Of a DNA stretch of 64,000 bases, positions 1 to 64,000 are shown piece after piece. This stretch comes from Cladochytrium replicatum (Eukaryota; Chytridiomycota; Chytridiomycetes; Cladochytriales; Cladochytriaceae). Every line of letters starts with the position of its first letter. Positions within the stretch are counted from its first letter, which is position 1. A program made the translations under genes and the position numbers. The notes beneath the pieces were generated by a model that saw only the letters and a program-made list of their open reading frames with translations, made no database searches and had not been told where the DNA came from. Location of the stretch: positions 62,001 through 126,000 of the forward strand of contig JAHLKD010000073.1 of NCBI GenBank assembly GCA_025526935.1, given 5' to 3'.

Positions 1-424
1 TTCCCCACGTTGAAGTGGTGTGTGCCAAGGGCAGGCTGTTTTTTAAAATAAGAAGTTAAATTTCTGGAGCATGATGAAACATCTGTGTCCACGCACAGCG
101 ATGGAAACGAGGCCTTCGTTCGAGATGCAGATTCTGCAAAGGCTTCGTTCAACGTAGTTTCGAGGTGCAATCGAATCCATCTGTTGAGACCCGGCCGTCC
201 TTTTCGCTTTGTTGCTGAAGGAATTTCGATGAGAAATCCACAATCATCTTGCAAAGTCGAATCACTTACGCAACGCGAGTTGTGGTCTCGTCAAGCGGTA
301 TATACACCATGATCGCCATTGTTTCTGTTTGTTTGCTGGATCGAGTTGCGATTCTTGATTGATTTACCTTCGGAACTGCAAGGGAGAGTGATAAGGTTGA
401 AAACACAAATCCTGATCACAAACA
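1..424. other. left edge, no gene assigned
   Basis: Short open frames exist on both strands but none has coherent composition, a splice-supported extension or a recognisable motif. The region could be the 3' flank of the small minus-strand gene that follows and of a gene outside the window. I see nothing I can support. Confidence 0.4.
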
Positions 425-868
425 TTATGGTGCTGCCCAACCTGAGAGCTTCAAAAGCGCCTTTTCTGCTTGCGGAGCCGTGTGAGCGATCCACGGATCA
501 GTCCCTCCCTCTTCACACAGCGCAGAGTCTAGATCATACCCATCCGACGCTATGTACGTAAAAATCCTTGGACGACTCCAATCTTCAAGAATGATGGCTC
601 CCCCATTCTTGATCGCCTCCTCTCTACGCGCCAGAATCATATTACAAACGCGTACTTTGGCATGCGCAAAACAGATGTTTTATTACATTGGGCTCAAGAT
701 CTTGTGTTGCCAGTTGATCACGACCTCGTCGATCAGTTCAGTTGATAGTGAAGCGGAGATAGCAGCGTTGAGCGGGAGCGGTCTTTCAGAGATCTTGTCC
801 AGCCGCACTGCGAGTTTGAAGTGCGCGGGATGGTCGAAAGTCCAGTGATAGACAGTGGTAGCTGTCAT
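425..868 (-). CDS. small hypothetical protein, two exons
   Basis: Model: complement(425..623, 687..868), 126 aa. The first exon starts at an ATG (868) with MTATTVYHWTFDHP and runs through an in-frame GT donor at 686. The acceptor ending in cgtag restores the same frame for a second exon with a compact acidic and aromatic sequence (ILEDWSRPRIFTYIASDGYD) and ends at TAA. Both exons look like one soluble globular domain; there is no signal peptide or membrane segment. Without splicing the first exon would stop immediately after the donor, which supports the intron. I do not recognise the family and assign no function. The gene is divergent from the SKT5-like gene, with about 745 bp between start codons. 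Confidence 0.5.
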
Positions 869-1613
869 TATTCGCGCCGAGCGAGAGGGAGAGATGGTCG
901 GTGTTCTTATTTGAATTTGAATTCTTATTGAGTTTGGTGTGGCTTCTGAGCAACAAGTGGTAGTATTCTTAATAGCAGCATGTCTCGAGATGGACTCGCT
1001 GCTGAAAAGCACAAGTTCAGCTGAGGATGGACAACTCGACTCTGTTCATTGTAAAGAACGATCCTTCTCATCTTGTGGAATCATTCACCTTCGAAACTGA
1101 GTTTGCTTCTTGACCACAGATCGGAATCATCACATAGCGAGGCAGCACTGGAGGTTGTGTACGCGCGGGCACCGAACCCGCAGGCTGCACGGAACCCGCA
1201 AGCCGTACCAAAGGCATTATTGAAAACACTCTATGCAGTCCAACTTTTGCTGTTCATAAATCGCACAGATACATCTGGTGCCATTAGTAAATCGAACATT
1301 CTCAGTTCCTTTCTCTATGGCTGGACTTGTCCGCAGCTCAAAATCAAGAAGTTTTTGACATTTCCACTCGGCTAAAGAGACGACGAGGGTATCTACAAAC
1401 TTTCCCGCTTCGCTTAAGCAGCCCGTTGCTGATCAAATTCCCTCTAGCTCACGCCACCCACCGGTCCCCCCACCAGGCCCACACCAGTCCCTTTGTTTTC
1501 GGCAAATTTGGAGGCGTGCACGAGCGTGGACGTCACTACAAACTCCTCCCTTACCCGGAGTCTGACAAACTATTGGAGGTAGCAATTGCGTTTGAACACC
1601 CACATTTCGTGCC
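869..1613. promoter_or_regulatory. divergent intergenic region, SKT5-like upstream
   Basis: About 745 bp between two divergent start codons. It contains an imperfect tandem repeat of about 18 bp around 1171-1206 (two copies of a gaacccgca-type unit). No TATA box, RNA gene or convincing coding frame could be identified. Confidence 0.35.
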
Positions 1614-4600
1614 ATGGACACATATCAGCGTCAGGGTTACGTCGTAAGGACGGCAGACAGACCTGGGATCACTTTTGCACCGCACATGGATCCGGCGATG
1701 ATAGCAGGACTTCCACCTGGAGGAGTGCTAATTCAAGGCCCACCGCCTGGTTCAACCGCTACATTTCCTCGCCAAGGGCTGCCCCCCGGCGCTGTCCTCC
1801 TACCACCTGGCGCATCACTCCCGCCCGGCGCGCAACTCATACAGGGTCCTGGGCCTGTTGTGGTTGCACAAGCACCACCGCCCCCTCCAAATCAACCTCC
1901 TCCACCTGGAACAACGTGGGTTTATGCACAGGGACTGCCAGTCCAACCGCCTGCACCGACATTTATACAGCAACCACCGCCTCCGGGCGTCATGCAATTT
2001 GTTCCCGGACACGGTTACGTTGTGCGACAGCTTCCACCTCAAAATCTTGTCTTGTCCGGGGCACCTCCTCCAGGTGCACAGTTTGTGGTGGGGCCGCCGC
2101 CGCCTGGAGGACCGCAGTATTTTTCGGCGGGGATGCCGATGCAGGGACACCCAATCCAGATGCAGCCTCAGTACCAGCAGGTTATGGTTGGACATCCAAT
2201 GCCGGGTCAGATGATACCGATCGCCCCGACGCTGGGGAGACAGTCGGCGGGACCTGGACAGAATACCACCGCTGCTGAGCCTAATGGGGGAACAGAGCAA
2301 CAGGCTGCTCGGTCGCAACCGGGAAGTGCGCCGACCACGCCGGCCCTGCAGCATAAAGTCGTGGAATCTCCGACACAGGTTCCAGAAGAAGTCAATCCAC
2401 CGGCTGGCAGCTCGAATGAAGCGGAGGACGCGTTTGTATCCGTCGCGCCTGCACGAATCGACTCTATCCCAGTGAGTCGCATCCGCAAAAGCTCAGCAGC
2501 CGACAAGCCCAGCAGCAGTAGCGAGGTCGAGCAGCAGCAGCAGCACCACCACCACCAACACCGCACCAGAACGTCCTCGTCGTTGGTGTCTCCACACACC
2601 CCCGACGCGAATTCCGCAAACGCGTCGAATCCAAAACACCTCGGTACGCCACACCACCAACTCGCTGGATCGGAATCTGAATCCGCCGTTGCTGCTGCTG
2701 AGCATCCGTCGCCTCATCATCCACAACCCTTCGCAGCATCCCCAAAGGTCTCTCCGCCCCAGCCAGATCCGCCCGCCCACCCGTCTGTCCTGAAGCCAGT
2801 GGCCCCCAGGCGGAATCACAGCATCCCCCGCCCCTCGGTCGACGAGTCTCCTCCCAGAGCTCAGCCAGCTGAACAACACACTCCTCCTCAGCCCGAGGAC
2901 CATCATTCTCGACAACTATCCGAACGCTCCCCCATGGTCCAAGCTCGTGCCCCGGCATCCAAACCCAGTAGCAGCAACATGCAACAACGACAACAAGCAC
3001 AGCTGCCATCTGGACCCCGCGCGCCTCTGGCCGGACTGTGGCAGCCCAACATCATAGTCGTGGACGAGCAGTCGGAGCTGTCCAAGATGCAGAACGGGGA
3101 CCAAGAAAATACATATCAGCAACAAGAGCAACAGTATCAGCCGCATGCATCTGCACCTTCAAGAAACGTTACGCCTATGGACGTAGTTCGAGCCAACCCG
3201 AACCACTTCCAACCACAACAGCACACGCAGTCGCAGATGGACGATACATCTTCGATTCATTCCGCGGCAACCGTGCGGACTGTGACTCCGATGCCGCATA
3301 TTGAGGCACTGGAGCTGTACAGACAGAATGCAAAGAAGAGCCACGACCCACAGGTTCAGCTTGACTTTGCAAAGTATCTGATTGCCACAGCAGAAAGTAT
3401 GTTGACAAACCTTTGAATTTTTGAAATTAATCACTGATTTTCTATTTTCTAGCTTTCCCCGTTGATATTGAGCCAGACCCAAGACTTGCGAGGAAGCAGC
3501 GCGAGATGATGTTTGCAGAGGGTCTCAAGTGGATCAAAAAGCTTGCGACTCAGGGCAACGGAATTGGTAATTGGGTAAATGGGAGTGCGTAAGTAATTTT
3601 TTTGTTGATCGGCTTTGTCCATGTAGGAAAGTCGTCATACCCCGAAGCTATGTTCTTCCTGGCAGAGTGCTACGGAAACGGCAGCTTGGGGCTTCAGGTT
3701 GACCATGAGAAGGCGTTCAACTTGTACGTGAACGCTGCCAAGCAGAACCACCCTGCAGCGACGTACAGAACGGCAGTGTGCTATGAAGTCGGTGCCGGCA
3801 CCAAACGTGACGCGCCTCGGGCGGTACAATTTTACCGCAAAGCCGGTGCACTTGGTGACACCGCAGCGATGTACAAGCTCGGCATGGTCCTTTTGAAGGG
3901 ACTGTTGAAGGAACTGAGGAATCCTCGCGAAGCAATCACATGGTTGAAGCGTGCGGCCAACCAGGCTGACGAGACGACACCACACGCTTTGCATGAGCTC
4001 GGACTTCTTTACGAAGGAAAGGGCTCCGATGCAGGCGGGAACATCATTCCGGTATGTAAACGAAAAATGAGATAATATCTTTTATTGCACAGATTCTAAC
4101 TATTGTGAATAACAGGATCCAGCGTATGCCCACGATCTGTTCCTGAAAGCCGCGCAGCTCGGATACGCCCCGTCGCAATACAAACTCGGACTCTGCTACG
4201 AGTACGGTCTCCTCAACGTCAACGTCGACTCGCGCAAGAGCATCGCATGGTACACCCGCGCGGCTGAGCAAGGCGAGCCCGAAGCCGAGCTGGCTCTGTC
4301 TGGGTGGTACCTCACCGGCGCAGACGAGACGCTTTCGCAGAGCGACACTGAGGCGTATCTCTGGGCACGCAAAGCCGCGGACAAAGGACTTGCGAAGGCG
4401 GAGTACGCGGTCGGGTATTATTCCGAGCATGGTGTTGGGGTGCGGCCGGACCTTGAGGAAGCTGTTGTTTGGTATACGAGGGCTGCGGGGCAGGGGAATA
4501 AGAGGGCTGTGCAGAGACTTGGAGAGCTGAATGGCGGGGTGATCCCGGCGCTGCCGAGTGCTGAGGGGGGAAAAGGTGGTGAGAATGGGAGCCATGCGAA

Positions 4601-4655
4601 GGGGGAGTGGAGAGATACTGGGGATGCAAAGAACGGAGAGTGCAGTGTGATGTGA
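1614..4655 (+). CDS. Skt5/Chs4-like chitin synthase regulator, Sel1 repeats, CaaX
   Basis: Model: join(1614..3396, 3453..3566, 3627..4051, 4116..4655), 953 aa. The N-terminal 200 residues are Pro/Gly-rich with recurring PPG units; residues about 220-570 are low-complexity, with Gln and His runs. From about residue 580 the sequence becomes Skt5-like (VQLDFAKYLIATAE, then EPDPRLARKQ), followed by tandem Sel1 repeats with characteristic GxGxxxD and A-x-x-W-Y/L-x-x-A-A motifs to about residue 925. The last four residues are CSVM, a CaaX box. In yeast, Chs4/Skt5 binds and activates chitin synthase III at the plasma membrane and is prenylated through such a box; that role here is inference. All three introns have GT-AG ends and keep frame. 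The N-terminus is much more Pro-rich than in yeast. Confidence 0.9.
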
Positions 4656-5105
4656 AACGCGCAATGGTGTTTTGCATTTTTTATGTTTGCTGTCTCACTT
4701 CTTTACGTATATCGGGAGTGTTTGAGTTTCGAGTGTTTTGTGTTTTTATATGTATGATTCCAGCGCACTTTGAGAAGGTTGTTCAACAGGAAACTGCATC
4801 CTTTGGTTGGGTTAGATCTCATTCCCCGATTGCTATTCTTTATGTCCACTTGCTTTGCTCTGTTTTTCTTGGCAACAACACAGATATTATCTCAGCCGAA
4901 TAACCTGATTGTGTCGCACCAGCTTTGAATCTGAAAAGCGACACCATAGATGCTTTATTTGAAAAGCGAATTTGAGAGGGTCTTCTGGGAATACATGGTT
5001 TGTCGCCTCACCGCAATGCCTTGATCACATATCAACAGTAAAGAAACTGTCGATCCAAAAAACACTAAAACAAGTAGAAAAAAGCAAAAAATCGTCTCTC
5101 TCCTT
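4656..5105. other. convergent 3' flanks
   Basis: A 450-bp AT-rich interval between the stop codons of two convergent genes. It likely holds both 3' UTRs and polyadenylation sites. No coding potential or RNA gene was seen. Confidence 0.5.
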
Positions 5106-7250
5106 CTACCACAGTCCACTTAGCGAATGGTACATGATGAGCCTCTCGCTCATCACGATCGACCCGTTTCTGACCGTATACCATCCCGTGAGCTGCTCGA
5201 CCGGTCCCTGATGCCTCACCGGCCATCCCCGTTCCTTATCCAACCGATCCACCTCCCACGACACGCTCGGTATCGTCTTCTTTACAATCTTTCTCTTCCC
5301 AGCCGCATTCTTGACCACCACCGAGACTTTAGTTTTCCAATTATGGTTCTGTATCCACGACCGCGGGAGCGCTATCGCCATCGCTTCACCAAGCCCATCC
5401 TTCTCGTTCGGATCGATCCAGTCACGCGGGCGCACATAGCGGTATATCACCGACCTCAACTCGGGCGGGTTGTTCTCGTCTTCCACGTCCCGCGGGCCGG
5501 GCACGATGATCTCCTGCACGTACGCAAACTTGTGCGGCGCGGAATGCGGCATGTCTGCAAAGTCCGCGCCGAGACAGAGCTGCTGTGTCGGCGCGAGCCA
5601 GTTCGCGCACTCGATCTCGGGCTGGAGCTCCAGCTCCCATTTCTCCAGGATCGAGCTGGCCTTGTTCGCAGCTGCAAAGACGTCGACGGCTTCCGGCGGC
5701 AGCGACGCTTTCGGTTTCGAGGTCAAGAGAGCCCGCTTCTTCTTGCGGTCCATTTTGAGTTGCCCGCGGCACATTTCGGCCGTCATGCGGTCCGAATTGC
5801 AGTAGCTGAGGTGGCGGTCATACAGCTGGATCACTTTCGGCGTTGTCCATTCGTATGTTTTCCATGGCAGCGCGAGCACTTTGAGCCTTTGCTGTGGGCG
5901 CGTGAACACGCCGTGGGAGTAGCAGCTCTCCGGGATGACTTGGTAGAGGTCTGGGTTGGCAAAGACCTGCATGAGGGTCTCGATGGAAGTGTAGTTCGAA
6001 CAGAGCTTCCAGAGGCTCAAGACCGTTTCGGGATTATTGCGGAGGTTGTGCCATACGAAATCCCTGCGGAGGAACACGCGGTGGTAGTCACCGCCATGGA
6101 GGGTCATGACGTCCGCAGACCACACGAGGTCGTTGTCCATCCAGCGGCCCATGTCGCCAAACACGACGTTGGGGGTCGCGTAGGCCCAGGATTCGCACCG
6201 TTCGGAGTTGATCCAGTGCGAGAAGAGGACAGGGTACATCCCGCGTAGCTGCTCCATGATACCGGAGCCGCCGCCCCTGTACCTCCGCAGACGGTCTTCG
6301 AAAGCGCGACATTCGGGCGACTGGAGGTCTACCTTGAAATAAGGACAAAGAATGTCGGCAACGTAGCCGGCAAATCCACGGTACCGGTAGCTCTGATCGA
6401 GAAGCGTGAGGTCAAACACTTGCACATTGCTGCCACCACTATCCGAATCCTGGAATGAGGTCGGATCAGGGAAATTGCGTTCGATTTGGCCTCCGATTCC
6501 GGTATGTGCGAAAAAGTACACGGATGCAAACCCGTCGTTCTTTGCTATGCTGTGGAGGAACACGCGAATGTAGTCGGGCATGAACCCACCTTCCCACGTT
6601 GAAACGATACAAACGGGAGTTCGCGACACTTTTGGAGGAACGAGAGAAAGGTAGGTGTCCGCAACGCTGGTGAGGTTCACAGTAAGACTTCCCGCCTTCC
6701 AGAAGGATTTTTGGATGTTGGAAAGCTCTTCGAGCGGGGGGAGTCCGGATTTCCCGACTTCGGACGGAATTTGAATTATGGCTGTAGGCGGTTTGTAGTC
6801 TTTCGGACGTGATCGGTATTCATTCACTTTGGGCGTGAAAGGGATGCCGAATGGAATCGCCCCTCGTCCGGGTGCTATTTCTGGAGGCTCGAAACGGGCG
6901 ACAAGATCAGGGAAGTCTTGTGGTGCGGTCGACGCGGCGGCTGGTTGACTTGGTGTGGGCAACTTTGGGTCTGCCCCCTCCAAAATCGGCCGTGTCGGCT
7001 TTCCACCTCCTGGAGGCGTCGAGATTTTCGTATCTGGTTTCGCGGCTGCCTTCGTTTCAGCATTTCGAGGTGGTTGCGGTGGTGGTTGCCACTTTCGGTC
7101 TGGTGGAGTGTTTGATTCGTCAAATTCCTTCGGAACTCCAGGAGTGCCAGTGTAAGACCAGAAGATGAAGGTTGCGACGAGAAGCAGCACCAGAACGAGA
7201 ATGCGAGACTTTCCTCGTGGCACAAACGAGAACTGGTTCAGCAGAGCCAT
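5106..7250 (-). CDS. type II membrane protein, glycosyltransferase-like (DUF6625-type)
   Basis: Intronless, 714 aa. A short cytosolic N-terminus with basic residues (PRGKSR) precedes one hydrophobic anchor at about residues 17-34 (ILVLVLLLVATFIFW), then a Pro-rich stem to about 160, and a globular luminal domain: the topology of Golgi glycosyltransferases. The central part has a WINSERCESWAYATPNVVFGD segment, then MGRWMDNDL and an aromatic WHNLRNNPE region, resembling the DUF6625 glycosyltransferase-like family, in which an acidic motif after an aromatic-rich strand is expected to bind the nucleotide sugar. The domain start (VCIVSTWEGG...DYIRVFLHS) fits a Rossmann-like beta strand. The donor sugar cannot be read from the sequence. 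The family assignment is from memory of the pattern, so it is moderate; the type II topology is clear. Confidence 0.65.
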   Translation of the reverse strand: MALLNQFSFVPRGKSRILVLVLLLVATFIFWSYTGTPGVPKEFDESNTPPDRKWQPPPQPPRNAETKAAAKPDTKISTPPGGGKPTRPILEGADPKLPTPSQPAAASTAPQDFPDLVARFEPPEIAPGRGAIPFGIPFTPKVNEYRSRPKDYKPPTAIIQIPSEVGKSGLPPLEELSNIQKSFWKAGSLTVNLTSVADTYLSLVPPKVSRTPVCIVSTWEGGFMPDYIRVFLHSIAKNDGFASVYFFAHTGIGGQIERNFPDPTSFQDSDSGGSNVQVFDLTLLDQSYRYRGFAGYVADILCPYFKVDLQSPECRAFEDRLRRYRGGGSGIMEQLRGMYPVLFSHWINSERCESWAYATPNVVFGDMGRWMDNDLVWSADVMTLHGGDYHRVFLRRDFVWHNLRNNPETVLSLWKLCSNYTSIETLMQVFANPDLYQVIPESCYSHGVFTRPQQRLKVLALPWKTYEWTTPKVIQLYDRHLSYCNSDRMTAEMCRGQLKMDRKKKRALLTSKPKASLPPEAVDVFAAANKASSILEKWELELQPEIECANWLAPTQQLCLGADFADMPHSAPHKFAYVQEIIVPGPRDVEDENNPPELRSVIYRYVRPRDWIDPNEKDGLGEAMAIALPRSWIQNHNWKTKVSVVVKNAAGKRKIVKKTIPSVSWEVDRLDKERGWPVRHQGPVEQLTGWYTVRNGSIVMSERLIMYHSLSGLW

Positions 7251-7433
7251 TCTCTTTGGCGATCGGGCGAGAAAATCCTCCGAAGTTCCACAAAAACCCC
7301 AACTTTAACACCGCGTGACACCAACAGAGTTTATTTTTAAGGCAACCTGGATATGAATACCGAACAATAAAAGCATGTATATAGAAACAGCAAAGAACAT
7401 TAAATAACAGTCCGAGTGTGCGTGAATTACATT

Positions 7434-7935
7434 TCAGTTTTCCTTCCACTTGAGTCCACAATCGGTGCACTTGTAGAACGTGGTCATCGGTTCGTCACCC
7501 GATCTAAAACATCGCACATCGATGCACCAACCAGTCATTCACCACTGCGGAAAGCTGGGAATTGCACATACCGAATCTGAAGCTGGAAGAAGTACGCCCG
7601 TGTGTTGTCGCATCCCTTTCCTGGACAATTCGCTAATGAACCGCCAAATCAGATTGCTGAGAGCATGTAAACGATATCCTTCACCTTCTGTCGCTTGAAC
7701 GTTGTCCCATGCACCCTCGCCACCCAAAACGTCATCTTGTTCTTTGTTCAAAAAGAAAATCTTTTTTGTGATGGGCTGTGAATGTGTGGTTCAGCATGGA
7801 TCCTTTTTTCAATGTGCTTCCATCAAACACCTTTCTGACTGGGCACTTGTATGGGCATGTCGAGCAGACAAGGTCGTTCTGGCCACCGTCCGTCTGAATC
7901 AGCAGCAGGTTGCCGCACAAGGGGCAGAAGAACAT
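7434..7935 (-). CDS. RPC11: RNA polymerase III subunit RPC10/C11
   Basis: Model: complement(7434..7503, 7572..7632, 7685..7760, 7831..7935), 103 aa, close to the usual 108-110. The N-terminal zinc ribbon has Cys4, Cys7, Cys24 and Cys27 (MFFCPLCGNLLL, CSTCPYKC). A DDVLGG linker follows, then a TFIIS-like C-terminal ribbon with CPGKGCDNTRAYFFQLQIR, the acidic hairpin RSGDEPMTTFYKC carrying the Asp-Glu pair needed for transcript cleavage, and GLKWKEN at the end. The subunit supports Pol III termination, reinitiation and RNA cleavage in the nucleus. The start at 7935 matches the conserved protein start; an upstream in-frame ATG at 8031 would add an unconserved extension. The join between exons 1 and 2 is the least certain. 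The gene is divergent from the MBOAT gene, with 170 bp between starts. Confidence 0.93.
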
Positions 7936-8105
7936 GAGAATCCGACGTTGAAGCCACACCAGTGCACAGCATTCTGTGATTTGGAGTTGGAAATTGAGGT
8001 AAAATGAAATGAAATGAACCTCGCGGCTCATTTATTACGTATCATGTTGATGGCCGATTTCATAAGGACAACTTGATGTGGCTCAATAGCCCTGCTTGAG
8101 CCGTC

Positions 8106-9910
8106 ATGGTTTCGTCAGACCAAGCTCGAGTGCTATTTGCAATGGCACTGTCTTATCCCCTTGCGTACCCTTATCGAACCTCGTTCCTCCGCTCACCCTC
8201 TGCAAAACATGCTTACTCCATCGTTACCACAACATCGCTCTGGGTAGCTCTATTTGGGGCTGAAGGCTACATACAATTGATCATCTCGATCCTCATCACG
8301 TATTTCCTTGTCGCCAAATGGGGTCGGAACCGATGTGGGGCAGCGATCGTTTTTGCTGTTGTTTTCGGTCATCTTTGTATAAAGTAGTGCTGTACCGCTC
8401 CTCTCTGACCTGTTTTAACACCTTCATTTCGTAGTCGGATCATGAAGCAGTGGAGAAATTACACAGATATGCAATACGATTTTACCGCACCTCAATTGAT
8501 TCTGGTTATCAAGCTCACGTCGTTTGCTTGGAGTTATCATGATGGCGGACTGCCTTCAGAAGTGAGTTTACTTATTTTCAAACCGCTGGCATTGTTCCTG
8601 AAATTGTAAATCTAAGAGAATTCACGAAGAACAGAGGAATTCCGCGGTCCATACATATCCAAATCTTCTGGAATTCATTGGGTTTGCTCTGTTTGTGCCG
8701 GGATTCTTCTCTGGTCCTGCATTCAATCTGTCCGAGTATGTGAGGTTTTCAAAGAATGAGGTGAAAAGAAACTCTATCAATTCGAGGCATATCCTGAATC
8801 TCCCTCACAGGGTGAATGGTCATCGTCGGCTGCAAATATGGGAGAAGCCAATATTCTAGCCATCAAGAAGCTTGCTGTTTCTGTCTGCTGCTTTTTTGGT
8901 TTTGTAACGATCAACGACTATCTTGGATTGAACTACCATTACGCCCTGACTGACAACTTTGTACGGCGCTTTTCCATAATTGCCCGGTGAGTGCGCAATG
9001 GCCTTTTCGCCGTTATCGCTGACACCATTGAAACAAAGTATTTTGTACTTTGTGATACCAGGGTTTGCGCAAAGACTCAAGTTCTATGGGATCTGGGAGC
9101 TGGCGGAGGGTGCTTGTATCATGTCAGGAATCGGGTACAACGGGACAGGATCGGACGGCAAGGCGCGCTGGTATATGAAACTCCAATTCCGTTTCTGGAC
9201 CTGCTTTTGAGCAATATTCCAGGGACCGACTTTCGAACGTGAATATTGTCAAGCTAGAACTTGCGTCTAACTTGAAAGAAGTGTTTGATAACTGGAACAT
9301 TATGACTGCGAAGTGGTTGAGGCAGACGGTGTACGTACGCATCAAGAATGACGCGCTCCGCGATACAACGCCAGGTGGAACTTCGAGAAGTGGTGGGCTG
9401 GCGTCACTAGCGACATTCTTAGTCAGCGCTGCATGGCATGGATTTTACCCGGGATATTACTGTGAGGGTGCTTTCCGCTCTTTTTTTGGTATTATGCTAA
9501 TCAGCTGGCGCATCCAAAAGTGACCTTCACTTCTGGTGCATTCTTCCTTCAAGTAGCGCGCGGTAAGCCGGCCAAGACACTTTCTTTGATTAGATCACCA
9601 ATTGGATCGATCGTTAGTAGTGAGAAAGTATGTCAGGCCGTTCTTTGCAAATCCCCAAAGTCAGTTCCATCGCTATCATTCGATATACGATGCTGTAACA
9701 ACGGCAGCAACTAGCGTGGTCTTGAATTTCCTAGTGGGAGCTTTCATTTACCTTCGATGGGACTATTCTATTGAAGTGTGGTGGAGCCGGTGCTTTTTGC
9801 TATGTCATTTTGCTGCTCTGATTGTGTTTCTATCATTGGAGTATTTTGGTCTGGGAAAGTATTTCTCCAATCTTCAACGGAGATGGGAGGCTAAAGCCAG
9901 CAAGGAATAG
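8106..9910 (+). CDS. MBOAT lysophospholipid acyltransferase (ALE1/LPCAT-type)
   Basis: Eight-exon model: join(8106..8383, 8435..8561, 8635..8760, 8811..8986, 9039..9170, 9223..9461, 9521..9562, 9618..9910), 470 aa, the normal family size. It has multiple membrane spans throughout. Family landmarks in order: FGHLCIN; the MKQWRNYTDMQYDFTAPQ block; YPNLLEFIGF with FFSGPAF; ELAEGACIMSGIGYNG; the FDNWN motif with the conserved Asn near residue 302; and AAWHGFYPGYYL with the catalytic His at about 352. This class reacylates lysophospholipids with acyl-CoA in the ER membrane (Lands cycle); ALE1/MBOAT5 is the nearest type by motif. Two acceptor choices remain for the last exon (9618 or 9621), changing one residue. 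The next same-strand gene starts about 100 bp downstream. Confidence 0.92.
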
Positions 9911-10009
9911 AAAGGATTGAACAGAGTAGGTGTTGGCGTTTCAGTCGTGTCGTGGCCCTCAAGTCGACCAATCAGACCAAACTTAGCTGTTGGAGAACAT
10001 AAATCAAAA

Positions 10010-10990
10010 ATGTCCGTCTCGCTCCCGCAACTTCCTACCGTTACATCTTCTTCAAATAGCACGCTTCTCCCATCATCATGCCTCAATAACACCGACTGTA
10101 CTTCCATCATCAAACAAAGAAACATAACACATCCCATCAATCCCAGTTGTAACACTCATTTCCACCGCTGCTATTTCCCATGGGGAGCATCATGTCTGAT
10201 CGACGACGATTGCAACTGGAATCTCCAATTATTCGCAGGATCTGATGACGAATATCGTATCGCTGAAGGGCATTGTCCCAGTAGCAGATTCGTTTGCCAA
10301 TTCCGGAGCATTACCGACACGGGTCTACCATGCGTGAGCAGCACCGACTGTCTAAGTCATTACCAGACCGGAGAAGTACTCGAATGCATTTCAGTGGGAG
10401 TGATCAGCGTTTGCCAACCGGGAACTACTCGACCAAATTTCACGTCCGTAGCCGTGCTGGGAAAAGATGGCACCGCTGCCTCTCAAATTGTCCTGATCGT
10501 GATAGGATGCGTCATTACAGTCTGCGCGATCGCAACTTGCGTTACCGTGTTCTACATGATCCAATACCGAAAGATCCATATCCGAGGACGGAGAGCGCAG
10601 CAGCGGCAACCACATGCATTTATGTCGTTTGAGTCTGCTGGTTTACAGACGACAGTTAGCGCGACGGAGAGCGAAGCGTTGCCAGAATACGAGCCTCGAC
10701 CAGAAAATGAGGTGCTCGGGGCGGAAGAGAACGTAATTGTGGACGGAGAACAATCACCAGGGGGAGAAACAAACGCTCCAGAAGCAGGAAGTTCAGCAGA
10801 GGCTGCAGCAAACCTACATTGGTCGATTTCTGAAGAAGAACTTAACTCGCTGAGCAGACAAGGGAGTGGACAGGTGTTGATAGCACAATCGGATAGTCAA
10901 TCTCCCCTTGGGCCACCACCATCCCCTGGAGCACCCCCTGGGTATGAGGGCGAGCAGTCTGGTGGCATTATCCAAACGCGAATGGCTTAA
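10010..10990 (+). CDS. Cys-rich single-pass membrane protein with PY motifs
   Basis: Intronless, 326 aa from the ATG at 10010; an in-frame ATG at 9917 would lie only 6 nt after the preceding stop and is less likely. Residues 1-155 form an ectodomain with paired-cysteine elements (NNTDC, DDDCNW, STDCLS) and Asn-glycosylation sequons; a hydrophobic span lies at about 156-178 (IVLIVIGCVITVCAIATCV), followed by a basic stop-transfer (YRKIHIRGRR). No classical signal peptide is visible, so insertion may rely on the internal span. The cytosolic tail is acidic and Pro-rich and carries LPEY (about 224) and PPGY (about 309), typical ligands of Nedd4/Rsp5 WW domains. A receptor or ubiquitin-ligase adaptor is possible but unproven. 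The family is not recognised. The following RasGEF gene starts 44 nt after the stop. Confidence 0.7.
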   Translation: MSVSLPQLPTVTSSSNSTLLPSSCLNNTDCTSIIKQRNITHPINPSCNTHFHRCYFPWGASCLIDDDCNWNLQLFAGSDDEYRIAEGHCPSSRFVCQFRSITDTGLPCVSSTDCLSHYQTGEVLECISVGVISVCQPGTTRPNFTSVAVLGKDGTAASQIVLIVIGCVITVCAIATCVTVFYMIQYRKIHIRGRRAQQRQPHAFMSFESAGLQTTVSATESEALPEYEPRPENEVLGAEENVIVDGEQSPGGETNAPEAGSSAEAAANLHWSISEEELNSLSRQGSGQVLIAQSDSQSPLGPPPSPGAPPGYEGEQSGGIIQTRMA

Positions 10991-11034
10991 AAATAGACTG
11001 TTTCCCACACAGACATTCCCAAGCCCCACCAAAT

Positions 11035-13292
11035 ATGGAGTTGATCAACAGCCTGGCGGATTCGGCCATAGAGGCATATCGGGAGGGAGATGCGAGGAAG
11101 GCATTCCAGGGCAACTTCAAGGCTGTAAATGCGGTGCTGCTATTTCTACTGGATAATGTGAAGTGGGGTCATGACCAGCAGATATCATCAAAGCCAGATA
11201 ACATCTCGCATTTGTTTCGAATTGCCCACCTTGCTCTCAATCGAGCTGAGGAGATCGTGAAGAATCGAGGTTCCACAACGGTTCTTGCGAGTGAACAGAA
11301 GAAAACTTACCTATCTGATGCGGGACATGAGGAATATGAAGGACTTCACGGGGATGCGCCGTTGGTTCCATTCTCGCCGTTTGCAAGACAGCTGTTCTCG
11401 CACGTGAATCAGCTTAAAGTTGCTCAATCACGTCTTGCGAAAGTTCAGGCAGAATCGAAAGACAGCGTGAGCTTGACTGCTCTGAGGAGGTAAATTAGCA
11501 AGTTGGCTGCTGTGATCACGCTAAATCGATTCCCTCAAGGTTGGTGGAGGACGTTCGGATTCAAAGAACAAAATGCGACGATATCTCACTCAAAATGGAG
11601 CAGATTGCAGCTGTTCCGCTTGCTTACTGGAGACCAGAGGAGATTGCACAGGAAGTCACCCGAATCGACGTTGAAATTTTCTCTCGTATCTCTCCCAGGC
11701 TCGATTTACCAATTCATCAATCTAGTCCGAACGTTAAAGCCTGCCTCGACTTTCACGAATTTCTGGAGAGGATTGTGATCACATCAGTATTGAGAGCTCA
11801 ACCACATGAACAGGGCTCGCAGCCTTTGCCCCCCAATGCCCCACACTTGGCAAGAGCTCATGCAATTCATCACGCTGTCTCAATAGCTTTCACATTTCTC
11901 TATATTTATCGCAACCTCAATGGCCTTTGTGCCGTTTTAAAGGCTCTAAACTCTCCTGAAATTCAACGACTTAAGAAGACTTGGGAGCTCGTCGGCTACG
12001 AAACAACCAATATGCTCCGGCATTTGTTGCAGGTCGCACCGGTCTCATTCGACATGTCGACCCTTGCCCACGAACACAAGGTTCTGGTGTCCGACCTGCT
12101 TCAGGCACACTATCGCGGAGGCGGGCTGATTACAATTGTTCCGTGGCTTGAGCCGTGCGTTGCTGAAGTCGATGATATCAAACACGCCTACGTTGTTGCG
12201 GGAGAGGCGTACTCTGGATCGAACGAAGTTGTATTGTCGGATATTGGCACGCGCCTACTCGAGCAGATCATTGCTCAGGTGGAGCTCTGCCAAGGTGCCG
12301 GGACATCGGAACTGACTCCAGCCATATTCGAATCATCCTCTGGATCGACCTCTGGCAAAGGACGGAAAACAACTGGTGCTGGAGGACCCCCAGCTTGGAG
12401 CCACCCTGTCGCTCCACCATCAGACGACCTCAGATCTATAGGAATTGCCGATAATGCCTTGCAGCATTACATACTGACTAGAGTGTTCTTCCCGAGGCAG
12501 TTCCTGTGGAAGGAGAGCGCTAGACTGGAGAGGCTAGAGAAAGGCGAAATCAATCCGTACCCCGAAGAACCACAAGTGCGCAAGTTGCAGCAAATCAACC
12601 AAAGTATTCTTGACAACGACGAGAAGTCAGTTACGAATTTTGCACTGCTCCAGCCCACCCAAACCACTCAGTCAACCGAACCACTTCAAGAAATAGGTGA
12701 AGCGAATGACGCTCCAGACACCAGTCAGTCGACTGAATCTAATCAGGACGATGGCGATTTAAAGGGCTTCCCTTCCATTCCCACGGAATCGCCATTGCGC
12801 TCAGGCGGAGATGTTCCAGCAACGGTAGACGTTACGGACGAAGAACTTGAACGTCGCATCTTCATGCTTACGGCACAGGCCGAAAGAGAACTGCTTGTTG
12901 ACAACGAAGAGATTCCTAATACAGGTGGCACTGACAACCAGGAAGGCGAGAGCACAAACGTAGAAGAGTTTAAACCTTACGATGACTTGCTCAGTCAAGT
13001 CAAATCGGTGCTGAGTGACGCAGCGCAGGTGATCGGAAACTTGGATGCATCTATTGAGGGGGCACAGAAAGCCGCCGAAAGGGGCGATAGTTCAGATGGC
13101 GATGAAGAAGAAGATTTGTTGGATGAAGATGGAAATCGAATCTTGCCTGAGGAGCCGACAGAAGAGAATGACCCTGGAAACAAACTATCTGCTTCGTCCG
13201 CAACTGATACGAAACACGACGAAGCAGACGGCGACCAAGAGATTTCAACGGAGGACCTGATGAGACGACTGCAAATGCTCCGAAAACGATGA
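11035..13292 (+). CDS. MIT-like plus RasGEF domain protein
   Basis: Model: join(11035..11489, 11540..13292), 735 aa. Residues 1-90 are helical and resemble a microtubule-interacting-and-transport fold (AYREGDARKAFQGNFKAVNA...ALNRAEEIV). A CDC25-type RasGEF catalytic domain follows at about 180-420: WRPEEIAQEVTRIDVEIFSRI, LDFHEFLERIV, ARAHAIHHAVSIAFTFLYIYRNLNG with the catalytic-hairpin region, and QRLKKTWELVGYETTNMLRHL. The rest is acidic and disordered with a C-terminal basic helix (LMRRLQMLRKR). The protein should load GTP on a Ras-family GTPase, perhaps on endosomal membranes if the MIT assignment holds. No RasGEF_N domain is seen. The intron (GT at 11490, AG at 11539) is needed to keep frame. 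Confidence 0.85.
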
Positions 13293-13360
13293 TGTTTGCG
13301 TTTTGAAGTCTGTACATTTGCGCGAACTTCTCAATACAGTATGTTACAATTTTGCATATA

Positions 13361-14491
13361 TCAGAGTCCTCCTGCAGGCGGACGTGGTCCGTTTTCCCAG
13401 CCATGCCACTCCGCAGTGCTTTTGTTACCCGCTCCTTCGGGCCTCAGTTGAGCTGCGTTGCGAACTCTCACCGGCACATCGGAGAGCTTGACGGCAATTT
13501 CGGCAACATTGTTGTCGTACTATGAACAATAACAAAGACGTTACGTCGGGCCCATTACATTTGTTTTGCTTACCCGAAGTTCAGGGAAGAATCGGTTGGG
13601 ATTTATCGTCACTTTAACAACAAGGTTTTCCTCCCGGTCAAGTTCAGTGATGTCGATCCTTCGATTTGTGTAAGTAATTTTTCCCGTCCAAAGAGCACCA
13701 CGTAAATGTCATTGCATACCACTGACAGGCCAGACTGTCGTCGTAGATGTCTGCACAACCTTTCTGTTTGATAGGGTCAGCTGAGTAGAATGATTGACTG
13801 GATTTTATGACATTGTCTGGAGTTTACCTGAACACCTTGGAAGGTGCAGTTGTATTTGAGAGGTATGCCATCCTAAGCAGACGAATGAATGGCTCATCTT
13901 CTTATGACCAGCACTTCACCATACCGGGCACTTCAGATCTTCAAGGCAAAAGCCGTTTTTGTGTCCCCCGCCTACGCTCTGAAGTTGCTGGTTACGGTCC
14001 GGAACAAGTATCTCGTAATTTGCATACTCTATGTTCTATTGTTAGTTCACAAACGTCAGTTCTGTTCTACATTGTCTACCCTCAAAGTGAAAGTGGTTAT
14101 GGCAGCTATCGAAATGCCAATAGACTGGTGACGATCCGGTATCTTCGCGACTTGAAGGCGGGTGTCCCAGAAACGCATCAGCCGATCCCCTGTTGTGCAC
14201 CATGGTCCCAAAGCGGAGTACTTTTTTCGAACTGATTTACGGGTTTGTGATTCTTGTTCGACATCTCCACCCACCTTTTCTCACGCCGGGTCCAGACAAG
14301 CAGTTTTCTCTGATCAGGCATGGATCGGCATCCGCGTTCACAAAATCGATGCTGAGAGTTTGTTTAAGATAGTTCGAATCTGGCTCAAAGTCCGGCAGAG
14401 CCTCCATTTGAGCATCAACAACTGCTTGGTAAGCAAAAACGGTAACAAGGATCAGCGCACAATCGATCAATCCACCTATCATCGGAGACAT
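13361..14491 (-). CDS. secreted lysyl oxidase, seven exons
   Basis: Model: complement(13361..13519, 13574..13658, 13720..13763, 13828..13872, 13925..14028, 14080..14220, 14275..14491), 264 aa; every join keeps frame. Residues 1-27 are a signal peptide (LILVTVFAYQAVVDA). Then come VLRFGTMVHNRGSADAFLG, the copper site WHFDSCHNHFHF (residues 107-118; His113, His115, His117), GHKNGFCLED with Lys143, KGCADIYDDSLACQWIDIT with Tyr176, and NPNRFFPELRYDNNVAEI. Lys143 and Tyr176 align with the pair that forms the lysyl tyrosylquinone cofactor in animal LOX; paired cysteines are kept. The enzyme would oxidise lysine side chains of extracellular proteins to aldehydes. It has no animal-type propeptide or SRCR domains. 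It is divergent from CFAP144 (210 bp between starts) and convergent with RasGEF. Confidence 0.9.
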
Positions 14492-14701
14492 GATGAAACG
14501 TTCGAAGGATAGACAAGCTCTACTTTAGCAATTCATCTATGCTACAAATGTGACACACGCTTTCCTCCCCACTCCACGAAATGTGCACATCAAAGTCAAA
14601 GTTACCTCATCCAATCAAAAGGTTACAAACCAAATGCCCACCAAACACCCTGACAATACATACAAACTTGATCAGAACACAACACGATAGCTGCTGAGGA
14701 A

Positions 14702-15254
14702 ATGGCAGATAAATCAGGAAAAGGTTCAAGCGGTCGAGCATCCCTCGTAAACGACGCAAAGTTTGCTGAGACGATCCGCAAGGAGCTGAGATTTCACAAG
14801 CTTTACGAGAACTATATGCTGAGCCCAAGTGTCAAGAAAAGTATGTTTCCATGACTCCATTCGCAGAAAACCAACCGCAACGATTTAAACTTCAACAGAC
14901 CTCGTCATCACGAACAAGCCAACATCTGCAAAACTGGACGGGGAGACAATCGATCGTACGTTGTGATCTTGATAGGAGTTTTCATGGAACGCACTGAACC
15001 TGGAAGTTCTTTAAAAGCTGAATACATGAACAAGTGTCGATACGCTCAGCTAGCGCCAAGAGAGAAGTACGAGCTTCCGATTACGAGCTCACAGGTGTAT
15101 GGATGGGACACGGAGCCATTGGTGAGAGTGATCCATGGAACGGAATGGGCTCGAACTGACGATTTGGGGCTAGGTAAAACTGAACGACAGAAGATTTCAC
15201 TTTCCCCGTGTGGAGTCGTCTATAACAAAGTCGCACGGACAAGTGAGGAAATAG
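14702..15254 (+). CDS. CFAP144/FAM183-type axonemal protein
   Basis: Model: join(14702..14840, 14899..14955, 14976..15121, 15174..15254), 140 aa, near the animal size of about 134. The ETIRKELRFHKLYENYMLSP segment, then VYGWDTEPL and NDRRFHFPRVESSITK, match FAM183/CFAP144 in order. The third intron (donor after GAGCCATTG, acceptor gggctag) is essential: reading through instead gives a longer but unconserved tail ending at 15307. CFAP144 proteins are small axoneme-associated proteins of motile cilia, so presence here implies a flagellated zoospore. The second intron is only 20 nt (14956-14975), which is unusually short; an alternative is that exons 2 and 3 join differently by a few codons. The gene is convergent with UBE2J (101 bp between stops). 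Confidence 0.82.
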
Positions 15255-15355
15255 CGAAATATGGGGTATTTTATTCGAAGAGAAGCAACCTTACATCGAC
15301 AAAATAAAATCAAACAATCCGTTTATATCAAAATAACGACGAAGAAGCTAATGTA

Positions 15356-16463
15356 TTACAGCAATAGAGGGAGCATGTTTGTAAGCCGACGCAATACTAT
15401 GACGCTCAGCAAGACAACAACCAGTCCCAGGGCAACATCGACTTGTGTCCGCCTGTAAGATTGGGTGGTTTGACGCTGCGGTTGTCCAGAGTTGCCACTA
15501 GTCGCCGCAGTACGTCTGGGCGAAGCAGCTGCTTCGATTGCAGATGCTCTGTTGGCTGGAGGGACTCGATGACGTAGTTCACCACGATCAGATGAGCGAG
15601 CGGGAGTTCCAGATTGAACCGAATCATTGACCCGCGTTGGAGAAGGTAACGCTGCAGGGAAAGCTGTGTTAGCGGACGGAGTCCCATCTTCAGAGCTCGA
15701 TCCCGACAAAATTGGGGTCTTTGGAGAAAGTGATCCAACGGCTCCAGTTCCAGCGGATAAACTTCCAGCGTCTGGGGGCGTAACAGCTGGTGATGAGGAT
15801 GATGATCCATCACCGTTTCCGTCTGCTTTAATCGTCAAGGAGATCTCGGGATCAACTTCAAGCGTTTCAGAGGGCCGTTCACTTTCGTCTGGTAGCGCTG
15901 TTGCATTTTGGCTTCCGCACACACTGCATACCCATGATCGACTCTTGTTAGCGCATTTGGCACGCTCTTCGTCGGTCCAATCGAGTGCGCCGATTGCTCC
16001 CTCTCCCTTTGTGGGCAAGAAAGAAATAATAGCCACCAGTGCAGTTGCGATTCCCCATGCAGGTCTCCAGGATTCAGGATGGTGGCCAGTAATCGATAAG
16101 CAGATCTTCTTCCCGACTTCAAACCTTCCAAATAGTGTTGTGACTTTGAGACGTTTTCCTTGTAACTATTAGAATTACCTCCCGTTTGGAGTAAGAAATG
16201 AGATATTTGGCGGTTTGAATGGATAATCTGGAGGGAAAATCATTCTTCCATGATAGCGTCCTCCTGAAAATCCTCCAGTATTTGGGCCGCGGATGGTGAA
16301 GTGCCTGGTGGAGGACATAGTTGAATTTGTATGAACACCAACATTAGGCGTACCATTCAAGCATATTATCTTCCAAAGGAGCAGCGGTAAACTCTGGTGA
16401 TGGGTCTGCCTGCAGCTCACGGAACTCTGACAGCAAACGCTTCACTGCCGGGCTCCTGCTCAT
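15356..16463 (-). CDS. tail-anchored ubiquitin-conjugating enzyme, UBE2J type
   Basis: Model: complement(15356..16124, 16179..16304, 16354..16463), 334 aa. It starts MSRSPAVKRLLSEFREL, then HFTIRGPNTGGFSGGRYHGRM, FPPDYPFKPPNISFLTPNGRF and KKICLSITGHHPESW with the catalytic Cys at about residue 87. LPTKGEGAIGALDWTDEER follows, and a CSVCG element. Residues about 135-290 are Ser/Pro-rich and disordered; a single C-terminal hydrophobic segment (about 308-332) makes it a tail-anchored ER protein. UBE2J enzymes charge ubiquitin for ER-associated degradation. The TPNGRF form in place of HPN is normal for this subfamily. It is convergent with CFAP144. Confidence 0.93.
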
Positions 16464-16554
16464 GAATGCTGCTGATGGGTGGTGGTGATACGTGGGACCT
16501 CTGAATTAATTTTTTGATGGATTTTGTTTTTATTGATATTACTCTCGTCACTGA

Positions 16555-17968
16555 TCACTGGAATGGGCGAGAGGTGGCCGTATACACTTTACGATCTTCA
16601 ACAGCGAGAGCGGGAAGCTGTCGGGATGGTGCTGATTTTATAACTCTCTTCATGTATGGCTCTTCTTCCCCTGAATCTCGAAGCTTTTCCTGCGAGCAAA
16701 GTTGGTTCCACTTTGCGGGCGGAATGTACCATGCACCGTAGTGAGGTTTCTTATCGTGACGTTGAGTGCTCATTGTGGGTGCTTTGTTCGAAATCGGTCG
16801 TTCAACAGAGAATCGGTTCATGGGTAATGCATTCAAACCTGTACGGATAGCTTGGGTTCTGTGTGATCTTTCTTCAATTTTTATTGCAGGTATTGAGCTT
16901 CCACGCTTGCCGGACGGTACAGACGCTTCAGCAGACTCGGCATATCTCTCGTGGGTAACCCGAAGTTTTAAGGGTCGCCTGCCCTCCAAAACCGTCGGCT
17001 TAAGTGCATTGAACAAAACATCAAACTCCAATATTTCAGGATGTGTCGATTTGGCTTCTGGACTGGCAGTTGTGAGTTCCAGTACTGAATCTGGGTTCGC
17101 ACTAGTAGAAGTTTGGTTGTCGCCGAGAAGAACATTGACAGAACCATGGGACTTCACTGGGGTATGAATTTTGGGGTCCAGGATTGGAGGCTTGTCAAGA
17201 ACCTCGACAACGAAATGCTGAAGGCCAGATAGAACTGCAACTTTTGTTAGGTGTTGTTCAATCATCGGACTCCAATATCTTTCACCTTGATAAAGATTCT
17301 TCACAGGCCCATTCTCCTCAACGTACGTCCTTCGGGAGCTGACAGGTGCCGCCGACTCATCTCGGACTTGGAACCTGCCATCAAGCAAATGACTGTACTT
17401 TTGGGATGGATCAAGTTGGGTAGCCCTGGTGAGGACGTCTGATCAAAAGTTAAAGCATAAACGGAGCGATGAAATTTCTCTCCCTACCATCTTTCAACAT
17501 ATCAGTGTCGTTCATAAGTAGACCAGGTGCGTGGTCCCGAACGATTGACGCAATGCCTAGATTTGTCAAAGCAATGGTGGAGGTTCTCCTTGTTTGCAAC
17601 AAGCTTTTGAGGTTTCTTGTATTGGATTCTTCCTTTTGCGTGTTGGAAGCTTCGTGATTCAAGCGGTCTTTGACTAAAACATATTCCTCGATTGGGAAAG
17701 GGTATGGTGCAAGGGGCGTGGGAGCATCGTCAACTGGTGCGTCTTTCAGACTTGCTGGAACTTTTGTTATTTTTGCACTTGTTTTCCTTCTCAGTCGATC
17801 GTTACGAGCTACCGCCATGCATATTGCGTTTTGCTGGTCCCTTGACAAACCCAGATACTCGACACTCTCCAATCCGGAACATTCGAGATCTACACCCGTC
17901 CGAATAATTCTTCCGGATGAGCTGATAGCACTTTGCCTCATTGGTCTCTTTTCTGATCCTGCCAACAT
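16555..17968 (-). CDS. FAM47-like protein, two exons
   Basis: Model: complement(16555..17438, 17488..17968), 454 aa from the ATG at 17968. The frame stays open upstream to beyond 18025 but only with non-ATG starts, so a 5' exon or a further upstream start is possible. The intron (GT at 17487, AG at 17439) keeps frame. The protein is basic and mostly disordered. Near the C-terminus (about 395) is HYGAWYIPPAKWNQL, resembling the short GAWY...W motif of the FAM47 family, whose function is poorly known and tied in animals to testis and cilia. The rest is unrecognised. Its 5' end lies within about 40 bp of the start of the divergent ArgRS-like gene. Confidence 0.6.
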
Positions 17969-18007
17969 TCGTGTGATCCGATCTGTGATCCAGTGCTCCG
18001 CCACATC

Positions 18008-19635
18008 ATGGAGGAGTTCTTGCAAAGTTTTCGGGCCACAGCAAACAGTCTGGGATTCGATGTGAATGTGAAGAGCATTTCGCTTTCACGTAAACTGGAG
18101 AAGTTTCACTTTTATATCCCAGTGCATGCGCTCTCCAGAGTGGAGCCGCTTGAATTCTTGGATCGACAAGCAATCGCAAAGGACTTTATTCAACGTTGGC
18201 CAACCGATCACCCCACAATCGAACTAGTTCGCCATGTTGGGAACGGACTCGAAGTTAAGGTGAAAAAGTCATTCTGCATGGGCCTGCTCAGGAAAATGGT
18301 TATCTCAGACAATTTCGGGCCACTTCCACTCGAGACGACTGAAAAGGTGATCGCTATTCATTTCGAGGTGCCAACAGGAGGATTTGACGCAAGACATCTG
18401 AGAGCAATGATCATAGTCGCGTACAAACGCCGGTTGTATTCCTCACTTGGTTACAATGTTCGCCTCATCCCCCGATTTCCAAAGTACACACGTGCCATTG
18501 CGGAGCAGAAGCTATGGAGTATGATCGCAGATGATCCGCAAATTTATACGACAACTACATCATGGATGACGATTCTTACCGATCTCTGGCGAGGAGTTCC
18601 GAACGTTGTTTCGGCTTGGACAGAACTGGTGAAAGCTGCCATTCGCTCTATCACACTCCCGAATTCTGATTTTGGAGTACTCACGGAGGAAGAGGATCCT
18701 GACGTCGAAGGAATACTCTCGGTTTTGCAAAAATCTGGTCACGCGAAGTACTCTTCGTCCGGTGAAGTCAGTATCGAGCTTGCGAAGTTCGGCACTTGTC
18801 GTCTTACATATGCGTCCGGTACTCCCACTGAATTGGCCATTCTTGTCGCCCGAATGTCGCATTGGGACGCATCAACGACAAGGGCCGTTGTCGAAAGTGA
18901 AGGTGGAATCCGTTTGTGGGAAACAGCACGAGAAATCTCGCAATTGCTTCCTGAAAGTCAGCCACAATCGTATCAGCTTGTTCATGTCGGACCAACAAGT
19001 GGGTTCCCTGGGCATTCTTCTTCGAGCAGCATATTAGAATCGACAACACGCTTCATGCGAGATTTATCTCGGGACGGCGAATCCGACGATATCCACGATG
19101 TGGAAACTTCTGAAATACTTGCGTTGACGACACTTGTTGTTCAAGCGTTGAGCGTAAGTTCGATGAATGTAATCGGAAGATGGTTTCTAATGGGGTGATA
19201 CAGGTGAAATCCAATGCCCCTTGTCACTTGGAAGGACAAAACTACGCTTTTTTGCAATATATACACGCTCGATTGTGTGGGATAGAAAAGAATTCTGCAG
19301 TACGCTTGAACATCGATGCGGATCTCTCCGAATTGTTTCAAAGCCGGATTGCCATTCCCATGACCTTGAAACTTTCTTCTTTTCCTACCCTTGTTGGGAG
19401 GTTGAATATTGAGAACTCGAAAAACGGGATTGTTGAAGTACTTGATCCCCCTTCGTTGGTGGAGGCAGTAATTGAGCTATCTCACAAATTGATGTCGGCA
19501 ACCTATGACCTTCGTGTGAAAGGGCAGAATCCAAGTACAGCAGAAGCGCGTTGGCTACTTTTCTTCGCCGGCAGGGCAGTAGTAAGGGATGTTTTAAAGT
19601 TGCTTGGCGTACCTTCTTTAATAGAAATAATTTAA
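18008..19635 (+). CDS. arginyl-tRNA synthetase-like pseudoenzyme
   Basis: Model: join(18008..19153, 19204..19635), 525 aa. The start at 18008 is the first ATG; an in-frame GTG at 17993 is not used here. The N-terminal part matches the additional domain of ArgRS (AIAKDFIQRWP, GNGLEVKVKKSF). At residues 115-150 the segment VIAIHFEVPTGGFDARHLR...LYSSLGYNVRLI aligns with the ArgRS strand and helix bearing the HIGH motif (normally SSPN-x-AK-x-x-H-x-GHLR), but the first His is Phe and the Gly is Arg. No KMSK loop is visible. Later, QSYQLVHVGP corresponds to the L-E-HV region, and YAFLQYIHARLCGI to the C-terminus starts the DALR anticodon-binding domain. It is therefore ArgRS-derived but probably inactive, comparable in logic to DALRD3. 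The stop codon is TAA. Confidence 0.72.
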
Positions 19636-19679
19636 ACGAATTGGCTATGGTGTATTGTTTAAGGAGGCATTAGCATATA

Positions 19680-20780
19680 CCGCAGACCGGAAAGCATTGT
19701 GATCCCCCGGGTTAATGAAAACGCGCAACGAATCACCTTCTTGAGTACCATTGGCGACCATTTTGTCCGACCACAGCAACGTCGTCTTGAAATTCCACTA
19801 TGGAAGACGGAGCAAGACGGAGTCCTTCAACAAATCTTCCCTTTTCCACTCTGAGTTTGGCATCTTGTGCTGGAGACAGGTTAATCACGACGCGGCTGGA
19901 TGATATCAGAGGGGGCGTGACCCCTAGGTTGGACGATATGGTAACTTGCACGCCGCTGGATTTGATTATGCTGAAGACTAACATTGTGTCTTCTTTCAAG
20001 TTTTTCACAATTGTTCTAGTGCTCGGCCCCAGTTCCGAGAGTAGGTGGTGTCAAATTCGACGTTTTTACAATTGTTTGCACTGTATCCGCCGATGACAGA
20101 GATAACTTGCTAAACAGCATCCTGAAAGATCCCACTAATGTTGACCGTGAGAATATCCTCCTTTTTGTCATAATCAACAGCAGCAGTTTTCCGAAGGTTG
20201 CCCAAAGCCAGTGACAGTGGGACCATGCTGTTAAACTTTGATTCATCACAGGTTCAGGGAGTTCGTGACCTGAGTTCTGGAATCTCGCTTCTGCAAAATC
20301 AAGACAATGTAACGTTTGAAAGGAAGCATATCCTACGATAGTAAATACCTTTTTCAAAAGGAACCCGAGTAGATGTTTGAAGCCCGTCAACAAGGCCCAC
20401 ACAAGACGAGACAATTACTTCAGAACCTAAATCTCCCTTGATCCCATTCCGAGTAATCAGGTCATACAATCCGGTGCCGGCATTGCATTCCCACTTCCTC
20501 AAGCAACATTTATCTTTTTACAATGATAGTATTTGAGATTTCAGCAATTGCTAAACCAGTGTAACCCAGCTCAATTTTTCTAACCTGCTCCGAAATCACG
20601 GCGTCGAAAGTGGTTCTCCTGAAAACTAGCGAGCAATGCGGGGTGCGAATTTCGATGCAGCGGTTCTGAAGTAATTTGGAATGCCCGCTTTCAAAACATG
20701 TTGAGAAACATCAGAGAGATTGCCAAAGTTTTCGAGGCCAATAGCAAGAAAAATAGTCAGGACAGCAAAGATCTGTGTGA
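19680..20780 (-). pseudogene. broken or unresolved intron-rich reading region
   Basis: Several minus-strand segments have protein-like composition but no single model joins them. They are: a hydrophobic leader (IFAVLTIFLAIGLENFG, about 20.75 kb); KWECNAGTGLYDLITRNG and VIVSSCVGLVDGLQ (about 20.4-20.5 kb); LGNLRKTAAVDYDKKEDILTV then VISVIGGYSANNC (about 20.0-20.2 kb, with a frame slip and an internal TAG); and KEDTMLVFSIIKSSGVQVTI to GRQWYSRR (19.73-20.0 kb). One strong intron (gtatttac to ttttgcag, about 20281-20349) is present. Either the gene has weak splice sites I mis-read, or it is a decaying gene for a secreted or anchored protein. I do not recognise the family. Confidence 0.35.
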
Positions 20781-21122
20781 TTTTTCACGGAAGAGTGGGG
20801 TTGTGGAAGTGAATGACGATAGGGCAGCCGGTATGTTTTAGCATTGCTCGATGCTGGCTCTTTCGATTTATTCTGCCGTTGCCCTTCGGATCGAATACTC
20901 TTGCCAGACTTCATTCTAGATTAAAGGTGGTGATGTTGGTTCGAGTTTCCGGAGAAGGGTGTATATTTAGAGCAAAAAAATGAATGCCAATCATAAAGTT
21001 GTAGGGAAAAAGAGGCCTATTCACTAAACAGATCAATGAATTTTCTGTCTGTTATTACTGCAAAACGCTTAAAGAGAAGGAACAATGTAAAGGAACAAAA
21101 AGGTCAATGCAACAGGTTTCGA
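20781..21122. other. intergenic, SEC7 3' flank
   Basis: AT-rich interval between the unresolved region and the stop of the ArfGEF gene. No supportable gene, RNA or repeat was seen, apart from short open frames on both strands. Confidence 0.4.
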
Positions 21123-24100
21123 CTACAAAACATCAGCCTCAGAGTTGTCATCTACCAATGGTGGTGATGGTTCGGATTCTTCTGGTAGTTGGTCAGCTTT
21201 GTTCGTCCCTTCACCGAGCGGGTGTCCATCTTCCGCCAGAGCAGCAGCAGCGGCCGCAGACGCAACCGCTACTGAGCTACCTGCACGAATAAACGATTCC
21301 TTCGAATCTGTGACAGAGCCAGCAATGCTGTCGCGCGCTAGATTACTGACCAGCCCGACCGCTACACCGGTGCGCATCAGGAGCGAATGCAGAACCAATC
21401 GGATGTCCGAAGTTATGTCCTGAAGGAGCAAGTTTACAACCTCCCCGTAAAACTTCGGTATTGTTGCTCGGAAGCTCGGTTCGTCAAAGTCCACCAAAGC
21501 GTTCAAAATAGTTACAACGACGGGACGCCAAGCATTCACGTTTCTCCGTTTCTCCGGATCCAATGTGTTGTAGGTTTGGAGAATGTCGTAACTAAGCCTA
21601 AAATGCGAAGTTAAAATCGATTCAGATAATTAAGTGCAATACCTACGGTAAAAGTCGTTTCTCAGTTCCTTCTCTCATTGCCTGGCGCTCTGGTGATGGG
21701 TCTGAATGCATCTTAATTAAGACACTGATGTAGCACGATACACTGCTTGTCTCCTGTTTCAAGAGATTGGGAAGCTGCTTCATGAATCCCATCTTAAACA
21801 GCTGCATACGCAGCTCCAAGTCACCGTTAAAGCGTTGGGCAAACCGGTAGCTTCTCTCGAGCGAGTCAATCAGAATAAATAGATGGTCGGACTTCAATGA
21901 TCGGTAGACCTGGTCGGGAATCTGCGGGTTCGTATTTGACGTGAGAACCTCGTTCACGGTTTGGATGATCAAGAGATGCAGAACGCATTTCACAATGATC
22001 TGCTGGAACTCTTTCTTCTGAGGTCGTGGTCGCAGCGGAACACCGGCCGGTCCGATGGGATACCGAGACTCATTATTCGATACCTGCGATTGCTGTGATC
22101 CGCTTCCTGATGGTGTTTGGTCGCTAGGAGCTGCTGAATCCTCTACTGTCACTCCGTTTAGTGGAGTAGAAGTATCGAAAAACAGTCCGTAGGGAGTTGT
22201 GACCTCGAAAAGGTGAACGAACATATTGCAGATCTTCTCCCATAGCTCCTCATTCAGTTTCGATACGTTGGTCTCGATAAACTGTTGAAGACACGTTGAC
22301 CCTATCCGGGCTAAAGTCTCGTTTTCTGAAATGCAGTAACAACAGATGAATACATTTGACGAAAAGAATCATCAATCAGCTTACCTTGTGTCATGCACAC
22401 TGTAAGCAGCTCGAGCATGCCATCAATCAAAAAGCTTAGTGTATCAAAATACACGCCGAAGAGGTCGATCAGTTGTCGCAGCGCCTGAATCAATGTCGTT
22501 GAAAGCCAGACCGACATGTCCTCCCGATTCGCAAATTTCGTGTGCTCTTGCCTGGAAAGGTTCAGATCATCGAATATCGGGAATAGAACGCCTTTGGAGA
22601 GAACCTCCCAGAAATCCCTCGTAAATCCAGAACCGTAAGTCTTGAGAGTGTCAAACAAGTACGTCAGTGCTCTCGTACGAACTTCCAAATCACAGGTCAT
22701 GATGATCTGGTAAAGCCCGAACAGGATAGGAATCCAGAACTTGTAATTGGGATCACCATCTGCAGCTCTTTGATTGGGGATAACGCCTGGCTGAGTCGTC
22801 ATGTGTGACGGTTGGTGGGACGGTGACTCCAGTTTCGGTAATTCAGCATTTGATTGTTCCAGCTTAAGGGCCGAAATGCGATCGCCCTGTGCTTTCGCCA
22901 TCTCGCCCACGCGACTTATAGATTGACGAAGCAGTTCTACAGAATGCAAACTTGCACACCATTAGTTAATCGTTATTGCGATCTAGAATGATAGCTACCT
23001 TATTTTTGGGAATTTGCGATTCTTGCAGAACTCAACAATGCATGCAATGAAATCAGGGAAGGTTCCATTAGCGACCACACTTTCAAAGTGATTCTTGTAG
23101 ATGGTCTTGATAATGTCGAATGCAAGCAGAACGACCGGTTCTATTCGCAACTGTCCGTAAAATATCAATCAACCGAAGACTTTGGTGAGTTTACCATGTT
23201 GCTCCTTTGCTGCTCTTTGGAAGGCGCCAAACATGGTCTTCCAACCACTCTTCAAAGTTTTCACTTTCGCTTGAATCATTTGCTGAAGACACACTAGCAC
23301 CATGTCCTTGATCTTAGGATCCGGGTTATTGCCCAAAATGTGCTCAAAGGGACGCAAGAAGTCCTTCTGGAATTTGAAGCTCGGCAACTCTTCCATGTCC
23401 AAGAACTTCATGGCCAGCTGGCGAAGCTTATCCAGTGCGAAGAAGCCAACATTGGCGTTCGGATGCGATCCGACCTTGTTGAAATGCTCACCGAGGATCG
23501 CCCATATATGAGACCACTCCATTCGGATACGCTTCATGTTGTAGTACGAGATTTCCACGATTCTCTGCAGGCAATACATCCTAGGATGCTCCTTATCGGA
23601 TGACGACATAATCTCATCCCACGAAACTTCAGAAAGGGCCCTCACAAACTCAACAATAGCGGCTCCAGAGAGCTTCACACTGGATGTGAAAATTCTGTCG
23701 ACAGCAATGGTCATTGACTGAGAACTGGCTTCGGCCGCTGCTTCGTCAAGATATCTTCCGGTGCGGGTAGCTTGATGGGATTCCCTCCTCTGGTTGTTTC
23801 GATCCGTTGATTGTCTATTTCGAGTAGCCCTCAGTCCCATGCTAGGGATATTAATAAATAATCTTACCTGACCGTACGCGAATCCTCGTTGCCTCCGCCA
23901 ACCAGCTGAAGCTTCTCTAATTGAGAAACACAAAGAACTATGTCCTTCCATGAGTCGCCGAGGGAGTTACCCTCGAGATGTGCGATCTCAAGCAATGTCT
24001 TGACTGCTTCGATGTTTTTCGTCTTAATCTCTTGCAGATTACCAGTCAGTTGAGTCAGTTTGAATAACGTCGAGAGGAACGCTTTTCGCTCCAGTTCGCA

Positions 24101-27100
24101 ATTGTCAAAGAGGCAGATTATTCTCGTAGCAAGTTTGAATCCCTCCAATCCCAAAGAGATGACTTCCATGTCCTCAGTGTCTTGGAGCGGCCCGCTGAGA
24201 CCAGTAAGAATCGCCATCCACACTGTCTGAATCATTCCCCGCACATGTTCATAGTGTGTCGCAGAATACCAAGCCCCACTAACTGCCGTGGATGACCCAT
24301 TACCGTCAACCATACTACCCTCCCGTGTGTGACCAGTCGACACGGCCGGGCTACCCTGAGCACTAACTACACGTCGAACCGTTCCCTGTCGATGCCCACC
24401 CTTAAGTAGCGTGTTGAACATGTTTTCCGTTTTCAACGCCATGTTCTCCGAGGTTATTGCAAACTGAGCTACTTCGCGCCTGTTCCGGTACCGTGCGTCT
24501 GCTGAAATATCCGGGGTCCCAGCGGAACCGCCGGCTTTTGACGCTTCGTCGAACATAACAATTTCGTTGGCTGAGATATCATCATAGATCTCTCCCAAGA
24601 AAGCAGGATCCAAATCCTTTCCATCATCGATTCCTCGGTTGTTCTTGAGGAAGTCCTCCTTCGTCATGCGTTTCTTCACTTGCGAATTGTGCTGGTCGGT
24701 ATTAAGCATGATCACCGAGTATGCAACAATGTATGGAGTATCTCAAAAAATATCCGAAAAACTAAGATATTTCACGCTTAGAAGAGAGGAAACAACTCAC
24801 CAGCACTGGCGAACGCTTGGGGGTTGCCTTTCATGAATCGTTCCGCGAACTTAAGCATAAACCTATCAATCTTCTGAGACTCTCCAGGAAGTCTGAAATG
24901 CTGAATAAATGCACGGATCGCCTCAAGGAACTTCATTCCCGTGAAATCCATCTCGTCTACAACAGCGTGCATTATAGCAATGTTCTCTTCGTCCCTGGGG
25001 ATCTGTCGTCAAATCCAATGTTCACTGAATTTGAATCTGCAACCTACCCTTCACCGAGATATTCTCCCAAAGTGGTCTTGCTGATCCCCTCAGTCGTCAA
25101 AAAGAATCGTGCAACATCTTTCGGAGACTTCGATGGAATACATCCCGAATCCAAGAGATATTGCATTCCCTATCATAACTTGTTAGATTAAATCAAACCA
25201 TCAGTTCAACAAAAATAACCCAACCTTCTTTGGCTTAAAGTTAAAACGCCGAATTCCTTCAACCAAAACCTGCTTCCTGTGCTTAAAGGACTCGAACGCC
25301 GTGGGATCATCCAGGGGCCGCGTCGATGAAGCCCTTCGACCGCCATCATCATCGTCTTGAAGCTCCTTCGAAGCATCTTCACTGGCAGTTCGATTCGGAG
25401 AAAGCTCAATCCCCGTTCTGTGCTGGCTCGCAAATGCTCCACGGCTTTGACACCACAGAACCAACGGCTTTAATACACCACGAACGAACAGTTCGAGCCC
25501 ACGCTTCTTCAGCTCGGTAAAGTCCCCCGTTGACGAATAGAGTTCTTTCACTTGTTCCTTTGTAAAGTTGGTCAAAGTGGCAGTTGTGATTGCAGGTGGC
25601 TGTCCGTTCGAAGCACGCCCGCTTAGCGAGCTCACGGGGCTTGAAGGATTAACCCTAGCATCGGACGGATCCGAGAGCTGCATCGTTACTTTGCTCAATG
25701 CATTGATAAGCCTCTCCCAGACATTTTCGCCGACGCTGGCTTCAACATCACAATCATAGTTGAGATAAAGCTCAACAAGCACCCTTCCGCCATCAGCAGA
25801 AGGGTCACTCAAGATCCTTGTGAGGCTCCGCAACAGGGACGTGCGCTGGTGGAAGGTGATCGATGAGCGTGCTTCCAAGATGGGAATGATGATTTCGGTG
25901 ATGATAACCGACAATTCTTTCTGTTCAAAAAAGAAGTATGAGGGAGGTGACACATTTAAATAACATGTAATGCAAACCTTCAGAACCGTCCGCAGTCCAA
26001 TAACAACCTTTCCGAATATCTCCATCGAAATGTCGAAAACTTGGGGTACTACACTGACAGCATTACGCGACAAGCTAAAGCACAAGTATTGCTTCACCGC
26101 CTGAATAAACTGCAATTCCGATGAAGTTCCGGTCCCAGAGAAGAGAACTAAGGCAGGTACATAGAACACATACATATGTGTTGAAAGAATCGAATTCACC
26201 AAATGCAACGATAATAGCTTCGACCTCATTGCATGTGATTTGAGGTCAGTTGCTCCTTCCGGTGCAGGAATCGGCTTCATGCTCAGTTTGCATAGCGCTC
26301 GGAATACCAAGTAGGCATCCTTGATGTACATATCTGTGGGACTGTCGCGAGAGCTTTTGAAATTCGAAATCAACATGTCCTCTGATTTGCGAGTTGGACC
26401 GTTTCTCGATAGAGCTGTCAATGCTTGGCCTGCAGCATCTTCATTTGAAACTGAATTCCTAGTTTCAATAAGATCAGCTTCTTGTACTGTTTTTTGTAAT
26501 CATATTCTATCTCACAAGCTTTCGGTGCTCATGCTCACTCGCATTGTTGCAGCCGATTCACTGTCATCCTGTGATCTGGTCGGGCTTTGGGCGCGCTCCG
26601 AATTCGCATCCGCACTCCTCCGCCCATCGTTTCTTGCCGCCTCTACGTTACTCTGTGAATCATTCTGACCTCCCCGTTCTTCTATCTGAGTTGTCGCTTC
26701 ACTGTCTGCGTCATTTCCACCATCAGCGAGCGGCTTTGGGGAGTTGCCAGGTTCAGCGGGCTTCAAATCCTTGGGTACACGACCGAATACCGCCTGAACC
26801 ATTTGGCTTAGCGTTGCTTGGGCTACAATTTGCGTGTTCGCAGATTTTGACAATAAGAAAATGTTGTAGGTGGTTCGGATGGCTTTCAGAAGAACACCAC
26901 CGTGAATGACTGACTGTCCCTCAGACGAAGCTGCAGCCAGAAGGGCCTATGTTCGAGTTAGTAATAGCTTATTTTGGTTCTCCGAGTGCCATGCCTTAAC
27001 AATTTGAACTTGAACTTTATCGTCGGTGTTCTCCCCTCCAGAAAAGCTTTCACATATTGTATCTATCACCATTGCAAGAATTCCTGGCTCGGAGCGTTCA

Positions 27101-27689
27101 GAGCTGAGTCGAGCCTCGCTGGCAGATTTTCGATCCGACCGAGTTGGTGATGTAGCGGCACTACGGTTTCCGGGCGATTCTCCGTCCATATCTAGCCCGT
27201 GCTCCCCGTCATCCCCATACGAGAAACCATCTTCAAACTTTCCCCAGTAGTTGTACGTAAACAATTTTCCCATACAATCGATAGCAACGGAAACAAGAAC
27301 TGGTTGGCGGGACTGACATGCCAGCTGGAATGGCAAGAACACTGTTTTCATGGTCTGGAGATCTTCATTAGCAGCGCCGCCACTTCGTTCGAGAGCCGCT
27401 GTAAAATTTTGAATTGAATGAGAGAAATCATCATAAACTCTTTCGTTTCCTCCCTACCTTGAGCGTTTTTGGCGGCATCACGGAGATTAGAGTAACGCTT
27501 TGCTTCTTTTGCATTCTGAAGTTGGTCCAGAGCAATTTTTATGAAGACATCGCTCGAAGTCCCTCCGGTTGATGATAGTGTGCTGAGCGTCGATGTGGAC
27601 TGTCGCCGAAACTCGGTCATGTCAGGTGCACTCGGCAGTTTTGAAGAAGTCGGGGTTGTGATAGCCTGAGGTGTCGTCATATTACGCAT
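21123..27689 (-). CDS. SEC7: BIG/Sec7-type Arf guanine nucleotide exchange factor
   Basis: A large multi-exon gene of about 6.5 kb starting at the ATG at 27689 and ending at 21123. First exon 27458-27689, second starting at 27398; later boundaries were not all resolved. The DCB domain lies in 27.4-26.5 kb (LACQSRQPVLVSVAIDCMGK, IVKALLAAASS). The HUS region is at about 26.3-25.7 kb (DAYLVFRALCKLSMKP, YLNYDCD). The catalytic Sec7 domain spans about 25.25-24.6 kb: the glutamic-finger motif KTTLGEYLGE near 25.06 kb, then VVDEMDFTGMKFLEAIRAF, and MLNTDQHNSQVKKRMT. HDS domains follow to the C-terminus. It should activate Arf at the trans-Golgi for vesicle budding; the overall order matches Sec7p/BIG. 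One donor near 26.99 kb is ambiguous (gttaag, or a GC site two codons later). Confidence 0.93.
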
Positions 27690-28119
27690 TCTACCGGCAT
27701 CAGTTATTTACAATTAGTACGGGGACGGGAATGAGGTGTTCTATTCTAGAACAGGAGATTAATATGTTGAACAAAGCCGATTAACGACAAGCATTAATAC
27801 CTGACCACACCGAGACGTTATTAAGACCAGATTAAAATGCTAATAATGATTTACGGATCGGTTGAGCGATTTCAGAATCTCGACCAATCTGCGAGTTGCC
27901 TACCACAACATTGATTGGAGCTGATTGTGAAGGCTTCGATGGACGCCCTGCATTGCAAAGCACGCCAAAAGTTACATAACATACGACGCCATGAGCTTCG
28001 GAACTACCTTTAACTTTTCCACGTCGTTCGCTGTGTTGGGTTGCCGTCCTTCTGCTTGTCTGTGGCTTCAAGGCTTCACAAATTTCACAACTCTAAGCTT
28101 TATTTTTTATTCAAAGATC
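27690..28119. promoter_or_regulatory. divergent intergenic region
   Basis: 430 bp upstream of the ArfGEF start (minus) and of the small plus-strand gene. It probably holds both promoters. No specific element was identified. Confidence 0.35.
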
Positions 28120-28566
28120 ATGTCCTTCAGAGGGATGACCATGGTGCCTGACTCAACTGGCAGTCTACCCATATCATATGGAGAGTACGCAGGACTTGAA
28201 TTGAGAGATCCGGTCGAATACGACAGGCTCGCACTACTACTCTCCGGAGTCGATGCTGCCCACCTTTCTGGCGAAGAGATACAACAACAGATGTCTCACT
28301 GGCAGTCCAGTAATCCGAGCCTGTCGTATTGCCAAGACACTAAAGTTAGCGAGCTCCGGAAAAGAAAAGATGTGGCTGTATGTGGTGGAGCTTGTCTCAG
28401 ATTCATAGGCGATCCTTGCCCTACTACTTGTAAAGTAAGTAAGATCGGAGTGTGCGAGTTAGATTGACGAAGGTTAGACATCGACACGTAGGCGTCGAGT
28501 TTCGACCTGGAATCGGAATGTTCACGTAAAACTGATGATAGCTTTGTGGAACACAATACATACTAG
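28120..28566 (+). CDS. small hypothetical protein with Cys cluster
   Basis: Model: join(28120..28434, 28492..28566), 129 aa. The first exon begins MSFRGMTMVPDSTG and is coherent and acidic, ending in a cysteine cluster (CGGACLRFIGDPCPTTC). A consensus donor gtaagt follows, and an acceptor ending acgtag continues in frame to TAG at 28566. A helical segment (VEYDRLALLLSGVDAAHLSGEE) is notable. There is no signal peptide or membrane span. No family was recognised. Later open frames around 28634-28867 could belong to alternative 3' exons. The second exon is short and low in information, so only the first exon is reasonably supported. Confidence 0.4.
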
Positions 28567-29323
28567 ATGCAAATGCAGAGAAGCAGTTCGACGTTTTTGT
28601 GTCCTCTTCCGCTGGAGGTATTGATCGCGAAATGTGATTAACGAAGTGAAATGTCTTCCAGAAGGATCCCCATCTGCCGATTTTGCTTGGATTTTGCAGG
28701 TTGGAAACTGGACGCACTTACGTTATCTTGCCCTTCTATTGTTTGCATGCGACTCAATATCAAGCTCCAAACAAATAAAGGTTCGCTTTCCGTCTGAACC
28801 TTTGGACCGGACTGGAATTCAGGAACTCAGGATCAATAATCCACTATTGGTTGGAATAGCGTGCTGAAAAGTACAAGAACAAGCATTGAGTTCTGATTCA
28901 GAAAGCGCTGGGAAAGGAGAGTCGAACTTGAACTTCGCAGTGCAAAGGACATATTGCGATGGCCTTGAGGAGAAGACAGCAGATGAACGTGTGTCACAAC
29001 CAAACTAAACATTCAGCTGTTCCACCTGAAAAGAACAATAAGACTGAAGTTCACATGCAACATTGCATCCTCGCACACGTTATCAACACGAGGTTATCCG
29101 CTCAACTTCATCACAACAACTGAGCTCAGTCCTAGAGCAAACGACGGAACCGTTGCGAGATGCTGAGCAAACACCGAGAGCTGAGGATATGTTCAACAGC
29201 TGGCAGTTGCATTGTTTGCTGCAAATGCGAGTATCACCCATCTCACTTTTGCGGGCTGTCACCTTTGAATATCTCTGATATCGAGGAAGAAAATTGGGGC
29301 AGAAATCAGGATGTTTATTAGAT
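28567..29323. other. intergenic, nothing assigned
   Basis: About 750 bp between the small plus-strand gene and the stop of the P5A ATPase. Short open frames are present (for example around 28.63-28.87 and 29.06-29.28 kb) without recognisable motifs or splice support. Confidence 0.4.
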
Positions 29324-32300
29324 CTACTCCACCATCAGGCTCTTCTTTGGCTTGTTGTTCGAGAACAGATACAGCGTAACCATTTCAACAACCCAAGATC
29401 CACCGAAATCAATGAACAGCGTCACCACAAGTCGCCTCCGGTACTAAACCGGAGCAATTAGCCAAGACTACACAGCAATCGCATGTCGAAAATGCCTTAC
29501 CTCTTCCGGGAACGGCACAAGTTGCATCCATTCATTGAGATCTTCAGACACTTCAAAAGCAGCCGCGAAGGCGATACCAGTGACGACCAACAACGAATTG
29601 TAAAGGGGTTTGTTCTGGAAAATTGACTCACGGAATGGCGCACCCTAAATCTAACCTTAATAACCACCAATCCAGATTTCATTCATTTGTTCTGTACCTG
29701 GTAGTTGATAGCGAATGTTGAAATCTGCATGACCAGCGAAACAAGATAAACTCCACTGTTGAGAAGATTAGGTTTGAATTCCGAGTCAACGTTAAGTTCC
29801 TCTTCGCTAGAGGACACATTAGCGTCGGCTACTATTGCCCAAGTTTTTCCAACTTACAGCTCATCCATCCACTTCAATGACTCCTGGCGAATATAAATCA
29901 AGCAGGCAATGTGAAGCGCTACCTGACCCAGCACGGACAACACGATGTAAAAGTTGAAAATGTTGGGCTGTGGACGTTTCTTCGACAAAACTTCCGGAGG
30001 CTAAACAATCGAGTTTGGTCAATCCATATCTCTCAACGCTGAAGACATACATTGGACTTCGAGATTCCGAAGAAGCACACAGTGAGCATCATCCCAGCAA
30101 CAGTCGCTTGCCTGAATTAGATACCGTTGTGAGATTACGGTCAATTTAGTATTACGAGAAGCGTACCAATCTCCTTGCCGGATGCCTGCTAAGTTAAGCA
30201 CACTGAGGTAGTATGCCGAAATGAGGCAGTTCAGGGCAAGAATCTTGTACATCTGGGTCATGGCAACAAGGGTCGCACGACCTTGTTTCACAACGTTTGT
30301 AACTATTGACCCAAATGAATAAACTGGTGAGTGTGTTTGGGTCATTTAACCATACCTGAGGTCACGGAGGCCAATTTCGAAGTGAAGGGAGAAGCAACAG
30401 AAGCATCACCAAACTTGATCTTTGGCGGTTCCATATCCTCGCCCAGCATATCCGAAAGCTGGTCGCTGTAGTATTTCTATTTCCCGGAGTATGAATCAGC
30501 ACATTGACCACTCAAATCCAATGGCGATCTCACCTCCATAGACTTGACCTTCTCAGCGACTTTGTTGTTCACGGCCGGCTTTGCACCGTTGCGAGCGACT
30601 TGACTTCCCGACGCGCCACCAGGAGCAAGACGCTGGGGCTCTTCCAACGGAGGAAGTCCAAGTCGCTGTCGAAGCGCCTCCTGCTGTTCCTTCACCTGTT
30701 TCACCCGCTGCTCACGCATACGCTGATTAATTTTCTCCATATCCTCCTCCTTTGCGTTGAGCAATGCAATCCCAACATCTGCTCTCTTCAATGCACCGAC
30801 ATCGTTGGTTCCATCACCACACATGAGGGTTGTGAATCCGGCGTTCTTGAACGCAGTAAGAATGTACTCCTAAGCAAACGATGAGAACCTGTTGGATTTT
30901 CCAAGAAAACCTTTTGTAAGATCACCTTCTGACTTGGAGATACACGTGCGTAAACCCAAACTCGGGGCAAGTGGACTGTCAAGTACTGGGAGTCGGCTAG
31001 CACCGACAAACCCTTCCCGGTAAGGCACAAGTCGAACGAATCAACCCTTTTGTCAAGGGTCGTCTTCTTCAGATCGTCTTTGGTCAAGTTGATAACTGTC
31101 TCATCGTCCAGTGACCTCCAGGTGAACCGAAGCTCATCTCCATCCTCTCGAGCGTCCCCAATAAGAACCGTCCGCTTGGTGATTTGAACTTCCTCTGCGA
31201 CATGACAGGCAGTGAGCGGGTTGTCACCGGTGATCATGATCGACTAAAACACCGATCGCATCAGTCATATTGATGCAAGATACTGAAATTTACCGACCCT
31301 GTGAGCGGAGTTATTCAGCGCTTCGATGGCCGCTTTAGCATCAGGTTTCAGCGGGCAAGTGAAAATCAAAAAGCCAGCAAAAATCAGGTCCTTTTCAACA
31401 GCTTCTCGGGGGAGATCCTTCACCTACGGTCTCAGTCAGTATTTTAACAAGTGATTTCAATAAAATATGACTTACTTGTTCAGGAGTAATGGAGTCCATG
31501 AACTTGTAACCCAAAGCAAGGACGCGGCTCCCCTTCCGGGCCCAGTACTTGTACGTTGCATCGTAGTTCTTCGGCAATGACTCGAACATGGTCGCAAGAG
31601 TCTCAGGTGCACCTTTCGCCGAGACAAGAGTTTTCGGTTCGTTGATCTCGTTTCCTTGCGAATCGACGTAAAGAAGAGAAACGGATGACATGCGCTTCAG
31701 CGCAGACGAAAAAGCGTATCGACGCAGAATCTTGATGGCTGGTTTAAGCTGTGCCCTTCCGTGTTGGGCCAAAAGCTGCTTCTTCGACATCAATCCATTG
31801 CCTTTCACAATCGCCCAATCCACCGCCTCGACCGTGTTCTTTTCCATTGGGTCACCAATAACTCCTTCGTCCAACAAAGCCAGTGCATGTGCTGACACCA
31901 TTACGTGAATGGTAGCCCTGGGCAGCTGAACAGATTTCGGGTTGATCAGCTCGGAAACTTCGTTTGTCAATCCAGCCAATCCTTCAAGCTTCAAGTCTTC
32001 AACGGTAAGAGTTCCGGTCTTGTCAAAGCAAGCAACATCGATTCTACCACCGAACGGAATGCGGAAAGGCTCAGTACAGAAAATGTACTTTTTGGCAAGC
32101 TGAACGAGGGAGTTGTTCACGGCGAGAGAAAGCTCCATTGGAAGCTCAGGAGGCACGACGGAGGTGACAATTAAGATGCAGTCCAGCAAAACCTTCGACT
32201 TCTTACGATCCTCGTTCTTCATTCCTTCGTTCCACACATAAGCGGCAGCAATCAGCGCAAACACCAACAGGAAGAGAATGAAGAATAGCGCCTCGGTGTT

Positions 32301-33751
32301 GTTTGCAGACACGCGGTCGCTACTGTAAACCATGGTTCGGACAAGTTTTCCTTGCTGCGTCGAGAATCCGGTGCGCATAACGTAACCGATGCATCCACCA
32401 TCCGGGGGCGCACCTTCCTTGGGAGCACTCACTTGGATGACTTTCGTTCCACCAAAGAGAATATGCCCCTTGTCCGCATCAATGTCAAGCACATCTTCCG
32501 GAGGTCGATTTTCGATGGATTCTTTCAATTGAGGAGTCGATTCTCCGGAAAGCATTGCCTCGTTCGCAATGCAGTCACCCCGCAAGATGAGGACATCACA
32601 AGGAACAGGTGCGTCGTCCTTGGACCTCAAGATTGAGACCATATCACCAGGCATAAGCTCATCTGTCTGCACTTCAACCCAGCGGCCGTTACGCTTAACC
32701 TGGACAGGGTAAGGCTTGGTGGACATCTGACGGAACTCTTTCAAGTTCGTAAGACGCTAAAGAAAGGGATCAATCATGCATTCACATTTTGGATCTGAAC
32801 TTCAACATACCTGGAAGACAACAGTAGATTCGAAAACGAACAACATGACGAGGGTAAATAGCGAATAGTACCACATGTCGTCCAAGAACCAGAGGGCAAC
32901 ACAGAACAACTGAAAGACGAAAAACGGTGCAACCAGATGTTCCTGCATGAGTTCTTGGAAGCTCGGCAGCGGAATATCAAAACTAACAACGTCAAGTTGA
33001 TCAGTCTTCTTTCGACTTGAGCCCATGATTACTCACGCATTCGGACCGTATTTTTGTTTCGCAGCAGCGACCTCTGTATCCGACATAAATCCTTTGAAAT
33101 TTGCGAAATGGCCCATTGGAAGTTTCTGAGATGAGGGAAAATCTAGCTTAACAAAGGCCTTTCGTTCTTCCGAGTAGATGTACTTCTTCTTCTGGAAGTA
33201 AAAGTATAGTTGAGGTTTCTGGAGGAGATCTTTTTGAGCATTGTTTCAAATAGTTGCACGATAAACAGCTCACTTTCGAATCTCTCGAAGGACCGGGTGC
33301 TCTTTTGATGTCGCATATCTCTGACTTTCCGTGATGCAGTTCTGGAACGATTTTGATTGAGGTCGCAGTGTAAGGATCGGTTGCCTTTTTGTTTCACAAT
33401 TAGTTCAGATCGCCCTCAAACGGTGATCGGTATTCTCCTTACGTTCTTGCAAGTCAGTGCGGTTTTGATATCCACGCTCCATTGACAGACGAGGTAAGTC
33501 AACGCGTGGAAAGAGAGAACGAGGATAAATCCAAGACGAGAAACTTCGGCGGATCCGAGAAGATCTTCATACTTCACAAGGTAGATATAGGCCCAGATTC
33601 CATATACGGCGCCAAACGGATACGCATACGCATGCCATTCGCGGGGAGTAGAAATGTGGAGGGAGGCAAGGCGAATGCTTTTGGAGTTCACCAACGTCCT
33701 TTTAAGGGGGGAGGATAAAAAAAGCAGATTGGTCAGCAAACGGCTGGGCAT
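29324..33751 (-). CDS. SPF1: P5A-type ATPase (Spf1/ATP13A1)
   Basis: Multi-exon gene, ATG at 33751, stop at 29324, about 1,150 aa. N-terminal membrane helices ([20 protein letters not shown]) precede the cytosolic region with [19 protein letters not shown]. The core has [17 protein letters not shown] (actuator), the subfamily signature [13 protein letters not shown], the phosphorylation site CFDKTGTLT with the acceptor Asp, [14 protein letters not shown] and KGAPETL in the nucleotide domain, [17 protein letters not shown], and [23 protein letters not shown] charged insert follows, then TM helices ([20 protein letters not shown]) and the end [18 protein letters not shown]. Spf1 is an ER P5A pump that removes mis-inserted transmembrane helices. 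Its order is complete, so it should be functional. Several 50-60 nt introns are present, for example between 31.24 and 31.30 kb. Confidence 0.95.
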
Positions 33752-34117
33752 GGAAGGAGAGCGAAACCTACTGCTGGATCTTCTTTTCGGGCATTCTGGC
33801 TTGACGTTTGTGCCCGCAAGCGAGTGAGCGCTCGCGAATAAAATTTCTTTCTGGTGGTGCCACGTAGGTGCAGGGGCGGGGCTGTGCTCAATGTCAGGAT
33901 GGATGTGATAGGACGTCGATGACGGCGATCAAACGGACGGATGTGCTGTAGTTATATCGGCAACTGCTGGAGCAACAGCGACAAGGAAGTTCACCGCGGA
34001 CACCGAACTTGGCGAACTCATCTGATAACGATAGATTATTCAATAAATCATATATTCAGCAAAAAGGGTTCAGTTGCAAAAAAATAAAAAGAATATAACT
34101 AGTTCTGCTCTGTCCGT
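33752..34117. promoter_or_regulatory. SPF1 upstream region
   Basis: 366 bp between the stop of the ABC transporter and the start of SPF1, both on the minus strand. It should hold the SPF1 promoter and the 3' flank of the transporter. No defined element was seen. Confidence 0.35.
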
Positions 34118-37100
34118 TCAAAGATCAAAGTTTCTTCGACTATCTGCAACGGTTGCTCCAAACACTTCCGTCAATGTCGGCATGGACAGACAAAACTCGA
34201 CAAATCCTGGCAGCTCTCCACACATCCGGGCGTGATCCAACCGCTCAAACAAATAAGACAACCACAGCATCTTGTCCAAAATCATTGGTGACGGATCATC
34301 GTCATCCTCCAAAAAGACCCGATCAACGTCCGCATGGAATGGTTCCCGTTCAAACGCATCCCCTTTATGTGAATATTTGTTCTCTTTCCCTGCCTCTTCA
34401 CTAGATCTGGCTGCCGATGCACGCGCAAAGTCAAAGTCAAAAGGTCTATCAAGCTTGAATGTCTGCTGTTCGCGCCCGTTCGTGCTGTCCTGCAGTCGTG
34501 ACGAAGTGTGCGCATTAATTTGCTTTGGGCTGGGTGTCGTTGGAACATCTTGGCGTAACCGAAATCTGTACATCATGCGTTTGCGTTGGTGGGAGAACCA
34601 ACGGACGACCCCTGCCCGTTCACCAGTCCGATTAGATTTTGAGGTTCTAACCGTTGGCTCACTTCGCGGATAACGGTCGCTCAATGCTGCAGAAGAGAAA
34701 GAGCGATTCAATTGTGATCGCAGAGTGCCGCTGGATCTCCACTGCCGTTCGCTCTCTTCATTCCGTTCTTCGACCCCCATATCCGTGATACCCCAGGTTC
34801 GCTTCCGTCTTCGTCTCTTTTTCTCCGCGATCTCCAGGACGCGGAAACGGCCAACACGCACAGCTACTTTCAGACACCCCGGAACTGCGGTGACCACTAG
34901 CAATTCAGGGTCGATATCCCTCCTCAGCATTTCAAACACGTTCTTCAGTGCAAGAGACTCCAATTTCGCAAATGACAGCGTCCCATTGACTGAATATGCG
35001 CTTGCCGCGGCGCTCCGTCTTGACCCACTGAGTCTTCGGAATGCTACTTTGCCAGAGACATCTTCCAGCATCGAGTCCTTGGTGGACGTTCTCTGCAACG
35101 GTGCATTTTTCTCGCTGCGTTTCGACCCACTGTTCCTTCTGAATAGCCTCGAGACGTTCTCTGCAATTGAATCCTTCGTCGTTGTCCTCCTAAGCGGCCC
35201 ATCTGTGTGCAATGACAACGACGAAAACCGTAGTACGTTATCCCCCGACCCAGATTTCCCTGAGTGATCTGCAATCCGCGATCCAAATAGCGATGCTCGG
35301 TGCGGGGATGAATCTTGCGAATATTCACTCAGTTTCCTACTTGATCCTTCGCCATCGCTTCTCCCGGCTGGTACAAACCAACCCCCAACGCTGGATACTG
35401 TCAAAGTATGCTTCATTTTCTTGGGCACGGAGGATCGGTCTTCCCTGAACGAAATGCCAATAACACCAGCCTCAATCTCTCGCGATCGCTTCCCGCGCTC
35501 CTGAGGATCGTCTCCACCGTTTTTCTGACCCTCTCTCAGCTTTGCCAGCTCCTTTTGTCGTTGTCGGGCCTCCTCTCGCTCAAGTTGTTCATGTTTTTGC
35601 GCTGCGAGGTCGAGAAGCTGGTCGCAGTTAGAGTCGTTCACTTCCAAACGAATATTGACTTCGTATCGGTCAGCGAAATCCGACCGGAGAGAGTTGGGTG
35701 TTCCGAGCGCAGCTAGGTACCCGTCCACCAAAAATGCAGCTCGGGTGCAAAGAATATCTGCTTCTTCCATGGAATGCGTCTAAAACAAAGCCGTGATCTG
35801 CAGCGGGACTATTCAAACACACTTTCTGGGCTTACGGTCAAGAAAATAGCACAATTTCGGGATATTTTCTTCAGTATACGCCAAAGATTGTATCGTGCTC
35901 TGACTGTTCAGATCAGTGAGTTTACAAAGTGATTGTCAAAATCAGCTGCTCGACTCACCATCGACCCCTGTTGTAGGTTCTGCGGGAAGTATGCAGGCAA
36001 ATTTAGTGAATAAGTATTTGTGCTCAAAAAGTGACGCATACCGTCCAGAAAGACCAGGGAAGGATTTCCAAGAAAAGCGAGGGCAAGTGCCAGCTTTCTG
36101 CGAATGCCAACTGAAAGGACTTCCGCTGCCATGTGAGCGACTTCCACCAGTTCGAAGCGTTTCAGAACCCTCTGCATGGCAAGGATATCTTGATTCTGGT
36201 CTGACGGGATCCGCTTAACTGCGCAGAATAGCTCGAGATGTTCCAGAACTGTTAGAGAATCAAAGAGAATGTTCTCTGCAAGAAGTTTTGAGTGAATGAA
36301 AAAGGTAGCAGAATTTTAAAAACACACCTTGTGGGCAGAATCTGATCAACAAGAAGTGGAAGAACACATTAAATCATTCGTTCACCTCGTTGAGAGATTT
36401 CACATACCCGATTTTTCCCAATAACGCAAGGTCAAATGGAATAAGGTCGCGGTTCACAAGATAAGCTTCTCCAGCTGTTGGCTGCAGTTGCCCCGTCAAA
36501 CACTTGATCGTCGTCGACTTCCCAGCTCCATTTCGGCCTGTTTTCCAGGAATAGCAAAGTCAGCCTTCCCACCCCCCGCTACAAAACTTCAAACTCACCG
36601 AGATAACCGAAAATTTCACCTTTCTTGATTCCAAACGTCAACCCATTCAACACAGCCTCATCTTGTTCCTCCTCGCCCTCTCTCCACGACGACGGCCACC
36701 ATGACAGTCCCCACCTCCACAATAAACCCATCCACGAATCATCCGTCTTTCCTTCCCACCTATTCGGATACGAGAACTTCAGCCCCCGAACCTGCAACAC
36801 ATACCCGCGTCCAGCATCTATATCCCCTTCTGTCGCAAGCCTCGCCTTCCTAAGCGCCAAGATCTCCGCTCGCACACCCGCATGCGTCGCCCTGTCAAGC
36901 TCCTCGTCTCTGCTCCCCCCGGTCCTCGTCGACCTCATCTCGCTCCCACCGGGCTGTGTCGACACACCTCCGCTCACAAGACTCTCACGCGACCCGCGCG
37001 CGGCAGCCTGATAGGCCGCCATGCGCTCGTTCTCCTCGGTCTCGGCGCTGTCGAGCTTGTACCGCTCGAAAATGGAGGTGGAGCACAACGTGGCGGCGAG

Positions 37101-39336
37101 GAGTTGCATGAGAACGTGAGCTAGGAGGATGATGATGGGCGGCCAGTAGGCGTAGCGTCTCTGCCGCTCTACGTTGCCGTGCATGTTGGCGCAGAAATTG
37201 AGCTGTTTTTTTATTTTGAGGGATTACTAAAAAGCTCTGATGAGTCCACATGGGATGGTTGAAAAACTTACGAATATGCTGTCGTATACAGCGAAAACAG
37301 GTGAAAGTGCTTCCAGGAGCGTCCACACCGCTATCGGAAGACTATCGTGAGTCACAAGCGACCTCAAAACCGTCCAAGGCAATAGCGTGATCCATCCATC
37401 TAAACGGAGCGTCATAAGCCTTTCTCTCGCCTCACCAACGTCATTTCCAATATACATACAAAGGAAACCAAGCTTATTGGGGTAACCTCCCGGCCCGCCG
37501 AGTCCCAAGTACGCAAATAGTTCCGAAGTGCTGACAACAGACAACGACGAGATGATCATGAACAATACCACCGCAAAGATCATTCCCACAAAGATCGCAG
37601 GATCAATGACGAAAAAGAAAGCGTCCTGGGCGAAGATAAACCCAAAGATGATCGGCGAGATGAGCAGGTAGATCGAGAACGTTGTAATGATCAATGACAG
37701 GTTGTAGATCCAGAGGGGAAGACCATGGATGATAAGATGGTGACGAAGGCCACTCTGTCGGTGCCGCACGGCAGTCCCAATCATGGGTGCGACAGGAAAT
37801 GTGAGACCTTTGAGAAACCCACAGATTAAGCCATTTCTGGATGGGTATCGAAGTGCTACTTTCTTACCCCATGTCACTGTAGGAGCAATCAGTCGAATGA
37901 GTGTTGTATCATCGATTCTCCCATCCCAATAACGGACGTATCCAGTTTGGATCAGAATCCTCTTAAAGAATCCATTCTCCGGTCCGGGCTTGCACCGCAT
38001 CAAGTAATCAATGACCCGCTCGTCTTGAGGCAGCGACGTATTGACTCCATACAGCTTCTCGCCAACACCCCCCGCTTTGAAGAACCCCTGACGGGTCAAG
38101 TTCAACCCACGCTCGAGGAACGGAAGAGCGTTACTGTAAATGTTTGCAAGCCGACCGGCGTCGTATTGCTGCGCAGGGAAGTTCACCCTGTCGTATGGTA
38201 TCGCGGTGCGGTCGATCACGATGATGTCGCCGTCTTTATCCGTCGTATCGATGAAATCGCACGGCTAATGCGCGCGAAATCAGATCAGAGAATGGCTGCT
38301 CAAAATACACCAACAAAACCCACCGAAGGTTGAATACCAAAAAGCGTCATGTAAGGAAATATATCAAAGAAAATGACACTATCCGACGCCGTCTTGTTCA
38401 CAGCCATCTGAGTTCCGACTACAAAAGTCATCCCCCAGTCGAAATATGTCCGCTTTGAGAAGGTCAACTTCCCCGTCGTGTCGTTCACAGCATCGATGTG
38501 TTCGAAAGTTGGCACGTCTGGGAACACGTCCAACTGGAACCCGAACGAACAATGCGGACCAATCGCGATGTATGCTTCGGTATCATAAAGAATGCACTTC
38601 ATGAGGGTATCAAGGGAAGAAAAGCTGTACGGGGTGCCTTTGAGCAACTTGTGCGTCACGTTGTAGAGCCATTCATTGTCTTTTAGTTGGTCGGGCGGTA
38701 TGATAAGGCTGATGGTCTGGTTGTTCCGAACTGAAAAGATATCTTTAAACCCACTAGAATTGTCGGTTTTCCTAAAGGCCAGGAATCAGGCAAATTGGCG
38801 AGTGTATGATTTAAACCCCACCTGTCCAAGTACGAATCGAACTCGATCAATATGGGTTCGCTTCGGTCTATGAGCAAGCTATTCGAGACGAAGAACAAGA
38901 CAAGAAACAGAGCCAAAGTCTTGATCACAACAGCTAATCCGGATCAACGGCAACCACAATCAGATATCCCCGTCATCATTCTACAAATCGTCCGATATTT
39001 ACCAAACACCATGTGCATGTTCCCGAAATGCGTCTGCTTGATAAACACTCGAAACATCATCCCAATCTGCCGCGCCGTGATCCCCAATCTTCGCAATCTC
39101 GGAATGCCGCACCATCGCATCAGTCTGGAGCGGTTCACCGTATCTCTGACCGCATGGAAGCTGAATATATTCTTCTTTGTGCTTTCTGTATTCTCGGTGG
39201 GTTTGTTTCTGCGGTTCAGGGGATGGAGTTGTTGTTGTGCAGGTTTGCGTTGTCTTAGCGACGCCAAGCCTGATAGCGACGTCGTTGGAGTGTGAGACGG
39301 AGTGCTTGAGTCTGCAGAGGGTGTAATGTGGGGCAT
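34118..39336 (-). CDS. ABCA-type half transporter with long C-terminal extension
   Basis: Multi-exon, stop at 34118; ATG at 39336 (an in-frame TTG lies at 39405). An N-terminal cytosolic tail precedes the first helix (VIKTLALFLVLFFVSN), then a large extracytosolic loop with sequons (38.9-37.9 kb), and a cluster of helices at about 37.75-37.2 kb. The single nucleotide-binding domain follows: Walker A (NGAGKSTTIKCLTGQ, about 36.5 kb), Q-loop YCPQ, degenerate signature LSVG-x-RRK, and Walker B plus D-loop FLDEPTTGVD, split by an intron near 36.03 kb, then the H-loop TTHSMEEAD. Only one TMD and one NBD are present, so a dimer is expected. About 450 residues beyond the H-loop are basic, Ser-rich and disordered, with a duplicated phosphosite block. 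ABCA proteins move lipids. Confidence 0.85.
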
Positions 39337-39413
39337 GCCTGAAGCCAGACCTGTCGAGGGTGTGTTCCGTATGTTCAGTTCGGCACAACGCCACGACTGG
39401 GACAAACTTTTCT

Positions 39414-40436
39414 ATGGATGTGGGAGAACACTGCGCTGTCGCAAGCTGTCGCCAGCTGGGTATGCTGTGAAAACGTCTGTGCATTTTATAATTAAATGCT
39501 AAACCGCTTGAATTTTCTTGCCATTCAAGACTTCCTGCCCTACACTTGCAACTTCTGTCGAGGCGTGAGTGGTGAAGAACTTCGTACCGCTGTCCTTGGC
39601 ATGACACTAACGAGCATGCACTGTTGTTTTATGTTTTAGGTTTACTGGTAATGTTCGATAGTTCCGTCTCGAAGGTATTGAAGAAGCTAATGCCCGATAC
39701 CATCCATCTCCTTTCAGCCATGAACACTTTAAAGTCGCAGCGCACACTTGCGCATCAGCTCCCCAAGATGCCCGAGCCATCGTCTGCCCCGTCTGCCAGC
39801 AAGTCGTCCCCGTCGCCCGCGGCGAAGACCCAAATTACAAGGTAAAAACCACACATAGTCCAGTTCCAAAGGCTCGCCGATCAACTCTCTGACCAGGTGA
39901 ACGATCACATCTCCCAAGGCTGCAAGAACCCGGGAACAACCGCATCTGCTCCCGCATACACCCACCTGTGCTCCTACAAAGGCTGCAAAACCCGCGAAGT
40001 CGTAAAGATCAACTGCTCCCGCTGCGGAAAATCATACTGCATCCGCCACCGTCTCGAATCCAACCACGCCTGCACCGGCTCGAACTCCTCCTCACCACGT
40101 CCTACTCGACCCTCACAGCCCGCCTCGGTATCCCAGCCCCGACCACAGAAGCAGCAGCAGCAGCAGCAGCAGCAGAGACCTGCACAGAGCGGGAGACAGA
40201 CTGTGAATGCGAGGGCGGATGCAGCGCAGTTGGAAAGGGAGAGGTTGGAACGGGTTGCGGCGGGTCGGGCGGCGGCTAGTGGAGTGGTTCCGGCCGGGAT
40301 GAGCGAAGATGAGCAGCTCGCGTTGGCGTTGCAGTTGTCGGAAGAAGAGGCTGCCAATAGGACACAGGGCGGCTCGAGTACGGGAAAGAGAAGCGGGCGA
40401 ACTGGACAGGATCAAAAGAACTGCACCTTAATGTGA
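39414..40436 (+). CDS. ZFAND2-type AN1 zinc-finger protein with UIM and CaaX
   Basis: Model: join(39414..39459, 39530..39564, 39640..39647, 39718..39841, 39897..40436), 250 aa. Exon 3 is a microexon of 8 nt, needed to complete zinc finger 1: residues 7-41 read C..C..C-NF-C-RGVY-C-HEH...H-T-C, which aligns with AIRAP/ZFAND2. VCPVCQQVVPVARGEDPNYKVNDHI is the family linker. The second AN1 finger is at about 93-129 (CSYKGC, INCSRCGKSYCIRHR, HAC). A Pro/Gln-rich stretch with a CAG run follows; a ubiquitin-interacting motif lies at about 208-223 (EDEQLALALQLSEEE), and the protein ends in the CaaX box CTLM. ZFAND2B, which also has UIMs and a lipidated C-terminus, links proteasome or p97 to ER proteins. 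All splice sites are consensus. Confidence 0.9.
40149..40173 (+). repeat. CAG trinucleotide run in ZFAND2-like gene
   Basis: An uninterrupted run of CAG codons giving eight or nine glutamines in the linker between the second AN1 finger and the UIM. Length variation between strains is likely. Confidence 0.85.
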
Positions 40437-40696
40437 AATTTGTGATGACACTCTGATCAGATCTGACAAAATGCGGACAAGGGATTCATTTCGGTAGCTC
40501 TATTCATCTTTTTGAACACCAGTTTATTATATCTATAGTTGGACTTTGTTGTGTACAGGAGATTCGCAAATTGCGAGCATTAGTCTGAACCCCAAAGAGA
40601 GGGTTTAAAATACTTTTTGCTCGGTCCTATAGTCCGGAAAGGAAAGCGGGAGGTCAATGGGCGGCCCCCAAAAAACTAGCATGATTTCTAACCAAT
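40437..40696. other. convergent 3' flanks
   Basis: 260 bp between two convergent stop codons; 3' UTRs only. No gene or RNA was seen. Confidence 0.45.
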
Positions 40697-41456
40697 TCAA
40701 GAGCGCGGGAGCGCTGACATTGGTATCTCTGGCAGAGATTCAGGTGCTTGTGGGATGTAGCTCAAATGGTCATCTACCACGGTCGTCCCTGGCCCCCTAC
40801 TTATGGTTGTAGTTGGTGTCGACGGCGTAGACGGACGTGCTGATCCAGGAGGGCTTCTAGGTCGAGACGAAACAAAACTCGCTCGACGCAGGCGGTCCAG
40901 TTGTGATGGAGTATCCTGGACCCACTGGAATCGAGCATGACGCGGGACAGGTGTGGTCGGGGTTGCGAAAGGGGCCATGTCGACCCAGCGGTACGTTGGA
41001 GCCTGTGATGATGGCGTTGTGGGTGGAGTAGGGAGCGGGAGGGTGTCCGTTCCCCTGCCGGAAGACCACATTCGGAAATGAGTGGGAGGGGGCGGCTTGG
41101 GTGTGGGATCATCGAGAGGAGTCTGAACCAGTTGAGTTGTCGAAGGGATCGAGTTTGGATCCTGTGACATGGGGTAGGATCGCGCAATGCGCTGTTCGAA
41201 TGAATGTGTGAGTTGACATGAAACAGGATGATGAACGGTGTCTTACCCTGCGAAGAAGGAAGATTGCGACAACGATAATGAGTACTAAACCGACCACAAC
41301 AACGGAGGCTATCAATGCAGGGGTGAAGGCCGGAGAAACTCCAGCCGAGTCAGGCAGAGGAGTGTGGCTTTCCGAGGGGGATTGGGCGAGAGCAGTGGGC
41401 ATGGAGACAAGAAGCTGAGCAGCAGCAGCAGCAGCGAGAAGCCAGTTACGGAGCAT
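40697..41456 (-). CDS. secreted-type single-pass membrane protein, Pro-rich tail
   Basis: Model: complement(40697..41191, 41247..41456), 234 aa. A signal peptide (MLRNWLLAAAAAAQLLVSM, with likely cleavage after TALA) is followed by a very short Ser/Pro-rich ectodomain of about 25 residues. One membrane span comes next at about 46-68 (LIASVVVVGLVLIIVVAIFLL), then a basic stop-transfer RR and a cytosolic tail rich in Pro, Thr and Ser (PTPPTTP, RPRSPPGS). The tail has proline-directed phosphosites and potential SH3 ligands. The layout resembles fungal wall-stress sensors (Mid2/WSC-like) in topology only; the ectodomain is too short and has no WSC cysteines. No family was recognised. The intron (phase 0) is consensus on both ends. 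Confidence 0.65.
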
Positions 41457-43921
41457 CGTTGCGAGCAAACAAACGGGGAATAGAGTAGCTACAGCAATAT
41501 TTGGGTGTGCATTATTGTTGCGTGTGTAGGCCCGTTGGAACACCACAACACCACATCAAATCTGTGCGCCACCGAATGGGAAAATCAGATAAATCAATAA
41601 ATCTGTTGTGGACTGGTAACATTGAGCATGGGTTACTTGGGGTAAATCAGACATGGCCACATTCAAACGAAAAGTACAATAACAAATGAGCGGGATTTAA
41701 TACAAGCTTTATTTGTACTTGCATTCCAAAAAAGGGGGTTACAAGTGCCTTATGCACTAGGGAGATATGAGACGGGAAACAAAAGCAAGGGGACGTACGT
41801 CATATGGTGAGACAAAAACAAGGTAACATACTCAATAGGGGAAAAAATCAAAGTGCAACACAACTGAGGCAACGTTGGACTTGGCGGCGAGGTGAACGGG
41901 GAGAGAGGAATCAGTCCTCTAGATCGTGCTCGAGATGCAGAAAGGCCACTGCATCGATGTGGTTGGCAATCAGCTGCCACAACGGATGGGCAGTTGCATT
42001 TACCACAGCGCAACGTGCCAGCCAACCATCGAGGACAGCATTTGTGGGAAGACCATCTGGGTAGTGGGGCAATTGCGGCGGAAACAGGAGAATGTTGAGC
42101 ATGGCGTTGATAGGATTTGTCCAGTTGGCAGTGGCAACTGCGGGCACCTTTGCTTTTTCATGGTCAAACCCGGCCTGTCAAGCCTTCATTTCGTTATCTG
42201 GGGTGCTTTTCAGAGACACTCGTTTTGATGTTTCACTGACCACTGCAGCTTCTTTTGCTTTGCTTCCTTTTTTCAAGACCCATTCTCTGATTGTGATTCG
42301 TCAGATGTTTTTGTCATTTATTTGACCTATGCTTGAATTTGGTGTGCATATTATGGTTCCCTGTGTTGTGTGAGCAAAGCAGCCCGGACCTTTAGTCACC
42401 AGAGTTTGTGTCGATTTCTTCGCCTTTCATTTCCCACTTCAATTGCTGGGGTGTTGATGTCTTTTAAGTTTCCTGACCTTCAGTTTAAGCTTCAATATCT
42501 GCAGTTTCAGATGTTTCAGCGTTGGTTAGATGATGATGCCCCTGATATGGTTTACTCTATGTTGTCATTCTTTCTTCACTAGGGAAACCATTTTTGTTGT
42601 TCTCCTGTTCCTTTCAACAATCCCTTCCTCATCCCTCCTGCAAATTTTGTAGTTCACAAATCTTCTGATGTTATTGCAAATCACTTTCATCAATCAGCCT
42701 TATCTGCCGATGGTGCTCTAGCTGCTAGCTTTGCTCCCCTTGCATCTTCCCACCCTCATGCGCTAGCAATTGCTCCTTCATGCTTCCCTATTTCGTCGAT
42801 CTTGAGGCTGCTGCAATATTGTCTTGTGCCTTTGTTTTATCACCCCAGCAAGCAGTGTTGGCACTGTCTTGTTGCAACTCTCTCTAAATCTCATGTTTCA
42901 ATCTTGACCTATTGTTGCCTCCTGTTCTTGTTCCTGTTTTGCAGTGTTAAAAGCCAAGGGCCTCTCCTGGCAGCGGTAGGGCGGTTTTAGCTATACTGTA
43001 GCTAGCACAACAGCTCCAGGTTCCGTCTCTTGGCCCGGTGCCTGTTCTTCTAGGTGTGTGTATATGCCTAAAAATCAGGCAGGCTGTACATCACCTAAGC
43101 TGGTCAGGCAACCAGGGAATGCTGTGGTCAAAGACATTTGTCACATCAACTCCTATATTCAAGTGAACAGTGTGTGTGGGCATACCTGCGGTCAAAGACA
43201 TTGGTCACATCAGAGGACCAAGCCACACCACATCCCCCCACTAAATGCCACCATAACTCTCTCTACACAGAACCTGCCAAACATGGAAATAAATACATGA
43301 AATACAAGTCCATAAACAAGAATGAAGAGGGATTGGCAAAAAACCTCTCAGATCAAAGAGAAAAAGACAACCCAAAGGATAACCCATATAGCGAACAGTC
43401 TGATATGCTAGTTTTTAATATGCAGCTTCCCATTGATGTTGCAATTGATATGCTTGGTCCACTTTGCGTTCTCAATGCTGTGAATCTTGCACTGTGATAT
43501 TCAGTTATGTTGTCTTCATAAGATTGGGCTCACTGTATGGGTCTGCCATCAGATATTTCTCTTCCAGACCCCCTGCAGCTAGTCATTACCTAAGGTGGTC
43601 ACGTGATCCTTTGTATTTGGCTTCTTTGATTATCTACTATCTTCAACGGCGCGGTAGCAGAGCAGGTTCTCTGAACCAGTGAGCAACACAGCTCTTACCA
43701 TCAATAATAATTTGGTACCTGTAATAGTGCACCACCACCACCATACACACCTGCCCATCTATCATCTTCCGTTACTCACCTTCTCTCATAACAGCCCAGC
43801 GTGTGGCACTCGTTCCCGTCCAATCAATTTCACTGCCACCGCCACGCATTCCCGCTGGTTTTATCTGCCGCTTTCCCTCGGCAACAAATCCAAACAAAAT
43901 TGAACTATCTGCTAAAAAAAT
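41457..43921. repeat. long non-coding tract, probable decayed mobile element
   Basis: About 2.4 kb without a supportable gene, unlike the dense surroundings. From about 42.2 to 43.0 kb the plus strand is strongly pyrimidine-rich. A minus-strand open frame at 41911-42147 and plus-strand frames at 42.1-42.6 kb are not protein-like in motif content and start with poor codons. Two copies of a 23-bp direct repeat differing by one base (ggtcaaagacat...cacatca) lie at 43126-43148 and 43190-43212. Closest reading: an eroded transposable element plus the NOX promoter at the right end. No terminal repeats or reverse transcriptase motif could be found by eye. Confidence 0.35.
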
Positions 43922-45665
43922 ATGGCCAGAGATACTCCCACTGCTGCCTTGCTGGACGGCGGAGGCGCTAGAAAGACAGCAAGCTTTGGTATCCGCTTTG
44001 CAAACTACTTTGTCAATGAGGGTGTGTTGGCACCGGCACGTTGAATCATCCCTTACGATTTTTAACTTCTCTCTCCAAAAAGGTCCCAAGCACATCGTCA
44101 CAGCATTGTGGATAGCCGCGCAGATTGCATACTACGTTATCAGTTGGATCCAGCTCGAAACGAGTGTAGAACTGACGGGCATTCGTGGCATTATTAAGGA
44201 GGGTCTCCCAACAGCTCGAGCCGCCGCAAACTTGATCAACCTCAACTGCGCTATACTGCTCTTCACAGTGTGCAGGAACCTGATTTCAATGGTCCGTACC
44301 ACCTTCCTCAACAAATTCATCCCATTCGACAAAAATATCACTTTCCACATCGTCATCGCTTGGTGCTTGGTTTTCTGGTCGTACATCCACTGCGTCGCTC
44401 ACTACTTCAACTACCTCCGCGTCGAGCAGGCTCTCCAACCCGTCGTCACCTCGCAGCTCCTCTCATGGTGGTCCGGTCCCGGTCTCTCGGGCCAGGTCAT
44501 CACTCTCGCGTTCTTCCTGATGGTGACCTCCGCCGTGGAATCTGTCCGCAGGAAATACTTTGAAATTTTCTGGTTCACCCACCACCTCTTCATCGTCTTC
44601 TTTGGTGGCTGCTTGATGCACGGTGCATTCTGCTTCATCAAATCTGACCCAGCTCCCGGCCGCGACATCTGCCGCGGTGGCCCCACCTTTTGGAAATGGT
44701 GGGTGCTTTCCGCGGTCGCGTACCTCGCAGAACGTATCCTCAGGGAAGTACGTGGTCGTCGCAAGACCTACGTCTCCAAAGTCGTCCAGCACCCCTCCAA
44801 AGTCGTCGAGGTGCAGATCAAAAAACCATCGGCGAAGACCGAGGCGGGTCAGTACATCTTCCTGTGCTGCCCCGAAATCGCTTTGTACGAGTGGCACCCG
44901 TTCACGCTCACGTCGAGCCCGAACGAGGACTTTATCTCGGTTCACATCCGAGTTGCCGGCGACTGGACCACGGCATTCGCGAAACGTCTTGGATGCAGAT
45001 TTGGGAAGGAGGACAAGGACCTCCCGCCCCCAACTTCGCTTCCGTTTGTGATGGTCGACGGTCCATACGGCTCTGCATCCGAGGACGTTTTTGATTTCGA
45101 AGCTTCGATTCTCGTCGGCGCCGGTATCGGTGTCACTCCCTTCGCATCCATTTTGAAAACCGTCTGGTACCGCCTCACGACTAAAGAACTCCGGCGTCTC
45201 AAGAAAGTCTACTTTTTCTGGGTGTGCCGTGACAAAGACGTAAGCAATTCTCACTAAACACCATTACAAAAGATATACCAAATTTACACCACTTTTCCCT
45301 TCTCGTAGTGTTTCGAATGGTTCCAAGATCTTCTGATGACACTCGAAGAAGAAGACATCGACCACTTCCTAGAGATCAACACATATCTCACCGCAGCGCT
45401 CAAAGTCGACGAGATGAAGAATATCATTATAAACGACATGGAGGGCACGAGAGACGCGCTCACGGGGCTCCGATCGCCAACATTCTATGGTCGTCCCGCT
45501 TGGGACGCCATCTTCCAGCGCATCCGCAAGACGCACTCGGGCACCGATATCGGTGTCTTTTACTGTGGGCCCAAGGCCCTCTCTGGCGTTCTCCACAAGA
45601 TGTCCAACAAGTGGTCGGACTCGGGAATGGGGACTAGGTTCTTCTACGGCAAAGAGAACTTCTAG
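43922..45665 (+). CDS. NADPH oxidase (NOX, gp91phox-like)
   Basis: Model: join(43922..44021, 44083..45239, 45309..45665), 537 aa. The first exon (MARDTPTAALLDGG) joins in frame to GPKHIVTALWIAA. An upstream in-frame ATG-like start near 43803 would read the first intron and is not favoured. Six membrane helices carry the haem His pairs (IHCVAHYFNY region and FTHHL...FFGGCLMHG). The flavin motif is HPFTLTS, followed by MVDGPYGSASEDVF and the NADPH-binding loop GAGIGVTPFAS. NOX-typical FWVCRDKDCFEWF and FLEINTYLT follow, and the end is RFFYGKENF, the conserved NOX C-terminus. There are no EF-hands, so it is the NoxA/B class and should make superoxide with p67phox-like partners and Rac. Membrane and differentiation roles are known from other fungi. 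Confidence 0.93.
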
Positions 45666-45863
45666 AATTCAATATGTTTGTAATTGCGTTTTCCGCTCGT
45701 CTTACGCACCCGAACTTACTTCCGAAACAAAAATCGCCTGTCTCCCTTCTTTCATCCTTTGACGTTTGCACACAGACCACACGGCGCGCTCGCTTTAAAA
45801 TTTCTTGGCTTACATTTCGGTTGGTTCATTGTTTTGTTGCATTCCCTTTTTTTGGATCGTGCG

Positions 45864-45906
<43 letters not shown>

Positions 45907-47240
45907 GACATGCGCTTTTTCGAATTTTGTATCACCCCTCCTCCTGCTTGCACAAGCGGATTCGCCTGCCACAAAATAAGCAAAACAAAGTGAATCCTTA
46001 CCGGATTCAACCACTCCCCCAGAATCGATGACAGTTCTCTGTTTGTATGTACCTCGATGTCTATTTTTCGAATGCCTTCTTCACTTCAGATAAAATCCTT
46101 CTCTCAGTGTTTTTGTCGTTCCTCGAGACTCTCGAGGCTGGCTCATTCTCGTTTGATGTTGTTCTGTCTTTGGTGGTGCTTCACCAGAGTTTGGACGATT
46201 CTCGTTTTTGGATAATAATAAAAAATGAAAATTCGTCACTGGAAAAAGTTCTTCGACTGACGAAATGTAAAGTATCGTAGGAGGATGTTCGTCAATTGCA
46301 ATGAAAACAAAGTTCGTACACCACCGCCGATAGTACCGAAATCAATCTCTTCATCCATCCTCTTGTTCAACTTTTGATATGATTAGCTTCACGTTCACGG
46401 ACTGCCATTGGAACTCGTAACTCACTAGCGTGCTCTCGATCGTCAGGACTTCGACCAGGGGATTTTCGCTGAGGGGGGGGGAGGGCCCAGAAATATCGAA
46501 TCGAGTTCCTTGATATGCTGGATTTTATGACGCCCGCACTCATTCTCACAGTGCATCACAACAAAGTTCATGTCGGTACAAGGCCGGCAGCCATAGAAAC
46601 AGCCATTCTTTGACCACTGCGTTTTTATCCACTTTCAAGTTGAATTGATCAAACAAGCTCTGCTGGTGTCGACGATCCAGGAGATTCGATTATTTATTTT
46701 TCGATCGACGTCCCTAATCTTCCTCACTTAGGATGATTTGTGAATACGGTGGACAAGCATCCCAACATCGTGGGAACATTCTGCGCTCCAAGCGTGGTTG
46801 AAATCTTTCGCCTCTGAATAACTGTGTAGTGAATCTGTATCTTCTTTACCGCCAAGGTTCGTTTTCTCTACGCTATCCTCTGGTCGCGTTCAGCATTGTG
46901 TGGTGGCGGAGATATATGTGTTGGCATTTCGCTCGTAGTATCGCTGAATGGAAGCACATCCAACATCCGCGTTCGGTATGCTCATTCAGAGGGGGGGAGG
47001 GGGTGAGAAGGTGACGACGACTGTTTGAATGCAAAGCCATTGTCCTCACGTCCATTGTTCGTACTATAGATTCCACTTGAGATCGACGTTCTACCAGGTT
47101 GCGAATACATTACTGCAGCTAACTGATGGGACAGCAGCGGTGAATATTGAGCAGCACGAATTAAAATGTTTTTGATTGTGGACAATGAATTGTTTTCGAA
47201 AAGTAGAAAAAAGAGCATCCGTTTCCACACCCCAACACGT
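45666..47240. other. intergenic, NOX 3' flank and eL43 3' flank
   Basis: About 1.57 kb between convergent stop codons. It holds a CA microsatellite near 45.87-45.90 kb, G-runs near 46.47 and 46.99 kb, and AT-rich sequence. No open frame here has a conserved motif and no RNA gene was recognised. Confidence 0.45.
45866..45901 (+). repeat. (CA)n microsatellite
   Basis: About 17 to 18 CA units in the 3' flank of the NOX gene, ending in aaacacagac. A simple-sequence repeat. Confidence 0.9.
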
Positions 47241-47861
47241 TTACGACTCTGCCAACTCGCGCACTACACAGAGATAAAACATCAGCATAAAAATATGGAG
47301 TACTGTGTGTGATGAAAACTCACAGCGACGCACGGTACTCCGGACAGTGGCAGCAGCGGTAGTGGTGACAGTCCATGCACCACCCGCGAGCACCTTTGCG
47401 CACGCCCTGCACTTCCAGATACCGACGGAGGTTCTTTTGACGGAGTCCTAAAAATAATATAAGTCAGACAAATCACAGAAAGTCAGGTTTGAAAGCCCCA
47501 ACACCAACCTTGCCGCAGAAAGTGCATGTGTACTTTGCGTGCTGTGAGACTTCCATCTTCTTGACCTGCTTACGGAGCGAGGCACCGTAACGGGTACCGT
47601 ACTTTCCGACGACTCCAGCCTTCTTTGTGCGTTTGGCCTAATGTGAAGAATCGAACATTTAGCATCGCTCCTTTGGACACGAGATCTCTTTCGGGCATCA
47701 CATCCACAGGCCATTCGTCCATTAATCCGTCCATCCACCCATCCATCCCCTCGTCATCATCCATCTTCGCCATTGGTCCGGTCCATCTGTCACATATCGC
47801 AATCTCTCGTCCTCATCCTGCTCGATCGCCCAACATCAATCTACCCTCCCTTCCATACCAT
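47241..47861 (-). CDS. RPL43: 60S ribosomal protein eL43 (L37Ae)
   Basis: Model: complement(47241..47263, 47324..47447, 47509..47637, 47859..47861), 92 aa, the exact family length. The conserved core is [55 protein letters not shown] and [11 protein letters not shown], then LRELAES at the end. The zinc ribbon uses the two CxxC pairs. It is a structural protein of the large ribosomal subunit. The first exon is only the ATG codon with the intron directly after it, as in other fungi; the ATG itself is the least certain base call, since any upstream ATG followed by GT could serve, but the 47861 site fits. The last exon is 23 nt. The next upstream gene, the sugar porter, is transcribed in the same direction. 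Confidence 0.9.
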
Positions 47862-48789
47862 CTGGTCTGTCTGTGAGTGAGGCTGTCGGGGTGGCTGTGT
47901 ATTGGGTTAAGTGCACGTGAACCGCGAACCGCGCTAAGTACGATGTATTGATATCCACAATAACAGTACGTTTTAATGCATGAGGTGTATTAGTACCTCA
48001 GTTCCTCTGAATATGTAACCTTTTATAGCAATCGTCATTGGCATAATAAGATGTCGAAATAAACAAATGCTTTTCTCACGCTCGATGGCCTCAAGTGAGT
48101 CGTTGTTCGATATCCACCGTGTCTTTCTCCCAATTTCATCAACTGGACTCACAGCTAAATTTCACCTTTTCAATGCTGCGCTGATTGACTACCTTTCGAA
48201 TCTCGGTTGATAGGCAGATACCACTTTTCTAGTCTCCCCTCTCCATCTTTGTTGAGCCGATCTATATCGTGTGGATTTCAAGGCTAAACCGTTCTGAACA
48301 AAGCGATCGCCAGAACAGAACCGTTATGAAAGGTGTTGAGAACCAGAATAAGGAAGATACGTACGGATCAAGAAAGGTGGAAAATGGATCATGAAATGTC
48401 GCAGGTGTTGGTGAACAAGGTGTCAGATCGATAGAAACAAGAGCGAGATCCATTAAACATCAATCTAGGACTAACTGTTAGACGCATCATAATATTGTAT
48501 TTCTTTTGTCAAGTCATCTATTATTTGTTCGGGAAAGCCGTCTGATGATTACTCTAAATTTAGCTTGGACCGTTCAGCATTATGTATATTTCAGATCATA
48601 GCCATTATCACAAATTAAAATTCACACAGTCACATAGAGAGTTTCTTTAGCTATGTCAAAGGGGGTTGACGGGATTAAGTGGGTGAGGATTAAAAGACTC
48701 ATGCTCGAAAACCAACAGCTGCAACCCATAAAGGGGAGTTGCAGATTCAGAACACAAGTTTTCGGTTGTCACATTGGAGCTGATTTGTT
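47862..48789. promoter_or_regulatory. eL43 upstream region and sugar porter 3' flank
   Basis: About 930 bp between eL43 and the stop of the sugar porter, both on the minus strand. AT-rich, expected to hold the ribosomal protein promoter. No specific box was identified and no coding frame is convincing. Confidence 0.4.
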
Positions 48790-50402
48790 TCAAGCCTTCT
48801 CGGCGGTGGCAACTTCAGCCGACAACACCGGGGCAGTGAGCGAAGCCTTAACGATGTTGGGGGCCTCGAACACCTCATCGAGCTGCTCAAGGGTACGGCC
48901 CTTAGTCTCAGGGAAGAAGATGTAGACAACGGTTGCGGCCAAAGCGTTGAAGAGCAGGAAGAACGAGAAGAACTTCCACCTGAACGCGTTGATACCGTAC
49001 GAGAGCACGTAGGACTGGAAGACGTTGGCAGCGTTGATGAGAAGCTGGCACACAGCCATACCCTTGGCGCGGGCACCGTAGTTCAGGCACTCAACGGGGT
49101 ACAAGGCGTTGAGCGGGGTCCAGCAGATCGAGTAGTTGATGGCGAAGATCTGGAGGAACACGAACGCGGCGATACCGGCGGCAATGGGGCCAGTAGCCTT
49201 CTCCGGCTCGGGAGAGTCACCCTGGTAGTAGACAGCCAAGCAGACGATGATAAGGAAGTACCAGACACTGTAGCCGACGTGACCGAAGAAGAGGTAAGGG
49301 CGACGACCGAACTTGTCGACGAGGGAGGCACCACCAAGAGCAGCGATGAAGGAGATTATACCTGTGACGACGTTGAGGAGGAGAGCCTGGTCTTCGCCGA
49401 CAATACCAAAGTACTTGGTGATCTGGGGCTGGAAGTAACCAGCGAGCCAGTTACCGGCGTATTGCGAGAAGAAGGCAACGCAGAGCATCAAGAACATGCG
49501 GTATCGGGCTGCGCGGGTGGAAACCAAAGCGGCGAAACTGGAGGCATTCTGTGCCTTCTCATCCTCGATCGACTCTGTGATTTCGCGGAGCTCAATAGCG
49601 ACGATCTCGGCGTCGGGGTTATTATTGGCGTGGTACTTGATCAAGAAAGCCTTGGCCTGGTCAATCTTTCCCTTGGACACGAGCCAACGGGGAGACTCGG
49701 GGATGATGAAAGAACCCAAAAGCACGATTCCGGAGAAAACTGCCTGAAGGGCAACGGGGAGTTTCCAGGACAAGTCGTTCTTAAGGTAGCTGAGACCGTA
49801 GACAACAGCGGCGGCGGGCAGCGATCCAACGAACCAGCCAGTGTTGTAGAAGGCAGCGGCGCGACCACGGAAGATGGGGTGAGCGACTTCAGCAGCGTAG
49901 ACCTAAAGTAGTTGCATCATTAGTTTTTGTATTCAAAATCCTGATAGAATTAACGTACTGGAGCAGAAGTGGTCACGAACACGACACCGAAACCGATTAC
50001 AAATCGACCAAACATGAAGACGGGGAGGGAGGAGGTGAAAGTCGAGACCAGAGCACCGACGATAATGAACAAGGAACCAGTGACCATTCCACCTCGACGA
50101 CCGAAGTAGTCCATGGGGATGTAGCAGACAAAGCAACCGCAGATGGAACCGATCTGAAGGAGAGCGAACAACAGGGAGTTGTCAGCAGGGGGGAACTCCT
50201 TGGCGCCAACACCTGCGAAGGTGTCCAGGAATGGACGGACGACGGAGAGACCTCCGAGAAGCGAGAGATCATAACCGTTGATGGCCGAGTTCAAGAACGC
50301 GATGAAGCACGCGAAGTAGAGGTGAAGGAACTCGGGAGAGTACCAGTTGAGGTTGTCATTGTTGCTGAACGCGTTCGAGACGACGACTTCTTCTTTGCCC
50401 AT
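48790..50402 (-). CDS. MFS sugar porter (fungal sugar transporter family)
   Basis: Model: complement(48790..49902, 49959..50402), 518 aa. It has the MFS sugar-porter signatures: NSAINGYDLSLLGGL in TM1, DYFGRRGGM in loop 2-3, PESPRWLVSKGK after TM6, KFGRRPYLFFG in loop 8-9, and PETKGRTLEQLDEVF at the C-terminal cytosolic end. The GYD start and the overall arrangement are those of fungal hexose/lactose-type permeases; the exact sugar cannot be read. The N- and C-termini are cytosolic. Codon third positions are unusually rich in C and G compared with neighbours, suggesting high expression. The single intron is phase 0. A dense run of hydrophobic spans is present throughout (12 expected). Confidence 0.9.
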
Positions 50403-51315
50403 GTTCTGGTGCTACTAATAGTGTTGATACAGAGCTTAGCAGAGGAATTGGAGAGAAGTATGCAATTACCGTGGTAATAATAGAGGATCTAGTCGGACGA
50501 GGGAGTAATTTGGGGAGGTTCCCCCTTTTTATCGACGATTCCGGATAGCAAACACATCCTCCAAAGTAACCGTGGTGGCGGTACGTCCACACAGGGTCAT
50601 ATGAGATTGCATGATGCAGAGTTTGACATTGGAATCGACGAAAAACACACGCAATGATTCTCCTTGTGACCAGCAACTGGTTAGCCATTGGTAGCACGAG
50701 TTTTCTATTTCAAGGCAAAGGGAACTGGGCTCTCCTGTGGGTGGAATGGCCATCGTTCTGCCAAAACACTCTCTACCTTCACGGCTGTTGACGGTTAATA
50801 TTAAACAATCAATTGATATTAATCGCATTGTTGACAGCGTGGTGGATCACGGGTGTACCTTCGAGCCAATAACAGCAGTGCGGAACCCTGAACCTTGTGA
50901 AAACTGTAAATCCAAGCTACAAATAATGGTTTGTTTTTCTTGTTGTACTTTGTACTATAAGTTCATTGGTGCATAATGAACTCAAGATTAGATCGCTTGA
51001 CTCATTCTAACGCATCTAAGATATTGATCGAAACCGGCACAATGATCGGTCGTTTTGGAGAAACATGCTCCGTCGCTTGGTGCAAACTTTGAATAAGGTT
51101 ATTTGGGTTTTGGAATTTCCACATGTTGCATGTTCACTTGTCATTTCGGAATTATGGTAAACGTCAAAAATTTATTTACGTGGTCATCAAAGCTCGACCA
51201 AATACTAATTGAGGTAGAAAGAAATGAAGTGGTAGATTAATATAACGAGTAGAAAGCGCCGATATCAATGTGGAGACCTCCGTTGAAACAATTGAGACCC
51301 AGCTCATTCTTATGA
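50403..51315. promoter_or_regulatory. sugar porter upstream region and mS41 3' flank
   Basis: About 900 bp, AT-rich, upstream of the sugar porter. A short interrupted palindrome-like stretch around 50795-50840 (ttaatatt ... gatattaatc) is notable. Nothing coding or structural could be supported. Confidence 0.35.
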
Positions 51316-52042
51316 TCATGTTTCTCCCACACGCTGCAGGCGCGCCGCCCTAACTGCCTTCTTAACCTTCAAGTACTTCTTCTGACGTTTTGGAACTGGA
51401 ATATTGTAAGGCTCAACTCCTCGCCTGACATTGGAGATGGTCAGTACGACCGCGGAAAAATGCCCGAGTAAAGTGTCCTACTCACATGTAGAGCTCCCTC
51501 CAACCGAGAATGTATTTCCTCTGCCGTGTTCCGATCCCGGCATCCTTCATCTCCACCGAGGTCGCATTAAACAAGTGCTCCCAGGACTGGAATCGCGAAG
51601 CATGCTCAACGCAGTTCCGCCCAATGATAGTCAAAAAGCTAGTGATATCTGTGATCGAGCCTGAATGCAAAAAGAAAATCAACTGGTCAGAGTGATGTTT
51701 ATAAACAACGAAATCATTCAGTTTCTCACCACGTGGAGCTGAGACGACTGGTTGTGATTGTGATCGCGCTTCTGAAGCAAATCCTCGTCGCTGGTCCTTT
51801 ACGATTTTCCAATCACCCTTTACGAAGGTGTGTTGCGTTTGTTTTGGTGGTGAAGGGGCCGAAGGAGGGTTGAAGAGGCTGGGAAGGGAAGATGTTCTGG
51901 CAGCAGCAGCAGCACCAGCGATGGACTGTAGAGGTGGCGGAATGGTAAAGCATGGAGAAGCAGCGATGGCGAGGCGAGGGGTCGTAGAGGTCGAGAAGGG
52001 GCGGATCGTGGTGATCGTTTTTACAGGGAATTTTTTGAACAT
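51316..52042 (-). CDS. mitochondrial small-subunit protein mS41 (IGR motif)
   Basis: Model: complement(51316..51424, 51486..51660, 51730..52042), 198 aa. The N-terminus MFKKFPVKTITTIRPFSTST is a typical mitochondrial presequence, followed by a Pro/Ala-rich segment. The IGR domain reads SITDITSFLTIIGRNCVEHA, then FQSWEHLFNATSVEMKDAGI and RQRKYILGWRELYMR, and a basic C-terminal tail (VPKRQKKYLKVKKAVRAARL). mS41 (Fyv4 in yeast) is a subunit of the mitochondrial ribosome. Both introns keep frame (junctions G/GC and AT/G). The intron between the presequence and the IGR part is about 69 nt. The neighbour downstream on the minus strand is the sugar porter. Confidence 0.88.
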
Positions 52043-52308
52043 TGTGGCGAAAGCAAAGGTTAGTTGAAAAATAAGAACAGTCTTTCTTGGATCCAGTCAA
52101 TAATGAGGGCAAAAAGGGTCGGAACGAAACGAAAAGATCGACATTGGCAAGTGTCACTATGGCGTTGAAAACGGGGGTAATTTCAAATCACTCATGCTAC
52201 GAGATACAAACCGCAGTGAGAATCGTGCCAAAGGAGGCATATCTGTACGAACACCAAATAGGAGAATAAAAACATGGAAAGCACCCCGCCCGACTCATCC
52301 AAGACGGA

Positions 52309-53070
52309 TCAATCAGGATACTTTTTATTATTCAATCCGAACAACCGGACTCTGTGCATCTGAGGAAGCTTTGGCACCAATGCCACTATGAGAGAAGCGA
52401 GGTTGATCATGAAGGTCAGAAAGTCGTAGTGGGTATAATGTGTGCTCAACAGAAACCTGAAAACGTAAAGTCAGCAAGAAATCACGTCCATGAGGGCACC
52501 ACACTGAGATCTTGAACGTACAATGATATCGGAACGGCGGTAAGGTACTTCTTTGCCGGCGTGAATTGTGCACCGTTGTCGATCTGCTCCCATAGAGTCA
52601 AGTTTTCGTATTCACCTTGGCTCAAGTCAAATGGAGTGCCGATAAACCAATGAAACATGAAAAATGTGATCTATCCCAATCATAATGAGAACCCCAGGTT
52701 AATTGCTCAGGTTAGTGGACTTGGAGGCAAAAGGATGGTTTCATATTTACCGTGTTGTACACGACATTCGTTAATGTCCATGCTGCCTCCGTAGAAAGTC
52801 CTGGTACAATCGAGAACATGAAGCGGAGAACGACAATCATAACAAGGTTTGTGATCCACGATCCTGCATAAATTCATGTGTTTAGTTCTCAAGGCATCGT
52901 CGCGATCCAAAAAAAGTTGTGTGTGAAACACCGCATGTGCAGAGTAGAGTCTATGGGACACATTAAAATAGCGAGTTCTCCTAACCTCTGAAATTGAGCC
53001 ATCTGCTGTTCTGGTTGATTTCGTCTGGAGTTTCCAGCTCCGAGTATGAGTATGGTTCTGGTGTGGTCAT
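52309..53070 (-). CDS. ORMDL/Orm family regulator of sphingolipid synthesis
   Basis: Model: complement(52309..52456, 52522..52670, 52751..52863, 52986..53070), 164 aa. The start at 53070 (MTTPEPYSYSELE) precedes NSRWLNFRGSWITNLVM. Family motifs: FSIVPGLSTEAAWTLTNVVY, FFMFHWLIGTPFDLSQGEY, NLTLWEQIDNGAQFTPAKKY, FLLSTHYTHYDFLTF, and VALVPKLPQMHRVRLFG. It is an ER membrane protein with about four spans that binds and inhibits serine palmitoyltransferase. A short serine/tyrosine-rich N-terminus is present, where yeast Orm is phosphorylated. All four exons keep frame. Stop codon TGA at 52309-52311. It lies just downstream of the MFSD1-like gene on the same strand. Confidence 0.93.
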
Positions 53071-53272
53071 ATTGCTCGGTATGAATGCTCCTCCAAACAA
53101 TGTTCTCCTATGCTCCAGGATGAAGCTACTAGTTCTGCCAGAAAGGGGTCGTGGATGGTTTGGAGGGACCTGTCTGAGCTGTGCCACAAATTATCACGTT
53201 CTGCTTGTGATCAATTATTACTCAAATAAATATGAAATATCCACTCAGTCTAGCCATCTTTCTCGTCATAGT

Positions 53273-55901
53273 CTAGCGATTATCGTGGCTCGTTTCACCC
53301 CGATCTCGCACCGGACTTCTCGACCGAGACCTCTGCCTCAAAGTATAATTATGAACTCTCCCAACCGATCCCGCACGCACACTCGTGTCCGTGTAATGCA
53401 TCGTCGGAACGCCGAGGTGATGACCAAAGTTCACCGCCGTCATGGTCCCACCAGATCTCGGACTACATTGCGGTGACTGCGTCGTTTCTTGACAGTCCGG
53501 ACATTCGGCTAAAATCACTGGACTCCGTCGTGGCGGGCTGCCGCAATCCCCGTGTCGCACTGGACTGACTGATCGGCCTGGACCGGATCCCGACCGCGAA
53601 TGTACGATGTGGTGGTGATGATGCACGTACGTATGCGGCACCGGCACCGCGATGCCCTCTCCGACAACCTTGACAGTCCAATCGTCTTCAAGCAGGTCAT
53701 GGAACGACGTCAGCTGGTCAACACGGTCTTTCCTGCGGAGTTTGGAAGGCGTGCGCGATGGTCCGCGAGATTGTGAAACTGCCTCTGTTTCGTCTTGGGG
53801 TGAAACCAGCAGTGCCTCTTGCACGGACTCGGCTTCAATAAGGTACTCCAATGAATCGACGTCTCCAGGTCCTATGATGAGGTCGTTCTTGTCCTTTTTG
53901 TCGCCATTGTACGTTTGCTGCACTTTGGCGAGAACGCCATCGTTCCATGCCCAGTCGCAGACATTGAGTAGAACAGCGAGCGCGGTCGCAATCAAACTCA
54001 TCCCCATGAAAAAGTACTCCACCGTCGTAAAATCAGTGACGTCGGACGAGGCGTCGTCTGTGTTCCTAATACGCGCGACCACCAGGGGGAAAATAAAGAG
54101 CGAAAAATTGAGGGAGACTGTCATGAACCCGTAGGCGGTTGCGATTTGGTGGCGCCCGACCAAGTATGGAACACAGGGCCAAAGAGCAGAAGCAAAGACC
54201 GAGTATGCTATACCGAGAACGGTCATGGCGAAAAACGGGGTGATGGAGGTGAAACATAGGAGGGCGTGAGTGGCGAAGAGCATTAGACCCGCCAAAGGTA
54301 GAACTGTCGACCGATGGCCATAGCGATCAACAAGTATTCCGCACAATGGTGATCCCACGGCCGAAATCAAATCGGGTATAGACATGACTGGAATCGACTA
54401 TTAATTGTCGCCAGGTTGCCACTTGCGTGAAAGCTTACCCAGTCCCGCGGTTTGGTAGTCCCCCGGAAACCATTTTTGCTGAAAAACTTTTTCGACGCTC
54501 AGCGCGGATCGAAATAAATAGTACAGTCACTTACAGTCTGTGCAGATGTGAAAGAATGGAACGGCAGTAGCTAGAACAAGCTCAAATGAGGACATTTTCA
54601 AAAGTAGACAGTGTTCCATGCAAACCATAAAGCGCTATCGTGGTAAGACACAGGAGCCAGAACGACGAGCTGAATCCACACCGAAGATGAACAGTTTCAT
54701 CCTCCACATCATACTCTTCTGAGGCATATGAATCATTCTCGTGCGATGAGCCCTCCGCGTCTCCGACGAACTCATTTCTAGATACCTTGAGCGCCAGCGA
54801 TGACTGTTTCTTTCCATGTACGCTCACAAAAGTGGATGAACTCGTGGTCGCAGACAAATTCTCTGCACCAGAAAGAAGCGGCCTTCGTGATTCAAATTCC
54901 GTGGAATTATCATCTTCAACTTCCTCATCCTCCACATGAAACAGAACACTGTGACCGTCGTCGCCCTCATCGGTGTCATTATGTGTCATAATGTTGGTGG
55001 CATTTTGATTTTCTTCGTCTCCATCGTCAGTGCTGTCGACTGCGACTCCAGCCGTAATGCGCGACGCAGGTCGATCGAGGTACACCAATGCAGCACTGCA
55101 CGCGAATGATATCAAACATACACCGAGTCCGAACCAGCCGGCAACAGGTGTCCTACTACACTTGTCTTGCAGCATTCCTCCAACCTCCACCGCCTTATCC
55201 ACAAGACTCCACACAATCCCTCGCTTACTCTCTCCATCCTCATTACCCGATCCAACGAGCCATGGGCTCAAATTATCGTTCAGCGCCGTCGCGACCCTCG
55301 CAAACGACAAGTTGAGCCCCAGAGCAAACGCAAGCGCACGTCCTTTGAACCAGTCTGTCGTAATCCGGGCTTGCGCGACCTCGAGCGATTCTCCGCCGAG
55401 ACCGAACACGACACGACCGACAAGCATCAGCGGGAACTGTTTCAGCGCGATCCCGAGTGAAAAGAGAAACTGGCCTAGGCACACGAGGGAGGAGAATCCG
55501 AGGAGAGTGAAGGTAGGACCTACAGAGTCGACGAGCATTCCGCCGAAGAGCGGGAGGAAGATGTTGGGAAGGGAGTAGACTGAGTAGAGGAGGTTGATCT
55601 GGTACTGGTACTCGCCGTACTCAGTTCCTAGCCATTTCTGGGAATTGGTTCAGGCCAGTGCGATTTGGAGCATTGGTGAGCAGGGTACCTGCAAAGGAAC
55701 GTTCAGGGCGGCGGGGATGTCGTAGCAGTAGTAGTTTCCCATCATGATTGTGCACGCGCATATGAGGACGATCCAATGCCTAGCGGTGATCCCTGTGGTT
55801 CTCCGCCGCATAATCTGGCGAGGGCCATCATCGACCTCGCTCGCGGCTGTTCGTGACATTCCAATCGCGTGGCTATGACCGCGACTTGCATGGACTTGCA
55901 T
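53273..55901 (-). CDS. MFSD1-like carrier with long central loop and His-rich tail
   Basis: Model: complement(53273..54387, 54439..54486, 54535..54570, 54626..55637, 55689..55901), 807 aa, against about 465 for animal MFSD1. The N-half has RHWIVLICACTIMMGNYYCY, then PAALNVPLQKWLGTEYGEYQ (family pattern), GGMLVDSVGP, and VGRVVFGLGGESLEVAQARI. A highly acidic loop of about 170 residues (54.7-55.1 kb) carries a dileucine-like RRPLLSG. The second half has HICTD, FQQKWFPGDYQTAGL, SIPDLISAVGSPLCG and ILVDRYGHRS. The tail beyond the last helix (about 230 residues) has a HHHHH run and SPVRHG/SP repeats. Animal MFSD1 exports dipeptides from lysosomes; a vacuolar role here is inference. Exon 3 is only 36 nt. 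Confidence 0.85.
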
Positions 55902-55993
55902 GGCACATCATCGTTGGGACTGAAATGATGAAAAGTTTGGAAAGATACTAGTGGACAGTGCATTGGAGTTGCAAATAATACGTTCATACAAGT

Positions 55994-56486
55994 TCACAGC
56001 TTGGCTTGCCTCAACCCCTCCTCGCCAAGCACCAATATGCACGGCCCGCCATGAATAATGTTCATCCCATTTTCTGTGGCAACTGAGATCGCTTCCGGTG
56101 AGTCTGTGCCTGGCTGCAACCACACATTTTTGATCCCAAGCGACGCAGCTTCCTTCAAAACATTGACGGTGACGGGTGGGGGGGTAATGATCGACACGCC
56201 GACCTCCGCTGCTCCAGCTGCATCAACGCTACCTACCGCATCGGCAAGTGTGCGAGCAGTCGCGATTTCTTCGATGGTGTCTATTTTGGGGTTGATTGGT
56301 GTCACTGGGAGCTGGTGGTTCTTGTACCTGGGTTTTGAAGGCATTAGTTAGTTTGGAAGAAGCATGCTAACTCAGATAGCCCTCTTACCACACCAGAACC
56401 TTATTGCCAAACTTTGCACGGTCGGTAGATGCGCCGACGACCGCAAACCTCGACGACTCGCGGAAGAATGTCCTGACAGCATCCAT
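55994..56486 (-). CDS. CoA-binding domain protein (CoA_binding_2)
   Basis: Model: complement(55994..56327, 56389..56486), 143 aa. MDAVRTFFRESSRFAVVGAS is the first Rossmann strand with the G-x-S loop. It continues to FGNKVLVWYKNHQLPVTPIN, then GVSIITPPPVTVNVLKEA, VWLQPGTDSPEAISVA, and HGGPCILVLG. Stand-alone proteins of this type bind CoA; their cellular role is unclear. Start at 56486 is the first ATG of a domain-matching frame, though an in-frame ATG lies further up. The intron (about 61 nt) falls after VW and keeps frame. The gene lies upstream of the MFSD1-like gene on the same strand, 92 bp from its start. Confidence 0.8.
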
Positions 56487-57584
56487 TTTCGCAAATCTTG
56501 ATCTATTCCGTTTGCTCTGCGCAAAGAAAGCGTGGTTGTGTTGCTTTGAAATTGCCCTTCCTGGTGTGGCGGGGCTGGTCACACGCCAGGTGTTGGTAAG
56601 GAGGCTAGCGACGTGCCTGTGGCACTTCTCCACAGTATGGTCTGGGTTCCATCTCTGGAAGTGTCCACGGGACATCTCTGGAAGTGTCAACGGGACGGAC
56701 CTGGAGTGCATTGCCGATGCCTTTGGGAAATCGGTCGGGCGGTTCCGCTGACCCGGGACGGTACCAAACGTAGACGACGGCCCATACTGTTCCGTTGAGG
56801 GCGGTTTAAAGGGACACTGTCCCGACGTTCGGGTACAATTGATCTATCTCCCGAAGACCTTATTCTCCTTTTGAGTATGGAAGTGCAGTTATCAATTCAG
56901 AGGGAAATTTCCGTCGGAAATTGCTGGCCACGACCCCCTCTTGCTTCTGTGTTCGTCTTTGCACTCCATTGTGCGCTATGAAACCCCAGCGAGTACATGC
57001 CTTCAAATTGACGCAGAAGATGCTCTGAATTTGATGGGGGTCGATTGCTCGAGCAGTCGTGCGATTGATCTGAAGCGTGATAACTTCACAATATTGAGGG
57101 GACATCCCAAGCATTAAATCAGGACCACTGTGCTCCAGACTTTGCGCAGATGGTAGTATTACAATGCTACATCTACTTCATCTATCAACGAATGAGAGTC
57201 TAAATCATGTTAGTCCCACCGTTGGGTGCACCTGTTGTACTTCTCACAAAAGTCAAAGAGATCCTGACGGGCGGCACCTTCCGGGGTTGGGCGAAACGGT
57301 ATCGTGCTAGACGACCTGGACGTCGTGATTGTGGTACTTTTCGTTGGTGGCGTGATTAACTTCACGAGAGAAATGGGACATCCCATTGCTCTAGACCACT
57401 GCGCTCCAGTCTTCGTGCAGGTGGTAGTATGTAAATGCCACATTCTTTAATCTGTACATTGGACCAGCTCACAAAACCTAAAAATTAACTACTCAATTCC
57501 TCACACAAGCCACTGCCGCTGAGCAACCATGACCTGGTGGGAGTTTTGCCGGTGATTCGTTGCAATCCCTGTGCTGACAGTTTC
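56487..57584. repeat. repeat-containing intergenic tract
   Basis: About 1.1 kb upstream of the dioxygenase gene. It contains a 23-bp tandem repeat (56651-56673 and 56674-56696, one mismatch). It also contains a diverged direct repeat of about 90 bp at roughly 57080-57171 and 57355-57442; shared blocks are taacttcac, gggacatccca, accactg-gctccag and ggtggtagtat. Minus-strand open frames at 56860-57114 and 57210-57443 overlap the two copies but have no recognised motif. This is most likely debris of a mobile element or a low-copy repeat. The last 100 bp should include the promoter of the downstream gene. Confidence 0.45.
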
Positions 57585-59262
57585 ATGAAATATAGGCTGA
57601 TTCCCCTACTGAATCGAGCGCGATTGAACACATCCGCTGTCTCTTTGTGCAATGGAACCCTCGGGGTCATCCTACCAAAGGCTGCTCAGCGATTGTACTC
57701 AACGCACTCTGACAATAAGGTACATAATTGGATCTACATTCTATTTGGAGATTTTGGATTTAATTTTCTGGGCTTATTTCCAGGCTTGGTTTGCCCATGG
57801 GAAGATCATGATTTCAAACGGGAGCAGTAAGACGCCATCAGCATTGTATGTGCAGCTGGACTACTACTGTCATTCGATGCTTGATTTTATAATTTCGTTT
57901 TAGCCACGCTTTCTGGCTCCGCGATCACTGCCGATGCCCTGAGTGCTTTCATCAGATTACAAAGCAGCGTCTCTTGGACACTGTGAACGTTCCTTCGGAC
58001 ATTGCTCCAAAAGAAATGACCTTGAGTCCAGACGGAAACACCGTTCGAATCAATTGTAAGGCTTCACGTCCGGGCGAGAAATGAAAGGCTGATTACTGGC
58101 AAGGGACCCATGGCGACCATGTTTCTGAGTACCCTCTCGAATGGCTTCGTGAGCATTCGTACGATCCACCAGTGAGGACACAGACAGCACTGAACCGGTA
58201 CGGGTCTTAAGATCTTGATTCAAGAGCTTCTTACCCTTATTTTGATCAAGCCCTAAGCATTTGTGGGGGTCTGAGCTTGGACATAAGCTTCCCACTGTAT
58301 GCTTCGAAGAAGTTATGAAAGGCGAAAAGGGGCTCGGGAAGTGGCTGGAGCTAATTGTTCGTTATGATATAAACCATCGCAAGAATCATCACTCAAAAGC
58401 TTTTCTAGGATGTCTATGGCATCGCCTTTGTTGATGGTGTTCCAGCCAGCGAAGAAGGCACTCGCACAGTTACAGAACGCATTGCATTCATCCGCGAATC
58501 GCACTACGGTACTATAACTGCGGAATTCTGTTAATATTAGCATGGACTAACACTTTCACTAGGCACGCTCTGGAGTTTCACGAATGATTTGGAACACGGC
58601 GATACTGCTTACACGGACCTTGCGCTTCCAGCACATACTGACACGACCTATTTCACAGATCCAGTGGGGTAAATATCAGTGCCCGGAAAGAATCCCAGGA
58701 ACTGATTGGAATGCTTTGAAGGCTCCAACTGTTCCACGTCATTGAATTCGAAGGCACGGGCGGAGATTCCCTCTATGTAGACGGCTTTCAGGTTGCTCAG
58801 CAGCTCAAAGAGACTGCTCCAGAGCACTACGACACGCTCTCACGTATCCCCATCCCAACGCACTCCGCAGGTGACAAATCTGTTCTCGTGACACCTTCGG
58901 TTTCTCGCGGTGTTCCGATCTTGAACCACGACCCTCTGACGGGCGAATTGCGCCAGATCAGGTTCAACAATGACGACCGGTCGGTGCTTGATGGGCGATA
59001 CATTGAGACGCCTGAGGACATTCCTCGATTCTATTCTGCACTGAAGGAATGGACACGCTTGCTTAGGAAGAAGCAGAACGAGTTTTGGATTCCGTTGAGA
59101 CCCGGGAGGGTAGCTGTTGTGAATAACTGGCGGGTATTGCATGGACGTGGATCTTACAGGGCGAAACGTCGGGTGTGTGGAGCCTATGTAGGAATGGACG
59201 ATTTCAAGAGCAGGCTGCAAACCGTGACGCTTTGCGCGAAAGCTAAAGAGATTGATTTGTGA
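57585..59262 (+). CDS. trimethyllysine dioxygenase (carnitine synthesis)
   Basis: Eight-exon model: join(57585..57719, 57784..57845, 57904..58055, 58104..58197, 58251..58356, 58409..58508, 58563..58668, 58722..59262), 431 aa. A mitochondrial presequence (MKYRLIPLLNRARLNTSAVS) is followed by the GBBH-type N-domain with FWLRDHCRCPECFH, whose cysteines and His bind zinc. The Fe(II)/2-oxoglutarate dioxygenase domain follows: GTLWSFTNDL, AHTDTTYFTDP with His241 and Asp243, and NWRVLHGRGSYRAKRR with distal His392. Order and size fit TMLHE rather than gamma-butyrobetaine hydroxylase, partly from the presequence, but the two are close. It hydroxylates N6-trimethyllysine, the first step of carnitine synthesis. 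The next gene starts 71 nt after the stop. Confidence 0.88.
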
Positions 59263-59333
59263 AGGAATATAAATTGAGTTTTGCTTGTACACATGCGTGA
59301 TTGGCATCGCAGGTTCTCTGATCCATACGAAAG

Positions 59334-61386
59334 ATGGCTGATCGTCGAGTCTTGAAGTACGAATCCCCTGCCCGTCAAGAGATTAAACCGGACATCAGCG
59401 AAACGCTGCTTGAGCTGAAGAGATCTTTGCCGTTTCTCCCAGGTCATCAGTTTGACATTGATAAGGTGGATTGACTGTGAGGATCCGTTCAATTGTGTTG
59501 TGTTTTGAATGTTCGCAGATTCTCCCGCATCATAGGAAATCGCACGCCTTTGATTATTGCAATGGTGTGGCCGTCTTCAAGGAAGAAGCGCCAGGCATTG
59601 GTATTCTTCCATTGTTTTAATGAAAGATCAGAGTCACTGATCAGATCCGCAGGCGGAATACCCTTGACTGGTCAGGAGGAGGTCAAAGTTCACACATCCT
59701 TGGAGATCTATCCGCATATGGACGGGGTTGGGATTAGCGTGCCCGCCTGGGTAGCCTTTGATCGAAAGGTATAGACTAATTTACGGTAATTCCGGCAAGT
59801 TCTGAGGATCTGGCGAAGGTGCTGAGATTCTATGCGTACTTCCAAGAAGCTGTACATGAAAAGCGAGAAGAGCAATACCGCGTTCGAAAGTGGGGGAAAT
59901 ATTCCATTGCTCAAGCCCATTTAAATTCTCTTTTTTTGCAGAGTGAATATTTACTTCTACCTTGAGGACGACACTATCCATGTGAGTGAGCCGAAGACGC
60001 AAAACAGCGGCATTCCTCAGGGTAGAAACTATCGGACGATGACGAGCTTCTTACTCAACTTTCTGATCAGGGACTCTGATAAGACGCCACCGTATTCCCA
60101 GAGCAGATTCAGTGAAAGGACAACATTACATCGTCACTGATCTAAATGTCGAAAAGGAAGTCACTTTCTACTCACGCACCTTCAAGATCATCGGATGCGA
60201 TGGATTTACCAGGGTTGGCGGAATCTAGTCATGTCAATTCGCAGCGTTGCTGATATCCCTGGCTCATGTAGGACTTCTTGGAAGCGCTGGGAATTGATGT
60301 GCCCAGAGGTCAAGAGTTTCCGAAGGACCCTTACGAAACACATCGTTCTGAAATGTTGTCGCGAATCAAGAAGACATTACAGTCCAACACAAAACCACAC
60401 ATTTCACCTCTCAAAACGTTCCTTGAGAACGATCGGCGGGTTCTCCGATTCTACTGCGTGTGGGATGACACAAACAGTGTGTTTGGCGATGTTCGTCACA
60501 TGGTTATTCACTATTACCTCAGCGACGACACCATTGAGATTCGCGAAGCGATCCCACCCAACAGCGGTCGAGAACACAACACTCTATTCTTGAGACGCAG
60601 TCGCCTACCCAAACGCTTCCACAGCAACAGTCTTGGGTTCACCCAGAACGCAAACATCCCCAACAGCGCTCATCTCAATCCGAACGGGGAGACCACGGAC
60701 GAGTTTTATACTGACCGCGACCTGATGATTGGATCGGTGCTGCACCTTTACGGTCGGCCTTTTGTGATCTGCGACTGCGACGAGTTTACCAAGGAATACT
60801 ACCGGGAAACTTATGGCCTTGAGAACTTTGATCCGGTTCGCATCGAGGACTATGATGTTGCGGAGGCGAATTGTGCCCAGGAGCTGATGGCGTTCTTCCC
60901 GATCGCAGCGGAGAAAGCAAATGAGTCTTCTTCGCTTGCGATCCCTTCGACCACAAACAACCTGCCCAAGAAGGATTTCAAAAAGATGGCCCAGTTTGAT
61001 GGCGTGACGTTGCGGTACTCGGCAACACTGAAGTCTCAGAAGCGAGTGGATCAGGACCGAAAGTTTGTCATTTCGTTGTATCCTGCGGACGACTCAATCA
61101 CTGTGTTTGAACCACATCAGCGTAACTCTGGGATTATCGGTGGAAAGTTTTTGGAGAAGCAGAACATCCGAAAGGATGATGGGACCTATTTCACTGTTCA
61201 GGACTTCTATATCGGTAAATTGAACGGCCATGAAACGACACAGACTGATTTACCAATGATTTTGTAGGCGCGGAGGTTGAGTTTTATCATCATGTCTTCA
61301 TCCTTTGTGGTGCCGATGATTATGCTATCAAGTTCATGGATCAGCACCCAGATATGTTTCCGAAACACAGGGCAGCTGCCCAGTGA
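59334..61386 (+). CDS. EFHC-like protein with three DM10 domains
   Basis: Eight-exon model: join(59334..59465, 59519..59600, 59653..59768, 59819..59889, 59942..60021, 60071..60213, 60272..61214, 61268..61386), 561 aa. The start has LKRSLPFLPGHQFD, as in EFHC1. DM10 domain 1 is at about 107-205 (AFDRKVLRFYAYFQEAV, VNIYFYLEDDTIHVSEP, NSGIPQG, FKIIGCDGFTR). DM10 domain 2 is at about 254-355 (RRVLRFYCVWDDTNS, IHYYLSDDTIEIREA, FVICDCDEFTKEYY). DM10 domain 3 is at about 440-550 (VTLRYSATL, VISLYPADDSITVFEP, NSGIIGG). EFHC1/Rib72 proteins lie inside axonemal doublet microtubules. The sequence stops soon after DM10 domain 3, so the EF-hands of EFHC1 are missing. Confidence 0.9.
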
Positions 61387-61648
61387 AACTAAGATCAAGA
61401 TTATTTTAACAGATAAATACGTAATGTAGACTTTTCTGTATCAACTCAGGCTTTTTCATGAATCTATTTCGTCTCTGTTTCTAAAAAATAGCAAAACGTG
61501 GCGCAAAGTTGCATCCGTGGCGTGGCCGACAGGTAAGCTTCTTGGTGATTACGTTGGACCCAAGGACTCACAAGCTTATCTTCAGGCTATCCCACATTAA
61601 TTCCGTGCTTCGGCTGCATTTAACCAGCGGAAATACGGTGTATGAACC

Positions 61649-64000
61649 ATGGCCAGTCTTGCGAAGTTGAAAGAATCTCTCATTGCAGCTGGGGGAAAGG
61701 AGGAGAAGGTGGAGGTGAATCAGAGGCATCTCATCGATAAGATTCTTGCCAGATATTCGGCTGAGTTTACTGTCTATCGAGAGGTGAGAGAATGCATTGC
61801 ATGTTCGAACCTAATTGCTGACCCTTTCCATCAGCTGCTGCAAAATTCCAACGATGCAGGTGCGTACCTCGCAATTCATTGACGCAGAGTATTAATGAAA
61901 TTATTTTAAGGTGCAACGGAGGCTCAGATTATCTTTCACGTCGACGCCTCGAAAGTGGCAGCGGCGGCTGGCAATGGTGGCCCGTTGAACTTGTTTTCTG
62001 GAATGGGTGGATCAAAGAACGCGAAGACAGTTACGGCTGTTGAGTATAAGAACAATGGAAGGCCGTTTTCGGGGGATGACTGGAGGAGACTGAGATCGAT
62101 CGCCGAGGGAAACCCAGATGAACAAAAGGTACGGTCTCTTTGTTGTTTCACGCGCAGAAAATATTCACGCAAACATCGTGGTTTCTTTAGATCGGATTTT
62201 TCGGTGATATTGCGTGGGGTCACTTGATCTGATAATGAGCTAAACAAAATGAACAGGAGTCGGATTCTATTCGCTTTTCAGCATAGCTGAAGAGCCGCTC
62301 GTGACATCTGGAAATGAATGCATGGTGTTTTTCTGGAAAGGTAAATAGTCCTGCCTTTTGTTTCTGGAAAAGAACCGCTTACTGTTTCGCAGGCGACCAG
62401 CTGTTCACAAAAACAGACAAGTTGGATGAAAAGGACGTTACTCAGTGGACCACATTCTATTTGGCTCTCAGAGAGCCAATAGAAGCTCCAGAAGTACAGG
62501 AATTTGGTCGCTTCCTTGCCACATCGGTTGCGTTCACAAACAAACTCCGAAAAATTGAAGTGTTTTTCAACGATCAAAGAGTGCTGTACTTTGATAAGAA
62601 AGTTACAGATCCTCAGCCATTACCACTTCCCAGATCTACGTACACGGTCAACTCTCCAAACAACATTTTTACGTTGGAGTCAATTAATGTCAAGCAAGCT
62701 CAAATGGATGTTGTCGCACTGCTCGAGTTTGATGTCAGCAAAATGGTATCGCAGGGCACACCGGACACACGACAGACGAAAGAAAGCCATTTCAACTTGT
62801 TCATGCGGACAGCGGCCGGCGAGTTCAAAGTGAGGTTGTCAGATGCGTTCATCAAAGAGATGGAGCGAACGACAAAGAAACGCCCACCACTTGAGACGAG
62901 CATCCAACTCATGTTCTCAAACTATGATGAGTACGAGAATAGCTCGGGGCTGAGGGAAAAGAATTCTATGTTCGATGACTTAATTCCATCGCCAAAGGAC
63001 CAAGGACGTATTTTCATAGGGTAAGTGATTGTATCCGGAAAGTTCAGAATTCATGCTGAAGTTTTATTCATAACACAGATTCCCAACTCACCAGACAACA
63101 GGGTGTGCAATTCAAATGGCGGCACATTTGATCCCCACTGTCGAGCGAGAATCGATTGACTTTGTGGATAAGACTCTGAACATATTCAATCAGGAAGTTC
63201 TTTCCATGGGTGGGCTATTAGCTCGGATCATTTACGACGAGGAAATGAAGTCGATTGATCGGATGTACCAAGAGATGTCGCTCGATGAAGCGGCCAATAC
63301 ATGGCTTCAGAAGAGAGGATCACACGCAATGATGTCGTTTTCATTCAAACCAACGACACCTGCAGCGCTGGTTGGAAGGCTAATATCAACCTACTTTTAT
63401 AAGTTTGCTACGAAGCCTATGGAAATCATGTCCACGGTCGGTGTACGCCCTGCAACAGTGGTGCGCTTACCCGACCCATCGATGGCTGGTTTCTTGAAGC
63501 GTGTCCCGACAATCTCAGATGAGGTGATGAAGAACTGCGACATTTTCGTCAAGCATCTTCAAACTCAGGGATGGATTAAGCCGGTTACGCTGGATGATGT
63601 TTTTGAAGAATTGGGCTCGCGAGTCTTTACGGAATTGGAAATGGTTGCATTGATGAGATGGTGGATTGATTTTCGAAAGCGGGTTGCGGTGACGAGCACG
63701 GAGATCGAAAAGCTCTTAAAGTTGGCGAAGTTCACCTTGACACCGAATTCTACTCTGAAGGACAAAGCGGGAGAATGGACCCTGAGCCAAATTAAGCACC
63801 ATTTCAACCCGAAGATTTTCCCCCCCGATCTTCCTCGCGCTTTGACCGTTCTACCACTGGAGATTGGCAAGAGCTTTGCGAAATATGACTTGGAGTCAGC
63901 TTTTGGGTGCGTTTCTACTTATTTTGTACATTGTTATTCTAATGGTTTCTCAGGGGTTGGACCGAACTCTCTGTACTTGACTGGATGAGACACATCGTGA
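61649..64000 (+). CDS. GHKL ATPase-like protein, DUF3684 family, 5' part
   Basis: Partial; runs off the window. Exons: 61649-61783, 61835-61859, 61911-62128, 62191-62203, 62257-62340, 62393-63020, 63079-63906, 63954 onward. Every join keeps frame. The GHKL/Bergerat N-box is LLQNSNDA (residues 46-53). The ATP-lid glycine motif IGFFGVGFYSLFSIAEEP is split by a 13-nt microexon (62191-62203). The rest is the conserved fungal DUF3684 body (FSFKPTTPAALVGRLI, FPTHQTTGCAIQMAAH), related to Sacsin and Hsp90-type folds. The molecular role is unknown; ATP-dependent chaperone-like activity is plausible. An out-of-frame ATG sits at 61642, just before the start. Confidence 0.85.

Follow-up and report, generated by a model that had tools for sequence, protein, structure and literature searches.

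On the minus strand of the window (the whole 64,000-nt stretch of DNA that was analysed), positions 14491-13361 hold a gene of seven exons, 44 to 217 nt long, whose predicted spliced frame runs for 264 codons plus a stop, without an internal stop, and encodes a 29.3-kDa product (Table 1). When the minus strand was spliced, the seven-exon model of the original prediction proved exact in its coordinates, in its longest exon of 217 nt and in its in-frame joins. All six introns are bounded by GT..AG. Introns 1 and 5 end in AAG, an acceptor less common than CAG or TAG, and this counts against the gene model. Nevertheless, the joins made there (RK/VLRF and CQ/WIDIT, the slash marking the join) fit the family to which the product was assigned, since an intronless bacterial relative (L023) reads REVLRF and CQWIDITD at the same places. 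Joins 2 and 4 also continue as in that protein (HYHFENYAEY and TKGCADIY); joins 3 and 6 fit it less closely, yet show no gaps in an alignment with the animal-type protein LOXL2. About 210 bp (14492-14702), possibly a shared promoter, separate the start of the gene from the point where a divergent plus-strand gene (MADKSGKGSS...) appears to begin.

Table 1. Exons and introns of the lysyl oxidase (LOX) gene, in window coordinates.
Feature	Position	Strand	Length	Phase and ends	Content	Basis
Exon 1	14275..14491	-	217 nt		signal-peptide-like N-terminus, first Cys pair C58/C64	splicing, hydropathy
Intron 1	14221..14274	-	54 nt	phase 1, GT..AAG		
Exon 2	14080..14220	-	141 nt		copper motif H113 H115 H117	splicing, LOXL2 alignment
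Intron 2	14029..14079	-	51 nt	phase 1, GT..TAG		
Exon 3	13925..14028	-	104 nt		LTQ lysine K143	splicing, LOXL2 alignment
Intron 3	13873..13924	-	52 nt	phase 0, GT..TAG		
Exon 4	13828..13872	-	45 nt			splicing
Intron 4	13764..13827	-	64 nt	phase 0, GT..CAG		
Exon 5	13720..13763	-	44 nt		LTQ tyrosine Y176	splicing, LOXL2 alignment
Intron 5	13659..13719	-	61 nt	phase 2, GT..AAG		
Exon 6	13574..13658	-	85 nt			splicing
Intron 6	13520..13573	-	54 nt	phase 0, GT..TAG		
Exon 7 and stop codon	13361..13519	-	159 nt			splicing

Family membership and predicted active site

The spliced product matched the Pfam family PF01186 (Lysyl_oxidase) with an E-value of 1.8e-37 and 129.4 bits (cut-off 20.4), over residues 57-233 and profile positions 25-203 of 204; by its E-value this match is far above chance level. 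Unspliced genomic DNA of the locus already scored 45.5 bits against the same profile, above the cut-off. At an E-value of 0.001 no other Pfam family was matched, and hence no TPQ amine oxidase profile. The sole relative of solved structure found at that threshold was human LOXL2 (5ze3, "Lysyl oxidase homolog 2"; E 4.5e-24). Profile and structural relative thus bear out the lysyl oxidase identity that had been proposed and, judged from its sequence, the gene is an intact member of the family, an identity that is solid.

The alignment with LOXL2 pairs CHNHFH with CHRHYH, GHKNGFCLED with GHKASFCLED, and GCADIYDDSLACQWIDIT with GCWDMYRHDIDCQWVDIT. An HxHxH copper core (H113, H115 and H117) follows C112 and is aligned to its LOXL2 counterpart, while K143 and Y176 fall on the LTQ Lys and Tyr of LOXL2; the copper motif and the Lys/Tyr pair were found where the original prediction had placed them. 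The three histidines, the lysine and the tyrosine are common to all nine rows of a divergent LOX alignment. Of the nine cysteines in the protein, C11 lies in the leader and the other eight (C58, C64, C112, C147, C153, C163, C172 and C182) align with cysteines of LOXL2. The animal catalytic domain has ten conserved cysteines including a C-terminal pair, and this pair has no counterpart here because no cysteine follows residue 182. The cysteine pattern that had been described as kept is therefore present in its eight LOXL2-aligned members and lacks the C-terminal pair. In human LOX, the LTQ cofactor is made from K320 and Y355 (Grau-Bove et al., PMC4448552). As a point against an active enzyme, Asp110, counted from C112, occupies the place of the first copper-motif histidine of animal LOX, LOXL1, LOXL5 and LOXL2/3/4 (H289 in human LOX), a residue that is absent from fungal and bacterial LOX in the account of the same authors (PMC4448552).

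The window protein is 38% identical to the LOXL2 catalytic domain over the aligned stretch, which only 28 residues precede. It shares with that domain the His core, the LTQ Lys and Tyr and the eight aligned cysteines, and differs in lacking scavenger-receptor domains and the C-terminal Cys pair. With PF01186 as its sole match, it likewise shows neither the SRCR domains nor the proline-rich region or propeptide of animal LOX/LOXL1/LOXL5 and LOXL2/3/4. In 15-residue hydropathy windows the best values (1.9-2.4) started at residues 4-11, and no window starting past residue 41 exceeded 1.6. Residues 4-25 are strongly hydrophobic, so the N-terminus resembles a signal peptide by hydropathy, in agreement with the original prediction, although no Lys or Arg stands ahead of the hydrophobic stretch, which counts against the call. 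Overall, the profile looks like that expected of a soluble secreted protein. The haloarchaeal HTU-LOX, an active non-animal enzyme with a broad substrate range, is described as having an N-terminal signal peptide (PMC6452851).

LOX was reported in 2015 from the zoosporic fungi Spizellomyces punctatus and Gonapodya prolifera, as well as from ichthyosporeans, Acanthamoeba, red algae, bacteria and archaea, and the non-animal proteins were predicted from their conserved residues to be catalytically competent (Grau-Bove et al., PMC4448552). The window gene is thus a further case rather than a new kind. As described there, the two fungal proteins resemble it in being LOX-domain proteins of zoosporic fungi without the first copper-motif histidine. 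A fungal LOX group is named in a figure legend of PMC6452851. No other paper on fungal LOX was recognised by its title or the start of its abstract among the matches listed in a search of largely open-access literature. Most prokaryotic LOX are described as consisting of the LOX domain by itself, at most accompanied by a signal peptide or transmembrane region (PMC4448552), so small size is no evidence for the "minimal ancestral enzyme" of the original prediction. That description is not specific, and a nine-row LOX tree leaves the place of the protein open.

Host genome and paralogs

The window belongs to a 50.5-Mb genome of 198 contigs. The chitin synthase family PF01644, which is typical of fungi, gave 22 matched stretches in this genome and none in 14 control genomes, of which the named ones are bacteria. 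A DM10-domain frame lies at window 60278-61264 and NYD-SP28 was matched twice in the genome; both are flagellar families. From these matches, the earlier description of the host as a zoosporic fungus is fair. PF01186 was not matched in the 14 control genomes, which, the named ones being bacteria, are a weak control for a eukaryote. Elsewhere in the window, 42147-42943 and 43423-43574 form a repeat with at least tens of copies genome-wide at 78-88%, several of them no more than about 5 kb from the beginning of a contig.

A protein search of the same genome gave nine matched stretches at three LOX loci, namely the window gene, a decayed copy on contig C9 and a 655-residue form on contig C20. This set of three loci is the new result here. 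The C9 copy (C9:251989-252938; about 4955-5939 of locus L011) has 53-55% protein identity to the window gene. It contains three in-frame stops, gaps touch 36 of its 265 codons, and it carries the changes K143N, H117Q and Y176 to stop. Its surroundings are duplicated as well: window 9356-17660 is collinear with part of C9 at 74% identity, shorter pieces match between 4381 and 19454, and window 43772-45878 matches C9:275442-277541 at 84%. The 89% match of window 48558-50000 to C9 may reflect a gene family rather than a piece of the duplicate, as C47 and C6 match nearly as well. In both copies the RasGEF frame that neighbours the LOX gene (11541-13289) is uninterrupted for 583 codons, and the two are 79% identical. 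The C9 block suggests either an old duplication of large extent or a pair of subgenomes that have diverged.

With gaps left out, the exons of the two LOX copies are 77-91% identical and the introns 58-77%, the highest intron value being that of intron 3, with just 22 aligned positions. Exon differences fall on codon positions 1, 2 and 3 in the ratio 29:26:79, and the RasGEF frame is similar (70:49:191); among ungapped LOX codons that differ, 51 changes are synonymous and 53 nonsynonymous, a balance that counts against a functional gene. The spread over codon positions reads as a sign of past constraint on the protein. Together with the higher identity of exons than introns, it indicates that constraint on the protein probably acted on both copies during a large part of the time since they separated, and that the C9 copy died later; the pair informs on that past constraint and not by itself on the present constraint of the window copy. 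Repeat-induced mutation was considered as the cause of the dead C9 copy and found unsupported, since transitions are balanced between the window and C9 blocks (A-to-G 230, G-to-A 212, T-to-C 197, C-to-T 191). That the C9 duplicate is broken at its stops, gaps and catalytic positions lends some weight to the idea that the window gene is likewise silent or dying and happens to be intact soon after relaxation. We consider this unlikely, as in the window copy the His core, Lys and Tyr common to all nine rows are preserved, the 264-codon frame is open and all six introns run from GT to AG.

The third locus was matched at C20:110461-110862, with 37% identity to the window protein. This gene has two exons (3275-5293 of locus L012) and encodes 655 residues with 25 cysteines and a hydrophobic leader. 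PF01186 matched in the middle of the protein (residues 315-427, E 2.3e-10) and no further Pfam family was matched. The copper histidines 353, 355 and 357, Lys374 and Tyr413 are kept.

Predicted function and distant relatives

Lysyl oxidases are copper enzymes that harden the animal matrix by cross-linking collagen, and their role in fungi would tell what the family did before collagen. The present locus serves this question with a clean gene model, with which an intact paralog of another architecture and a naturally dead copy can be compared. The best explanation of the window gene, and one we hold with good though not full confidence, is that it is a functional nuclear gene for a small, intact, secreted amine oxidase of the LTQ type. 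LTQ-dependent amine oxidation is the likely chemistry, given the residues and the family. Going beyond gene structure, family, residues and the comparison of a decayed with an intact paralog, we infer secretion, cofactor formation, activity, a substrate and a cross-linking role. The N-terminal hydrophobic stretch would direct the protein to the secretory path and the three histidines would bind copper. The substrates would then be primary amines, probably those of lysine side chains in proteins that are secreted or lie in the wall; their oxidation would free hydrogen peroxide and ammonia and leave aldehydes that cross-link. The cross-linking step itself, which the original prediction suggested for wall or sporangium proteins, is a conjecture put forward tentatively, at not far short of an even chance.

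Instead of cross-linking, the same enzyme could serve as a secreted amine oxidase of broad specificity, releasing ammonia from amines in the environment or producing hydrogen peroxide. An archaeal LOX showed activity once refolded, with more of it when copper was added, and was inhibited by 3-aminopropionitrile; its specificity is relaxed, and its substrates include glycine, taurine and aminoglycosides (PMC6452851). In line with this possibility, no Pfam domain besides LOX is present to aim the window enzyme at a matrix, and a search of unspliced frames of its genome, which gives a lower bound, found no convincing collagen. A single match exceeded the collagen cut-off (31.6 bits, a 267-aa frame); it lies opposite a longer, 695-aa open frame that is itself rich in Gly-Pro repeats and was not taken as collagen, although it may be one. 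Nothing specific speaks against amine scavenging, although the family acts on peptidyl lysine both in animals and in the archaeal case (PMC6452851). We regard it as a serious candidate of less than even probability, and slightly favour an enzyme that acts on secreted or wall proteins.

Fungi are described as having no animal-type collagen matrix (PMC4448552). A wider proposal, which we consider rather doubtful, is that two secreted LOX of unlike structure, one of 264 residues with a single domain and one of 655 residues rich in cysteine, are maintained by selection in a fungus that has no recognisable collagen. Flagellated fungi would then have, as an established trait, a wall or sporangium matrix that contains no collagen and is cross-linked through lysine aldehydes, and this trait would be older than the cross-linking of collagen in animals or run parallel to it.

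The most similar relatives found outside the genome are bacterial. A scan of named prokaryote genomes, which relied on a pair of short patterns derived from two aligned rows and thus gives a lower bound, returned at least one relative, the protein L023 of a Chitinophagales metagenome-assembled genome (MAG), 41% identical over 199 aligned positions; L027, from a genome of the same phylum, is 39% identical. Both have the motif signatures of the window LOX and, unlike the usual lone domain of prokaryotes, carry the LOX domain inside stop-free open frames of 836 and 1134 aa. PF01186 was matched in 4 of 395 genomes drawn from this phylum, a count that includes the genome that prompted the choice of phylum. 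Plasmids gave one match, from Gemmatirosa, at 28% identity. That the closest outside relative found is a Chitinophagales protein speaks for a bacterial contaminant, or for a gene acquired from bacteria very recently. Such an origin is highly improbable, however, as the gene has six introns of spliceosomal type, belongs, like a RasGEF gene, to the block that is duplicated on C9, shares the window with Sec7-like genes and is at most 41% identical to the bacterial proteins found. In the nine-row tree long branches meet and the group that includes the window protein stays open, so an ancient transfer is compatible with it and no claim of ancestry is made.

When viral contigs were searched from the fungal protein and alignments, one relative was found (L022, positions 2800-3429; IMGVR_UViG_3300022562_001652), a protein of 209 aa whose LOX domain has the His core and the Lys/Tyr pair. 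Used as a query against the viral contigs, this protein returned its own contig only; it had no PHROGs match, and none was found in 50,697 phage records. The contig, 113.8 kb long and classed as viral by IMG/VR, has RusA-like and SbcC-like genes adjoining the LOX gene, and it may be a bacterial fragment misclassed as viral.
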